A stretch of 64,000 bases of DNA from an uncultured Fidelibacterota bacterium (GCA_913049685.1 CAJWZD010000010.1:1-64000), one strand, 5' to 3'; shown: positions 1-64,000, counted from the stretch's first letter. The notes: a model not told the origin generated them from the sequence alone. Program-made: numbers and translations.

Positions 1-1
1 T

Positions 2-70
2 TGGATTGAAAACAATTCTTATATTATCTTTGACAAAGGTGAATTTAAATTAATTAAATCTGATGTCTAA
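2..70 (+). CDS. C-terminal end of a CDS truncated by the window edge (...WIENNSYIIFDKGEFKLIKSDV*)
   Basis: Open frame 2 from the window start to TAA at 68-70; too short to identify. Confidence 0.4.
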   Translation, partial: WIENNSYIIFDKGEFKLIKSDV

Positions 71-138
71 ATAGACATCTCTAATTATACGACCAACCTA
101 TTCCACGGTTATTAAAAAAAGTACTTATTTATAGGATC

Positions 139-306
139 TTAAACTTTTGATCCAATTATTTTATATAATGCAAATCCTAAAATTGCAGCTAATAATCCTT
201 TTTTATAGCCATAATCTGTAAAATACAACTCAGATTCTTGTAACCAAGAAAGAATTGCAAACATTATTCCAAAAGAGGATAGATAATTCCAAACAATATT
301 TTTCAT
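139..306 (-). CDS. Small hydrophobic protein, 55 aa (MKNIVWNYLSSFGIMFAILSWLQESELYFTDYGYKKGLLAAILGFALYKIIGSKV)
   Basis: Read manually from the minus strand; ATG to TAA, two hydrophobic stretches; below the length cutoff of the supplied ORF track. Confidence 0.45.
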   Translation of the reverse strand: MKNIVWNYLSSFGIMFAILSWLQESELYFTDYGYKKGLLAAILGFALYKIIGSKV

Positions 307-537
307 AAAATTTTTTTAATAGTTCAAAATGTCTAGTTTTTTAAAACTTTATAACAAAATCTTATTCACATTAATCAATAAAACAAAATCAACATATCAT
401 TAACAAGAAAACAGTAAAAAATGTCTTAAGTGTTAATTTTAAAGAAATAAGAATAATTGCTTTGTAAAAGGATCATGGCTTAAAAAATGATTTTTTTCTT
501 TGAAAAAAATTTAGGATTGTATGGTTACTTAATAAAC

Positions 538-560
538 TGTTTACATACTGTTTATATTAA
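538..560 (+). promoter_or_regulatory. Candidate Pho-box-like direct repeat TGTTTACATACTGTTTATATTAA
   Basis: Two GTTTAYA half-sites 11 bp apart upstream of the response regulator; same arrangement upstream of 14165, 15469 and 18641. Confidence 0.5.
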
Positions 561-688
561 TACTAAAGTGTATTTCAATATTTGTAATCAATTATAGATC
601 ATTTTATTAAAAAATCTGATAAATTTGTATGGACCGATTAGAAATATTAAATTACCAACAAGCAGCCAATAGTTGGAAAGATTATAAA

Positions 689-1372
689 ATGAAAAATAAA
701 ACAGTATTAATTGTTGATGATGAAAAAGATATTAGAAATATTATCAAATATAATCTTGAACAAAAGGGATTAAAATGCATAACTGCTAATGATGGAGAAG
801 AGGCTTTGAAAAAGCTAAGCGATTCTCCTGATTTAATTATTCTTGATATTATGATGCCATCAAAGGATGGCTATGAAGTTTGTCGCACTATTCGTGAACA
901 AGGCAATACCGTGCCAATTATTTTTCTTACTGCGATGGATCGTGAGTTTGATGAGATCAAGGGGCTCGAATATGGTGGAGACGACTACATAAGAAAACCA
1001 TTCAGCCCAAATTTGCTAATTGCTAGAATAAATTCAATCTTTAGAAGGGTGGATAAAATCAAGCAAAAGGGTGCAGTTATAGAATACGATGACTTAAAAA
1101 TTAATATTGAAACCTACATTGCTGAAATTGATGGAAAGGAGCTTACTCTTCCTCGAAAAGAATTCGAGCTTCTAGCCTTTTTTATGTCTCAGCCCAATAA
1201 AATTTTTACCCGTGAAGCCTTATTGTCATCAATATGGGAGGATGATGTTTATGTAGTGGATAGAACCATAGATGTTCATATTAATCGAATTAGATCAAAG
1301 CTTTTAAATTATAAAAATTGTATAGAAACTGTAAAGGGTGTAGGTTATAGATTTAGACCAACAAATAAATAG
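689..1372 (+). CDS. OmpR/PhoB-family response regulator (start likely ATG 689 rather than 629)
   Basis: MKNKTVLIVDDEKD receiver, DIMMPSKDGYEV phospho-acceptor region, KPF motif, C-terminal winged helix (RTIDVHINRIRSKL...VKGVGYRF). Confidence 0.92.
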   Translation: MKNKTVLIVDDEKDIRNIIKYNLEQKGLKCITANDGEEALKKLSDSPDLIILDIMMPSKDGYEVCRTIREQGNTVPIIFLTAMDREFDEIKGLEYGGDDYIRKPFSPNLLIARINSIFRRVDKIKQKGAVIEYDDLKINIETYIAEIDGKELTLPRKEFELLAFFMSQPNKIFTREALLSSIWEDDVYVVDRTIDVHINRIRSKLLNYKNCIETVKGVGYRFRPTNK

Positions 1373-1378
1373 TTTTTA

Positions 1379-2800
1379 TTGCTTAAAATTAGACAGAAAC
1401 TCTTTCTTGCCTTATTTGCGCTTTTATCATTAGGGCTTTTATCTCCAACGTTATTTATAAATCGATCTATTGATCGTGAAGTAAAAGAAGAAATAACAAG
1501 CACCCTTTTATCTCACCTAAAAGCATTTTCATTATATTTATCACAAAATAACTCTCTATCAATTACAGAAATAGCTTCAGATTATTCCAATGCGACCGAT
1601 CTAAGGATAACATTAATCGCAAAAGAAGGCTCTGTTTTAGGTGAATCCGGTTTAAATGAAACCCAAGTATCTCAAATGGATAACCACCTAAATAGACCAG
1701 AGATTCAAATGGCAGATAAAGAAACTTTTGGTGTTGCTACACGATATAGCAGCACTCTAAAAAAAGATTATATTTATGTGGCAATCAAAGCTGAGTCCGG
1801 TCCCGTTTTTTATATTAGAGCTGCTCAAACATTAGATTTTGCTAATTCTTTAATTTCTTTAAGGCAAAGCTATCAGTATAGGATCATATTTCTCGTTTCA
1901 ATGGTATTAGTTTTCTTTACCTTTTTAGTAGATCGCTGGGTAACCTCTCCAATACGTAGGATTGCCAAGGTAGCGGAAAAAATTAAAACTGGTGATTGGT
2001 CAACAAGATCACAAGTTAAAGGTACTGATGAGATCGCAGATTTATCTAGAAGTATTAATGATATGGCAGATACGCTTGGTACTGATATTGCACAAATTTT
2101 AAAAATGAGCGAAGTTAGGTCTGAATTCTTGATAAACGTTACCCATGAACTAAAAACACCTATTGCTTCAATAAGCGGATATATTGAAACACTATTATCT
2201 GGGGCATTGGAAGATGAAAAGGTAAACCGTTCTTTTTTAAAGCGTTCATTAAAAAATACTAGGCGTTTAGAAGCTTTGGTAACAGATCTTGTAGATATTT
2301 CACGAATTGAGACCGGTGAATTAACTATGAATATTTCTCAAATTGATATACTTCCAATTATAGAAGAGTTGGTGCGTGATGCTAGTCTGAGAAACGACAA
2401 TGAAGATATAGAGATAAAAATAAATAACACAATTTCAGACCAGGTATTTGTCGAAGCTGACCCGGATAGAATACACCAAGTGTTTAACAATTTGATCTCA
2501 AATGCTATTCGGTATACCGATAAAGGTCAAATAGTGATGAATATTGAAAGCAAAGGTGACAGGGTGCATTTTTCAGTAAGAGATACCGGTGTGGGCATAA
2601 ATAAAGATTCAATTCAGCGAATTTTTGAAAGATTTTATCGAACTCAAAATGCAAGAAGTAGGGTTAAAAGTGGTACCGGTTTAGGACTTTCAATTGTTAG
2701 GCATATTATAGAAGCCCATGGTGCTAATATTGAAGTAGAAAGTGAGATTGATAAAGGCACAACTTTTTCTTTTGAGTTAAAAAAGATCGATAAAATATAG
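1379..2800 (+). CDS. PhoR-like sensor histidine kinase
   Basis: Two TM segments, HAMP, HELKTPIASISGYIETL H-box, N/G1/G2 boxes (GTGLGLSIVRHIIEAHGA); TTG start; directly follows the response regulator. Confidence 0.9.
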   Translation: MLKIRQKLFLALFALLSLGLLSPTLFINRSIDREVKEEITSTLLSHLKAFSLYLSQNNSLSITEIASDYSNATDLRITLIAKEGSVLGESGLNETQVSQMDNHLNRPEIQMADKETFGVATRYSSTLKKDYIYVAIKAESGPVFYIRAAQTLDFANSLISLRQSYQYRIIFLVSMVLVFFTFLVDRWVTSPIRRIAKVAEKIKTGDWSTRSQVKGTDEIADLSRSINDMADTLGTDIAQILKMSEVRSEFLINVTHELKTPIASISGYIETLLSGALEDEKVNRSFLKRSLKNTRRLEALVTDLVDISRIETGELTMNISQIDILPIIEELVRDASLRNDNEDIEIKINNTISDQVFVEADPDRIHQVFNNLISNAIRYTDKGQIVMNIESKGDRVHFSVRDTGVGINKDSIQRIFERFYRTQNARSRVKSGTGLGLSIVRHIIEAHGANIEVESEIDKGTTFSFELKKIDKI

Positions 2801-2812
2801 CATAGATAAAAA

Positions 2813-3886
2813 ATGAATATTGTTGCACTAAATTCATCAAAAAACTGGGGCGGGAACGAGCGTTGGCTTACTACGGCTTTGAACGGATTGTCAAGCAAAG
2901 GTCACCAAATTTATTTGATTAAGAGACATAATACCGATCACTGGAATAGTTTGAGTGCATCTATAAATGTAATAGAAGCTCCGTTTACGAACGAACTTAG
3001 TATTAAAACAAAAGCAATCATTCGAAATACAATTAAAGAACGAAATTCAGATATACTCTTATCTACAAAGCGAAAGGATTATGTCCTAGGGGCTCAAATC
3101 AAAAATAAGAACAATATTTCTCATATAATGAGACTGGGTATCTCACGACCTATTTTAAAAAGAGATGTTATTCAACGGTATGTTATTTCAAAAAAGGTTG
3201 ATGGAATTATTGTAAATGCACAATCATTAAAAAGTGAATTATTAAACTATAGTTTTATAAAAAGTAATTTCAATCCTGATGATATAGGATGCATCTATAA
3301 CGGTTATGACATTACCAATTCTAAAACTCCGAGATCTAAAAAAATTCGATCAACATTATTAATCAGAAGCGCTGGTAGATTAACAATTCATAAGGGGTAT
3401 GATATACTTTTATCGGCCCTCGATTCAATAAATGACTTGCAGACAAAATATACTTTAGAGATTGCAGGGGAAGGTCCAGAAGAAAAAAGACTTAAAGCGC
3501 TTATAAATAATTACAACTTAGAGTCGCATTGTAAGCTCGTTGGTGAAAAAAAGGATGTAGTAAGTTTTTTTAGTGGAGCAGATCTTGTGGTCATTCCCTC
3601 AAGATCGGAAGGAATTCCAAATACACTCTTTGAGGCCTGGATGGCAAAAAAACCAGTTATTGCGACAACCGCGGGAGGCACCTCAGAGGTTGTGGATAAT
3701 ATGAAAGATGGAATAATTTGCGAGCCAAATTCAGAAAATTTAATGAACGTATTAAAAAATTATTTAAACAACCGAAGTGATTTTAAAGAAATGGGTTTGA
3801 ACGGGTATAATAAGCTGGTACAATCTTTTTCAATGGACAAAATGACAAGAAACCTTGAGCAATACCTCATGGGTTTTATTGATTGA
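2813..3886 (+). CDS. Glycosyltransferase family 4-like
   Basis: SAGRLTIHKGYDILLSAL, ADLVVIPSRSEGIPNTLFEAWMAKKPVIATTAGG: GT-B fold donor-site motifs. Confidence 0.85.
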   Translation: MNIVALNSSKNWGGNERWLTTALNGLSSKGHQIYLIKRHNTDHWNSLSASINVIEAPFTNELSIKTKAIIRNTIKERNSDILLSTKRKDYVLGAQIKNKNNISHIMRLGISRPILKRDVIQRYVISKKVDGIIVNAQSLKSELLNYSFIKSNFNPDDIGCIYNGYDITNSKTPRSKKIRSTLLIRSAGRLTIHKGYDILLSALDSINDLQTKYTLEIAGEGPEEKRLKALINNYNLESHCKLVGEKKDVVSFFSGADLVVIPSRSEGIPNTLFEAWMAKKPVIATTAGGTSEVVDNMKDGIICEPNSENLMNVLKNYLNNRSDFKEMGLNGYNKLVQSFSMDKMTRNLEQYLMGFID

Positions 3887-3896
3887 TATTATTTTT

Positions 3897-4946
3897 ATGT
3901 CAGATGCTAAACCAAATACCCCTACGCTGAATCGCCGTAGAAAATTTATTATAAATTTTCAAAATAAACTGTACAAGAACCTTGACCAAAAGAAAATACC
4001 CGATTCAATTTCAAGTATCATAATTTTCGCTCAAGAGAAGTTGGGAGATGCAATTTTACTGCTTCCATTTTTGAATGCTTTTCACAAGCGATTTCCAGAT
4101 GCGGTAATTGATTTATGCTGTACTTATTATAATAAAAAGGTGTTTGAGGGGATACCGTTTATAAGAAACTGCCTTATCTACCGTCCTTATAATCCACGAT
4201 TTGCTAAAATGATTCGATCTGAGAAATATCAGATTTTGTATAACCCCAAAAGCGGTCCATCAAAAACTTTTCATCAAATGACAAACAAGGTAAATGCTGA
4301 TGTTAAAGTGTGCCTTGACAATGAATACAATAATCCTATTTATAATTATTATCTTCCCAATGACAACACAAAGCATATTGTAGACAAGTACTGCGAACTA
4401 CTCTTTTATTATGATCCACATACTTCTATTACCAATTGGTTGCCAGATTATTTTTATCAATTTCCATCTAGTATAGATAAAAAAAAATACCTGACCGTAA
4501 ATATGAGCGCAGGAAGTCAAAATAGACGATTACCTGTAGATAAATGGATTAAGATCTTTTCACATATTTTAGAAGATAATAACATTCACCTAGCCTTGTT
4601 TGCGTCAAAAAAAGAATCAAAAGACGCTAAAAAAATTAAAGGAATATTTAAAGAGAAAATATATTATCCCTTAGAATCACCTAATCTTTACTATGCTTCT
4701 GGAATTATTAATGATTCTGAGATGTTAATATCGCTAGATACATCATTAATTCATTTAGCTTCTGCTCTAGGCAAACCTGTTCTCGGTTTATATAACAATG
4801 ATATGCTTAATCATACACGATATAGTCCATACAGCACAATTTCTGAATCTGTAATTTCTGATACTGAATTCATTCGAGATATTGAGCTCCCATCAATAAT
4901 TGATTCGTATTCAAAACTTATTGCTAAAATTAAAAAAATTAGATGA
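3897..4946 (+). CDS. Glycosyltransferase family 9 (heptosyltransferase-like); ATG 3897
   Basis: EKLGDAILLLPFLNAFHKRFPDAVIDL and ISLDTSLIHLASALGKPVLGLY are typical of GT9/ADP-heptose LPS heptosyltransferases. Confidence 0.8.
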   Translation: MSDAKPNTPTLNRRRKFIINFQNKLYKNLDQKKIPDSISSIIIFAQEKLGDAILLLPFLNAFHKRFPDAVIDLCCTYYNKKVFEGIPFIRNCLIYRPYNPRFAKMIRSEKYQILYNPKSGPSKTFHQMTNKVNADVKVCLDNEYNNPIYNYYLPNDNTKHIVDKYCELLFYYDPHTSITNWLPDYFYQFPSSIDKKKYLTVNMSAGSQNRRLPVDKWIKIFSHILEDNNIHLALFASKKESKDAKKIKGIFKEKIYYPLESPNLYYASGIINDSEMLISLDTSLIHLASALGKPVLGLYNNDMLNHTRYSPYSTISESVISDTEFIRDIELPSIIDSYSKLIAKIKKIR

Positions 4947-6052
4947 AAATTGCCTATGTCACAAAAGCGCACTGGGGTGATAATAGTCCTGGTGTAATAT
5001 TTTCATATTATCAAGCGCGCAGCTTTGTAGAAAACAACCATGATATATCATTAATTATGCAGCACCCAAAGCGCGCTGTTGATAATAAAAACGATCTTAA
5101 TAAAGTCAATCCAATTGACATAAAATTATTGTCCAACAGACTCGGACCATTTAAAGCCAACGAAATATTTTACCGAAGAGCAAACTCACTAATACTTTCT
5201 AATAATTATGATATAGTGTTTACCCGCGACCCAGGTTATCTACCTAGCTTGGTTAGATTAAAAGAACATGAGAAAAAAGTATATTACCAATCTCATAATT
5301 TTTATATGGATTTTTCAAAGCATGAATACACGCAGAGTGTGAATAGAAAAAAGTTTAATAAATATGAAAATAAATATCTTAATTCACTCAATGGGATGAT
5401 GACTTTAAACACTCCACAAAAAGAGCTTTACGAAAAGTATGTAGACATACCAGTTACAGCATGTCCCCCCGGTCTGAATAAGTTCTCATCTAAATCAAAA
5501 TTTGAAAATAAAGAAGTTGTGTATTGTGGTAGCTTTCAACCTTTAAAGGGAATCGAGATGATTTTAGATACTTATAAAAATAAATCATTCGATTTTAGCC
5601 TAACTCTCATTGGGGGGAGGAATCAGCAAGAACTATCTTATGCAAAAAATTTAATTGGAGAAAAAAATATCAGAAATATTAAACTTAAAGGATGGGTATT
5701 TTATGAAGATTTAGAAAATGTCATATCTAATGCTTCAGTTGGTCTCATGCTATTACCAGATAATTTTTATAACAAATATTTAACCGCTCCCAATAAACTT
5801 TTTGATTATATATCTATGGGATTGCCTGTTGTATGTTCGGACTTACCATCCGTAAGAAACTTAATACCAAGCGGACATACAGGGGTAATTTTTATACCTC
5901 CTGGAGATCACAAAAAATGTAATAAAGAAATTGAAAAGTTGTTAACCAATGAAGCTTATTACAATGAATTACAACGATCGAATATTTTACTATCAGAAAA
6001 CTTGCTGTGGAAGAAACAAACCGAAACACTCATCAAAGCAATGATGAGCTAG
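4943..6052 (+). CDS. Glycosyltransferase (GT4-like)
   Basis: VVYCGSFQPLKGIEMIL, NKLFDYISMGLPVVCSDLPSVRNLI. Confidence 0.8.
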   Translation: MKIAYVTKAHWGDNSPGVIFSYYQARSFVENNHDISLIMQHPKRAVDNKNDLNKVNPIDIKLLSNRLGPFKANEIFYRRANSLILSNNYDIVFTRDPGYLPSLVRLKEHEKKVYYQSHNFYMDFSKHEYTQSVNRKKFNKYENKYLNSLNGMMTLNTPQKELYEKYVDIPVTACPPGLNKFSSKSKFENKEVVYCGSFQPLKGIEMILDTYKNKSFDFSLTLIGGRNQQELSYAKNLIGEKNIRNIKLKGWVFYEDLENVISNASVGLMLLPDNFYNKYLTAPNKLFDYISMGLPVVCSDLPSVRNLIPSGHTGVIFIPPGDHKKCNKEIEKLLTNEAYYNELQRSNILLSENLLWKKQTETLIKAMMS

Positions 6053-6054
6053 TT

Positions 6055-7212
6055 ATGAATATCGCAATTATTACCGGTCATTTTCCGCCCAGTAAAGGAG
6101 GGGGTATTGCAGAATGGGCCCTTGGAATAGCTAGAGAGCTCCCAAAGCTTGGTCACACCACCTCTGTTTATGTGACCCACCGTAAAGATAGAGACTTAGC
6201 TATTCATAAAGAAGAGCAATTTGAATGCAGGCCGATGTATGGAAGGAATTGGCACGAGTTTCACCGATTTTATGCTGGGTATTATATGTGGAAAATATTA
6301 AAAGAAAATCCCGAGACTATATTTATAGTAACTACCTGGGGAATGGCTAAGGCATTTAATTTTCTAAAAAAACGTTACCCTAAAAGCAAAATGATTGTTG
6401 TTGCCCATGGTCTGGAAATTACCCGCCTAAAATCATTAAGAGAACTAAAGACAATGACAAAAGTTGTTTCTTCATCGGATCTAGTATTGTCTGTTAGCAA
6501 GTTTACCAGGGATGAAATTATTAATAGATTAGATGGAATAGATACTAATCATGTAAAATTTCTACCAAATGGAGTTGATACAAATAGATTCTTTCCAAGT
6601 GGAGTTGACGATGCTTTTTTACAGAAATACAGTATACCTGTTGGCTCAGATATAATATTAACTCTTGCACGAATAATAAAGAGAAAAGCTCACGATGATG
6701 TTATTAAGGCCATACCAGATATTCTTACGGAATTTCCCAAAGCCCATTATGTTATTGCTGGTCCTCACAGAAAAAAAGATCCGTACTTACATTATTTAAA
6801 ACAATTAACTAAAGAACTTTCAGTAGAGAAGCATGTGACATTTATTGATTTCATACCTGAAGAAGACCTAAAAAAGATATACTCTGTTAGCAAAGTTTAT
6901 GTGATGGCAAGCAGAACCTTACATGAAACTGGTGACAGTGAGGGTTTTGGTATTACTTTTTTAGAGGCTAATGCATGTGGATGTCCTGTTATAGGAAGCT
7001 ATGAGGGAGGTATTCCTGATGCAGTTGAAAATGAAATTAATGGACTTTTAGTTCCATCGGACAGTCCCAATGACATTTCTAAATCAATTAAGAAATTATT
7101 CTCAAATGAAGACTATAGAAAAAATATAGCAAAGATGGGGATGGCAAGAGTTTCAGAAAAGTTTACCTGGGAAAAATTAACAATACAAATGCTAGACATG
7201 ATCAATAGTTGA
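6055..7212 (+). CDS. Glycosyltransferase family 4; start likely ATG 6055
   Basis: MNIAIITGHFPPSKGGGIAEWALGIARELPKLGH, FLPNGVDTNRF, EGFGITFLEANACGCPVIGSYEGGIPDAV. Confidence 0.88.
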   Translation: MNIAIITGHFPPSKGGGIAEWALGIARELPKLGHTTSVYVTHRKDRDLAIHKEEQFECRPMYGRNWHEFHRFYAGYYMWKILKENPETIFIVTTWGMAKAFNFLKKRYPKSKMIVVAHGLEITRLKSLRELKTMTKVVSSSDLVLSVSKFTRDEIINRLDGIDTNHVKFLPNGVDTNRFFPSGVDDAFLQKYSIPVGSDIILTLARIIKRKAHDDVIKAIPDILTEFPKAHYVIAGPHRKKDPYLHYLKQLTKELSVEKHVTFIDFIPEEDLKKIYSVSKVYVMASRTLHETGDSEGFGITFLEANACGCPVIGSYEGGIPDAVENEINGLLVPSDSPNDISKSIKKLFSNEDYRKNIAKMGMARVSEKFTWEKLTIQMLDMINS

Positions 7213-7647
7213 CTTGAGAGAATATCCGGTTAAGCTTTTATACGCTTTTTTATATTTCTTAATTTTTTGCTTATCAACTTTTGATGAGGTTCTATTCTGT
7301 TTTCTTCGTAAATAATTGTCAGTCAAATCTGCAAGCTTAACAGTCGTAGCGAGTTTATTCGTTTTTATATTATCTATATAATTAAAATATTTCTGCCCTT
7401 TTTTTCTTGATAAGAGGTCAACAGCTTTACATACTTTTGGGTCAAAGCCAATATCTTCAAGTTCTTGTATAGTTATTTTTCCAGACTCAACAACATCATG
7501 TAGCACCGCAACGGTTCGTGAGCGATTATTTTTCATTAAAGACATAACTCTTATCGGATGCATTATTGCTGGTTCTCGATTACGACCTTTTTTGCCTTTA
7601 TGAATCTTTGCCGCAATAATAATCGCTTTATTAAGTGAGTTTTTCAT
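7192..7647 (-). CDS. HD-domain hydrolase, RelA/SpoT hydrolase-like
   Basis: HPIRVMSL...AVLHDVVESGKITIQEL resembles the SpoT/MESH1 HD signature; convergent with the GT operon. Confidence 0.7.
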   Translation of the reverse strand: MKNSLNKAIIIAAKIHKGKKGRNREPAIMHPIRVMSLMKNNRSRTVAVLHDVVESGKITIQELEDIGFDPKVCKAVDLLSRKKGQKYFNYIDNIKTNKLATTVKLADLTDNYLRRKQNRTSSKVDKQKIKKYKKAYKSLTGYSLKSTIDHV

Positions 7648-7694
7648 AACTTTGTTTACCGAAGTAAGTAACTTTTAAAATATATCAATATATC

Positions 7695-8528
7695 ATGATA
7701 ATCTACAATAGAACAGAGTATTCAGAATTAACTAATTCGCAATATCGAAAAGAAAAAAGGCGTTTACAGATTGAGCTTTTGAAATTGCAAGAATGGACGA
7801 TTGACACTAACCAAAGAATCGCGATACTTCTTGAAGGTAGGGATGCTGCGGGTAAAGGGTCCACAATACAACGATTTATAGAAAATCTTATGCCTAAGGC
7901 TACCAAAATAGTTGAGTTAGGAGTTCCAAACAAAAAACAAGAAAAAAATTGGTTTAAAACATGGGAGAAAAGGTTACCAAAAAAGGGAACCATCACATTT
8001 TTTGATAGGAGCTGGTATTCTAGGGCGCTTATTCAGCCAGCAATGGGATATTGTTCAGAGAACCAATATAAATACTTTATGAAGAAAGTAAATAATTGGG
8101 AAAATACACTGATAGAAAAAGGATTAAAGCTGATAAAAATATATCTTTCAATATCAAAAGAAAATCAGAAACTGCGGTTTCAGTTTCGAAAAGATCACGA
8201 TCTAAAATATTGGAAACTGTCAACAAATGACTGGAAAGCACATAAAAATTGGCAACTACTTACAGATTATAAAGAGCAAATGTTTGAGCAGACATCTACA
8301 AAAATAGCTCCTTGGGTTGTAATAAATTCTGATAATAAGATGATAGCTAGATTAAATGCGATAAGGTACGTTTTATCAGATATTGAATATCCAAATAGAA
8401 AAAATTTGAAACCTAAGAAATGGTCAAAAGAATCTCCTGTTTATAATATTTCGCTTTTCAATACACAATTTAATAATCTTAATCGCGAACAATATGAGTT
8501 GTTGAATAGGCTCAAAGGTCACGAATAA
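7695..8528 (+). CDS. ppk2: Polyphosphate kinase 2 (PPK2 family)
   Basis: ILLEGRDAAGKGSTIQRF (Walker A), TFFDRSWYSRA (Walker B), KIYLSISKENQKLRFQFR... Confidence 0.93.
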   Translation: MIIYNRTEYSELTNSQYRKEKRRLQIELLKLQEWTIDTNQRIAILLEGRDAAGKGSTIQRFIENLMPKATKIVELGVPNKKQEKNWFKTWEKRLPKKGTITFFDRSWYSRALIQPAMGYCSENQYKYFMKKVNNWENTLIEKGLKLIKIYLSISKENQKLRFQFRKDHDLKYWKLSTNDWKAHKNWQLLTDYKEQMFEQTSTKIAPWVVINSDNKMIARLNAIRYVLSDIEYPNRKNLKPKKWSKESPVYNISLFNTQFNNLNREQYELLNRLKGHE

Positions 8529-8553
8529 ATTAGTTTTTCATTTTCAATAAAAT

Positions 8554-8584
8554 AAAAAAGGCTGGAATTGATCCAGCCTTTTTT
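8554..8584. terminator. Bidirectional Rho-independent terminator
   Basis: AAAAAAGGCTGG-aattgat-CCAGCCTTTTTT between convergent genes. Confidence 0.85.
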
Positions 8585-8609
8585 ATTAATTAAGATTTAA
8601 TTAAATCTT

Positions 8610-9845
8610 TTACTTAGCCCACGAAGACTTGAGAAGTGCAACCGATGGATCTTCCGTGTTTGAGACAAGAACGTATCCATTTTTATATGCAAGTCCTTCG
8701 GGTTCTCCAGCACTAGTTCCTGCAGTGTCACCGGTATAGTCATTCATTTCAGTGATAGCTCCAGAATCATATTTAGGATTTGCTGGGTCAGTAATATCAT
8801 ACACAACTACTGCTCCCGCATCTTGCAGGGTTGTTAAAACGAATGCTTTGTCACCGGCCTCAACTATTACAACTTCTTCAGGCTCAATTCCTTTTCTCCT
8901 ATCATCCCAATCCCAGTTGCTAGGAAGATCATCTGCCATCCTAATGAACCTTTGCGTTACAGGTTTTCCGCTACCATCTAATGAATGGACTCCAATGGTT
9001 CCATCGTATTCCCCTGCAGTACATATCAATGTACCATCAGAATTGACCCATATTCCATCTGGTTCATGTTCAGGGTTAGAGTACGTAACTTTATTTTGTA
9101 AAACATCTGGTGGATTGGATAATGAAAACCAACCCATCTCATTAGACTCTTGAAGTGTCATATAAACGGTATCACCGTTTGGTGCAATTTTTACACCTTC
9201 AGGCTCTGCCAGGTTTCCATTCGATCCTGTATGGGATATTTTCATATCTTTAACAAGAGATGCTTTGTCAATACCTGCGCTTATATCGTAGACAGATACT
9301 CCAGGAAAACCAAGACTTTGACATCCACCATCAACACCGTCTTCATAATCAAACTCATTTACTACAACTACAAATTTGTTATCAACAGCAATATCAACAG
9401 CGTCGGGGTTAAATCCAAGTTCATATGGACCGTATTTTTGTAGAGTTGAGGTGTCAATTAAGTAGAGTTCTCCTCTTAAGCATGCACCCTTAGAAACCAC
9501 TACAGCTAAAATTGATTCATCGACACTAACGTCAATTGAGGAAGCATCGGCATCAGCATCTTGGGTTATTTGAACACTTTGACCGCTCATAGTTATTCCG
9601 GAAGGGGTGATACTTATGAAATCAACAGAATTTTGTCTAGAATTAACAATGACACCCAATTCATCAGTAACGAATCGAATTAATTCAGGCTGAGACTGGG
9701 TTCCGTCACCAGTAGTAATCTTATCAACCATTGTAATGCTAAAACTCTCAACAACAAGTTGTTCTTCTGCTTCTTTATCTTCACATCCACTTATTAACAG
9801 AGCGATGATTAAGAGACTTTGAATATAAGTATATTTAATTTTCAC
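8610..9845 (-). CDS. Lipoprotein with beta-propeller (choice-of-anchor I-like)
   Basis: Lipobox LLISGCEDKE; repeated blades (EPEGVKIAPNGDTVYMTLQESNE..., EPEGLAYKNGYVLVSNTEDPSVALLK). Confidence 0.7.
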   Translation of the reverse strand: MKIKYTYIQSLLIIALLISGCEDKEAEEQLVVESFSITMVDKITTGDGTQSQPELIRFVTDELGVIVNSRQNSVDFISITPSGITMSGQSVQITQDADADASSIDVSVDESILAVVVSKGACLRGELYLIDTSTLQKYGPYELGFNPDAVDIAVDNKFVVVVNEFDYEDGVDGGCQSLGFPGVSVYDISAGIDKASLVKDMKISHTGSNGNLAEPEGVKIAPNGDTVYMTLQESNEMGWFSLSNPPDVLQNKVTYSNPEHEPDGIWVNSDGTLICTAGEYDGTIGVHSLDGSGKPVTQRFIRMADDLPSNWDWDDRRKGIEPEEVVIVEAGDKAFVLTTLQDAGAVVVYDITDPANPKYDSGAITEMNDYTGDTAGTSAGEPEGLAYKNGYVLVSNTEDPSVALLKSSWAK

Positions 9846-9870
9846 TATAATTAACTCCTATTTTTAGTTT

Positions 9871-11106
9871 TTAAAAATTTAGTTCCAACTGAACAAGTAA
9901 TTGATCGTCTTTGACTTCTGGCTGAAAGCTCCTTCTCTCGCTATCAGCATATTCTTGTTTATCCCCTGTTACTTCTCCAAGGAAATAATATTCAACTTTT
10001 AACTTGGCGTAATCAGTAATATCATAGACAGAGGCAAGCGTTAACAGCTTTCTATCCCAAGTTTGAGGGTCTTTAAGTAAAGGAAAAAAATCATTTCCAC
10101 CAGGGTCAATTCGTAGTTCACCGTATCGGACTAACATCAATAAGTTCTTTTGCACGTTAGAACTTATTTCTCCATAAAACCCGCCTCTTTTTAAGAAGCC
10201 ATCCACCGAACCAATATATTCTGCGCGGAGAAGAGAATTAACAATGCTCATTTCACCTCTGAGGCCGTACCACGAGTGATCAATATTAGCATCCTTAGAT
10301 AACACGTTGTCAGGTTCTAGATTAGCGTAATAGTCAAAATCATAGTGTAGACGCTTTTTCCAATCCTCATCGTCAATTAGTTTACCTGTGTAGTACCAGC
10401 TTTGAAAATTCATAATACCTAAATCCATTTTGCCTCTAAGGCCAAATTCGTAGGTTTGACCATCTGTCTTTTCTGTATCATCATAGACCAACATACGAAA
10501 AGATTTATCTTCAAGAGCATCATCGTAACCTAGTGGTCTTTTAAGAGCAATTGACGCGCCATAATCAAAAATTGCAAATTTTCTACTTACGTCAATATGA
10601 TACTGTCTTCCTTTCCAGTATGCAGTACCGATAAGGGGATACCCTTCGGTTTTTCTTTTTAATGCAACTGCAGGTCTATTTTTTCCAACTTCAACTCGCA
10701 GATTATCTTTTTTATAAAGAAGATAATGCTTATCGGCGTATGCCCGGTTATCGTTAAATCGCAGGCTAAATCGATACGAAATTGTGGGGGAATAAATTAC
10801 TTTAAAATCTAAAACAGCTTTATCAATTCTGGTGTGTGGGCTGCGAGTTTCAATTTTTTTTAAAAAACCTTCTCTGTTTCCTGCACCACCTTTTCCTTCC
10901 ACATCAATGAATTCTACCTCAACCTCACCTGAGAGTTCAATTTTAACACCAGATGGTATACTAAGCGATATGTCGCTGTCACTAAGATCACTTGATTGGC
11001 TCAAAATCTTACTAGGTAGAATATATACGAATAATAATAAAATGAGTTTCGAGTATGTCAATTTATGTTTCCTTTGGAAGATATTTTGAAAATCTTTGTA
11101 GCACAA
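9871..11106 (-). CDS. Phosphate-selective porin O/P-like outer-membrane porin (TTG start near 11061 also possible)
   Basis: Signal peptide, alternating beta strands, KAVLDFKVIYSPTISYRFSLRFNDNRAYADKHYLLYKKDNLRVEVGKNRPAVALKR; C-terminal aromatic LLVQLELNF. Confidence 0.72.
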   Translation of the reverse strand: MCYKDFQNIFQRKHKLTYSKLILLLFVYILPSKILSQSSDLSDSDISLSIPSGVKIELSGEVEVEFIDVEGKGGAGNREGFLKKIETRSPHTRIDKAVLDFKVIYSPTISYRFSLRFNDNRAYADKHYLLYKKDNLRVEVGKNRPAVALKRKTEGYPLIGTAYWKGRQYHIDVSRKFAIFDYGASIALKRPLGYDDALEDKSFRMLVYDDTEKTDGQTYEFGLRGKMDLGIMNFQSWYYTGKLIDDEDWKKRLHYDFDYYANLEPDNVLSKDANIDHSWYGLRGEMSIVNSLLRAEYIGSVDGFLKRGGFYGEISSNVQKNLLMLVRYGELRIDPGGNDFFPLLKDPQTWDRKLLTLASVYDITDYAKLKVEYYFLGEVTGDKQEYADSERRSFQPEVKDDQLLVQLELNF

Positions 11107-11115
11107 ATTGCATTT

Positions 11116-11137
11116 CTAATATTAACAAATTATAAAA
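11116..11137 (-). promoter_or_regulatory. Candidate Pho-box-like repeat (minus strand TTTTATAATTTGTTAATATTAG-type)
   Basis: Near match to the GTTTATAATTTGTTTATAT motif with 11-bp periodicity upstream of the porin; AT-rich, so weaker than the other copies. Confidence 0.3.
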
Positions 11138-11288
11138 ACATCTTTTTATCCTCAAAATACTGTATTTCTAATTTAAATAAATTATTAACAAATCTATTTT
11201 TTGAAAAATATTGTAGATGAGCTATAAATATAAAATTAAATTCCTTTTCAATGATAACCGCATTAATAAAATCTTATCAATTTAAATA

Positions 11289-12206
11289 GTGATTCATCAT
11301 ACAAGAAAAGATAGTCTGAGATTTGCTTCTATAGATATTGGTAGCAATGCAATGCGACTGCTTTTTTGCAGAGTCATTGAAAGCGATGGTTCGCCAACGT
11401 TTGTTAAGGAGTCTTTAATTCGAATGCCTTTAAGGCTAGGAAAAGATGCTTTTACAATCGGCGCGATATCAGTAAAAAATTCTAAAAAATTAATTGACAC
11501 CATTCACGCTTTTTATTTGATGATTAGAGCTTATGAACCTGTCAGTTTCAGGTCGTGTGCTACCGCTGCCCTTAGAACCGCATCAAATGGAAAAAAGCTA
11601 GTCGAAACAATAAATAGTAAAGTTGATGTTGGTCTTGAAATAATCTCCGGCGAAGAAGAGGCAAGGATAATTATGGCAAACCATATAGATCAACATTTAA
11701 ACCAGGAAAAAAATTATATTTATATCGATGTGGGTGGAGGTAGTACAGAAGTAAGTTTCATTTATAAAAGACAGAAGGTATCATCTAAATCTTTTTCTAT
11801 TGGGTCTGTGCGTTTACTAGAAGATCAAGTAACAAATAATGAATGGGATGAACTGAAGCGATGGGTTTTAAAAAATAAAGCAAAATTTAAGGGCGAAATA
11901 AAAGCAATTGGGAGCGGAGGAAATATTAATAAAATATTTTCTATGTCTCAACTTAAGAAAAAAAGTGAAATTGATATTTCAACTATTCAAAATGTATTGA
12001 GCGATATTAGCCCTTTAAGTATTCAAAAGAGAATTACCAAATTAGGATTGCGACCAGATAGAGCAGACGTTATATTGCATGGTGGTAAAATTTATGAATC
12101 AATCATGAAATGGTCAGAGTGCAAAAAAATGATTGTGCCGCTTTCAGGTTTGCCGGATGGAATAATTCATGAGCTTTACGATTATTATACAAATACAAAA
12201 ATCTAG
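11289..12206 (+). CDS. ppx: Ppx/GppA phosphatase family (exopolyphosphatase)
   Basis: FASIDIGSNAMRLL, SGEEEARI, YIDVGGGSTEVSF, AIGSGGNINKI. Confidence 0.9.
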   Translation: MIHHTRKDSLRFASIDIGSNAMRLLFCRVIESDGSPTFVKESLIRMPLRLGKDAFTIGAISVKNSKKLIDTIHAFYLMIRAYEPVSFRSCATAALRTASNGKKLVETINSKVDVGLEIISGEEEARIIMANHIDQHLNQEKNYIYIDVGGGSTEVSFIYKRQKVSSKSFSIGSVRLLEDQVTNNEWDELKRWVLKNKAKFKGEIKAIGSGGNINKIFSMSQLKKKSEIDISTIQNVLSDISPLSIQKRITKLGLRPDRADVILHGGKIYESIMKWSECKKMIVPLSGLPDGIIHELYDYYTNTKI

Positions 12207-12208
12207 CC

Positions 12209-13345
12209 TTGGAAGAAAAAAACCAAAATAAATTTTATCTTTATCTTCGCATAATTGCAGTTTTTGCAGTTTTGTATTTATTCCTTGTCAGCATAGGAAT
12301 GATCGGATCCGCTTTTAAGGGTTTAGGCCGGGGATTTGCTGAAAGTCTTTTTCAAAGTCAGGCTAGCCCATTCATAGGACTTTTTATTGGAATTTTAGCA
12401 ACGGGTTTAATTCAAAGCTCATCAACAACAACTTCCTTAGTGGTTGGAATGGTAGCAGCGGGTACTTTCGGCAGCGACCCGAAATTAGCGGTAGCTGCAG
12501 CAGTTCCCTATATAATGGGAGCGAATATAGGTACCAGTATCACTAACACCATTGTTTCATTAGGGCACATTGTCAATAAAGAAGAATTCAAAAGAGCATT
12601 TTCTGCATCCGTTGTGCATGATTTTTTTAACATATTCGCTGTAATCGTTATTTTTCCGATAGAGCTTGTCTTTGGTGTAATCAGTAAATTTGCGATGCTA
12701 TTGTCAACCATTCTGTTAGGTAGTGGCGGTGGTACTTTTACAAGTCCAATTAAATTAATAACCAAACCTACCGTAAAGTGGATTGAAAATTTATTTCATC
12801 AGCAGTCCATTATTGAGTCAAACGTTTTATTGCTTTTAGTGGCTTTAGGTTTTCTATTTTTCTCACTAAGGAATCTTACTAAACTTATAAAGTCTCTAGT
12901 AATGTTTAGGCTTCAGGCATTTTTTGACACGCATATTTTTAAGACTACACTTCGAGCAGTTTTTTTTGGAATCATAATTACCATTCTAGTGCAAAGTAGT
13001 TCGATTACAACATCATTGGTCATTCCACTTGCTGGGGCGGGTGTATTGACTCTGAGGCAAATATTCCCCTATACCTTAGGTGCAAATATTGGAACCACTG
13101 TAACCTCACTTTTAGCAAGTATGGTCTCAGGTACTATAGCGCCTTTAGCGGTAGCTCTTAGCCATTTGACTTTTAATTTACTTGGAATTGCACTTTTATA
13201 CCCTTTCAAGAAAGTTCGAGAAATTCCTATATATCTTGCGGAATGGTTCTCTGATTTAGCTACCCAAAACAAGATTTACCCATTGCTCTATATACTAATA
13301 GTATTTTTTCTAATCCCGTTAATGCTAATAACTTTAGTAAGGTAA
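12209..13345 (+). CDS. Na+/phosphate cotransporter (NptA/PNaS family)
   Basis: Duplicated QSSS motif: GLIQSSSTTTSLVVGMVAAG and ILVQSSSITTSLVIPLAGAG, GANIGTSIT/GANIGTTVT. Confidence 0.93.
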   Translation: MEEKNQNKFYLYLRIIAVFAVLYLFLVSIGMIGSAFKGLGRGFAESLFQSQASPFIGLFIGILATGLIQSSSTTTSLVVGMVAAGTFGSDPKLAVAAAVPYIMGANIGTSITNTIVSLGHIVNKEEFKRAFSASVVHDFFNIFAVIVIFPIELVFGVISKFAMLLSTILLGSGGGTFTSPIKLITKPTVKWIENLFHQQSIIESNVLLLLVALGFLFFSLRNLTKLIKSLVMFRLQAFFDTHIFKTTLRAVFFGIIITILVQSSSITTSLVIPLAGAGVLTLRQIFPYTLGANIGTTVTSLLASMVSGTIAPLAVALSHLTFNLLGIALLYPFKKVREIPIYLAEWFSDLATQNKIYPLLYILIVFFLIPLMLITLVR

Positions 13346-13349
13346 TAAT

Positions 13350-14021
13350 ATGTCACTCTTTAAAGATATTTTGAAAATTTGGAAATCAGACAGTTTGCTC
13401 TTGCAGGCTTGGGAAGAAACCTTTTCTATGCTAACCTTATGTAGTGATGTTTATCACAAATCAATTTTAAATTTTAACACTGGAGAAAAAATTGATGAAG
13501 TTAAAGCTCTCAAAAAAAAAGATAGGATAATAAATGATTATCAAATTTCGGTTAGGAAGAAAGTCTTAACACATTTTTCTACAGGTGAAAACATGCGTGA
13601 AATCACCAATGGTTTAATTTTAGTTGATATTGTTGTTGATGTAGAGCGAATGGGTGATTATTGTAAAAATATCTCTGATTTAACAATAATGAATCAAGGA
13701 CCTTTCGATTTTGGGAGCTTTTCTAAAGATGTCAAGAAAATCGAAAAGGAAGTCTCATCGAGATTTTCAGACACGATAAAGTGCATTGAAGAGCAAAACG
13801 AAAGTCTTGCATTATCCCAGTTAAATAATTATAAAAAAATGATATCTAACATATCTGATAAAATAGTAGAAGAATTGATAGTGTCTAACCATGACATTGA
13901 AGGCAAAAAATCTGTTGCATTATCATTATATGTTAGGTACTTAAAACGTATTGGCGCCCACCTTAAAAATATTACATCATCCGTTGTAAATCCATATGAG
14001 CGGATCGGCTATCGGGATTAA
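13350..14021 (+). CDS. PhoU-domain protein (separate from the NptA subunit)
   Basis: All-helical, ILVDIVVDVERMGDYCKNISDL PhoU-type motif; directly downstream of the Na/Pi cotransporter. Confidence 0.82.
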   Translation: MSLFKDILKIWKSDSLLLQAWEETFSMLTLCSDVYHKSILNFNTGEKIDEVKALKKKDRIINDYQISVRKKVLTHFSTGENMREITNGLILVDIVVDVERMGDYCKNISDLTIMNQGPFDFGSFSKDVKKIEKEVSSRFSDTIKCIEEQNESLALSQLNNYKKMISNISDKIVEELIVSNHDIEGKKSVALSLYVRYLKRIGAHLKNITSSVVNPYERIGYRD

Positions 14022-14037
14022 AATAAATTCGCATTTT

Positions 14038-14060
14038 CGTTTACAATTAATTTATATCGC
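14038..14060 (+). promoter_or_regulatory. Candidate Pho-box-like direct repeat CGTTTACAATTAATTTATATCGC
   Basis: Two half-sites 11 bp apart upstream of the 14165 lipoprotein. Confidence 0.45.
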
Positions 14061-14164
14061 TGTAATAACATTTTAATCTAGCCAAACTAGTTTCACTTAC
14101 ATTAAAAGATTTAATTCTTTTTCAATAAAACTATTATAATAAAAAAATTTTAACTGAGGACATT

Positions 14165-15388
14165 ATGATTCTTAAGAATACACGTAAAATTTTACCCTTT
14201 ATGCTTTGTAGTATATTTATTTTTTCAGCCTGTGAGGAAGATGAGGATTCTGGGCCTAGTCTTGGTGAGGTTGTAGGAACTTGGAAGCTTTCTTCGTTTA
14301 AGGGTACCTATGATCGCAAAGTTATCACGAAAGAAGGTGCTGAGCATTCAAAAGATAAATACGAATTGGTCGCTTCTTGGAAAGACGGTGAAGCATTTAC
14401 AGAAAAAACAGGGTTTGATTATTCAGCTTTAAAAGCATCATCAGATCAGGTACTTGCTACCTTCCAAGCGGGGGATGATGCTCCTGGTTTTCCCAGAACT
14501 TCTGACCTTAACTCAGCTCAGCTAGAAGCAAATCAGATTAATTTAACAACAGTATTGTTCGACGCTCCTTCAAAAGGTGATTATGGAACGTATACTATCG
14601 AAGGAACCTATCCTACTATCAGGCTAGATCAAGATTCATGTTTGACCTACTCAACGGTTGCACCAATTACAGATTCAGGTGAATATACTGTTGATGTTGA
14701 TGAAAATGGCTCCGCAAAGCCTAACAATTTTATTTTGCGTCCAAAAGCAGGACAAGATCAAGTTTTGCCACCTTTTCCTGATGGCACATATAGCGTTGAT
14801 GCTGTTTCTAGCCCCAAAACATTTTCTTTAAAGTTCTTGGATCGCGACTCTCACGATGAACTTTTCTCTCAGGTGCAAACGAGTTTTAGTGAAGCTGACG
14901 ACCGCGTTATATCTGGTATTAATGGACTTCCAGTAGATGATGACGGGGCTTGGGATTCTACTGCTGAAGGAGATTCCCATTCCGAAGCTTTTGTAAAACA
15001 TTCCTCTTTTGAGTTATGGGGTGGTATGATGACATGGTATGCAATGAATGTTATTTCAGAAACCCAACAAAAAATTTCTGATGTAAAAAATCCCCTGCAA
15101 GATCTAAGTGGTGATGGAAAAATTGACATTAGCGATATGATGCTTTATATGATTTCTGATATTAGAAATGGGTATGGATCTAAAACTGTTTATGGTCTTG
15201 AATACGCTAAGCTTATCAGCTTTTCAAACAAATTAGAGCCCACGATGGTTGATGATAGCGGCCATTCATTTTCTATGGATTCTATGGACATGGGCGGTAA
15301 GTTAACATATGTGATTAAAGAAGGTCTTTGTATCCCAGTTAATGAAACTATTGATTTTGATACAAAATGGGTTGAAGTAGCTCAATAA
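14165..15388 (+). CDS. Secreted lipoprotein, lipocalin-like N-terminus plus dockerin/EF-hand-like motif
   Basis: Lipobox FSACEEDED; VGTWKLSSFKGTYD; DLSGDGKIDISDMMLYMI (Ca-binding loop-like). Confidence 0.6.
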   Translation: MILKNTRKILPFMLCSIFIFSACEEDEDSGPSLGEVVGTWKLSSFKGTYDRKVITKEGAEHSKDKYELVASWKDGEAFTEKTGFDYSALKASSDQVLATFQAGDDAPGFPRTSDLNSAQLEANQINLTTVLFDAPSKGDYGTYTIEGTYPTIRLDQDSCLTYSTVAPITDSGEYTVDVDENGSAKPNNFILRPKAGQDQVLPPFPDGTYSVDAVSSPKTFSLKFLDRDSHDELFSQVQTSFSEADDRVISGINGLPVDDDGAWDSTAEGDSHSEAFVKHSSFELWGGMMTWYAMNVISETQQKISDVKNPLQDLSGDGKIDISDMMLYMISDIRNGYGSKTVYGLEYAKLISFSNKLEPTMVDDSGHSFSMDSMDMGGKLTYVIKEGLCIPVNETIDFDTKWVEVAQ

Positions 15389-15408
15389 ATATCAAACAAA
15401 TAGCTCTA

Positions 15409-15431
15409 CGTTTATAATTTGTTTATATACG
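15409..15431 (+). promoter_or_regulatory. Candidate Pho-box-like direct repeat CGTTTATAATTTGTTTATATACG
   Basis: Near-identical GTTTATA half-sites at 11-bp spacing upstream of the TonB receptor. Confidence 0.5.
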
Positions 15432-15468
15432 TGCAATAGTTTGGCATGTTTACAAACCCTTCATCCTA

Positions 15469-18400
15469 ATGCGTTTTAAATATATTTTATTATTATTTGT
15501 TACCTCTAGCGCGCTAACCGCGCAATCTGGAAATATTTCAGGTAACATTACTGATGCGTCGACAGGCGAACCATTAGTTGGCGCTAACGTATTTCTTGAA
15601 AGCACCTCCTTAGGAGCAGCAACAGATTTTGAGGGCAATTATTTTATTGATGATATACCTGTTGGGTCTTATACAATCATTGCTAATTATATAGGGTACG
15701 ACCGATTAACAATTGAAAATGTAATTGTCGAAGATGGAATTACCACCATACAGAATATTTCTCTTTCCTCAGGAACCATTGAATTACAAGCTGTAGATGT
15801 TCAAGCCGAAAAAAAACTTGGTGGAGATGCTGAGGCGCTTGAAGCTAAAGAAAAAGCTGTTGAAATAGTTGACAATATTTCTTCTGATCAAATTTCAAAA
15901 GCTGGAGATTCAGATGCTGCAGATGCTGTGCGCAGGGTGACTGGAGTTACGGTTACCGATGGTAAATATCTTGTCGTTAGAGGTTTGGGTGATCGGTACA
16001 GTACGGCGCAGTTAAATTCTGTGGGAATGCCTAGCCCTGAAGCTGAGAAACGTTCTGTACCTTTGAACCTTTTTAGTACAGCTCTAATTGCTGGAATAGA
16101 TGTTGCCAAAAGTTACAGGCCAGACTTACCTGGGACATTTGGTGGAGGTAATGTTAATATTAAAACAAAACTTTACCCCGCAAAGACTATATATAAAATT
16201 AAATTTGGATCCGGATTGAATTCAAATTTAATGCCAGGTTCAGATTTCATTTCCAATATGGATGGGCCAGGAGATTTTTTTGGCTATGACCATAATAGGG
16301 TGCGCGATATTCCAAGTCAATTTAATGATCAATTAATTAATTTTACGAATATACCAAATGATTTCAGAACCGATCTTGCTTCTTTTTATGTGAATATGAT
16401 TGGTGACACGGTTTGGTATGATACACCTGAAAGAAAAACAGCGTGGTACTCCGAAGCGTTTGAAAAGAATAGATCTATGCCAAACATCTTTAAAAATTCT
16501 CTTCAAAAATCTAGTCTACCTAAAAGTATTAGCTTGACCTACGGAACAAAAATTGACCTTAATCCTGATTTTGAAATGGGATATCTATTTGATGGTAATT
16601 TTTCTGGAAAACATAAACATAACTCCCAATACATAAAACGCTATGCAGGATTAAATGATCCAGATAATGAGGGTGAATCCATATTAAGAAATAGCTACCT
16701 TGATCTTGAGCAAAAAACTTACGAATACAACACCAACCTTGGGTTTAATGCTAGTATAGGATTGACCTTCAAAGATCTTATAAAATTTGGAATACGAAAT
16801 GTCTACACACACACTTCAAAAGATTATTTTGCACGTGCAATGGGAGAATCTGGGGAGCTATCCAAAACAATTTTGGAGGATGGATCTGTTGATGAAATGG
16901 GGCTACTGTTCAGTCAAAGGTATAATGAAAAAGCAATAAATTTGACCACTTTTTCGGTTGAAGGTGCGTTCTTGTTAGGTAGTTTTTTTGGGAACCTTGA
17001 AAACGAATTTGATTTAAAAGTTACCGCTGGACAATCAAATATGTATGAACCTTTTGTTGCAAAGGCAGAGTACGAATATGACCCCAACTTTGATCAGTAT
17101 ACAATTTATGCTCGAAATGGCTCAAGACCTGGTGAATATTATGGAAGCTATGGTGACGAAGAAATAAATGGTCTCATTTTTAATTATGGATTAAGCTCAA
17201 GATTTGGAAAAATTAAATTTGGTGTGCGAATCGATGATAAGAAGAGGGATTTTTCTAGACGATGGATTTATTCTGATTGGTCTGATATGAGCGTACAGTT
17301 TGATAGAACAAGAATTTCAATAGATGAAGATAGTCCAAATGAGGTTCTATCTGAAGAATACTGGGGGAGTTTCGACGGTGATCAAATCCAGCATGGACTG
17401 TTATTTGTCGAACAGACCAGCGGCTTTGATGGTTACAAGGCCAGTGAAAATATTGATGCAGCCTATATCATGTATGATCAAACCTTTTTTGATAAACTTC
17501 AATTGAGCGTAGGAGCTCGAAGAGAAAAATACATTATGTCAATGGACCCCTATAATCCAGTTACAAACGAGAGACCATCTTATAGAGATTCTGTAGGCAA
17601 CCCTATTCCTCTTGAAATTGATAATGACGATAGCAAAATTTTACCAGCATTCATATTAAATTACTCACTAACTGATAAATCTAAAGTTCGTAGCTCATAC
17701 TCAAAGACACTTGCACGACCTCAATTTAGAGAGTATGCCCCTTACACCTTTTCTGAGTTCTTAGGTGCCGACATTTCTGTTGGTTATCCATTTTTAAAAA
17801 ATACTGAACTAACTAGCTTTGACTTGAGATACGAATATTACCCAAAAGGAATAGAATTGATATCTGTTGGCATATTTAAAAAGGATTTTAAAAACCCCAT
17901 TGAAGAATCTCTCCTTGGTGTAAGCGGTCTTGCTCCCTATAAATCATGGCAGAATTCTGACTATGCGCACATAACAGGTTTAGAGCTTGAATATCGTAAA
18001 AATCTTGATTTCATTCCTTCTCGCTTTGGTTTTTTATTTTTGAACACAAATTTTAGTGTCAGCAGTTCAGAAGTGGCAATCCCTGAAAAGGTATATGTTT
18101 TTGTGCAACGATCAACAAGCAGTGAAATTGTCCCATTTGCCAATCCGGTTACCGAAAGAACTAGACCACTTCAAGGGCAATCGAATTTAGTCTATAATAC
18201 TAGTTTGAATTATAATAACCAAAGTGGATACGAATTAAATCTGGCCTACAATTCTTTCAGTAAGCGATTGGTATCGATTTCTGGCGATATACCTGGTCAT
18301 TTTTGGGAGCTTCCTTTTCATTCATTAAATATAACAGGTTCAAAAAAAATTGGCCCCTTTAAAGCATCATTTAAGATTCAAAACGTACTTGGTGAAAGCG

Positions 18401-18495
18401 TAATTCATGCCCATGACTTTAGAGGTGATTATTACAATACTAAAGAATTTAATCCTGGTAGGAATCTATCCATCTCACTTCAATACAATAACTAG
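15469..18495 (+). CDS. TonB-dependent receptor with N-terminal carboxypeptidase-regulatory-like domain
   Basis: GNISGNITDASTGEPLVGANVFLESTSLGAATDFEGNYFI; plug LVVRGLGDRYSTAQLNSVGMPSPEAEKRSVPLNLF; C-terminal barrel strands. Confidence 0.93.
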   Translation: MRFKYILLLFVTSSALTAQSGNISGNITDASTGEPLVGANVFLESTSLGAATDFEGNYFIDDIPVGSYTIIANYIGYDRLTIENVIVEDGITTIQNISLSSGTIELQAVDVQAEKKLGGDAEALEAKEKAVEIVDNISSDQISKAGDSDAADAVRRVTGVTVTDGKYLVVRGLGDRYSTAQLNSVGMPSPEAEKRSVPLNLFSTALIAGIDVAKSYRPDLPGTFGGGNVNIKTKLYPAKTIYKIKFGSGLNSNLMPGSDFISNMDGPGDFFGYDHNRVRDIPSQFNDQLINFTNIPNDFRTDLASFYVNMIGDTVWYDTPERKTAWYSEAFEKNRSMPNIFKNSLQKSSLPKSISLTYGTKIDLNPDFEMGYLFDGNFSGKHKHNSQYIKRYAGLNDPDNEGESILRNSYLDLEQKTYEYNTNLGFNASIGLTFKDLIKFGIRNVYTHTSKDYFARAMGESGELSKTILEDGSVDEMGLLFSQRYNEKAINLTTFSVEGAFLLGSFFGNLENEFDLKVTAGQSNMYEPFVAKAEYEYDPNFDQYTIYARNGSRPGEYYGSYGDEEINGLIFNYGLSSRFGKIKFGVRIDDKKRDFSRRWIYSDWSDMSVQFDRTRISIDEDSPNEVLSEEYWGSFDGDQIQHGLLFVEQTSGFDGYKASENIDAAYIMYDQTFFDKLQLSVGARREKYIMSMDPYNPVTNERPSYRDSVGNPIPLEIDNDDSKILPAFILNYSLTDKSKVRSSYSKTLARPQFREYAPYTFSEFLGADISVGYPFLKNTELTSFDLRYEYYPKGIELISVGIFKKDFKNPIEESLLGVSGLAPYKSWQNSDYAHITGLELEYRKNLDFIPSRFGFLFLNTNFSVSSSEVAIPEKVYVFVQRSTSSEIVPFANPVTERTRPLQGQSNLVYNTSLNYNNQSGYELNLAYNSFSKRLVSISGDIPGHFWELPFHSLNITGSKKIGPFKASFKIQNVLGESVIHAHDFRGDYYNTKEFNPGRNLSISLQYNN

Positions 18496-18518
18496 ATTTT
18501 TGTTTCCTTCGGTCTAGT

Positions 18519-18541
18519 TGTTTACAATTTCTTTACACATC
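18519..18541 (+). promoter_or_regulatory. Candidate Pho-box-like direct repeat TGTTTACAATTTCTTTACACATC
   Basis: Two TTTACA half-sites 11 bp apart upstream of the beta-helix protein. Confidence 0.5.
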
Positions 18542-18640
18542 AGTAATCAATAGCACATATCTAAACAATACATTTCAATAAATAATAGCCCATTGTTATT
18601 CATTTTGGGCAAAAAATAATTTAATTAATAAGGATTACTC

Positions 18641-21517
18641 ATGAAAAAAATGATATTGGCTTCCTTCGCTTTTACTACCTTTTCTTTTGGACAAGCAGTA
18701 GTAACGGTTGAAGGTGATATTACTTCAAACACAACATGGATTTCTTCAAACGTATATTATCTAAATAACCAAGCGTTTGTTGATAGTGGCGTCACATTAA
18801 CAATTGAACCAGGTACTGTTATAAAAGCAAGATATGGGGTATACAGTGGAAGTAATGCCGCTCCTGCTCTTGTTATTAAGCAGGGTGCCAAGATAATGGC
18901 TGAAGGCACAAAGGATAAGCCTATTACTTTTAAGTCTGAATTAGAACCTGGTAGCGCAAACTACGGCAATGGTCGCGGTCTGTGGGGAGGTATCGTCGTT
19001 AACGGTTATGCCCCAATTTCTACTACAGGCGGAACCAACAATGTTGAAGGTGTTACTGGTATTCCATACGGTGGAAACGATCCTGATGATAATTCAGGTG
19101 TAATGCGCTACGTTAGAGTTTGGAACGGTGGAGCAGTTATTGGTGCTGATAATGAATTGAATGGAATCACTCTAGCTGGAGTTGGTCGCGGAACGACCGT
19201 TGAATACTGTGAAGTTGCTCTAAATTTAGATGATGGTTTTGAAATGTTTGGTGGAACCGTAGATCTTAGATACTGCGTTGTGTATGCTCAAGGCGATGAT
19301 GCATTTGATACCGATGAAGGTTATCAAGGACGCGGTCAATTTTTGGTCAGTGTTCTAGCTAATGATAGTGATCGAGCACATGAAATGGATAATAGAACGA
19401 ACGGCGATACGGATTCACAGCCACGTTCACACCCTAAGTTCATGAACGTTACTGTAATATCCGATTCTGCTGGTCATACCAATGATAATATCAAAGTTCG
19501 CGAAGGAACAGGTGGTGACTTCAGAAATTATGTCATGTATGGAGGCGGAGGTGACGGCTGGGAGAACGATGATAATGGGACTGAGACCGTTACTCAAACG
19601 CTTCCAACAAGCGGCTATCCAAATTACCTTTATATTTCTAAAAACAATATAGTTTATAAAGTAAAAACACCATTCAAAGATGCTAGTGTTGAGGCATTCA
19701 CCTCAGAGAATGGAGACCCAGGTTATATGATTGAGTCGAACACATCAACAGGTTTTATAACTAAAGTTGACTTGACCCCGACACCGCTTGGACCAGCCTA
19801 TTCGAAGTTGGATAATCCATTTGAAGGAGCATCGGCATCTGATTCTGCATTTTTTGATGAGGTATATTTTAAAGGCGCAGTAGGATCAGACAACTGGCTC
19901 AAGGGATGGACCTATCTTGATGAAATGGGAATTATAGTTGAACAAGAAGAAAGTTTAGTTGCATTAGGTGGAGATATCACAGAAAATACAACTCTTGTGA
20001 ATGATACAGAATACTACCTCAATGAACAGACTTTTGTTAAGGATGGTGTAACCCTAACTATTGAAAAAGGAACTACAATATATGCCAGATATGGTGCTTA
20101 TGGTGCTAGCAATCCTGCACCTGCTTTAGTCATTGAAAGAGGTGCTAAAATAGTTGCTGCCGGAACTAAAGATGAGCCAATCACATTCAAGTCTGAGCTA
20201 AAATCTGATGACGCAAATTATGGTAATGGAAGAGGTTTGTGGGGTGGTCTTGTAGTTAATGGTAGAGCTCCAATATCCAATGCTGGTGGTAGTGCGAATG
20301 TTGAAGGATTAACAGGTGTAGCTTACGGCGGATCTGATCCAAACGATGATTCTGGAACTTTGCGTTACGTTAGAGTCTGGAATGGTGGAGCAGTTATTGG
20401 TGTTGACAATGAATTGAATGGTATCACACTAGCTGGAGTTGGTCGCGGAACGACCGTTGAATATTGTGAAGTTGCCCTAAACTTAGATGATGGTTTTGAA
20501 ATGTTTGGCGGAACTGTGGATCTAAAATACTGTTCAGTCATAGGTGTTGGTGATGATGCATTTGACACTGATGGTGGTTACCAAGGTCGCGGACAATTTC
20601 TTTTCGTTCAAAGAGCAGCTGACAGTGACCGAGCTCATGAAATGGATAATAGAACCAATGGAAACACCGATTCACAGCCACGCTCCCATCCACGTTTTGC
20701 TAATGTTACTATTATTGGAGATAAAGCAAACACCAATGATCTAATTAAACTTAGAGAAGGTTCTGGTGGAGATTTCAGGAACTATATTCTTGTAGGTGGG
20801 GGAAATGACGGTATCGAGAATGATGACAACGGTAGTGAATTGGTTACTCAAGATTTGGCAGCAGCTGAAGCATTTGGATATCCAAATTACCTTTACATTT
20901 CACCTAACATTGTAATGTATGATGTCGTAGATCCGTTTAAGGATTTTGATCAAAGTGGTGAGACGTTTACTGAAACGTATATAGACAAAGATCCTGGTAT
21001 TACATATACTATGGGATCGGACGGTCAAGTTGCAAAAGTTAATCCAAGGCCAATTTTAGGTGGTGCAGCTTATCAAGATGTTGATAATGTAATTGTAGAT
21101 AATTTCTTTACTCAGGTTCAATACAAAGGGGCTTTTGATAAAAATAACTGGTTAGATGGATGGTCGTGGTTATCAGAAACTGAAAGATTGGAAACAGAGG
21201 TATTGTCAGTGGAAGAAGATTTGGTTGCAGGAATACCAAGTTCCTTTGAAATTAAAAACAATTATCCAAACCCATTTAATCCCTCAACCAAAATAAGTTT
21301 TGGCTTACCAACACAATCAGAAGTTAAAGTGACAATCTTTAATGTTCTAGGCGAACAGATTATGGAATATAATCTTGGAAACATACAGCCTGGCTTCAGG
21401 AGTGTTACTTGGCATGGTAAGAATATGAATGGTGCGCCAGTTCCTTCTGGAATGTACTTCTATCGTGTGAATGCAGGAACTGAATTCAAAATTGGTAAAA
21501 TGACTTTGCTTAAGTGA
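18641..21517 (+). CDS. Secreted tandem-duplicated right-handed beta-helix-like protein with T9SS type A sorting domain
   Basis: Signal peptide; two ~419-residue repeats (TIEPGTVIKARYG... / TIEKGTTIYARYG...); C-terminal NNYPNPFNPSTKISFGLP...VPSGMYFYRVNAG...KMTLLK. Confidence 0.88.
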   Translation: MKKMILASFAFTTFSFGQAVVTVEGDITSNTTWISSNVYYLNNQAFVDSGVTLTIEPGTVIKARYGVYSGSNAAPALVIKQGAKIMAEGTKDKPITFKSELEPGSANYGNGRGLWGGIVVNGYAPISTTGGTNNVEGVTGIPYGGNDPDDNSGVMRYVRVWNGGAVIGADNELNGITLAGVGRGTTVEYCEVALNLDDGFEMFGGTVDLRYCVVYAQGDDAFDTDEGYQGRGQFLVSVLANDSDRAHEMDNRTNGDTDSQPRSHPKFMNVTVISDSAGHTNDNIKVREGTGGDFRNYVMYGGGGDGWENDDNGTETVTQTLPTSGYPNYLYISKNNIVYKVKTPFKDASVEAFTSENGDPGYMIESNTSTGFITKVDLTPTPLGPAYSKLDNPFEGASASDSAFFDEVYFKGAVGSDNWLKGWTYLDEMGIIVEQEESLVALGGDITENTTLVNDTEYYLNEQTFVKDGVTLTIEKGTTIYARYGAYGASNPAPALVIERGAKIVAAGTKDEPITFKSELKSDDANYGNGRGLWGGLVVNGRAPISNAGGSANVEGLTGVAYGGSDPNDDSGTLRYVRVWNGGAVIGVDNELNGITLAGVGRGTTVEYCEVALNLDDGFEMFGGTVDLKYCSVIGVGDDAFDTDGGYQGRGQFLFVQRAADSDRAHEMDNRTNGNTDSQPRSHPRFANVTIIGDKANTNDLIKLREGSGGDFRNYILVGGGNDGIENDDNGSELVTQDLAAAEAFGYPNYLYISPNIVMYDVVDPFKDFDQSGETFTETYIDKDPGITYTMGSDGQVAKVNPRPILGGAAYQDVDNVIVDNFFTQVQYKGAFDKNNWLDGWSWLSETERLETEVLSVEEDLVAGIPSSFEIKNNYPNPFNPSTKISFGLPTQSEVKVTIFNVLGEQIMEYNLGNIQPGFRSVTWHGKNMNGAPVPSGMYFYRVNAGTEFKIGKMTLLK
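19181..21160 (+). repeat. Internal coding duplication, second copy offset by 1257 bp (419 codons)
   Basis: GTTGGTCGCGGAACGACCGTTGAATA... at 19181 and 20438 in the same frame. Confidence 0.85.
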
Positions 21518-21540
21518 TTTTATCTTAACTATTGTAATAA

Positions 21541-21569
21541 AAAAGGCTCATTTTGTATGAGCCTTTTTT
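21541..21569 (+). terminator. Rho-independent terminator
   Basis: AAAAGGCTCA-ttttgta-TGAGCCTTTTTT. Confidence 0.88.
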
Positions 21570-21719
21570 ATTTAATACGTGAGTTGTTAATGCTTAATTC
21601 AATTATTTGTAAATAAAGCTGAAATTTATAATGATGTGATTGCTCCTAGCTTTAATTTCTTGATACAATCAAATACAATTATATTAAAATAAAAATAAAT
21701 AAAGCATTAAATTGAATAC

Positions 21720-22094
21720 ATGAAACCATCAAATTTTATACATCAAATTGAAACTATATCGCATTGGTTGATATATGCATTAGTTCTATTTCTGTTTGGT
21801 TCTGAGATTTCTGAGATGTTTAATTCAGGTAATATTGAAGTAAAAAATATACTTACCTTTTTTATCTATCTTGAGATAATGCAAATGGTATCCATTTTTT
21901 TTGAAACAGGAAAGATACCTGTTCGGTATCCTATCTATATTTCTATGATAGGTTTAGCTAGATATATTATTCTTGAGGACTTGAATGTGAATGAAGCTTT
22001 GGCAATCTCTGGATCAATTCTGCTACTTTCACTTGCATTAGTTGGTTTAGCCTATAGAAATAAATTAGTTAATACAGCGGATAACGAAGAATAA
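21720..22094 (+). CDS. Phosphate-starvation-inducible PsiE-like membrane protein
   Basis: Four hydrophobic segments; YLEIMQMVSIFFETGKIPVRYPIYISMIGLARYIILE matches the PsiE family core. Confidence 0.8.
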   Translation: MKPSNFIHQIETISHWLIYALVLFLFGSEISEMFNSGNIEVKNILTFFIYLEIMQMVSIFFETGKIPVRYPIYISMIGLARYIILEDLNVNEALAISGSILLLSLALVGLAYRNKLVNTADNEE

Positions 22095-22110
22095 GAATCT
22101 GTTTTGCTTA

Positions 22111-24459
22111 TTAATTTCTTAAAGGCTTTCCAGTTTTGAGCATATACCTAATTCTGTCTTGCGACAACTTTTCACCTGTTAAGGATACAAATGCTTCTCT
22201 TTCAATATCTAAAAGATATTGCTCATCAACAGATTTTGTAAGTCCGGCTTTGTCTCCACCAGTTAAAATATAAGCAAGTTTCTTTGCAATAAACTCATCG
22301 TGCTCTGAAATTTTTCCCTGAGCCTTAAATCCTTTAACAACCATTGCGATTGCTGTCCGCCCACCAGTTCCAGGTAGTTTTAAATCATCACGAAATTGTG
22401 GAGGCTTATACCCTTCATCAATCAAAGATAGAGCTTTGACTTTTGCGGTTTTAATTCTCTGATCATTATTCAAAATAATGGTATCAGACTTTAAGAGGTA
22501 GCCTAGGTGTTTAGCCTCATCAGCACTCGTGGATACTTTTGCGAAAGCAATTGTTTCAAATGCTTTCTGAGATACCTGAAAAGCATTCAGTCGTCCTGAT
22601 CCGCTATTTTCTGTGAGGTTTAATAAAATTCTTAAATTACCTCCAGCTCCAGGAACAAGACCAACGCCAATCTCAACTGCACCCATATACAATTCACCCA
22701 AAGCAATGCGATGAACAGCTGGAGCTGCAATCTCAAATCCTCCTCCTAATGCGAGGTGGTGTGGAGCTGCAACTACAGGAGCTTTTGAAAATCGAACGCG
22801 CTGCATAAGATCTTGAAATTGTTTAATATCGTTATTGATTTTATCAAAATCTTTAGCATCTATAACCTGAATCATATTTGCAAGATTAGCGCCTGCACAA
22901 AAATTTGCCCCCTCGTGACCAATAACTAGAGCACTGTATTTTCCTGCATCGAGTAAATCCATAGCATCATTCATTACTTCGCCCATAGAGCTATCTATGG
23001 GGTTAAGAGTTGGTTGTAAGGCTGAATGAAATTCTACATTTAATACTCCATCACCAAGATCTATTAGACTCGCACTCCAGTCTCTCTTGATGAGATTATT
23101 TCCAGATTTCTTCAGATTGAGGTTGATAGTTTCAGGGTCGTCATCGATTGTTTTTACCGAAGCACTAAGTACGTCATAATACGTGCGTTTTCCATAACTT
23201 GATTCGTAGAATGTTTTTCTTCCTGAAGCAAGCATATCATCCACCCAGCTAGGCACATTTTTATTTTCTTTTTTCATGCGCGCAACGGTTGCCTCTACAC
23301 CCATCGCGTCCCAGCATTCAAACGGTCCAAGCTCCCAGCCATACCCCCATTTCATTGCATTATCAATATTGATAATATCATCACTGATTTCAGGAATACG
23401 GTTTGCAGAATAAATCAAGGAGTCTGCTGTTATCTCCCAGAAAAATTTTCCAGATTTGTCATCATTAAAGGCTAAAGACTTTATTCTATCTGCAACTTTT
23501 TGAAACCCTTTAGCAGCGCGATACCCATCGAATAGTACTTTTTTCTGCGCTTTGTACTCTCCGGTTTTCAGATCGATTGATAGGATACCATCGTCCGTTT
23601 TTTTATAAAATCCTGCTTTTGATTTTTGCCCTAAACGTCCATCGTCAATTAAGCTTTGAAGAATGTCAGGCGCTTTTAATGTTTCTCTTGCTTCATCGTC
23701 AACGAGGTTGTTGTAGCTTGTTGCAGAAACATTGGATTGCACATCAAGGCCAACTATATCAACAGTTCTAAAAATACCGCTTTTTGGTCGTCCTACTATT
23801 GTACCGGTTAATTTATCGACTTCTTCAACAGAAAGGCCCATATCAATTGCAAGCTTAATGGCATTATTTGCTCCATGGACTCCTATTCGATTTCCAATAA
23901 AGTTTGGGGTGTCTTTTGCATGAACAATTCCTTTACCCAAAATATTTTGACCAATAGATGCTAATGTTTCGTAAACACTTTTATCGGTTTTTGATCCTTG
24001 TACCAACTCTAGAAGTCGCATGTAGCGGGGCGGATTAAAAAAATGGGTTATTAAAAAACGTGATTTCAAATTATCTGGCAATACTTTGATCAAATCTTCT
24101 AATGGGATACCTGACGTATTTGAACTCATTATTACCGAATCTTTTAAATGAGGAACGATATTTTTATAAACCGTATGTTTGATTTCAAGGTTTTCGGCTA
24201 CAGCTTCAATTACAAGGTCAACATCTTTAAGACTGTCAAGGTCATTATCATAAGTACAAGCAGTGATGCGCTCAGCATTTTTAGGTTTATAAAGAGGAGC
24301 TGGACGAAGTTGTGATAGAGTTTCAACTCCCTTTTTCGCAAGATCAAAATTAATATCAAAAAGTAAAGCAGGGATACCAGCATTACTAAAATGCCCAGCA
24401 ATTTGAGCACCCATTGTACCAGCACCTAGCACTGCAACTTTTTCTATCCTGTTTTCCAT
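22111..24459 (-). CDS. 3-hydroxyacyl-CoA dehydrogenase/enoyl-CoA hydratase fusion (FadB/FadN type); start likely 24459
   Basis: VAVLGAGTMGAQIAGHFSNAG (NAD site); SSNTSGIPLEDL; C-terminal crotonase region (GANFCAGANLANM, LGGGFEIA). Confidence 0.92.
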   Translation of the reverse strand: MENRIEKVAVLGAGTMGAQIAGHFSNAGIPALLFDINFDLAKKGVETLSQLRPAPLYKPKNAERITACTYDNDLDSLKDVDLVIEAVAENLEIKHTVYKNIVPHLKDSVIMSSNTSGIPLEDLIKVLPDNLKSRFLITHFFNPPRYMRLLELVQGSKTDKSVYETLASIGQNILGKGIVHAKDTPNFIGNRIGVHGANNAIKLAIDMGLSVEEVDKLTGTIVGRPKSGIFRTVDIVGLDVQSNVSATSYNNLVDDEARETLKAPDILQSLIDDGRLGQKSKAGFYKKTDDGILSIDLKTGEYKAQKKVLFDGYRAAKGFQKVADRIKSLAFNDDKSGKFFWEITADSLIYSANRIPEISDDIINIDNAMKWGYGWELGPFECWDAMGVEATVARMKKENKNVPSWVDDMLASGRKTFYESSYGKRTYYDVLSASVKTIDDDPETINLNLKKSGNNLIKRDWSASLIDLGDGVLNVEFHSALQPTLNPIDSSMGEVMNDAMDLLDAGKYSALVIGHEGANFCAGANLANMIQVIDAKDFDKINNDIKQFQDLMQRVRFSKAPVVAAPHHLALGGGFEIAAPAVHRIALGELYMGAVEIGVGLVPGAGGNLRILLNLTENSGSGRLNAFQVSQKAFETIAFAKVSTSADEAKHLGYLLKSDTIILNNDQRIKTAKVKALSLIDEGYKPPQFRDDLKLPGTGGRTAIAMVVKGFKAQGKISEHDEFIAKKLAYILTGGDKAGLTKSVDEQYLLDIEREAFVSLTGEKLSQDRIRYMLKTGKPLRN

Positions 24460-24461
24460 TA

Positions 24462-25592
24462 TTATATTCTTTTGATTATTGTTGCTATGCCTTGACCACT
24501 GCCGATGCACATTGTAGCTAAGCCTATAGATGTATTTTGTTGCTCCATAACGTTTATCAAGGTAGTTAGAATTCGAGCGCCTGAACATCCCAATGGATGC
24601 CCCAAAGCAATGGCTCCGCCATTAAGGTTTATCTTGCCCTGATCCCAACCTCCTTTTTTGATAACATACAATGCTTGGGCCGCAAAAGCCTCATTTAGTT
24701 CGATCGTTTCAACATCATCCATAGTTAATTTTGCTTTTTTTAATGCTTTTTCCACAGCGGGAAGAGGCCCCATACCCATTCTATCCCAATGGACCCCAGC
24801 AATTGCTCTAGACATAATCTCAGCTCTGGGTTTTAAATTATTATTTTTAGAAAGTGTTTCACTTCCAATTAATAATGCGGACGCACCTATGGAGATAGGG
24901 CTGCTGGTCGCAGCAGTAATCGAACCGTTCTCTAGGAAAGCAGGGCGAAGGCTCTTAATTTTTTCTTCATCTGGCTCTCTAGGACCATCATCCTTTACGA
25001 CACTTGATTCCCCATTAACATCGATTGCGATTAATTCTTTATCAAATCTGCCTGCTTGATATGCATCTAGAGCTTTGCGATGCGAGTTCATAGCAAATTC
25101 TTCCTGTTCGTCTCTTGAAATATCTAAATCGTTTGCAAGGTTCTCTGCAGTTTCTCCCATGCCAATATAGAACTCTTGCTCTGCAAGTTCTGGGTGAAAA
25201 TCTGGAGCGAAACCGCCCATAGGAACAGAGAACATATCCTCAATACCAGCTGCAATTCCAACATCAATATCACCGCACTCTGCGGAGGTACTTAATTGAT
25301 GCGCAGCATCCATAGATGAACCGCAAAAGCGATTAATTACCTTGCCTGTTGATTCAATGGGTAGTCCAGCTAAAACTCCCACAGATTTTCCAATGATGTG
25401 TCCCTGAGGACCTTCCGGGTATGCACAGCCAACCACCACGTCTTCGATCATTTCAGGTTGGATAGTCGAATTTCGTGCTAGCAGTCCTTTTATAACTTGT
25501 GCGGTCAAGTCATCCGGACGAACACCGATCATTTCACCATTTTTTAATCCAATGGGTGAACGTACTGCATCGATTATAAATGATTTGCTCAT
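24462..25592 (-). CDS. Acetyl-CoA acyltransferase (thiolase)
   Basis: NRFCGSSMDAAH active Cys, NLNGGAIALGHPLGCSGARI, GLATMCIGSGQGIA. Confidence 0.95.
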   Translation of the reverse strand: MSKSFIIDAVRSPIGLKNGEMIGVRPDDLTAQVIKGLLARNSTIQPEMIEDVVVGCAYPEGPQGHIIGKSVGVLAGLPIESTGKVINRFCGSSMDAAHQLSTSAECGDIDVGIAAGIEDMFSVPMGGFAPDFHPELAEQEFYIGMGETAENLANDLDISRDEQEEFAMNSHRKALDAYQAGRFDKELIAIDVNGESSVVKDDGPREPDEEKIKSLRPAFLENGSITAATSSPISIGASALLIGSETLSKNNNLKPRAEIMSRAIAGVHWDRMGMGPLPAVEKALKKAKLTMDDVETIELNEAFAAQALYVIKKGGWDQGKINLNGGAIALGHPLGCSGARILTTLINVMEQQNTSIGLATMCIGSGQGIATIIKRI

Positions 25593-25600
25593 TTTAGCTC

Positions 25601-27379
25601 CTAATAGGGGTACTTTTTTTGGTCAAAAATGTATTCAGCGATATTACGTTTTAACTGAACATTATTGGTATGAAGACGCATTCTTTTTTCAAATTGACTT
25701 AGTTTGGACAGCGTTTCTTCTGATACAGATCCATCGTGAAGCGAATTTAATATGGAATGCGTTTTGGTAATAACTCTATCAGTCATTTCAGATACAAACA
25801 CCTTTGATATATATTTAGTAGATGAAATTGGGTTATCAGAATCCATAATTTTTTTTGTGCGTATCAACGTGCTCTCAGCGGTATAAATATCAGTGAAGAT
25901 ATCAGCTAACATTTCCATAATTTGATGCTCGTTTTTTAGATCTTGACCAAAAAATACCAGAGACTCGTTAAATAAATACAGACCTAATTTCTTTGCAGTT
26001 TCAACGGAATCAAATTCTTTGCCAAATTCAGAATTATCGCTAGATGGTCCTTCATTCAGAAAAGAATCAATGTTTCGAATGGCATCTCGAAACGGCAATT
26101 CTTCTGTGAGAGCCTTCTTCATCATAAATCCGGTTATTATTTGCCTGTTAATCTCATTTGTGCCTTCCCAGATTTGATTAATACGATCATCTCTATAGGC
26201 AGGAGCTAAAGAATATTCCTCTAAGTAGCCATATCCTGCTAGTACCTGCAAACCTTGATCAATAACCCAATGACTGCAGTCGCTACCAAACACCTTAACC
26301 ATTGAGGTTTCAATGGCATATTTTCCCATTGCTTCACCCATTTGGATATAATAGTCAGGAGTATCTTTATCAATAAGGTCAATTTCGTCCTGGAGAAGAC
26401 CTATGGTGCGATAAATCATGCTATCGGTAGCAAACGTAAGAATTGCCATTTCGGCAATCTTTTTTTGTATAGCGTCAAATTTTGATATGGATGATCCAAA
26501 TGCTTTTCTGTCAAGCGCATATTGTGAGGCAGTAGTTATTGCTTGCTTAGACCCGCCCAGACATGAGCAGCCAAGTTTGAAGCGACCAATATTCAAACAG
26601 TTAAATGCGATCGTTGCACCTTTACCTACTTTGTATAACAGATTTTCAGCAGGAACTTTAGCGTCTTGAAAAATGAGTTGAGCGGTAGATGAGCCTTTCA
26701 TGCCCAGCTTATTCTCTTCTCTGCCAATCGAAAAACCTTCGGTACCTTTTTCGAGGATAAATGCACTAAACTTATTTCCATCAACTTGAGCGAATACGAC
26801 AAATACATCAGCTATTCCACCATTAGTAATAAATACTTTTTCACCGTTTAAAATATAATGTTTTTTATCTTCCGTTAATTTTGCAGAAGTCTTTGCTTGA
26901 GTAGCATCAGAGCCTGAGGAAGGCTCGGTAAGACCATATGCGCACACAAACTCCCCGGATGATATTTTGGGTAAATATTTCTTCTTTTGCTCATCGGTTC
27001 CAAACCATACTATAGGAAGTGACCCAATGCCTGTTTGCACAGCCCACGTAACCGCAAAGGAGGGACTTTGAACTAGTGCCTCAGCAACAATTGCAGAAGT
27101 AATTTTATCCAAATCAATTCCGTCGTACTTTTCAGGAATATCAATTCCAAGCAATCCTAATTCGCCAAGTTCTTTGAGAAGTTCAATCGATAAATCTGGA
27201 TCGTATTTTTCTATCTTTTCTTTCTGGGATAAAACCCTTTCTTTATCAAAATCCATCACCATTTTATAGATTTCTGTATGCTCCGAAGTAAAGTCTTCAC
27301 GAGTAAATATTGAGGTACTGTTGATGGGATCTAAAATAAACTGACCCCCAGTTTTTTGAATAGTATCTTTTTTATCCAT
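25601..27379 (-). CDS. Acyl-CoA dehydrogenase family protein
   Basis: YGLTEPSSGSDATQAKTSA, ALDRKAFGSSISKFDAIQKKIAEM, DDRINQIWEGTNEINRQII. Confidence 0.95.
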   Translation of the reverse strand: MDKKDTIQKTGGQFILDPINSTSIFTREDFTSEHTEIYKMVMDFDKERVLSQKEKIEKYDPDLSIELLKELGELGLLGIDIPEKYDGIDLDKITSAIVAEALVQSPSFAVTWAVQTGIGSLPIVWFGTDEQKKKYLPKISSGEFVCAYGLTEPSSGSDATQAKTSAKLTEDKKHYILNGEKVFITNGGIADVFVVFAQVDGNKFSAFILEKGTEGFSIGREENKLGMKGSSTAQLIFQDAKVPAENLLYKVGKGATIAFNCLNIGRFKLGCSCLGGSKQAITTASQYALDRKAFGSSISKFDAIQKKIAEMAILTFATDSMIYRTIGLLQDEIDLIDKDTPDYYIQMGEAMGKYAIETSMVKVFGSDCSHWVIDQGLQVLAGYGYLEEYSLAPAYRDDRINQIWEGTNEINRQIITGFMMKKALTEELPFRDAIRNIDSFLNEGPSSDNSEFGKEFDSVETAKKLGLYLFNESLVFFGQDLKNEHQIMEMLADIFTDIYTAESTLIRTKKIMDSDNPISSTKYISKVFVSEMTDRVITKTHSILNSLHDGSVSEETLSKLSQFEKRMRLHTNNVQLKRNIAEYIFDQKKYPY

Positions 27380-27478
27380 TCCAGTTTCTAAATGTTTGTT
27401 ATCTTATAAATAAGTTAAACAGGGAAAAGCATTTTTCACATCTTAATATGTGTTTATACAAAATTTTTAAAAAAAAGT

Positions 27479-27508
27479 TTGACATATGATTAAAATTTTT
27501 GTTACTAT
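27479..27508 (+). promoter_or_regulatory. Sigma70-like promoter TTGACA-N18-TACTAT
   Basis: Consensus -35 at 27479-27484, -10-like hexamer at 27503-27508. Confidence 0.5.
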
Positions 27509-27509
27509 T

Positions 27510-27534
27510 GATAATGAGATTAAGTCTCATTATC
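27510..27534. promoter_or_regulatory. Perfect 10-5-10 inverted repeat operator candidate GATAATGAGA-TTAAG-TCTCATTATC
   Basis: Perfect dyad at the expected +1 of the promoter, in the divergent acyl-CoA dehydrogenase/TonB receptor intergenic region. Confidence 0.6.
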
Positions 27535-27659
27535 TTAATCTTGTGTTTTCGAAGCATGTATATTGAATAGCCTTTGGTTAAAACTCCACCTCAGTCCTTC
27601 CAGGGGCTATTCTTTGTTCATTGAAATAAAACTGAATATTTAAAATTAAGAGGGTAGTA

Positions 27660-30113
27660 ATTAAAAGATTCATTCAATTATCATTATTATTATGTTTGTT
27701 CACAATGATTTGTGCTCAGTCCTCAATTGTTGGCCGTGTTGTTGATCAGCATGAGAACGAACCTATAGCAAACGTTAATATCTATTTGGCAAATTACGAT
27801 ATAGGTGCATCAACAGACTCTGAAGGCTACTTTCGTATCGATTTACCAAAAGACTTCTCAGATCCTACCATTGAATTAACTGCGATAGGCTTTTCTTCTT
27901 TAAGTAAAAAAATCGAGATGGACGATTTGAACAGTGGAATTCTTTTTAAAATGGAATCAAAAGTTATTGAAATGGATCCAATTTATGTTATTAAAAACCT
28001 TTCTAGAATTACCAATCCTTTTTTGAGATCTCCTGGTTCAGTTGATAAGATTTCAAGCTTAGACATTAAAAAATTTAATGATACAGACGTGAATAGAATG
28101 CTTGGAAAGATTCCTGGTATTTATATTCAAGAGGAAGACGGATTTGGACTTAGACCTAATATTGGAATGAGAGGAACTGGAGTTGAGAGAAGTTCAAAAA
28201 TAAATATGATGGAAGATGGAGTGCCAATTTCGCCAGCACCATATTCTTCTCCAGCAGCTTATTACTCCCCCACTGCAGGGAGGATGTATGCTTTAGAAGC
28301 CAGAAAGGGATCCTCACAAATAAAATATGGACCACACTCTACAGGCGGAGCTCTTAATTATGTCTCAACTCCTATCCCTGAAAAATTTGAATCTAATTTT
28401 AATTTAAATACCGGTAACTATGAATCAATGATGCTTAACGCAAATGTAGGCTCATCAAACTCAAAATACGGATATTTATTTGAGATTCTTCATGATGAAA
28501 ATAGCGGATTTAAAAATATTGATTTTAGTAATAATGGAACTGGTTTCAACAAGACTGATCTAATGGGAAAATTGAGATATAACTCAAAAATTTTCAAGCA
28601 ATATCCGAGTGCAATTGAGCTTAAAGTCAGCTCAACAAACGAAATAAGCAACGAAACCTACCTTGGGCTCACGCAGAAAGATTATGAAAAGAATCCCTAC
28701 GCACGTTATGCAGCTTCTCAAAAAGATCAAATGAATGCTGATCATTCCCAAATATCCCTCACTGGATCTTTGCAGATTTCAAAAAACATGAACTTTTCAC
28801 TAATTGGCTATCGTAACGATTTTAGTAGAAATTGGTATAAGCTTTCAAAGGTTAATGGCAAGTCAATTGGATCGCTATTGAATGAGGGCAATGAGAGTTC
28901 AAATTATAAATATTTATCTACATTTGAAGCACCGGATAATACTTACGACATTAAAGCTAATAATCGAGAGTATTATTCAAAGGGTATTCAGCTGGTCACA
29001 AACATCAAGCTAGATTTTTTAGCAGATCATGACATTCTAATTGGGTTAAGAACCCATGAAGATGAAATGAATAGATTTCAAAAAGTTGATAAATATGGGA
29101 TGAACGAAGGAAAGCTTAAAATGTCAACATCTGGCACTTGGGGTATTGGTTCAAAAAATAATAGACTAGACAATGCTAGAGCTCAATCAATTTTTATCGA
29201 AGATCAATTCAAAATAAGAGACTTTGTTGTAACCGCTGGTGTTAGATACGAAAAAATTGCATTAAATAGAAATGACTGGAAAGGAGATATTAGCGGATCT
29301 AATAAAAGCTGGAACGACCCTAAAAGAGAACTTTCTCCAACTCAAAAAAAGAAAAATATAAATATTTTGATTCCTGGGTTGGGGGTCAACTATAGCATCA
29401 ATTCAAAGATTGAACTGTTAGCTGGCATTCACAAAGGATTTTCACCACCAGGACCCGGTAGCAATGAATCAGAAGAAATCAAACCTGAAGAAAGTATTAA
29501 TCTTGAAACCGGAATTAGTTACACTAATAATTCTGATAAATTTAAAGCGATTTATTTCAATAGCGCGTATTCAAACCTTCTTGGTGATGATACGCAGTTC
29601 GCAGGTGATGGAACATATGATCAATTTAACGCTGGTAAAGTAAATATTTACGGTTTAGAGCTTTCTATGTCGAAACTCTTAAAATATAACAAGCTTTTCA
29701 TACCTATTAACCTTAGCTATACTTATACCAAATCGGAGTTTCTAACCTCATTTGAAAGCTCTTTTGATGCTTGGGGCTCTGTACAGTCTGGTTACGAACT
29801 ACCTTATTTACCATCAAACTTAATTTATGGCGAAATAGGAATGATTGGAACTAAAGCTAGTGCTTATTTTAGAATGAAAAAAATTAGTAAAATGAGAACA
29901 GTCGCAGGTACAGGCGCCTTTGATATTGAGAACGTAACTGATGATTTGAATCAATTTGACTTGCTTGGGCAATATAAAATTAACAGTAATTCTAATTTAT
30001 TTATTTCTATAAAAAACCTTACTAATTCTAAATCTGTTGTTTCCAGAAGACCAGCTGGGCTTCGACCAACAATGCCTAGAACTATTACCTTTGGCTTACG
30101 TTTAAACATTTAA
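27660..30113 (+). CDS. TonB-dependent receptor (FecA-like); start probably ATT 27660, not TTG 27696
   Basis: Carboxypeptidase-regulatory-like domain; plug LGKIPGIYIQEEDGFGLRPNIGMRGTGVERSSKINMMEDGVPISPAPY; only an ATT at 27660 gives a full signal peptide IKRFIQLSLLLCLFTMICAQ behind AAGAGGG. Confidence 0.88.
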   Translation: MKRFIQLSLLLCLFTMICAQSSIVGRVVDQHENEPIANVNIYLANYDIGASTDSEGYFRIDLPKDFSDPTIELTAIGFSSLSKKIEMDDLNSGILFKMESKVIEMDPIYVIKNLSRITNPFLRSPGSVDKISSLDIKKFNDTDVNRMLGKIPGIYIQEEDGFGLRPNIGMRGTGVERSSKINMMEDGVPISPAPYSSPAAYYSPTAGRMYALEARKGSSQIKYGPHSTGGALNYVSTPIPEKFESNFNLNTGNYESMMLNANVGSSNSKYGYLFEILHDENSGFKNIDFSNNGTGFNKTDLMGKLRYNSKIFKQYPSAIELKVSSTNEISNETYLGLTQKDYEKNPYARYAASQKDQMNADHSQISLTGSLQISKNMNFSLIGYRNDFSRNWYKLSKVNGKSIGSLLNEGNESSNYKYLSTFEAPDNTYDIKANNREYYSKGIQLVTNIKLDFLADHDILIGLRTHEDEMNRFQKVDKYGMNEGKLKMSTSGTWGIGSKNNRLDNARAQSIFIEDQFKIRDFVVTAGVRYEKIALNRNDWKGDISGSNKSWNDPKRELSPTQKKKNINILIPGLGVNYSINSKIELLAGIHKGFSPPGPGSNESEEIKPEESINLETGISYTNNSDKFKAIYFNSAYSNLLGDDTQFAGDGTYDQFNAGKVNIYGLELSMSKLLKYNKLFIPINLSYTYTKSEFLTSFESSFDAWGSVQSGYELPYLPSNLIYGEIGMIGTKASAYFRMKKISKMRTVAGTGAFDIENVTDDLNQFDLLGQYKINSNSNLFISIKNLTNSKSVVSRRPAGLRPTMPRTITFGLRLNI

Positions 30114-30181
30114 TTAAATTATTAAATAGTTTAACAATATTAATCAACCATATTAAATGTATGGTGCGATTTTGAGGTAAT

Positions 30182-31435
30182 ATGATAAATGTAAGAATTC
30201 TATTATTTAATACACTTCTCATTGTGAGCTGCTCTAATTCATTGTCTGTAAAAAGCCTAAATAAGAATGAATATGAAATAACCCAAGACAGCATTATGAA
30301 ACATATCAAGTATCTTTCGAGTGATGAACTTGAAGGAAGGTTTCCTGGTACCAGAGGTTCTGATCTTGCTATAAGTTATATTGTGGATAATTTTAAAAAA
30401 TATAAATTATTACCAATGCAAGATAATACATTTTTACAGTTTTTTGATTTTTCAGATTTAAAAAGGGAGAAATTTCGAGTTGCAAACGTAGTTGGATTGA
30501 TTCCAGGCAATGAAAACAAGGATGAATATATTGTTATCGGAGCCCACTTTGACCATTTAGGTTATGGGGGTGTCCACTCAGGATCTCGTGATATCAGATC
30601 TAACGAAATACATAATGGTGCAGATGATAATGCGTCGGGGGTAGCTGGAATTCTAGAATTAGCGCATAAACTATATGCAAATCGAGATAAGCTTAGGCGC
30701 TCAATTATATTTGTTGCATTCAATGCTGAGGAACAAGGAATTTATGGATCTAAGCATTTTATAAATAATCCCCCCATACCAAAAGATAAAATTATTACTA
30801 TGATAAATCTTGACATGATTGGAAGGCTACGCAATCTTTCTTTGAATGTATCCGGTACTGGGACATCACCCTATTTTAATGAAATACTAGATAAGACATC
30901 ATCGATCCATATGTTAAATATCAAAAAAAACCCTGAAGGATTTGGACCTAGCGATCACGCAAGTTTTTATTCAAATAACATTCCAGTTTTATCTTTTTTT
31001 ACTGGAGGCCATCAGGACTACCACACGCCAAGAGACGATTGGAGTAAGATAAATATTTCTGGACAGAAAAAAGTTTTAAGTATGGTATATGATGTAATAC
31101 TGCTAATTGATTCAAAAAAAAATAAGCCCAAGTTTACGGAGGCTGGACCACAAAGTGCTCCTGCAACATCTAGGATTAAGATGAGCGTCACATTTGGTTT
31201 TATGCCATCCTACACAAGCACAGAAGACGGATTAGGCGTTGATGGTGTTCGATCAGAGGGACCAGCTGGAAGAGCAGGGCTCAAAAAAGGAGACATAATT
31301 ATTAAAATCAACAACGTAGCTATAAAAGATATCTATGGCTATATGGATGTGCTACAAAAGCTGAAGCCCGGTGAATCTTCAGTAGTTGTAGTATTGAGAA
31401 ATGATAAAGAAATAATATTAAACTTAAACCATTAG
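30182..31435 (+). CDS. M28-family metallopeptidase with C-terminal PDZ domain, lipoprotein
   Basis: IVSCSNSL lipobox; VIGAHFDHLGYGG, NGADDNASGVAGILELA, NAEEQGIYGSKHF, PSDHASFYSNNIPVLSFFTGGHQDYHTPRDDW; PDZ EGPAGRAGLKKGDIIIKINN. Confidence 0.93.
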   Translation: MINVRILLFNTLLIVSCSNSLSVKSLNKNEYEITQDSIMKHIKYLSSDELEGRFPGTRGSDLAISYIVDNFKKYKLLPMQDNTFLQFFDFSDLKREKFRVANVVGLIPGNENKDEYIVIGAHFDHLGYGGVHSGSRDIRSNEIHNGADDNASGVAGILELAHKLYANRDKLRRSIIFVAFNAEEQGIYGSKHFINNPPIPKDKIITMINLDMIGRLRNLSLNVSGTGTSPYFNEILDKTSSIHMLNIKKNPEGFGPSDHASFYSNNIPVLSFFTGGHQDYHTPRDDWSKINISGQKKVLSMVYDVILLIDSKKNKPKFTEAGPQSAPATSRIKMSVTFGFMPSYTSTEDGLGVDGVRSEGPAGRAGLKKGDIIIKINNVAIKDIYGYMDVLQKLKPGESSVVVVLRNDKEIILNLNH

Positions 31436-31441
31436 GTATTT

Positions 31442-32530
31442 ATGACAAGATATTATCATTATACATTAGTAATTCTTTTGGCACTTGGAACGTTGACTTT
31501 AATGAGATGGAATGCACTAAATCGCTACGGCTCATACGTTGACGGCAGCGCTAATGAACTGATAGACAAAAATGAAAAGCATTTTAAAAATTTAAAACAA
31601 CTCACATTTAGCGGAGAAAACGCTGAAGCTTATTTTAGCTCTGATAGTAAAAAGTTAATTTTTCAAGCGCATGATGAAGAGGGCCAATGTGATCAAATAT
31701 ATACCATGGACCTAAAAACGGGAAGAGTTGATATGGTTTCTACCGGAGATGGTGTTACTACATGCGCTTTTTTTGAATATCCAAAAAATGAAAAAATAGT
31801 TTATGCCAGTACCCATCACTATGATAAAAAGTGCCCGCCAAAACCAGATTTTAGTAGAGGTTATGTGTGGAAACTTTACGAGTCTTATGATATTTTTAGT
31901 GCGAATTCCGACGGATCACAAGTTAAGCAATTAACAAATGAAAGTGGCTATGATGCAGAGGCAACTGTTGCTTTGAATGGAAGTAGGATGGTATACACCT
32001 CGATCTCATCAGGAGACTTAGAAATTTGGACAATGAATACCGATGGCACTGATAAGCGAATGTTAACCAATACATTAGGCTATGATGGAGGTGCTTTCTT
32101 TAGTCACAATACAAAAAAAATTATTTGGAGAGCTTTTTATCCAGAGACAGAAAAAGAAATTAAAGACTACAAAAGCCTTATAAATGAAAGTTTAATAAGA
32201 CCAATGAATCTTCAATTAAGAATAATGAATGCCGATGGAACCGATAAAAAACAAATCACATTCAATGAAGGTGCAAATTTTGCCCCCTACTTTTTTCCTA
32301 ATGACCAGAGAATAATTTTTTGTTCAAACATGGCAGATCCCAAGGGAAGAGATTTTGATCTATGGGCAGTTAATACAGATGGTACGAATTTAGAGCGTGT
32401 AACCTACTTCAATGGTTTTGACGGTTTTCCTGTTTTCAGCCCAGATGGCAAATATTTTGTATTCGCATCGAACCGCAACCAGGCCAAGAGAGGAGATACA
32501 AATATCTTCATAGCCGAATGGCAAGATTAA
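31442..32530 (+). CDS. TolB-like / PD40 beta-propeller protein
   Basis: Repeated blades (IYTMDLKTGRVDMVSTGDGV, IWTMNTDGTDKRMLTN, LWAVNTDGTNLERVTYFNGFDGFPVFSPDGKYFVFASNR). Confidence 0.85.
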   Translation: MTRYYHYTLVILLALGTLTLMRWNALNRYGSYVDGSANELIDKNEKHFKNLKQLTFSGENAEAYFSSDSKKLIFQAHDEEGQCDQIYTMDLKTGRVDMVSTGDGVTTCAFFEYPKNEKIVYASTHHYDKKCPPKPDFSRGYVWKLYESYDIFSANSDGSQVKQLTNESGYDAEATVALNGSRMVYTSISSGDLEIWTMNTDGTDKRMLTNTLGYDGGAFFSHNTKKIIWRAFYPETEKEIKDYKSLINESLIRPMNLQLRIMNADGTDKKQITFNEGANFAPYFFPNDQRIIFCSNMADPKGRDFDLWAVNTDGTNLERVTYFNGFDGFPVFSPDGKYFVFASNRNQAKRGDTNIFIAEWQD

Positions 32531-32545
32531 GTTTATGATATTAAG

Positions 32546-32740
32546 ATGAATTCTGTTGTATTTAGCAAAAACCAACTGTATTTATTTGTATTACTTTTTG
32601 CATGTCTTGTCTCCCGCATAGTATCAACTATCTACTACATTGAAGATATTGACAGTCTTCGTTTTGCTTTAAGTCTTTATGATTTCAACCTATCAAATCT
32701 TCAGCCGCATTTTCCAGGATACTCATCATTTGTTCAATAA
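32546..32740 (+). pseudogene. Truncated N-terminus of a multi-TM (PMT/glycosyltransferase-like) protein
   Basis: TM1 followed by IEDIDSLRFALSLYDFNLSNLQPHFPGY, then stop; no continuation in any frame before the TetR gene. Confidence 0.4.
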
Positions 32741-32854
32741 TGCATTTTATAAAATAAATGAATTACCAGGTTAAAATAGAAAAAAAAATTGTTTAATAGT
32801 CTCATAAATTTTAAATTTCGACTCATTGTTCGAAATAAGATGAATTGAAATAAC

Positions 32855-33457
32855 ATGATCTCTAACCGACAAGCAAAAGAACGTGAACAGCGTAAAGAGC
32901 AGATTCTTTCAAGCGCTCTCTCTGTCTTCAAAAAGCATGGAATTGAAAAAGCTACGATGGATGAGATTGCTAAAGAGGCTGATTTTGGTAAGGCTACCTT
33001 ATATTACTACTTTTCATCAAAAGAAGAAATTTTTGCAGAGCAGTTAGTTCGCGGATGGAGGATGATTTGGGAATCAATTGAACCAATTGTGCACCAAACC
33101 AATCAGCCAAAAAATACTTTTATTGATTCACTGAATACCATTGGCGCCTTGGTGCGAAAAGATCAGGTTTTATTTGAATTTCTTTTTACTGCACCAAAAG
33201 CTCTTCCAGATGCAGCGGGTGAAAGCAATCAAGATTGGAAAAAATATCAAAAAAAGATGTATGGCGTTCTACAAAGTCTTCTCGAGGAAGCTATTGAAAA
33301 AAAAGAATTTCCTGAAATACGATCGGATATGCTCATGAGAGCAATTGGAGGCCTCTTTCATGGTTTATTCTTTTTGGGTGACAATAAAAAGATAATGTCT
33401 CGCGAAACAATGGAAGAGTTTATAACCGTATTTATTGGTAATTACGGAAAGAGCTAG
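32855..33457 (+). CDS. TetR/AcrR family transcriptional regulator
   Basis: ILSSALSVFKKHGIEKATMDEIAKEADFGKATLYYYFSSKEEIF HTH. Confidence 0.95.
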   Translation: MISNRQAKEREQRKEQILSSALSVFKKHGIEKATMDEIAKEADFGKATLYYYFSSKEEIFAEQLVRGWRMIWESIEPIVHQTNQPKNTFIDSLNTIGALVRKDQVLFEFLFTAPKALPDAAGESNQDWKKYQKKMYGVLQSLLEEAIEKKEFPEIRSDMLMRAIGGLFHGLFFLGDNKKIMSRETMEEFITVFIGNYGKS

Positions 33458-33508
33458 CAATTAAAGGCAATATATAAAGCTTCGTTTTTTAGGATTATTA
33501 TTATTCAA

Positions 33509-34033
33509 TTGAAAATGATAAAAATAAATCCCTTAATAATAGTTATATCATTTTTATTATGCTTTTCGTGCGATGATGAAAGCGGTGATCAAAATCCTTT
33601 AAATATTATAGAAATTATTACTACCAATGTAAACCAGGGTGATTTTTTATTCAATTTTGAAACAGGGCAACAAGTTCAAGAAGTAAATAATAATTCTTGG
33701 CATTTAAAGTACCATAACCTTGATACAGGTACTGGTTATAAAATGCCAAATATTGCTCTGAATAACACAATTCTTCTTGGTATAAATAATAACTCTGATT
33801 TTGAGTTGATTGATTCCGCACCTGATAGATTATCTTTTTCTCCAGAAGGAGGTAGGATGCAGTACGGGGGACCGAACGCCGCTTTGAGCTATGATATGAT
33901 TAAAAATAAAGTTGAGGTATCTAGCGATACTTATCTAATCTATGATACTGTCACAAATAGGATTTACAAAATTATATTTGATAGCTACGATGGAGGGGTA
34001 GTAGTCTTTCGTTATTCAGAGTTATCAAATTAA
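33509..34033 (+). CDS. Lipoprotein, possibly HmuY-like
   Basis: LLCFSCDDESG lipobox; NNSWHLKYHN and C-terminal RIYKIIFDSYDGGVVVFRYSEL resemble HmuY-family ends; distant. Confidence 0.45.
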   Translation: MKMIKINPLIIVISFLLCFSCDDESGDQNPLNIIEIITTNVNQGDFLFNFETGQQVQEVNNNSWHLKYHNLDTGTGYKMPNIALNNTILLGINNNSDFELIDSAPDRLSFSPEGGRMQYGGPNAALSYDMIKNKVEVSSDTYLIYDTVTNRIYKIIFDSYDGGVVVFRYSELSN

Positions 34034-34040
34034 ATTAAAA

Positions 34041-34475
34041 TTACCACGGAAATTCTGGTTTGATTATTACCATAATCAAAATGATTAGCAAAATAAAAAA
34101 AGGAATTTCATTAATCTTTCTAAAAAATAAAGACTCTTTGCTATTTGTATTATTTTTAAAGTTTTTCAAAAATTTTAGTAGCCATATATGGTATATCGTC
34201 ATAATGATCACAGCAAAAAATTTAATTATTAGCCAACCGTAAATACCTAATATATAAGTTAAGTATAGCCCAGTTATCCAAACCAAGACCAATGAGGGCG
34301 TACCAATATAGAAATACAGCCTGTATTCCATAATTTTAAATGTTTCTGATGTAATCTTATCGTTTACTTTATCAGCATGGTAAACAAATAATCGTGGCAA
34401 GTATAGTAAGCTTGCCATCCAAGCAACCATGAACATTACATGAAATACTTTAACCCATAGATAAACGCTGTGCAT
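34041..34475 (-). CDS. hemJ: HemJ-type protoporphyrinogen IX oxidase
   Basis: VKVFHVMFMVAWMASLLYLPRLFVYHA, four TM; adjacent to hemF. Confidence 0.9.
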   Translation of the reverse strand: MHSVYLWVKVFHVMFMVAWMASLLYLPRLFVYHADKVNDKITSETFKIMEYRLYFYIGTPSLVLVWITGLYLTYILGIYGWLIIKFFAVIIMTIYHIWLLKFLKNFKNNTNSKESLFFRKINEIPFFILLIILIMVIIKPEFPW

Positions 34476-35273
34476 TTATTCCCAATTGGCTATTGGAGGC
34501 ATTGACATTAAGATAGCTTCTGTATTTCCCCCGGTTTCAAGACCAAACTTTGTACCTCTATCATAAAGCAAATTAAATTCAACATAGCGTCCTCTTTTAA
34601 TTAGTTGGACATCTTTTTCTCTAGATGTCCATGCTCTATCTTTATCTTTATTTATTAAGTATATGGCGTGTTTCAAAAAAAACTTTCCTACATCTTTAAC
34701 AAACTCAAAATCATTTTCTTGATTTCCACTATTAAGATGATCAAAAAATATTCCTCCAATCCCACGCGGTTCTTTTCTATGTTTTAAGTAAAAATATTCA
34801 TCACACCATTTTTTATATTTCGGATAATAATCATCGTTATATCTATTACAAATATCCTCTAATTCTTTATGAAAAATTTGAGATTCGTTGTCAAAATCTA
34901 AACAAGGAGTAAGATCCATACCGCCGCCGAACCAACTTTTTGTAGTAGTAAGATACCGAGTATTAAAGTGCATTGAGGGTATATGAGGGGACATGGGATG
35001 AAATACTACGCTAATACCTGTTGCTGAAAATGTGGGATCTTCCGAGGCGCCTAAAACATTTTTTTGCATTTTTTCATTGAATTTTCCTGAAACAGTAGAA
35101 ATATTAATGCCACCTTTTTCAATAACATTTCCTTTAATTTTTGTCATTAAGCCGCCACCTTCATCATGATGCTTCCAACGTTTTTCAATAAAAGATTTTT
35201 TTTCAAATACTTGTGTGTTTTTCACAAGATCATCTCTTAAAAGTTTAAACCAATTCTTTGCTTCGTTAAACAT
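34476..35273 (-). CDS. hemF: Oxygen-dependent coproporphyrinogen III oxidase
   Basis: GISVVFHPMSPHIPSMHFNTRYL, WFGGGMDLTPCL, KEPRGIGGIFFDHLNSG, GRYVEFNLLYDRGTKFGLETGGNTEAILMSMPP. Confidence 0.97.
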   Translation of the reverse strand: MFNEAKNWFKLLRDDLVKNTQVFEKKSFIEKRWKHHDEGGGLMTKIKGNVIEKGGINISTVSGKFNEKMQKNVLGASEDPTFSATGISVVFHPMSPHIPSMHFNTRYLTTTKSWFGGGMDLTPCLDFDNESQIFHKELEDICNRYNDDYYPKYKKWCDEYFYLKHRKEPRGIGGIFFDHLNSGNQENDFEFVKDVGKFFLKHAIYLINKDKDRAWTSREKDVQLIKRGRYVEFNLLYDRGTKFGLETGGNTEAILMSMPPIANWE

Positions 35274-36276
35274 CTTGCCATCCTTTAGTTTCAGAATCAA
35301 TCAGATCCGCTATTAATGATATGTGATCATTAGAATCATTAAGGCAGGGTATGTATGCAAAGTCTGTTCCTCCAAGCTCGAGGAATAATTCTTTATATTG
35401 AATTTCAATTTCCTCTAACGTTTCAAGGCAATCCACACTAAATCCAGGTGAGATTACTGCAATTTTTTTTATACCATCTTTAACACAATCCTCTATAACA
35501 TCGTCAGTGTAGGGTTTAAGCCAAGGCTCTCTACCAAAACGAGACTGAAAACACAGTTCGTAATCCTCTTTATTAAGCTCAAGTTTTTCTGCAACTAGCC
35601 GTGCAGTTTTATGGCAAAAACAATAATACGGATCGCCTTCTTCAAGATATCTCTGCGGCATTCCGTGAAAGCTAAGAAGAAGTTTTTCGGGCTTTCCGTG
35701 CTCCACAAAATGTTTTTCAACTGAGGCGCTTAAGGCAGAAATATATTTTTCATGATCATGATAGCCGCTGATGAATCTCAAGCTTGGCACCCAAGGCCAA
35801 TCCTTCAATTCGTTAAAGACTTCATCCATTGAGCTAGAGGTTGTCGGTGATCCAGCTTGCGGATATAAAGGTAGAACGAGAATTTTTGTAATATAATTAT
35901 CTTTAAATTTGTTCAATGCCTTTTTAAAAGATGGATCTCCATAACGCATAGCTACTTCAAACTGAAAATCATCTCTCGAGCTTGAAAATCTTTCGGTGAT
36001 TGATCTCTTGATGTTATTCATAAATACCATTAAAGGTGACCCATCTTTTGTCCATATTTTTTTGTACAGCTTCGCTGACTTTTTTGGACGAATACTTAAA
36101 ATGATCAACTTTAATATCGGGATCCAAATCAATCTGTTTAAATCCACCACGCGCTTATCCATAAGAAATTGATTTAAGTATTTTTTTAAAGCTTTTTTTG
36201 AAGGGGCATTCGGTGTTCCAAGATTAGTAAGAATTACACCTATTTTGCCTTTATATAAATCTTTATACTCTTCCAT
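35266..36276 (-). CDS. hemH: Ferrochelatase
   Basis: GVILTNLGTPNAPSKKALKKYLNQFL, LLSFHGMPQRYLEEGDPY, VISPGFSVDCLETLEEI. Confidence 0.97.
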   Translation of the reverse strand: MEEYKDLYKGKIGVILTNLGTPNAPSKKALKKYLNQFLMDKRVVDLNRLIWIPILKLIILSIRPKKSAKLYKKIWTKDGSPLMVFMNNIKRSITERFSSSRDDFQFEVAMRYGDPSFKKALNKFKDNYITKILVLPLYPQAGSPTTSSSMDEVFNELKDWPWVPSLRFISGYHDHEKYISALSASVEKHFVEHGKPEKLLLSFHGMPQRYLEEGDPYYCFCHKTARLVAEKLELNKEDYELCFQSRFGREPWLKPYTDDVIEDCVKDGIKKIAVISPGFSVDCLETLEEIEIQYKELFLELGGTDFAYIPCLNDSNDHISLIADLIDSETKGWQDV

Positions 36277-37307
36277 TACAAACTCTCAAACGATGAACGA
36301 ATATCTTCAATAAAGTATTTAACATTTTTTTCAGGAGTTTTTGGCAAAATTCCGTGATTCAGGCTGCATATCCATCCCGCTCTTTCTTTCTTGGTCATTG
36401 ATAACATCTGTTTCTTAAATAAACTATAATCATGTAAAAAATCGGAGTGCTCCTTACGTAAGCTTTCGGGAGCAAAATTGCCTTGTAAAAATCCTGTTCT
36501 GGTGTTTGCCAATCTTTTTGTTAAATCATTTGGTGAATTATACACATGACCTGCTAAGGAAAATTGATTATTTATGTCATCAATTTCATTGACTGCTCCG
36601 TGCTTTGTAAAATAAGCCACTCGCTTTTTGAACGGGATAAAAAGCTCTTTTTTTAATTTACGTAGGTACTTGTCAGTAAAATAATTTTTTTCAAGCTGAA
36701 CTGCATTGGTATCAAAAACATATACAATTTCAGCACCAGAATTTAATTGAGATTTAATACTTTCTTTTAAAATTGGAATCAACACATCGTATAGCGCTTC
36801 TTCAAAAAACTTATTCTTATCTACGTTATTTACAAAAGGCTCTTTTTTTATACCTGCACCAAATGAAAGCAAGGTCCAAGGTCCTCCCACAAAACCCACA
36901 AGGCTTTTGTCTTTAGAAAGCTCTTTACGCGTTAGCATTAATGCATCAGATTGAAATTGTAAGTCGTTTGCAATTTCAAGGGTCGATTTCAAATTTTTAA
37001 TATGTCTAGGCTGTATTTTTTCATTAAACGTCGGTCCTGGGATATATTTTAAATCAAGCCCCAATGATTCAAGGGGAAATAATATATCACTAAAGAGTAT
37101 AGCAACATCAAAATCAAATTCTTCAATAGGGCCCATAGCAGTTAGCATGGCTAATTCTGGATTTTTACAAAGATCTTCAAAAGTATAGCTCTTTCGTAAG
37201 TTTTGGTAATGATTATGATATCTACCTGCCTGCCGCATAAACCAAATGGGTGGAATATTTTGTTCTTGACAGTTAATCGCTTTTTCGAATTTTTTATTTT
37301 TTATCAT
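36276..37307 (-). CDS. hemE: Uroporphyrinogen decarboxylase
   Basis: PPIWFMRQAGRYHNHYQNLR, ILFSDILFPLESLGLDL, GFVGGPWTLLSF. Confidence 0.97.
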   Translation of the reverse strand: MIKNKKFEKAINCQEQNIPPIWFMRQAGRYHNHYQNLRKSYTFEDLCKNPELAMLTAMGPIEEFDFDVAILFSDILFPLESLGLDLKYIPGPTFNEKIQPRHIKNLKSTLEIANDLQFQSDALMLTRKELSKDKSLVGFVGGPWTLLSFGAGIKKEPFVNNVDKNKFFEEALYDVLIPILKESIKSQLNSGAEIVYVFDTNAVQLEKNYFTDKYLRKLKKELFIPFKKRVAYFTKHGAVNEIDDINNQFSLAGHVYNSPNDLTKRLANTRTGFLQGNFAPESLRKEHSDFLHDYSLFKKQMLSMTKKERAGWICSLNHGILPKTPEKNVKYFIEDIRSSFESL

Positions 37308-38272
37308 AACCCAAGCTTCTTTGCATATCTTGAACCGTAGCTTATAATATATTGAGCTCCAGCTCTTTTAAATGTAGACCATGTTTCAAGTAATCCCGAA
37401 TCAAAATCTATTAGTTTATTGTCTGCTAAATATACCAAGCTAGAATACTCACCGCTTACTTGATAAGCTCCAACCGGTTTTTTAGTTTTTTCAATTATTG
37501 GTTGAATTAGGTCTAAGGATAAAAGACCGGGTTTAACCATTAGTAAATCTGCTCCTTCTTCTGAAAATCTGACGCTTGATTCAATTGCGTTTTCTTTATC
37601 GGTACAATCTAACTGGTAGCTTGTTCGATCGCCAAAGCTTGGAGATGAATCGGCCGCAGCTCTAAATGGACCGTAAAAATTACTTGCAAACTTTGTGCTG
37701 TAGCTCATTATTGGAATGTGTTTAAAATCATGTAAATCCAATTTCTTTCTAACAGAATGTACTATTCCGTTTAGCATTGAGCTCGGCGCAATACCATCAG
37801 CACCTCCACGCACATATGATAACGCAATATCAGACATTATTTCTAGCGAATCAGCATAGTTGATCTTTTCTCCTTCAAATAAACAGCAATGTCCTGTTAT
37901 TGTAAAAGAGCATAAACACAGATCAACCCAAATTTCTATTTCAGAACCAAACTCTTTTTTAATTTTCGACAAAATATTTTCTTGAAAGCTGGTAATGAAT
38001 TGATTATTGCTCTTGGTTTTTGGAACAAAAAATAGGATAAAGTTTCGGCAACCGTTCTTAACGTCGTCAGAAATGGTTTCAATAATATTTGATTCAAATA
38101 AAATCTTATTTTTTCCTAACCCAGGAATAGTGGTTTCATTTTTTTCATCTTCGTGGATAAATATAGGCTGCACTAACTGGTCTCTTACAAATTTACTCTC
38201 AAGAGACATATTATTTATGATTTCATTGTTATGTAAACGCTCAAGAATCAAAATTGCTCTCCCAATCCTCAA
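37304..38272 (-). CDS. hemB: Delta-aminolevulinic acid dehydratase (porphobilinogen synthase)
   Basis: DLCLCSFTITGHC metal site, GADGIAPSSMLNG, MSYSTKFASNFYGPFRAAADS, LLMVKPGLLSLDLI. Confidence 0.96.
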   Translation of the reverse strand: MRIGRAILILERLHNNEIINNMSLESKFVRDQLVQPIFIHEDEKNETTIPGLGKNKILFESNIIETISDDVKNGCRNFILFFVPKTKSNNQFITSFQENILSKIKKEFGSEIEIWVDLCLCSFTITGHCCLFEGEKINYADSLEIMSDIALSYVRGGADGIAPSSMLNGIVHSVRKKLDLHDFKHIPIMSYSTKFASNFYGPFRAAADSSPSFGDRTSYQLDCTDKENAIESSVRFSEEGADLLMVKPGLLSLDLIQPIIEKTKKPVGAYQVSGEYSSLVYLADNKLIDFDSGLLETWSTFKRAGAQYIISYGSRYAKKLGL

Positions 38273-39758
38273 TTGATAAATATTTTGATACCTTATCTGG
38301 ATTACTAATATTTTTTAAAATGTGGTCATAAGTTTTTCCAGGTCCACAGCCATGTATTTTGTTTTTTATTTCAGGATATTTTTGAGTTATGCAGTCAAAA
38401 GCAAAAGAGCTCATCCAATAAAAGTGAGTTCGCTCTTGAATGTTTAATTTTTTATCAGAAAATATGAGTTTATAGGTTGGGACAATGTCCATTTCTGTGG
38501 ATTCGTTTTCCAGGTGTGTCAATTTTACTTTTTTACTGATTTTTCCAGCTAGTGCATCAATATCAAAATCCATATTTTCTCCAAAGCTATCGGATGTTCC
38601 ATTCACCCAATACCCTTTTTTAGCTGCTGCCTTCCATGCCTTCAAACCGCTGGTCCATATTATATTTGACTCATCGATATGCGGAGTACCCCTCAATACA
38701 TTTTTTCTGCTTATATAAACTACGCTACCACGAAGTTCTTTAATAACTCTTGAGCTATCAATATGCTCTCTTGAGAAAAGTTTTTTTTCATTCTCGTTTG
38801 AGGGGAAGGAGTTCGATCGGTTATAATTAATGCTGTACTCCTTTTTTTTGCTTATGATTTTATAAGAATTAAGAGATAATCCTTCATCTGTTATTCCTTG
38901 GATTGATTCAAGCTCTAAGTCATTTACTATCCAATTTGATACACCAATCTTCTGATGACACCCTCCACCATAAATATTGAGCTTTGACTTTTCATCCTGC
39001 ACCATTTGAAAAACCTTTTTGTTATTTATCTGATTGATAATCTTAATTACCTTGTCATTAGAATTATTTGCCTCAATTCCAATTGCTCCTTGTCCAGGTG
39101 CAGTTGGAAAACAAGACAATGGAAGTATCATCCATTTTAAGTCATCAATATATGTTTTTATTTTTTTTGAAGAATCTTGGTCATCTTTAGTGTATTGACT
39201 TGATAAAAGCCTATCGATAGCAGTTTTAGCAATGATCAAACCATCAAAATTCGATTCATTTAGTTTTTTTAGTCTTGTTTCAATATTTCCCCTAATATCA
39301 TGAAAACTTAATTTAGCTTTTTGAAATGGGAGCAAGTCCCTTAAAATAATTTCTGAAATATATTTTCTTCGTGGAGAAGAAGTAAAAATGGACAAAGTTT
39401 CTTTTTTTAAATCATCGATTGACTTTTTCTTGATGAAGAGCATATCACGCATATCGCCACGTTCGATCGTACCGAAAATTGTAGAGTTTTTCGATGGCTT
39501 CAACGGCACGTCTTTCCAGGAATGTACCCCAATATCATATTCACCGTCGCTAATTGCATTGCTGATATTGTGAGTAAAAAGGCCTGTCACCTCTCCAGAT
39601 GCAATACTTTGATTTGGATTTATATCGCCCTCCGATTTTTTGGAACAATATTCAATATCCATCGTAGGGTACATATTATGGATCTTAGCACCAACTTTGT
39701 ATGCTTGCACGCGTGCTAAATGACTAGCTCTTGAAACAATTTTTATTTTTTTTAGCAA
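38241..39758 (-). CDS. hemC: Porphobilinogen deaminase fused to a HemD-like C-terminal region
   Basis: N-term: SRASHLARVQA, GLFT, GVHSWKDVPL, TSSPRRKY, DIRGNIETRLKKLNE, GGGCHQKIG; about 180 aa extra C-terminus containing FYWMSSFAFDCITQKYP...HGCGPGKTYDHI. Confidence 0.88.
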   Translation of the reverse strand: MLKKIKIVSRASHLARVQAYKVGAKIHNMYPTMDIEYCSKKSEGDINPNQSIASGEVTGLFTHNISNAISDGEYDIGVHSWKDVPLKPSKNSTIFGTIERGDMRDMLFIKKKSIDDLKKETLSIFTSSPRRKYISEIILRDLLPFQKAKLSFHDIRGNIETRLKKLNESNFDGLIIAKTAIDRLLSSQYTKDDQDSSKKIKTYIDDLKWMILPLSCFPTAPGQGAIGIEANNSNDKVIKIINQINNKKVFQMVQDEKSKLNIYGGGCHQKIGVSNWIVNDLELESIQGITDEGLSLNSYKIISKKKEYSINYNRSNSFPSNENEKKLFSREHIDSSRVIKELRGSVVYISRKNVLRGTPHIDESNIIWTSGLKAWKAAAKKGYWVNGTSDSFGENMDFDIDALAGKISKKVKLTHLENESTEMDIVPTYKLIFSDKKLNIQERTHFYWMSSFAFDCITQKYPEIKNKIHGCGPGKTYDHILKNISNPDKVSKYLSIEDWESNFDS

Positions 39759-39865
39759 AAGATTATGAAGCGTTATTAAAAATATATGGTCAAATAAAAT
39801 GAATATTCATAATTTCGACCGATGAGTCTAATATAATTTTAAGATACTGTTAAAGGTTTTTTACA

Positions 39866-41155
39866 TTGAATTACAAAAATTTCTTTAAATCAAAAGTTCA
39901 AAGTTTTAAAAACGAAGGATATTATAGAAAGTTCCTTCCTGTTAAAAGATCTCGCTCAACCTTTCCTTTTACGCAAGTTGAGTTAATCGATGAGAAGAGC
40001 AATTCTCCAGCCAAATTGGAAAACGTGAAGATTTGGTGTACCAATGATTATTTAAACATGAGTCATAATGATGAGGTTGTTGAAACAATGATATCTACTA
40101 TTAAAGAGGTCGGAACTGGATCAGGTGGAACCAGGAATATTTCAGGTACCACTAGCTATCATGTTGGTTTAGAGAAAAAACTTGCACAATATCACGATAG
40201 GGAATCTGCCCTTATATTTAATTCTGCTTATCTTGCAAACCAGTCATCTTTATGGACAATTTGTAAAAAAATCAATGGATTGCAAGTCTTCTCTGATGAG
40301 TTAAATCATGCCTCATTAATACAAGGAATAAAAAATTCAGGAGCTCCTTGCACGATTTTCAAGCATAATGATTTAGATGATCTTGAGGAAAAATTAAAAT
40401 CGATAGAGTTTAAAACACCTAAGCTCATTGTATTCGAATCTCTTTACTCTATGGATGGAACAATAACAAATGTTGCCGAATATGTTCGTTTGGCCAAAAA
40501 ATATAATGCCCTTACCTATCTTGATGAAGTTCACGCTGTAGGTTTGTACGGCGAAAGAGGTTCTGGTATTGCAAATAAGTATGGCGTATCGAAAGAAATT
40601 GACATCATAAATGGTACTCTTGCAAAAGCTTTTGGTCAGATAGGCGGATACGTAGCTGGGGATAAATATATTATTGAATTTATAAGGAGCTTCACTCCGG
40701 GATTTATTTTTACTACATCTTTAATGCCATCAGTTGTAGCTGCCTGCAAAAAAAGTATTGAAATCGTGGAGCAGTCGCATCATTTACGATCTGAGGTTTT
40801 AGAAAAAGCTGCTTACCTAAAAAAGAATTTAGACAATTTGGGAATAAATTATATTAAAGGGGACAGTCATATAATTCCAATTATTGTAAATACAGCAGAA
40901 AAAGCGCAGTTGTTCTCTCAAAAGCTTTTGGATATTCACAATATTTATACCCAGCCAATTTTTTACCCTACGGTTCCTAAGGGCAGTGCAAGATTAAGGA
41001 TAACAATTACACCAAAACATTCATTGTTGGATATTGACCATTTAGTAGATTCACTATCAAAGGTTCTGGGAAATAAAAAAACAGTGCACAAGAAAGATAA
41101 AAAATTAAGCAACAGCCTATTTTCTCGATTGAATGCATTTAAAACTGCTTCGTAG
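39866..41155 (+). CDS. hemA: 5-aminolevulinate synthase (C4/Shemin pathway)
   Basis: GTGSGGTRNISGTTSYHVGLEKKLAQYHDRESALIFNSAYLAN, SDELNHASLIQGI, YLDEVHAVGLYGERGSGIA, GTLAKAFGQIGGYVAGD, RLRITITPKH. Confidence 0.92.
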   Translation: MNYKNFFKSKVQSFKNEGYYRKFLPVKRSRSTFPFTQVELIDEKSNSPAKLENVKIWCTNDYLNMSHNDEVVETMISTIKEVGTGSGGTRNISGTTSYHVGLEKKLAQYHDRESALIFNSAYLANQSSLWTICKKINGLQVFSDELNHASLIQGIKNSGAPCTIFKHNDLDDLEEKLKSIEFKTPKLIVFESLYSMDGTITNVAEYVRLAKKYNALTYLDEVHAVGLYGERGSGIANKYGVSKEIDIINGTLAKAFGQIGGYVAGDKYIIEFIRSFTPGFIFTTSLMPSVVAACKKSIEIVEQSHHLRSEVLEKAAYLKKNLDNLGINYIKGDSHIIPIIVNTAEKAQLFSQKLLDIHNIYTQPIFYPTVPKGSARLRITITPKHSLLDIDHLVDSLSKVLGNKKTVHKKDKKLSNSLFSRLNAFKTAS

Positions 41156-41244
41156 AATTTTCTCATCACTCTAAAATATATTTTATTTTTTTTAAAATAT
41201 ATTCGTAGCAGATATCATAATTCGTCTCTAATATAAATACTTAA

Positions 41245-41395
41245 CTAAGCAATTATTATTGCAGGGAAGCTTGTGAAAATCAGGCACAGTACCCGCTACT
41301 GTAATCGTTAGAAATACTTTATTTTTGTCATTCGCTAAGAAGAAGGCCTAAGTATTTTGCTAAACGTAAGTCAGGATATCTGGATAATAACGCTA
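41245..41395 (+). ncRNA. Cobalamin (AdoCbl) riboswitch
   Basis: GCAGGGAAGCTTGTGAAAATCAGGCACAGTACCCGCTACTGTAA core and B12-box-like AAGTCAGGATATCTGG. Confidence 0.92.
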
Positions 41396-41448
41396 ACTAA
41401 CAAATAACTTTCGGGATAAGAGTTAAATAGCATTAATTCAAAAAAATC

Positions 41449-41464
41449 CCTTAATTAATTAAGG
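41449..41464 (+). promoter_or_regulatory. Palindrome CCTTAATTAATTAAGG overlapping the Shine-Dalgarno (candidate RBS-sequestering expression platform)
   Basis: Perfect 16-bp palindrome whose right arm is the AAGG(A) SD, 8 nt before ATG 41473. Confidence 0.5.
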
Positions 41465-41472
41465 AAAATCAA

Positions 41473-42480
41473 ATGAAAAAATTTTTTCTTATTATGGCAA
41501 TCATATTAGCTGGTTGCGAAGACAATAATATAAAAGATGAATCATCTGAATTAACATTCATATCAACAGAAGGAAATTTTGGATCAAGCAATGGGTCTGT
41601 ATCAGTTTTTCGCAATGGAAAGCTAATTCAGGAAGTAAAAGACATTGGTGATGTGGTCCAATCAATTCTTGTTCACAATAACAAACTCTTTGTTTTGGTC
41701 AACAATAGCCATCTTATTAAGGTTTATCAAATAAGTGATGATGGTCTTGAGCTTCCAGGTATTTCAATTTCAACGGAAGGTTCGAGTCCAAGAGAAATGG
41801 TGGTAGAGAATAATAAACTTTACTTCACGAATTATTACACTCAAGACGTTAAGGTATTGAATCTTTCAACTTATTATATAGAGGATTCTTTTCCATTGGA
41901 TGGTTTACCTGAGTCAATTGTATCGGATGGAACAAACCTTTGGGTTGCAATTAATATGAACGCAGATTACAGTTCTGCTAGCTCAGTTGTTAAAATAAAC
42001 ATTGAATCAGGAAAAGTAACTAAAACCTACGAAGTTGGTAAAGGCCCGCAACAGCTCTTAATTGATGGTGATAATTTGTGGGTTTCACGTACTCATTATA
42101 GTGCTGATTTTTCTGAAACATATTATGGTACTAGTAAAATAAATATTCTAAGCGAAGCTATTGCTATTCTTGATTACGGTAAAGGCGCAGTTTGTGGTGG
42201 AGACGTATTTAAGTTTGATAATCGAGCTTTTAGAACCTATAATGGTGGAGCTGCACCATTAAATGCTGATTTATCGTTGCAATCGCTTTCAAAAATCGGA
42301 TCATATAATTCCAATCATTTATATTCTGCAAATGGATTTGAAGAAAAATTATTTCTTGGTGTTACGAGCGACTACACTGCTCCGGATACAGTCTTCGTTC
42401 ATAATAACTTAGGCGAACCCCAAGAAGAGCTTGTTGTTGGTGCCTCTCCTGGAGATTATGCGATTTATAAAATAAAATAG
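41473..42480 (+). CDS. Lipoprotein beta-propeller, BtuG-like (DUF5074/YncE type)
   Basis: Lipobox IILAGCEDN; STEGNFGSSNGSVSVFRNGKL N-terminus typical of DUF5074; blade repeats; B12 riboswitch upstream. Confidence 0.78.
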   Translation: MKKFFLIMAIILAGCEDNNIKDESSELTFISTEGNFGSSNGSVSVFRNGKLIQEVKDIGDVVQSILVHNNKLFVLVNNSHLIKVYQISDDGLELPGISISTEGSSPREMVVENNKLYFTNYYTQDVKVLNLSTYYIEDSFPLDGLPESIVSDGTNLWVAINMNADYSSASSVVKINIESGKVTKTYEVGKGPQQLLIDGDNLWVSRTHYSADFSETYYGTSKINILSEAIAILDYGKGAVCGGDVFKFDNRAFRTYNGGAAPLNADLSLQSLSKIGSYNSNHLYSANGFEEKLFLGVTSDYTAPDTVFVHNNLGEPQEELVVGASPGDYAIYKIK

Positions 42481-42489
42481 ATTACAATT

Positions 42490-43800
42490 TTACTCTTTTA
42501 GGATGTCAAGCTGCCTGTATTTTTCTTTGTATTTTGAATACAGGCTCTTGTGCCTATCCCCCATATCTATCTTTTTACCTTGAATATATGCCTGAATGAT
42601 ATTTGTTCGTATTTCAAGTGGATCTCCATCTGAAATAAATAAGGTTGCATCTTTTCCTTCATCCAAGGAACCTACTTTTTCATCGATTCCTAAAATTTCT
42701 GCCACAGATAAAGTTACAGCTCGAAATGCTGCTTTTTTTGGTAATCCATAGGAAGCTGCCATAGAAGCTTGGTAGGGCAAATTTCTTATCTGCTCAGCTC
42801 TTCCAGCATAACCATAATCTGAAATACAAAATTGCACCCCTTCTTCATACAATATTGATGGTGTTTTATATGCTTGGTCGTAATCTTCATATCGTCTATA
42901 TGGCAGGGCAGTTACCCCTTCATATATAATTGGAATTCTATTTTTAACCAAAAGATCCGTTGTTCGCCATGCATCTTTACCGCCGACAATTATGATCTCA
43001 AGGTTATGCCTATTTGCCCAGCTAATTGAAGCTTCAATTTGTCTTACTTCGTTTGCATGAACAAAAATTGGAAGTTTCTTTTCAACGTAGGGGATCATAC
43101 TTTCCCATCGCAGATCTTCATTGTGATAGTCTTCAGCTAATCTTGATTTGGTTTGTCTGAGCCTTGCGTATGCTCTAGCATCTTTTATAATTTTTTCTAA
43201 ATGGTCTAATTGCTGCCTTGCAGCTTTTAATCTTTTTTTATCATTATCAGTTCTAGAGCTTGAATTCATATTTGGCCAATTAATATGAAGACCGCTCGGA
43301 AAAGATAGGGTTGCATTTTCCCAAGTCCAACCATCAAGCATCATTACAGATGATTGCCCAGATACTAAGCCTGAAGCAGGTATTACATTTGCAATTAGAA
43401 TGCCATTAGATCTTGTAGTTGGTATGATTTCTGAATCTGGGTTGAAGGCAACGTTTGTGCGCACATTTGGATTGAAATCTCCCCGTTCAGAGTGATCATT
43501 AGTAACAGCTACCGCGTTGATTTCAACCAAACCTAATCCAGAAACCGCAGCAATCATTCCAGGGTATACATGCTTACCATCCAGGTCAATAACTTCACAA
43601 TTCTCCGGTGGTGTAATATATTTTGCAATACGAAGAATTTTGCCTTTATCAAAAAGAATTGATCCCTCAACAATACCATTTGAAACAGTATGAATAAGTC
43701 CATTTTTTAATAGAATTGGATTTTTCTGGGGAGGAGCAGGAATCTGTTCGTTTGCAGATATTGAAACAGTAAATAAAAAAATAATTAGTAAATTTTTCAT
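42490..43800 (-). CDS. Amidohydrolase family protein (metal site partly degenerate)
   Basis: VIDLDGKHVYPGMIAAVSGLG, AVTLSVAEILGIDEKVGSLDEGKDATLFISDGDPLEI. Confidence 0.85.
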   Translation of the reverse strand: MKNLLIIFLFTVSISANEQIPAPPQKNPILLKNGLIHTVSNGIVEGSILFDKGKILRIAKYITPPENCEVIDLDGKHVYPGMIAAVSGLGLVEINAVAVTNDHSERGDFNPNVRTNVAFNPDSEIIPTTRSNGILIANVIPASGLVSGQSSVMMLDGWTWENATLSFPSGLHINWPNMNSSSRTDNDKKRLKAARQQLDHLEKIIKDARAYARLRQTKSRLAEDYHNEDLRWESMIPYVEKKLPIFVHANEVRQIEASISWANRHNLEIIIVGGKDAWRTTDLLVKNRIPIIYEGVTALPYRRYEDYDQAYKTPSILYEEGVQFCISDYGYAGRAEQIRNLPYQASMAASYGLPKKAAFRAVTLSVAEILGIDEKVGSLDEGKDATLFISDGDPLEIRTNIIQAYIQGKKIDMGDRHKSLYSKYKEKYRQLDILKE

Positions 43801-43802
43801 TA

Positions 43803-46787
43803 TTAATGATCTCCTTCATCATCATGATTATGATCACTATTACAGGTATGGTAATCATTAGCGTCTTCACTATCTGGAATCATTATGCTGCTACCGGTTT
43901 CACTACTAATCAGTATCTTTTGAATGAGGTCATTTCTCAGTTTTTCGTCTCTTTCTCTATAATACGCATCTTTCTTTAGTGAGAAATATTGTTTTCCATC
44001 TACCCATGTTTGTTCGCATATGGTATAGTTTGAAAGCGGATGTCCGGACCATAATACAAAATCGGCATCCTTCCCAATTTCAAGAGAACCAACATATTTA
44101 TCAATTTTAAGCTGCTGGGCGGGGTTTATTGTAACCATTTTCAATGCTTCCTCTTCTGATAAACCTCCATACTTGACTGCTTTCGCAGCTTCAAGATTCA
44201 TGCGTCGTGCAAGTTCATCACTATCAGAATTGAAAGATACGTTTACACCTACATTTGCCATTAAAGTAGCATTAAAAGGAATCGCATCGATCACTTCAAA
44301 TTTATAGGCCCACCAGTCTGAAAATGTTGAAGCGCTTGCACCGTGCTCTGCAAGTCGTTCTGCAACTTTGTAGCCTTCTAAAACGTGCTGAAATGTTCCC
44401 ATGGTAAAACCAAAATCTTCAGAAATTCGAGTCAGCATAAGAATTTCATCTTGGCGATATGAGTGAGCGTGAACAATTCTTTTTCCATTTAATATTTCAA
44501 CTAAGGCATCGAGCTCTAAGTCGCGTCGCGGAGGCAACTTTGTGCGTTGAAGTTTTGCATCTTTATTGTATGTATTCCATGCTTTATTATAGTCTCTTGC
44601 AGCAGAGAATGCATCTCTTATAACCTGCTCAACGCCCATTCTTGTTTCTGGATAACGACCATATGATCGTTTTCGTTTAACATTTTCACCCAACGCGAAT
44701 TTTATAGCTTGAGATGCTTCATTAAAAATTAAATTATTTGAAAAACTGCCCCACCTTAGCTTCATAACAACACTTTGACCACCAATCGGATTAGCGGAAC
44801 CATGCAATAAATTTATTGTTGTTAGACCTCCAGCAAGAGCACGGTACATTGCTATATCATTGGGGTCAATAACATCGCGCATTCTAACTTCAGCGGTAAC
44901 GTTTTGGAATCCTTCGTTAATTGATTCTCCAGCCATGTGGCTATGAGCATCAATTAACCCTGGAGTAATATGCTTCCCTTTTCCATCAATTATAATTGCA
45001 TTTTTATCGTTGAGGTAAATATTTTTTGCAATCTGTTTAACCTTTCCATTTTGAAAAAGTATATCGAATCCTTTTAGAACTCCATCAGGGCCTGACGTCC
45101 AGATTGTCGCATCATCAACAAGAATAGTCTTTGGTTTGACTATCTGCTCATCTACTCCATATGCACCTTCTGGGTAAAAAACTTCAAGTTTGCTTGGCTC
45201 CTCTTTTTTAATATTAAAAATAGGGAGAGGCTCCTTAAAATCAAGCTGTGCTGTCCATGAAAATCTACTATCGTCAGCATAAATTATTTTGCCTGACATC
45301 TCATTTTTTTCTATTCTACCAATAAATCGCACTGCTCCATTATTAAAGTTTTTTGCGTCATTAATCGTAAACGAGATTTGATCTCTTTTAATGTCAAGAT
45401 TTTGAACCGTAATTGAAACACTGTCCCTTGTTATTTTTGCAGAAAATATCAGTTCATTTTTATCAATATCTAAAGCCCAGGTTTTTTCTCTTTCTTTTAA
45501 TGTCCATAATCCCGCATAATGATTAATAGGATCGGGAGACAATTGAAGCTCATTTCCTTCAATCCAAACAGACTGTACTTTTGAATCCTCATGGAAATAA
45601 TTATTATTAGTTATAACCAGATTAGCAATGTACCCAGGATAAATTTTTCCTATGCGCTTTGATTGACCGAAGGCTTTTGCTGGTATAGTAGTCAAGCTAG
45701 CAAGCGCATCAGCCTCGTTGAGACCTCTTCTAACAGATTTAGATAAATTTTTTCTAAAATCTTTTTTATTTTTGAGCCCACTCGATGTGATAGAGTACTT
45801 TATATTTTTTTCGCTAAGTTTTTTCAGATTATCAGGTGCCATGTCCCAATGTTTAAGTTGTTGAGTAGAATATTGTAAAGCGCTGTAGGGGTTAGCAACT
45901 TCAGGTTTGGCTGGATAATTAATTGGTATTATCATGTGCTCTTGATTTAATTGATTTAATCTTCTGTACTCGTATCCATTTCCTCTAATCCAAAGTTTAA
46001 GTTCAAATTCATTTGCGATATTGTATGCCCTATCAATGTAAAGCTCGTTTTTTGTCTCAAATACAAACGGCTTACCCTTTTTTAAAAAATTTCCAATCGC
46101 ACTCAATGATTGATCAAATTCGATTTGTTCATTACCGTCAGGATATTTTGAAATTATCTCTTGAGCCTTATCGTACCATTTTGCATCTATTAAACCTTGA
46201 CGAATAAATGCAATAGCACCAAGCAATGAAGTTGGATACTCTTTTGCTCCCCATCCTCCGGATTTAAATTCAACAACTTGTGCAATGTCATTCGATAACA
46301 CCTTAGGTTTTTTATCAATATTGACAAGGCTAGAGCGTCCTTGATATATCCCGCCATTTGGCGCAAGATGTACGGTAGTAAAACCAAGCATTCTAAGTTT
46401 ATTTAGCTCTTTTTCATTAGGAGTGTAAAATTCACTTGCTTTCAGATGTGAACGCATATTTGAATTCCAGTGCATTTCAAGTGATGCAGTATCTTTTTTT
46501 GACTTAACATCCATCCAACTTTCTATAAATCCAGCATATATATGCTTTCCATCCATTTTTACAACGGTTGTTTGCATAGGAATTTTAACTTTTTTACCTA
46601 CCGATGAAATAATGCCATTCCTTATTAAAACAGTTCCATTGAAAATAGTTTTTCCAGGTTCAGTATGGATTGTTGCTCCTGTCAGCGCCCAAGATCTTGG
46701 CGGATTTCGATGCAGGGATTTTGCAGGATTTACCTGTGCGGTTAATAAGCTAAGGAAATATGTTATAATAGCGAGCTTCTTAATCAT
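43803..46787 (-). CDS. Two-domain amidohydrolase (degenerate N-terminal, intact C-terminal domain) with His-rich tail
   Basis: C-terminal domain HITPGLIDAHSHMAGESINEGFQNVTAEVRMRDVI, GSLEIGKDADFVLWSGHPLS; N-terminal KHIYAGFIESWMDV lacks HxH; tail HTCNSDHNHDDEGDH. Confidence 0.9.
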   Translation of the reverse strand: MIKKLAIITYFLSLLTAQVNPAKSLHRNPPRSWALTGATIHTEPGKTIFNGTVLIRNGIISSVGKKVKIPMQTTVVKMDGKHIYAGFIESWMDVKSKKDTASLEMHWNSNMRSHLKASEFYTPNEKELNKLRMLGFTTVHLAPNGGIYQGRSSLVNIDKKPKVLSNDIAQVVEFKSGGWGAKEYPTSLLGAIAFIRQGLIDAKWYDKAQEIISKYPDGNEQIEFDQSLSAIGNFLKKGKPFVFETKNELYIDRAYNIANEFELKLWIRGNGYEYRRLNQLNQEHMIIPINYPAKPEVANPYSALQYSTQQLKHWDMAPDNLKKLSEKNIKYSITSSGLKNKKDFRKNLSKSVRRGLNEADALASLTTIPAKAFGQSKRIGKIYPGYIANLVITNNNYFHEDSKVQSVWIEGNELQLSPDPINHYAGLWTLKEREKTWALDIDKNELIFSAKITRDSVSITVQNLDIKRDQISFTINDAKNFNNGAVRFIGRIEKNEMSGKIIYADDSRFSWTAQLDFKEPLPIFNIKKEEPSKLEVFYPEGAYGVDEQIVKPKTILVDDATIWTSGPDGVLKGFDILFQNGKVKQIAKNIYLNDKNAIIIDGKGKHITPGLIDAHSHMAGESINEGFQNVTAEVRMRDVIDPNDIAMYRALAGGLTTINLLHGSANPIGGQSVVMKLRWGSFSNNLIFNEASQAIKFALGENVKRKRSYGRYPETRMGVEQVIRDAFSAARDYNKAWNTYNKDAKLQRTKLPPRRDLELDALVEILNGKRIVHAHSYRQDEILMLTRISEDFGFTMGTFQHVLEGYKVAERLAEHGASASTFSDWWAYKFEVIDAIPFNATLMANVGVNVSFNSDSDELARRMNLEAAKAVKYGGLSEEEALKMVTINPAQQLKIDKYVGSLEIGKDADFVLWSGHPLSNYTICEQTWVDGKQYFSLKKDAYYRERDEKLRNDLIQKILISSETGSSIMIPDSEDANDYHTCNSDHNHDDEGDH

Positions 46788-46799
46788 ATCTTCATCCGT

Positions 46800-47609
46800 T
46801 TAAAAATTTGGCCCTTTTAGGTGGGTTGAGGTTATTTTTTCAGTTAGGTATTTGAAAGCGCTATCAACTGAATTACAAAATTTAAAAAAATCAATGTCCG
46901 ATTCTGAAATTACCCCTTTTTCTATCATGAAATCCCAGTTAACAATATTTTTCCAAAAATTTTCATCATAAAGTACGATAGGAATGTTTTTTCTTAGTTT
47001 TTGCGTTTGAATTAAAGTTAGCGTCTCCATTACTTCATCTAAGGTTCCAAATCCTCCTGGCCAAACTACCATAGCTTTTGCCTTATAAAGAAACCAGAAC
47101 TTTCTCATGAAAAAATAATGAAAATTTATTTCAAGATCTTCTGAAATCCATTCGTTACCAGATTGCTCAAAAGGAAGACTTATCGATAAGCCAATAGCTG
47201 ATCCTTTTGCTTTTTTAGCTCCTTTGTTTGCTGCTTCCATTATTCCAGGTCCACCACCTGAAGTCACTACAAATCTTTTCTTCTTACTTTTTAAATTGTT
47301 ACTCCATTTTGTCATTCGAAAGGATAGATCGCATGCATCTTCATAATATTTACTCATCTCAACGTTTGTTTGTAATATCTGGAGTTCTTTTTGCGAAATA
47401 TCCTTTGAGGCATTTTCAAGATCTGATTTAGCTTCTTTTTCTGATTTTATCCTTGCTGATCCAAAAAATACCAGAAAATCCTGAATATTATTTCTCTCAA
47501 ATCTTTGCAGTGGGCCATAGTACTCCGAAAGAATTCTTACTGATCGCGCACCTGGACTTCCTAAAAATTTACTATTATAGTAAAATCTATCTTTATTCTC
47601 TTTATTCAT
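46800..47609 (-). CDS. LOG family protein (TIGR00730-like Rossmann fold)
   Basis: VTSGGGPGIMEAANKGAKKAKGSAIGLSISLPFEQ, VVWPGGFGTLDEVMETLTLIQT. Confidence 0.95.
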   Translation of the reverse strand: MNKENKDRFYYNSKFLGSPGARSVRILSEYYGPLQRFERNNIQDFLVFFGSARIKSEKEAKSDLENASKDISQKELQILQTNVEMSKYYEDACDLSFRMTKWSNNLKSKKKRFVVTSGGGPGIMEAANKGAKKAKGSAIGLSISLPFEQSGNEWISEDLEINFHYFFMRKFWFLYKAKAMVVWPGGFGTLDEVMETLTLIQTQKLRKNIPIVLYDENFWKNIVNWDFMIEKGVISESDIDFFKFCNSVDSAFKYLTEKITSTHLKGPNF

Positions 47610-47721
47610 CTTGCCTGCTTTTATTTAGACCTAAATTAGTTTATGTTTATCAAAAAAAAATAGATAAATAACATTCAGAGTTGAATTCCTATGTTTCTAA
47701 CATTAATTTGGGTGAGATAAT

Positions 47722-48384
47722 ATGACCTCGGAATTCAAATTATCCCCATCTATTCTTTCTGCAGATTTTTCAAATCTCCAGCTCGCACTCGATCAGTGTG
47801 CAGATGGAGGTGCCCATTGGATACATATTGATGTAATGGACAACCAATTTGTTCCGAATTTAACTATTGGACCGCCAGTTGTTAAATCGTTGAGGAGTAA
47901 AACCCAAAAATTTCTAGATGTACATATGATGGTTGTAGAACCTGAGAAGCTTGTTGAGCCTTTTGCAAAAGCAGGCGCCGATATGATAACTTTTCATATT
48001 GAGGCTACGGATGACCCTTTAAGCGTAATTAATCTAATTAGGTCTACTGGAAGTAAAGTTGGTATTTCTTTGAAGCCATCGACCCCAGTATCCGATATTG
48101 AGCCATTTTTTGATAAAATCGATTTAGTTTTAGTAATGAGCGTCGATCCAGGTTTTGGCGGACAAGGATATATTGATGCTTCAACCAATCGCATAATTGA
48201 AATAAAACAAAAACTTGTTGAACAATGCTTACAAGATCGTGTACTAATCGAGGTTGATGGCGGTATAAAACTTCATAACGCAAAAGAAGTCCTTGATGCT
48301 GGAGCCGATGTTCTTGTTGCAGGCTCTGCAATTTTTGGCACAGATGACCCTGCTAATACAATTAAAGAATTTTATAATATTTAG
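47722..48384 (+). CDS. rpe: Ribulose-phosphate 3-epimerase
   Basis: LSPSILSADFSNL, WIHIDVMDNQFVPNLTIGPPVV, VLVMSVDPGFGGQGYI, EVDGGIKLHNAKEVLDAGADVLVAGSAIF. Confidence 0.98.
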   Translation: MTSEFKLSPSILSADFSNLQLALDQCADGGAHWIHIDVMDNQFVPNLTIGPPVVKSLRSKTQKFLDVHMMVVEPEKLVEPFAKAGADMITFHIEATDDPLSVINLIRSTGSKVGISLKPSTPVSDIEPFFDKIDLVLVMSVDPGFGGQGYIDASTNRIIEIKQKLVEQCLQDRVLIEVDGGIKLHNAKEVLDAGADVLVAGSAIFGTDDPANTIKEFYNI

Positions 48385-48390
48385 TTAGGA

Positions 48391-50415
48391 ATGAGAACAT
48401 ATAAAGATATCGACTCTTTTTCAGAATGGGAGGATGAGGAAAAAAATCAATTTTCTTTAGCAGTAACTAAGGGTTTAATAATAGATATGGTTCGTAAAGC
48501 TAATTCCGGCCATAGCGGAGGCCCTATGTCATCTGCGGATTTTACTCAAATACTTTTCAATGAATATCTCAATTACGATCCTAATAATCCTGATTGGTTT
48601 AATAGAGATAGATTCGTTCTTTCTGCGGGGCATGAGTCAGCTCTAATATATGCAATACTTTATCAGATAGGGTGGTTGAACAAGGAAGATATATCAAATT
48701 TTCGCCAGCTACACAGCAATACTCCCGGACATCCTGAGGTAGAAATTACTGGAATAGAGGCTACTACAGGTCCTCTTGGGCAAGGTTTTGCTATGGCTGT
48801 TGGTATGGCTACCGCCGAATCGATGTTGCGTGCTAGGCTGAAAGCTGATCATACAAAATCAGATAGCATTGTTGACCATTTTACTTATGTTGTTGCGGGC
48901 GACGGTGACTTTCAAGAACCCATTGTATTGGGCTCTGGTTCAATGGCGGGTCATTGGGGTTTATCTAGGTTAATTGTGTATTACGATTCAAATAATGCTC
49001 AAATTTCAGGAAAAGTAGATAGGTCAGATTCAACCAACTATTCTCAGGTGTTTGAAGGCTTTGGTTGGCATATTCAAGAAATTGATGGACATGATCATGC
49101 TAAAATTCGCGAAGCCATAGAAAAAGCTCAAGTTGTTGATAGACCAAGCCTTATCATTGGAAAGACCGTTATGGCAAAAGGAGCCGCAAACGTTGAAGGA
49201 GACCATGAAACGCATGGTGCGCCATTAGATCATGATGAAATCAAAGCCACAAAAGAAAAACTTGGTCTTCCGGATGAACAATTTTATTTACCGGATGAGG
49301 TAAAAAACCATTTCCAGACTCGATTCCCAAAGCTGATTGAAACTGCAAAAGAATGGAGATCTCTTGTTGATAAAGCTCTATTAGATAGCAGTTTTAATAA
49401 TTATTGGAAAACATTATTCAATGATTCTTATTCAAATATAGAATATCCATCATTTGAAGAAGGGACCGTTTTAGCTACTCGAAAAGCATTTGGAGCGACT
49501 CTTGATAAATTTGCTGAACAAATACCAACTATAGTTGGAGGATCAGCTGATCTTGAACCATCTAACTACACGGGCAATTTTGCTGAAAAGTATGGTGATT
49601 TTTCAAAAGAAAATAGATTAGGGCGCAATCTAGCTTTTGGAGTTAGAGAATTTCCTATGGCAGCTGCAATGAACGGTATTGCTCTTCATGGAGGACTAAT
49701 TCCTTTTGGAGGAACTTTTTTAGTTTTTGCTGATTATGAACGCCCAGCATTAAGATTAGCATCTATTCAAAAATGTGGAGTCATTCACGAATTTACCCAT
49801 GATTCATTCTGGGTAGGCGAAGATGGTCCAACCCATCAGCCCGTTGAGCAAGCTATGTCTTTGAGAGCTATTCCAGGATTTAATGTTTTTCGTCCAGCTG
49901 ACGCTAAAGAAACGGTAGCGTCTTTTGAATTGGCTATTAACAATAAATTAGCTCCAAGTGCGCTTTTACTCACCAGACAAGGTGTTCCCGTATTAAATCA
50001 TTCTATGGATATTGTTGTTGACGGTGTTAGTAAGGGTGCTTATGCGGTTATTGAGCAAGACAACCCAGAATTAGTTTTCATTGCAACAGGGTCTGAGGTC
50101 AGTTTGGCAATAGACACAGCAAACAAAATGAAAGATAAGAGGATTAGAGTTGTAAGTATGCCATGTTGGGAGATTTTTGAAAATCAAAGTAATACCTATA
50201 AAGAGTCAATTATTCCGCAAAGAGGAGCTCTAAAAATTTCTTTTGAAGCGGGAGTAACTTTAGGGTGGGAAAGATATGTTGGGGGCAATGGAATGTCTAT
50301 TGGGCTTGATCATTTTGGAGCTTCTGCCCCAGGAAAGCACCTTGCCGAAGAATTTGGATTTACTCCTGAGAAAATTGAATTAAAAATAAGACACTATTTG
50401 GATAATTTATTATGA
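48391..50415 (+). CDS. tkt: Transketolase
   Basis: KANSGHSGGPMSSADF, TGPLGQGFAMAVGMA, GDGDFQEP, HDSFWVGEDGPTHQPVEQ. Confidence 0.97.
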   Translation: MRTYKDIDSFSEWEDEEKNQFSLAVTKGLIIDMVRKANSGHSGGPMSSADFTQILFNEYLNYDPNNPDWFNRDRFVLSAGHESALIYAILYQIGWLNKEDISNFRQLHSNTPGHPEVEITGIEATTGPLGQGFAMAVGMATAESMLRARLKADHTKSDSIVDHFTYVVAGDGDFQEPIVLGSGSMAGHWGLSRLIVYYDSNNAQISGKVDRSDSTNYSQVFEGFGWHIQEIDGHDHAKIREAIEKAQVVDRPSLIIGKTVMAKGAANVEGDHETHGAPLDHDEIKATKEKLGLPDEQFYLPDEVKNHFQTRFPKLIETAKEWRSLVDKALLDSSFNNYWKTLFNDSYSNIEYPSFEEGTVLATRKAFGATLDKFAEQIPTIVGGSADLEPSNYTGNFAEKYGDFSKENRLGRNLAFGVREFPMAAAMNGIALHGGLIPFGGTFLVFADYERPALRLASIQKCGVIHEFTHDSFWVGEDGPTHQPVEQAMSLRAIPGFNVFRPADAKETVASFELAINNKLAPSALLLTRQGVPVLNHSMDIVVDGVSKGAYAVIEQDNPELVFIATGSEVSLAIDTANKMKDKRIRVVSMPCWEIFENQSNTYKESIIPQRGALKISFEAGVTLGWERYVGGNGMSIGLDHFGASAPGKHLAEEFGFTPEKIELKIRHYLDNLL

Positions 50416-50849
50416 TAATTCATTTAGCAACGGATCATGCTGGATTAGAATTAAAAAATTCTATTAAAAAATATTTAATTAAAAAAAACTATGAGGTAAA
50501 AGATCATGGAGCGCATGAGTATGATGCGCTAGATGATTACCCTGATTTTATTTTTCCTTGTGCAAAAGCAGTTGCGAAAGATACTGAAAGCAGAGGAATC
50601 ATTCTGGGAGGTTCTGGCCAAGGTGAGGCAATGGCGGCTAACAGAATTAAAGGTGTGAGAGCAGCTGTTTTTTATAATGGACCAGATGATATTGTTAAGC
50701 TTTCAAGAGAACATAATAATGCAAATGTACTATCCATAGGAGCTCGCTTTATGGATGAATCTGAAATTCATCGAGTAATTGAAATTTGGATCAATGAGCC
50801 ATTTGAAGGAGGTCGTCACGTACGAAGAATTGAAAAATTAGATGACTAA
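50412..50849 (+). CDS. rpiB: Ribose-5-phosphate isomerase B
   Basis: LATDHAGLELKNSIKKYL, GIILGGSGQGEAMAANRIKGVRAA, REHNNANVLSIGARF. Confidence 0.96.
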   Translation: MIIHLATDHAGLELKNSIKKYLIKKNYEVKDHGAHEYDALDDYPDFIFPCAKAVAKDTESRGIILGGSGQGEAMAANRIKGVRAAVFYNGPDDIVKLSREHNNANVLSIGARFMDESEIHRVIEIWINEPFEGGRHVRRIEKLDD

Positions 50850-50876
50850 CTATTTTCAATTTAAGTCATTAATGTA

Positions 50877-52292
50877 ATGTTTGGCCCATCCAATCAATTA
50901 TTAAATAACTTATTATTTTGGGTTTCTAGAAAAAAGTGGTTAATTACCACTTTTTTTATAAGTATATCAATTTTTTATCTTCCAACGCCTGAAGGACTTT
51001 CTCCAGAAGGTCATCGAACGCTCATAATTGTAGTAACCGCTCTTATTCTAATCATTTCTGAGTCAATACCAATTCCTGCAGTAGCTCTATTAATTCTTAT
51101 CATGGAAGTGGTGCTTGGGGTTGACACGCCAAATGGTGTTGCTTCAACCTTTATGAGTGATGCAGTGTTTTTTATTATGGGTTCTTTAATGTTGGCAGTT
51201 GCCATTGTTCATCAAGGACTTGATAGACATTTAGCCTTAGTGATTGTTAAGTTAACTGGAAATAAGACCTGGAGAATTTCTTTTGGTTTTGTTGGAGTTT
51301 CAGCAATTATGTCTTCATTTATTGGTGAACATACAGTAGCAGCAATGATGCTTCCAGTAGCTCTCACTCTTTTAAGAAATTCTGGTATTAAGATTGATAG
51401 GTCAAGCAATATCTCAACCCTCTTGCTTTTTTCAATAGCTTATGGCTGCGCATTGGGATCAATAGGGACTCCCTCAGGTGGCGGTAGAAATGCTATTATG
51501 ATAGGATATTTATCAGAATTTGGATTGGCAAATATTTCGTACTTAGATTGGATGAAGTATGCATACCCAATGCTCCTGCTTGAAATACCGTTGGCCGCAA
51601 CTATATTATGGTATTCCTTTACCCCAGAAAAAACTATAATGGACTCAGCCGTTAGAAAACTTAAAGTTGACGTTTCTAAAAGCGGTCCTTTGAATAGCGA
51701 CCAAAAACTCTCTATAATTGTTTTCATTGCTGTGTTCATTGGCTGGATTTTTTTAAGTCCAAAAATTGGATTAGGGATTGTTGCTCTTTCAGGAGTTTTT
51801 TTGTATTTATCATTAAGACTGGTTGAGTGGAATGATATAGCCTCAAGAATGAATTGGGGGATTGTAATACTTTTTGGTTCAGCTATATCCCTTGGAATTC
51901 AAATGAAAGATACAGGTGCAGCAAGTTGGCTTGCTCAGATTTTTTTAGAATTCTTTCAATTATTTGTTACTGACATGACCATAGTAAGCTGGCTTTTTTC
52001 TGTTGTACTATGTTCAATTATGACAAACTTATTAAGTAATGCTGCAACGGTTGCTGTTTTAGGTCCTATTGTTTTAGACCTAGGGATTGATCCAATAATA
52101 ATGGGTATGGCAACATCTATAGCATCGGCCTTTGCATATTTGACAATTGTTGCATCGCCAACATGCATGATAATTCATTCAACTGGCTTAGTCAAGTCGA
52201 AAGATTTTTTCAAGGCAGGCTGGAAATTGTTTATCGTTTCGATTGTTTTATTGTTTTTAATCTCTTTCATATATTGGCCTAAGCTATCATGA
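50877..52292 (+). CDS. DASS/SLC13-type sodium-dependent anion transporter
   Basis: 12-TM-like; FIGEHTVAAMMLPVALTLLRNSG, GSIGTPSGGGRNAIMIGYL, TNLLSNAATVAVLGPIVLDLG. Confidence 0.85.
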   Translation: MFGPSNQLLNNLLFWVSRKKWLITTFFISISIFYLPTPEGLSPEGHRTLIIVVTALILIISESIPIPAVALLILIMEVVLGVDTPNGVASTFMSDAVFFIMGSLMLAVAIVHQGLDRHLALVIVKLTGNKTWRISFGFVGVSAIMSSFIGEHTVAAMMLPVALTLLRNSGIKIDRSSNISTLLLFSIAYGCALGSIGTPSGGGRNAIMIGYLSEFGLANISYLDWMKYAYPMLLLEIPLAATILWYSFTPEKTIMDSAVRKLKVDVSKSGPLNSDQKLSIIVFIAVFIGWIFLSPKIGLGIVALSGVFLYLSLRLVEWNDIASRMNWGIVILFGSAISLGIQMKDTGAASWLAQIFLEFFQLFVTDMTIVSWLFSVVLCSIMTNLLSNAATVAVLGPIVLDLGIDPIIMGMATSIASAFAYLTIVASPTCMIIHSTGLVKSKDFFKAGWKLFIVSIVLLFLISFIYWPKLS

Positions 52293-53173
52293 AGATTTTA
52301 ATCGCAATCAGCAGTAAAAAATACTCGTCTCAAACACTTGAAGTTGGAATGAGTGTTGCAAAAGCATTTAGCGCAAAAACAACCATTGTTGATGTTGGCG
52401 ACAAAATAAATCAATTTAGCTTGAAAGAGGTTGGAATTGCCCAAGAGAGAATGGAATCTTGGGATTTAGATAGGCCAGGCGTAGATGTGTTAGAATGGGC
52501 ATTCGATTTCTTATCAAAAAATGAGTTCATTGAAAAAAATGAAATTGAATCTGGATTTCCAAAAAATACATTAATTGAAAGGGGTGGGAGGCGTTCAGAG
52601 GTGTTTCTAAAAGGTACTGTATGTGATGACGTTAGTCTTATTTTAAGAAATGGAGAAATTATAGAAGAGTTAATAAGTGAAGTGCAGAAGGAGGTTTATG
52701 ATGTTACAATTATAGGAAAAAGTCAAAATTCAAAAAAAGATTATGAGCTTTCTCAGTACATTGATAGCTCAATTTTCATCGTAAATAATTACAAACCAGA
52801 CAGGAGTTACAAAATTCTTTTGGTAATCAACGGCTTATCTGGCACAAAAAAGGCTATTAAATATAGCGTTCGAATAGCTCAAGCATTTAAAATAGGTATA
52901 GAAATTATATTTACAAGCAAAGATAATGTAGCGGGAAGCAGTTTAAAAGCTATCGAAGAATGGGCAGCGAAATTTTTACGCAGAAATAAGATTAATTTTA
53001 AGAGCTCCTTTGAATTTGGTGATGCTGAAAAAATAATAAATAAAAAATCAGATAAAAACCATATTTTGATTATGAGCTCCGAAAAAAGCAACCCTCTTAA
53101 AACTTTTTTTAGAGGAAATACGCCTTTAAAAATACTAAAAGACACCCAATCATCAGTTTTGATTGTAAAATAA
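52289..53173 (+). CDS. Tandem universal-stress-protein-like protein
   Basis: KILIAISSKKYSSQTLEVGMSVAKAF and KILLVINGLSGTKKAIKYSVRIAQAF...PLKILKDTQSSVLIVK. Confidence 0.75.
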   Translation: MKILIAISSKKYSSQTLEVGMSVAKAFSAKTTIVDVGDKINQFSLKEVGIAQERMESWDLDRPGVDVLEWAFDFLSKNEFIEKNEIESGFPKNTLIERGGRRSEVFLKGTVCDDVSLILRNGEIIEELISEVQKEVYDVTIIGKSQNSKKDYELSQYIDSSIFIVNNYKPDRSYKILLVINGLSGTKKAIKYSVRIAQAFKIGIEIIFTSKDNVAGSSLKAIEEWAAKFLRRNKINFKSSFEFGDAEKIINKKSDKNHILIMSSEKSNPLKTFFRGNTPLKILKDTQSSVLIVK

Positions 53174-53191
53174 AATTTTAAGGAGAAGAAA

Positions 53192-54433
53192 ATGGCTAAC
53201 AAGGTAAATAACAAAAAAGCAAGCGACGATCAATTCAATAGGGCAGCAGATTTAATCGGTCTCGATGAAAAAACTCGATTATCATTAAATGTACCGGATA
53301 GAGAGCTAATGGTAGAGGTTCCTTTAAGAAAAGACGATGGTTCATTGGAAAGTTACCGCGGATACAGAGTACAACATAATAATTCCAGAGGTCCTTTTAA
53401 AGGTGGAATTAGATTTCATGAAGAAGTCGATCTTGATGAAGTAAGGTCGCTTGCAGCTTTGATGACCTGGAAAACTGCGTTAGTCGATATACCTTATGGT
53501 GGAGGAAAGGGTGGTATTTCCGTAGACCCATCCAAATTATCTGCTCTAGAATTAGAAAGATTGTCCAGGCGTTTTTTTCGAGCAATTAACCCTATTATTG
53601 GCGTAAACAGAGATATTCCAGCACCTGACGTGAATACAAATCCCCAAATAATGGCTTGGTTTATGGATGAATATGGAATGATTAATGGACATACTCCTGG
53701 AATTGTTACCGGTAAACCCGTAGAACTAGGAGGTTCATTAGGCAGAAATGCTGCAACAGGCAGAGGTACAGCAATAATTGCTCGTGAAACAGCAAATCTT
53801 TTAAATATGGATTTAAAAGGAGCAAAAGTTGTTATTCAAGGCTTTGGTAACGTAGGGTCTTTTGCAGGAAATTTTTTGAATGAGATGGGTTCAAAGATCA
53901 TTGCTGTTAGCGATGTGAATGGTGGCTTATTTGATCCTGAAGGTCTTGACGTACCATCTTTAATCAAACATAATGAAAAAAATAAAACCATTAAAGGTTT
54001 TAATCAAGGAAAGGCAATTTCTAATGATGATATCCTTAATGTAGATTGTGATTTTTTAATACCCGCTGCTCTTGGAGGTGTTATTCATAAGATGAACGTT
54101 GATAAGCTGAATTGTAAAGTCATTATTGAGGCTGCAAATGGACCAGTTACTCCTCCAGCAGACGATATATTATTTAAAAAAGGTATTCATGTAATTCCTG
54201 ATATTTTAACAAATGCAGGAGGAGTTACTGTATCTTATTTTGAATGGGTACAAAACCTTCAGCAATTCCAATGGACTGAAGATGAAGTAAACGCTAAGCT
54301 GGAAGACAAAATGGTGGCAGCTTTCCATGAGGTAAGCAGCATGATGAAATCAAAGAACACTTCAATGAGAATGGCTGCTTTTGCGGTCGCGATTGATAGA
54401 GTGGCTAAGAGTTTTGAATTAAGAGGCGTTTAA
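53192..54433 (+). CDS. gdhA: Glutamate dehydrogenase
   Basis: RGYRVQHNNSRGPFKGGIRFHEEVDLDEVRSLAALMTWKTALVDIPYGGGKGGI, VVIQGFGNVGSFAGNFL. Confidence 0.97.
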   Translation: MANKVNNKKASDDQFNRAADLIGLDEKTRLSLNVPDRELMVEVPLRKDDGSLESYRGYRVQHNNSRGPFKGGIRFHEEVDLDEVRSLAALMTWKTALVDIPYGGGKGGISVDPSKLSALELERLSRRFFRAINPIIGVNRDIPAPDVNTNPQIMAWFMDEYGMINGHTPGIVTGKPVELGGSLGRNAATGRGTAIIARETANLLNMDLKGAKVVIQGFGNVGSFAGNFLNEMGSKIIAVSDVNGGLFDPEGLDVPSLIKHNEKNKTIKGFNQGKAISNDDILNVDCDFLIPAALGGVIHKMNVDKLNCKVIIEAANGPVTPPADDILFKKGIHVIPDILTNAGGVTVSYFEWVQNLQQFQWTEDEVNAKLEDKMVAAFHEVSSMMKSKNTSMRMAAFAVAIDRVAKSFELRGV

Positions 54434-54552
54434 AAATCATATATTAAGCTTGTGGGGTTATAAAAAGCGTCACTATTTATTGTGTGAACCAAAAACAGTT
54501 ATTAATTTATAGTATTGTATACGTTTCGTTAAAACAATTTTGAGGAGAATTC

Positions 54553-55332
54553 ATGGAATTAGTTTCGTCTATAGCTAGATGGCTTCATATCATTGCAGGT
54601 GTGATGTGGATAGGTTTATTATATTTTTTCAACTTTATAAATGCGCATTTTGCAGCAACCCTTGACGGAGATTCAAAGAAAAAAGTTGTACCAGAATTGA
54701 TGCCTCGAGCCCTTTATTGGTTCAGATGGGGAGCCGCCTGGACATGGGTAACAGGCATAGTGCTTATTGGATTAGTTTATCATCGCGGTGGACTTATGTT
54801 TGAAGACGATTATGGATGGGGCGCCTCCGCAATAATCATGACGGCGTTCACCTTCCTTGCTGTTTTTGCATATGATTATTTATATAAAACCGGACTTGCT
54901 TCAAACGTGAGGCTTATAACAATTATTAGCTTCGTTTTGACTGGAGCTACCGTTTATTTAATGAAAGAATGGGCTGGATTCAGTTATAGAGCATTCAATA
55001 TTCACCTAGGTGCGCTATTTGGCACTAATATGGCATTCAATGTATGGTTTAGAATATGGCCAGCTCAACGAAAAATCATTACTGCAATTAAAAATGGTGA
55101 AGCGCCAGATTCAAATTTGGTGGCTTTGGCTGGATTAAGATCAAAACATAATACCTATATGAGCGTACCACTGATTTGGACAATGATGAATCAACACACT
55201 ATTGCTCTTGCAGGAGGAAATTTCGGCATTACCTCTTCAACAAATTGGCTAGTCCTTATGATAATTGTGGCAGTTGGTTGGCACATTGTTTTCCAATTAT
55301 ATAAGAAATCTGGCAAAATACAGGGTTTTTAA
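54553..55332 (+). CDS. Membrane protein of the urate oxidase N-terminal/PuuD-like family
   Basis: ARWLHIIAGVMWIGLLYFFNFINAHF, RWGAAWTWVTGIVLIGLVYHRGG, multi-TM. Confidence 0.75.
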   Translation: MELVSSIARWLHIIAGVMWIGLLYFFNFINAHFAATLDGDSKKKVVPELMPRALYWFRWGAAWTWVTGIVLIGLVYHRGGLMFEDDYGWGASAIIMTAFTFLAVFAYDYLYKTGLASNVRLITIISFVLTGATVYLMKEWAGFSYRAFNIHLGALFGTNMAFNVWFRIWPAQRKIITAIKNGEAPDSNLVALAGLRSKHNTYMSVPLIWTMMNQHTIALAGGNFGITSSTNWLVLMIIVAVGWHIVFQLYKKSGKIQGF

Positions 55333-55390
55333 AATTTTTTTAAATAGAATTATACACTGAGTCTATTAAGTAAAATTGCTGAATAACTTC

Positions 55391-55423
55391 AAAAATAAAT
55401 AGTAATAATTACTATTTATTTTT
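55391..55423. promoter_or_regulatory. Fur/PerR-type operator, perfect 16-1-16 palindrome
   Basis: AAAAATAAATAGTAAT-A-ATTACTATTTATTTTT directly upstream of the Fur-family gene. Confidence 0.82.
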
Positions 55424-55434
55424 TAATTTAACCT

Positions 55435-57985
<2,551 letters not shown>

Positions 57986-57991
57986 TTTGAA

Positions 57992-58040
57992 AAGATTATG
58001 CTGTGCCTCTAATTTTCGCACAGCATAATCTTACTTTTTT
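57992..58040 (+). terminator. Rho-independent terminator after katG
   Basis: Perfect 15-bp stem AAGATTATGCTGTGC / GCACAGCATAATCTT followed by a T run. Confidence 0.88.
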
Positions 58041-58079
58041 AAATTTTTACATAATTATTTTAATTGAAAGGGGAAATTT

Positions 58080-58592
58080 ATGGAAAAGATTGGAATGTTC
58101 TGGGGAAGTACGACTGGTAACCAGGAGGAAGCAGCTAAATTTTTAACAGACTATATGGTGTCTGAAGGATTTGAAATAGATTCTTATGATATAAAGTCAA
58201 CAGATCCATCAAAAATGCTTGATTATTCTCAGCTAATTATTGGATGTCCAACATGGAATGTTGGAGAGCTGCAAGAAGACTGGGAAAAAGTTTTTGAGGC
58301 TTATAAAAAGCTAGATTTTAGCGGTAAAACCGCAGCATTTTTTGGATGCGGAGATCAGGTTGGCTATAGTGACAATTTCCTCGATGCTATTGGATTTCTA
58401 GCAAAGCCATTTGTTGAAAATGGTGGTAATCTCATAGGTAAATGGTCAACAGAAGGATACGAGTTTGATGCCTCCGAAGCACTAGATGGCGATGAATTTC
58501 TTGGGCTAGGTCTAGATAATGATAATCAAGAAGATGAAAGTGAAGAGCGGATGATTATTTGGGCTGAACTAATACGAGATGACTTTAAATAA
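58080..58592 (+). CDS. fldA: Long-chain flavodoxin
   Basis: IGMFWGSTTGNQEEAAKFL, LIIGCPTWNVGELQEDWE, AAFFGCGDQVGYSDNFLDAIG. Confidence 0.96.
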   Translation: MEKIGMFWGSTTGNQEEAAKFLTDYMVSEGFEIDSYDIKSTDPSKMLDYSQLIIGCPTWNVGELQEDWEKVFEAYKKLDFSGKTAAFFGCGDQVGYSDNFLDAIGFLAKPFVENGGNLIGKWSTEGYEFDASEALDGDEFLGLGLDNDNQEDESEERMIIWAELIRDDFK

Positions 58593-58702
58593 AGCCTGAT
58601 TTTTAAGAATTTTTACTTTAAAACCTTTCCTTTTCAATATACCTGTTATATTTGTAAATTCTCCCTTCGAGGTATTGCAAATTTCTATAGGATCAATATA
58701 AT

Positions 58703-59134
58703 ATGTCTAAATGGACAAAAGAGCGTTTCATTGAAGATTTACGCAACAGATGTTCGCGTGAAATAGCGAAAATTGGTGAAAAAATTATTGAATTTTCAGA
58801 TACACATGCTTCAGAGGTAACATGGGGCAGGGGCGGTGATCACGGAACATTCACCTTCCGATCTGATTCAGATGTGGGTATGCTTCCACTTTTTCACATG
58901 ACTTCTGAGGGACAGATCAATTTTCAAATAAATTTTATGCGAGAAAAGGATTTGCCTAAACAGGTTATGCGAGATCTTATCGTTAAAATGGAGGCAAATT
59001 TTTTGAGAGACTATGATATAGAATCTTACCCTGTTGATGTTTATGAAGAGATGGAATACTTGTTCCACACGTATTCGCAAGTTGACAAATTTCTCGGTGC
59101 GATCGAGGGTTGTGTGTATCGCTTAAAACAATAG
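58703..59134 (+). CDS. Conserved-looking hypothetical protein
   Basis: ORF with good coding character; no family recognised. Confidence 0.65.
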   Translation: MSKWTKERFIEDLRNRCSREIAKIGEKIIEFSDTHASEVTWGRGGDHGTFTFRSDSDVGMLPLFHMTSEGQINFQINFMREKDLPKQVMRDLIVKMEANFLRDYDIESYPVDVYEEMEYLFHTYSQVDKFLGAIEGCVYRLKQ

Positions 59135-59562
59135 AGTTGGAGTACTATTTAAATTTTTCTAGCGCCCTATTAACTTTCATTGCAGGGATGCTATCTATTT
59201 ATTTTTACGGTGTATATTCGAAGATTCTTTCCTATGATCAAAAAATAATACCCAAATTTTTTCAGTTGTCAAATGGGGAATGTACTTCAATTATTGATAG
59301 TAGTTACGGAAGACTGGCGGGGGCTCCAAATGCACTTGTAGGTTCAATTTATCTAGTTATTCATGCAGTACTTTTAATAGTGGCAGGCTACAAAATAATC
59401 AATCAAATAATACCTTTCTTTTTAAGTCTTGCTTCGCTTGTTGTAGGTATTTACCTCATTTATGGATTAATTAAATTAAAAATTAAATGCAGAATTTGTA
59501 TTTCAGTTCATGTAATTAATTTCACAGTATTTCTTTTGCAAATACCCTTGATCGTAATATGA
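59110..59562 (+). CDS. VKOR-family-like integral membrane protein (start uncertain, TTG near 59136 possible)
   Basis: SNGECTSIIDSSYGRLAGAPNALVGSIYLVIH ... KLKIKCRICISVHVINF (CxxC), about 4 TM. Confidence 0.65.
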   Translation: MCVSLKTIELEYYLNFSSALLTFIAGMLSIYFYGVYSKILSYDQKIIPKFFQLSNGECTSIIDSSYGRLAGAPNALVGSIYLVIHAVLLIVAGYKIINQIIPFFLSLASLVVGIYLIYGLIKLKIKCRICISVHVINFTVFLLQIPLIVI

Positions 59563-59750
59563 ATTTAGGCTTTTACTTTATACTGGCTATTTTTTTTATA
59601 TTGATATTTTTTGCTGTCATGATCGCAAAATCAGCAACTGGGCAGGAAATTTATTCTGATATAAATATCGAAGAGTGGCTATGTCCAAATTGTGGCTTTG
59701 AAGTTCAAGCTGGTGATATATGTATATACTGCGACACCCCTAAAGAATGA
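59559..59750 (+). CDS. Single-TM protein with C-terminal zinc ribbon
   Basis: WLCPNCGFEVQAGDICIYCDTPKE: two CxxC pairs after a TM helix. Confidence 0.6.
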   Translation: MNLGFYFILAIFFILIFFAVMIAKSATGQEIYSDINIEEWLCPNCGFEVQAGDICIYCDTPKE

Positions 59751-59813
59751 AAAATAAAATTATCTATTAAGTAAATTTAGATACTATATTTCAAACCCGA
59801 ATTTTGCAATAAT

Positions 59814-61100
59814 ATGAATATAACTATAACAGAAAAAAATACCTTTTCCCGTGAGTTTTTTATTGATATACCTTGGACTGAAATAGATCAAGACTTTAAT
59901 AAATTTACCGTAGATTTTTCTAAAAAAATAAAAATACCAGGATTTCGTCCTGGAAAAGTTCCTAAAAAGGTGTTAATGGACAGATTTCAACCTTCGATAG
60001 AGGCAGAGTTTGTTGAGAATACTGTTAATAAGTATTATTCAAAAGCCATTGAAGAAAAGGAAATCACACCTGTAAATCAGGGAAGCGTAAGTGATATTGA
60101 TTTTAAATTTGAGAGTCATTTTAAGTTTAAGGTCGCTTTTGAAGTAGAGCCAGAAATCACTATTCCAAGGCTAAAGAAGAACTCGTTCAAGATAGAAAAA
60201 AGCGAATATGTCATGGATGAGATTGATTTAGAGATGGCCATTGAGGATGTTCGTATGAGAAATGCTGACATTCAAAGCGTTGAAAGTGGATCTAAAGTTG
60301 ATGACTTTATAATCTGCGATCTTCAAGAGATAGACGATTCAGGGATTGCTATCATTGGTGAAAAGTTAGAAACTAAGTACATAAAAATTGGCCAACCTCC
60401 ATTTGACGGTGACAATCAAGAGAAGCTTTTAAATTTAAAGCCTCAGCAAAAAGTAAATATTAAAATCCCTAAAGGTGAGCAAGGGGAGCTAGCTAGTTAC
60501 GAACTTCTTGTAAAAAATGTAGAACGACAAGTTCTTCCTGAACTAAATAATGATTTTGTTAAAAAAGCTGATCCTCAATCAAAAAATATCGATGAGTTTA
60601 AAGATAATGTGCGTCGAAAAATTCAAGATGCATACGACCAGAGATCAGAAGAGGCGTTCACTCAACAATTATGCGATGCAGTTATTGATAAGGTTAAACC
60701 AGAATTTCCTCAATCAATGGCTGATTCCTATCTTAATCATATGGTTAACGACGTGATGAGTAGAAATCAAGGGCAATTAGAGCTTGAAAAGGTACGTGAG
60801 ACCTATAAACCAATTGCGGAGCAAACCCTAAAATGGTATTTAATACGAAAAGCAGTAGTTCGAGAGCAATCCTTTAAAGTAGAAAAAGAAGAAATAAAGC
60901 AATTTATTGAAGATAAAAAAACTGAAAATCCTCAACAGGAAAAAGAAATAGATAAGTTTTATAAGAAACCAAGTAATCGAGATCGTGTTGAAGACAATTT
61001 AGTTGAAAAGAAAGTTTTGACATATTTAACCGAATTTGCAAAGATTAAAGATGTTAAAATCAACACAAAAGACCTTCGAAATAAATCCGAGGCAAGATAG
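59814..61100 (+). CDS. tig: Trigger factor
   Basis: [24 protein letters not shown] ribosome-binding signature; upstream of clpP-clpX. Confidence 0.93.
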
Positions 61101-61104
61101 ATCT

Positions 61105-61707
61105 ATGAATAAAAAACAATATAATCAATTAGTCCCAATGGTAGTCGAGCAAACTGGAGGTTATGAAAGAGCCTACGATATTTATTCTCGACTATTAAAA
61201 GAGAGAATTATTTTTCTAGGAACACCTATTGATGACAACGTTGCTTCCTTAATCATTGCGCAATTGCTTTTTCTTGAAGCAGATGACAGCGAAAAAGATA
61301 TCTACTTATATATTAATTCTCCAGGAGGAATCATAACCTCAGGAATGGGAATATATGATACTATGAATTATATCAAACCTGACGTCGCCACTATTTGTAT
61401 GGGGCAAGCAGCAAGCATGGGCGCTTTTTTACTAGCTGGGGGAGCTAAAGGAAAAAGATCCGCTCTTCCAAATTCTAGGATTATGATCCATCAGCCGCTT
61501 GGAGGAGCTGAAGGGCAAGCATCTGATATTAAAATATTGTCAGATGAGATTTTAAGGTTGCGAGAAAAGTTGAATTCAATTCTTTCAAAAAATACCAAAC
61601 AAAGTCTCAAAAAAATTGAAAAAGACACAGATCGCAATTTCTTTATGAGTTCAGATGAAGCTAAAAAATATGGACTTATCGATACCATTCTTGATAAGAG
61701 AAAATAA
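61105..61707 (+). CDS. clpP: ATP-dependent Clp protease proteolytic subunit; ATG 61105
   Basis: [55 protein letters not shown] (Ser), [19 protein letters not shown] (His). Confidence 0.98.
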
Positions 61708-62834
61708 TGCGTTCATCAAAAATTTCTTCATCTAACGAAGTAAGATCAAAAAAACAGTTCAGTGAATTCAATTTAATTCGTCCATCCGAAATTAAAAAAT
61801 ACCTCGATGAATACGTGATTGGCCAGGATAATGCAAAACGCGCATTAGCGGTTGCTGTATATAATCACTACAAAAGAATTTTATCAGATACTTCAGGCGA
61901 TGATGTCCAATTAGATAAAAGCAATATACTTATTTTAGGATCAACGGGCACTGGAAAAACACTAATAGCACAGACGCTTGCTAAGTTGCTTGATGTTCCC
62001 TTTGCAATAGCCGATGCTACAACGCTTACTGAGGCTGGTTATGTTGGTGAAGATGTTGAAAATATTTTAGTGAGGCTATTACAGGTAGCAAATTACGATG
62101 TATACAAAGCTCAAGCTGGTATTGTTTATATTGACGAAATAGATAAAGTTGGACGTAAAACTTCAAGCCCATCAATAACGCGTGATGTTTCTGGTGAAGG
62201 TGTTCAGCAAGCCTTACTTAAAATCCTTGAAGGAACTAATGCACAAATACCACCTAAAGGTGGTAGAAAACATCCCGAACAAAGTCTTATTTCAATAGAT
62301 ACTAAAAATATTTTATTTATATGTGGAGGTTCATTTGACGGCCTTTCTGGAATTATAAGCAAAAGAATCAATTCCGCTGAAATTGGTTTTGGCAAATCCT
62401 TGAAAAACAAATCAGTGGACGATGAAAATTTTGAAAAAGTATTACCTCAGGATTTGATACAGTATGGATTCATACCTGAGCTAATAGGTCGAATGCCTGT
62501 TATATCGTCTTTGAGTAATTTGGATGAAAAAAACTTACTTCGAGTGCTTTCAGAGCCTAAGAACTCTTTACTCAAGCAGTATAAAAAACTATTTATAATT
62601 GAAAATATTGATCTTGAGTTCCACAAAGATGCTCTTATCGAGATAGTTAAGCGCGCCATGAATTATAAGTCTGGCGCTCGAGCGCTGAGGTCTGTAATGG
62701 AGCTAACCATGCTTGATTTAATGTTCAATCTGCCTGAATTTTTTGATAGTGGGGTCCACAAAATTACCATTACAAAAGAATTTGTTACTTCTGGAAAAGA
62801 TCCAATCTTGCAAAAGCGCAGGAAGAGCGCATGA
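61707..62834 (+). CDS. clpX: ClpX ATPase lacking the N-terminal zinc-binding domain
   Basis: [73 protein letters not shown]; no CxxC...CxxC N-terminus. Confidence 0.95.
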
Positions 62835-63916
62835 AACAAGAAATTATTATGAAGCGAAAGCATGTAAAATATTTTCTAGTGTTATATCTTACTCTAAACA
62901 CTCTCTTTGCACAACAAAAATACCTTGATGTTCAAGATATAAAGGAAGAGTGGAAGAATTTTACTTCATTTCAGCGTCAAGAATTAGTTGCTTACAATAC
63001 CTTTCTCTACAGCGAAGGATTTTATGAAAGGGCGCTTTTGGGATATTTTCAATATCTCTATAAATATCCAAAAGATGATTTAGAAATTGCAGCCTATTAT
63101 CAAATTGCAAAATGTTATGAAAAATTAGAAAATTGGGATTTAGCTAAAAATTACTATGTTAGGATAATTGATGAAAGCTCTCCTGGTGGATTGAACTCCA
63201 ATGCCGCCAAATATCAAATTCATCATATTGATTTAATAAATGAGAACTACAATAAAATCATAGAAAATACTATTGGCTCTAAAGATCCATATGAGCTGAT
63301 TTTTAGAGGTTATGCTCACTTTGAGAATTTAGAGTGGAAAGAATCAAGGCAATCCTTCCAAGCAGCAGAATCGATATTTGATCATAATCATTATTCAAAA
63401 TTAATTAAAGCTTGGTATAAGGCAATTAATACAGCCGAAAATGCACCATTAAAAAAGAGAACTCCCGCACTTTTATCATCACTATTTCCTGGTGGCGGAT
63501 TTATTTATTTAGATCAAAAGAAGAATGCAGTTGGATTGATATCCTCCACCATTTTGCTCTACTCTGCAACCTTTTCAATTATCAATGAAAATAAAAAAGG
63601 TGACATTATGCTAGCTATAAATAGGCAAAAAAATATACCATTAGATAGCGGATTTCAGCTTTTTGAAAACAACCCATCTATTTCGGAAAACTATTTGATT
63701 CCTAAAAGTATGAGCACATCTAAAAGGAGCCCTTCAGCAATAGCGACCCCTATAGCATTAGCATTAGGTTTGCAGTTTGCTAGCGGATGGAAATCTGTAA
63801 AAGATATAGATAATGCTAACAAAATACTGGTTAAGCGATTTACGAAAAGAGTTAGGTCTAAGCTTTCAATTTCTAGGTTTATGGACTACCCCTTTCCAGA
63901 GTTTATTATTAAATAA
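62831..63916 (+). CDS. TPR-containing hypothetical envelope protein
   Basis: Signal peptide [72 protein letters not shown]. Confidence 0.65.
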
Positions 63917-64000
63917 TTTATCCTTATTTAAATTATTTTAAGTATTTGAAAAAAATCATTGCTAACCCTTTATTAATTGATATAGTTTAGCAGGCTGTAT

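Follow-up and report, generated by a model that had tools for sequence, protein, structure and literature searches.

The direct repeats that precede genes of the phosphate-themed block in the window (the whole stretch of 64,000 nucleotides that we analysed, from an uncultured Fidelibacterota bacterium) are very probably Pho boxes that serve as operators for the PhoB-like product of the gene at 689-1372, a regulator which would switch the block on under phosphate limitation. We observed the motif itself, its 11-bp period, its restriction to the block and its PhoB-linked conservation in relatives, and we detected neither a second OmpR/PhoB regulator nor a Pst system.

All four repeats of the form GTTTAYA-N4-GTTTAYA that the first-pass annotation had reported were confirmed, at 538-560, 14038-14060, 15409-15431 and 18519-18541. 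With at most one mismatch the pattern occurred 4 times in the window, compared with 0.23 ± 0.51 times in 100 dinucleotide shuffles (largest count 2), so that the repeats clearly stood out from shuffled sequence; with at most two mismatches the window count was only weakly above chance (8 vs 3.65 ± 2.1, with 5 of the 100 shuffles reaching 8). Scarcity beyond the block had been set beforehand as a test that could refute the proposal, and we found the motif nearly confined to the block in the assembly to which the window belongs as contig C10 (1,625,343 bases, about 79% complete, so that absences from this genome are provisional). The whole assembly held exactly two perfect copies, at 539 and 15410, both in the block, and no perfect match to the backwards control pattern. 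Seven matches were found genome-wide with at most one mismatch: the four in the block, all intergenic and pointing at the next gene, and three outside the window (C3:64764, C5:48572 and C9:8491), all coding and inside long open reading frames. That four of these seven should fall within one block of 21 kb has a probability of about 1e-6 under the binomial distribution, a result that holds after correction for about 80 such blocks, the block having been picked after the fact. A refined consensus, GTTWAYAATTTRTTWAYA, yielded five matches genome-wide at up to one mismatch, all in the block, a count that is partly circular because the consensus was refined using these loci. Chance occurrence in AT-rich DNA was ruled out by the shuffles, by the backwards control in the bacterium's own genome and by the coding or intergenic placement of the matches. 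Counting bare motifs was uninformative as an order-wide test of the regulon, since 130 genomes contained only 11 exact matches and the backwards pattern was more frequent, and we therefore used orthologous upstream regions instead.

The boxes on the plus strand lie before phoB (539-556, GTTTACA-TACT-GTTTATA, with orthologous boxes in relatives), a lipoprotein gene (14039-14056, GTTTACA-ATTA-ATTTATA, with a box also at the G008 orthologue that adjoins phoBR), a TonB-dependent receptor gene (15410-15427, GTTTATA-ATTT-GTTTATA, a perfect copy) and the gene of a secreted protein (18520-18537, GTTTACA-ATTT-CTTTACA). Alignment of 21 sites gave the consensus GTTWAYA-ATTT-RTTWAYA followed by T, with a conserved spacer as well. 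Half-site scores peaked at 0, at +11 and weakly at +22, and nowhere else, bearing out the proposal of an 11-bp-periodic operator of the PhoB/OmpR type. Upstream of phoB the tandem was longer in several relatives, with three to four half-sites in G011 and G018 and three in G002 and G008. At several of the structural-gene sites a TAATAA-like hexamer starts 6 bp after the box, not 10 bp, which places the first TTTAYA 17 bp upstream of the hexamer, like a -35 element; this spacing is suggestive only.

The candidate regulator of these sites (689-1372, plus strand) combines a receiver domain (PF00072) with a Trans_reg_C winged helix (PF00486), and is followed on the same strand at 1379-2800 by a phoR/pnpS-like sensor kinase with HAMP, HisKA and HATPase_c domains and, by reading, a two-TM N-terminus; a PAS domain was not found in the kinase. 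The regulator was the only member of the OmpR/PhoB family at E<1e-25 in the assembly. The closest solved structures to its DNA-binding domain are those of E. coli PhoB (3t72/1qqi/1gxp), and its receiver is close to that of B. subtilis PhoP (1mvo). It scored under the curated PhoB cut-offs (TIGR02154, 236.7 vs 296.2 bits; NF053854, 240.1 vs 270 bits), these being nevertheless its best-scoring families, and the kinase too was under the curated cut-offs of PnpS, its best NCBIfam match (285.1 vs 400), and of TIGR02966 (247.7 vs 334.2). The recognition-helix region, VVDRTIDVHINRIRxKL, was identical in the eight box-bearing PhoB proteins compared, bar one position outside the helix core, and differed in a Pst-linked PhoB paralogue of G022. 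Directly behind phoBR in this genus lie four glycosyltransferase-like genes (2813-7212), which elsewhere in the family occur without phoBR and possibly serve envelope remodelling. Further along the window, a Fur/PerR-like regulator gene followed by katG (catalase-peroxidase) and a flavodoxin-like gene (55435-58592) probably forms a peroxide-stress unit, and reading of the open reading frames at 34041-41155 showed a haem biosynthesis cluster (ferrochelatase, HemE, HemB, HemC/D-like, ALA-synthase-like).

Conservation in orthologous intergenic regions, which the first-pass annotation had named as a check, was found. With nptA as query we reached 60 related genomes and with phoB the order, in which PhoB of the 689-1372 type was patchily distributed, being present in 10 of 130 genomes. 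We scored the upstream regions of relatives with a PWM trained only on the four window sites; those from relatives carrying this PhoB numbered 16 and belonged to phoB (nine, one of them shared with a porin-like operon), nptA (four), porin/ppx, ppx and lipoprotein genes (one each). Scores of at least 11 bits were reached in 14 of these 16 regions, as opposed to 0 of 11 nptA upstream regions in relatives lacking this PhoB (Fisher 6e-6, the genomes of one genus not being independent). A box preceded phoB at p<0.05 in eight of the nine relatives, which supports, at the level of sequence, the earlier suggestion that phoBR is autoregulated; the two weaker regions were those of the G004 phoB (p=0.08) and the G008 lipoprotein gene (p=0.06). 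Boxes were thus present in four genera before phoB, nptA, porin or lipoprotein genes, and in two genera other than that of the window nptA itself was preceded by a box, with nptA-phoU adjoining phoBR. De novo EM on 12 regions of relatives, the window excluded, recovered this motif in reverse complement (LLR 244, vs 174 ± 5 and at most 190 in shuffled controls). The motif that EM returned from the nptA regions of relatives lacking this PhoB (LLR 230) was rejected as an operator, since it appears to reflect the conserved 3' end of fadB, the adjacent gene, which these regions include.

The regulon had been drawn too small in the first-pass annotation, which missed a porin-like operon at 11106-8610 on the minus strand and the two boxes upstream of it, also on the minus strand. 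Both are among the five matches to the refined consensus: a start-proximal box at 11120-11137 (TTTTATA-ATTT-GTTAATA) and a distal one at 11172-11189 (GTTAATA-ATTT-ATTTAAA) in the divergent porinP/ppx intergenic region, in which G002 has a box as well. The first gene, porinP (9871-11106), encodes a predicted outer-membrane beta-barrel with, by reading, a signal peptide and a C-terminal Phe and with no family match; the TTG at 11106 is probably upstream of its true start. The second (8610-9845) encodes a lipoprotein-like predicted beta-propeller with a weak choice-of-anchor I match. PorinP is 77% identical in both G002 and G011, and the operon 77-83%; in G002 it stands in the same place as in the window, with the box kept, and in G011 it is divergent from phoB, with which it has in common a perfect box of up to four half-sites. 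In G001 and G004 porinP is missing upstream of ppx and a box is left in reverse orientation to ppx (L041, L042), suggesting that the box serves ppx-nptA-phoU as well, or that it is a relic. A PDB sequence search returned nothing for the porin-like protein or for the lipoprotein encoded at 14165-15388, and a marginal match only for the propeller; single-sequence structure predictions of the first two were unusable (pLDDT about 31).

The remaining boxed genes, all on the plus strand, encode that lipoprotein (14165-15388), which has no family match, a TonB-dependent receptor with a CarboxypepD_reg domain (15469-18495) and a secreted two-repeat protein with a type IX secretion/FlgD-like tail (18641-21517). 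Control of these three by the regulator, as first proposed, agrees with the box before each of them, but the lipoprotein and TonB receptor pair is not specific to phosphate. We found relatives of the lipoprotein in 18 genomes of the family, mostly ones without the 689-1372-type PhoB, and one weak match elsewhere; a TonB receptor usually comes next, in what is a generic module. The box is present at the copies that adjoin phoBR (window and G008) and absent at paralogues of the module, including those in the bacterium's own genome (C14) and in G018, which suggests that the cluster was recruited into the regulon and is not itself phosphate-specific.

The phosphate theme of the block is borne out by nptA, phoU, ppx and ppk2, all of which lie within it. 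The exopolyphosphatase-like gene ppx (11289-12206), the Na/Pi cotransporter gene nptA (12209-13345) and phoU directly after it (13350-14021) are on the plus strand, and in the window this operon has boxes in reverse orientation only, nptA being boxed in relatives. PstB (TIGR00972) was not detected above its cut-off in the bacterium's own genome, nor in any other genome with the 689-1372-type PhoB except G004; these assemblies are incomplete (best 96%), and those lacking a PstB over cut-off include G014 and G007 (92-96% complete). The Pst genes of G012, G022 and G004 share contigs with more distant PhoB paralogues (36-43% identity), which form a second, Pst-linked PhoB type in the family (L190 on G022:C11, G012:C101, G004:C71 and G004:C20). 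In G022 this second type directly adjoins nptA-phoU, where we detected no clear GTTWAYA box. As no PstB was detected, phosphate uptake seems to depend on NptA, the gene of which is directly followed by phoU, and the input signal probably comes through NptA and PhoU rather than Pst-PhoU. Sensing of this kind is plausible by analogy with S. aureus, in which the PhoR-type kinase can be repressed by NptA through its PhoU domain (PMC13170248). Both cases tie a PhoU-type protein to NptA; here NptA and PhoU are encoded by separate adjacent genes and no PstB exceeds the cut-off, whereas in S. aureus NptA exists alongside Pst and Pit (PMC13170248).

The PhoP box of B. subtilis consists of TTAACA-like repeats and has a core nearly identical to TTWAYA; the target genes there are different. 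Sensing in B. subtilis is teichoic-acid-linked, and the species has no PhoU (PMC13170248). With the E. coli Pho box the repeats share two tandem 7-bp half-sites, the 11-bp period and a position before phosphate genes and phoB. They are not of the E. coli type, however, as the half-site is GTTWAYA and not CTGTCAT (PMC4415409), the -10-like hexamer lies about 6 bp and not about 10 bp downstream (PMC1906773), and Pst was not detected. The first-pass annotation had called the box divergent, which is correct only relative to E. coli CTGTCAT: the Streptomyces and cyanobacterial half-sites are similar, and like boxes precede phoB in some of the Bacteroidota/Ignavibacteriota sampled. The Streptomyces PhoP box (GTTCACC-N4; PMC4415409) has the same GTT-CAY core and geometry, with a GC-rich half-site and other target genes. 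The cyanobacterial SphR box, with half-site CTTAACCT followed by N3 and an 11-bp period (PMC1906773), shares the TTAAC/TTTAC core, the period and often at least three repeats, as at phoB; it differs in the first base and the 3' end, and SphR targets pst and phoA genes. Of 76 PhoB loci from farther afield, chiefly in Bacteroidota, Ignavibacteriota and Deltaproteobacteria, 24 contained a match at p<=0.05 in the 250 bp before phoB, vs 3 of 76 coding controls; as many of these 24 come from Sphingobacterium species that are close to one another, the result is suggestive only. We also noted GTTWAYA-type tandem repeats before or near phoB in Bacteroidota/Ignavibacteriota (L085, L090, L096, L117 and L067), those of L117 comprising about four to five half-sites about 3.4 kb before phoB. 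Our literature search found no described Pho box for the Neomarinimicrobiota phylum, and a paper on Bacteroides fragilis PhoB gave no box sequence.

Could the repeats be merely core promoters, with TTTAYA as the -35 element, a TAATAA-like -10 element 17 bp on, and the second TTTAYA an AT-rich by-product? At the sites 14040, 15411 and 18521 there is indeed a TAATAA, CAATAG or TAATCA hexamer 17 bp beyond TTTAYA. However, conservation across genera extends to the second half-site and to the ATTT spacer, the nptA promoters of relatives lacking this PhoB are without the tandem, and the tandem is nearly confined to one locus genome-wide, whereas core promoters would be expected everywhere; we consider this explanation highly improbable. 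It is also very unlikely that the repeats are real operators of another, non-PhoB regulator acting on the block, a reading for which one can cite the perfect copy of GTTTACAATTCGTTTACA that G005 and G012 keep without a 689-1372-type PhoB. That copy is not at a promoter, lying a few bases past the phoU stop between convergent genes (L050:11435-11452 and L047:8210-8227), and is conserved in two species of one genus with the flanks diverged. Against this reading, tandem half-sites at 11 bp are characteristic of PhoB/OmpR regulators, our search of the genome turned up no second member of that family, and the box stands in phoB's own promoter and tracks the presence of PhoB.

A third possibility, that the 689-1372 regulator does bind these operators but answers to another signal, such as envelope stress or a different nutrient, is unlikely. 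In its favour are the scores of regulator and kinase below the PhoB/PhoR equivalog cut-offs, with even the kinase's best match, PnpS, below cut-off, and the lack of an assigned substrate for the lipoprotein, the TonB receptor and the secreted protein. Phosphate is favoured instead by the nptA-phoU pair, which in two other genera adjoins phoBR and bears the box, and by ppx and ppk2 within the block.

Taking the repeats as Pho boxes, we infer that the PhoB-like regulator binds them, that the signal is phosphate and is sensed through NptA-PhoU, and that the genes are activated and not repressed. If it works like E. coli PhoB, the phosphorylated regulator would bind two 7-bp GTTWAYA half-sites in tandem (up to four at phoB), one helical turn of 11 bp apart, and under phosphate limitation would turn on its own operon, the beta-barrel and propeller-lipoprotein operon, and the lipoprotein, TonB receptor and secreted-protein cluster, with its input probably coming from NptA and the neighbouring PhoU rather than from Pst-PhoU. 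A switch of this type is mechanistically ordinary, and the unusual part is the Pst-free, NptA-centred gene content. More tentatively, in a reading that we hold to be close to evenly balanced, this Neomarinimicrobiota family may have a Pst-free Pho regulon, in which PhoBR with GTTWAYA boxes senses phosphate by way of NptA and the adjacent PhoU and has as its targets, in place of Pst and alkaline phosphatase, a set of proteins for uptake at the outer membrane (beta-barrel, TonB receptor, and secreted and lipid-anchored proteins). The boxes provide an operator sequence that can be tested, and from which Pho targets can be predicted, in a marine phylum that is widespread and uncultured, and they point to natural Pho control without Pst, which is relevant to how PhoR-type kinases may read phosphate through other pairs of PhoU and transporter.
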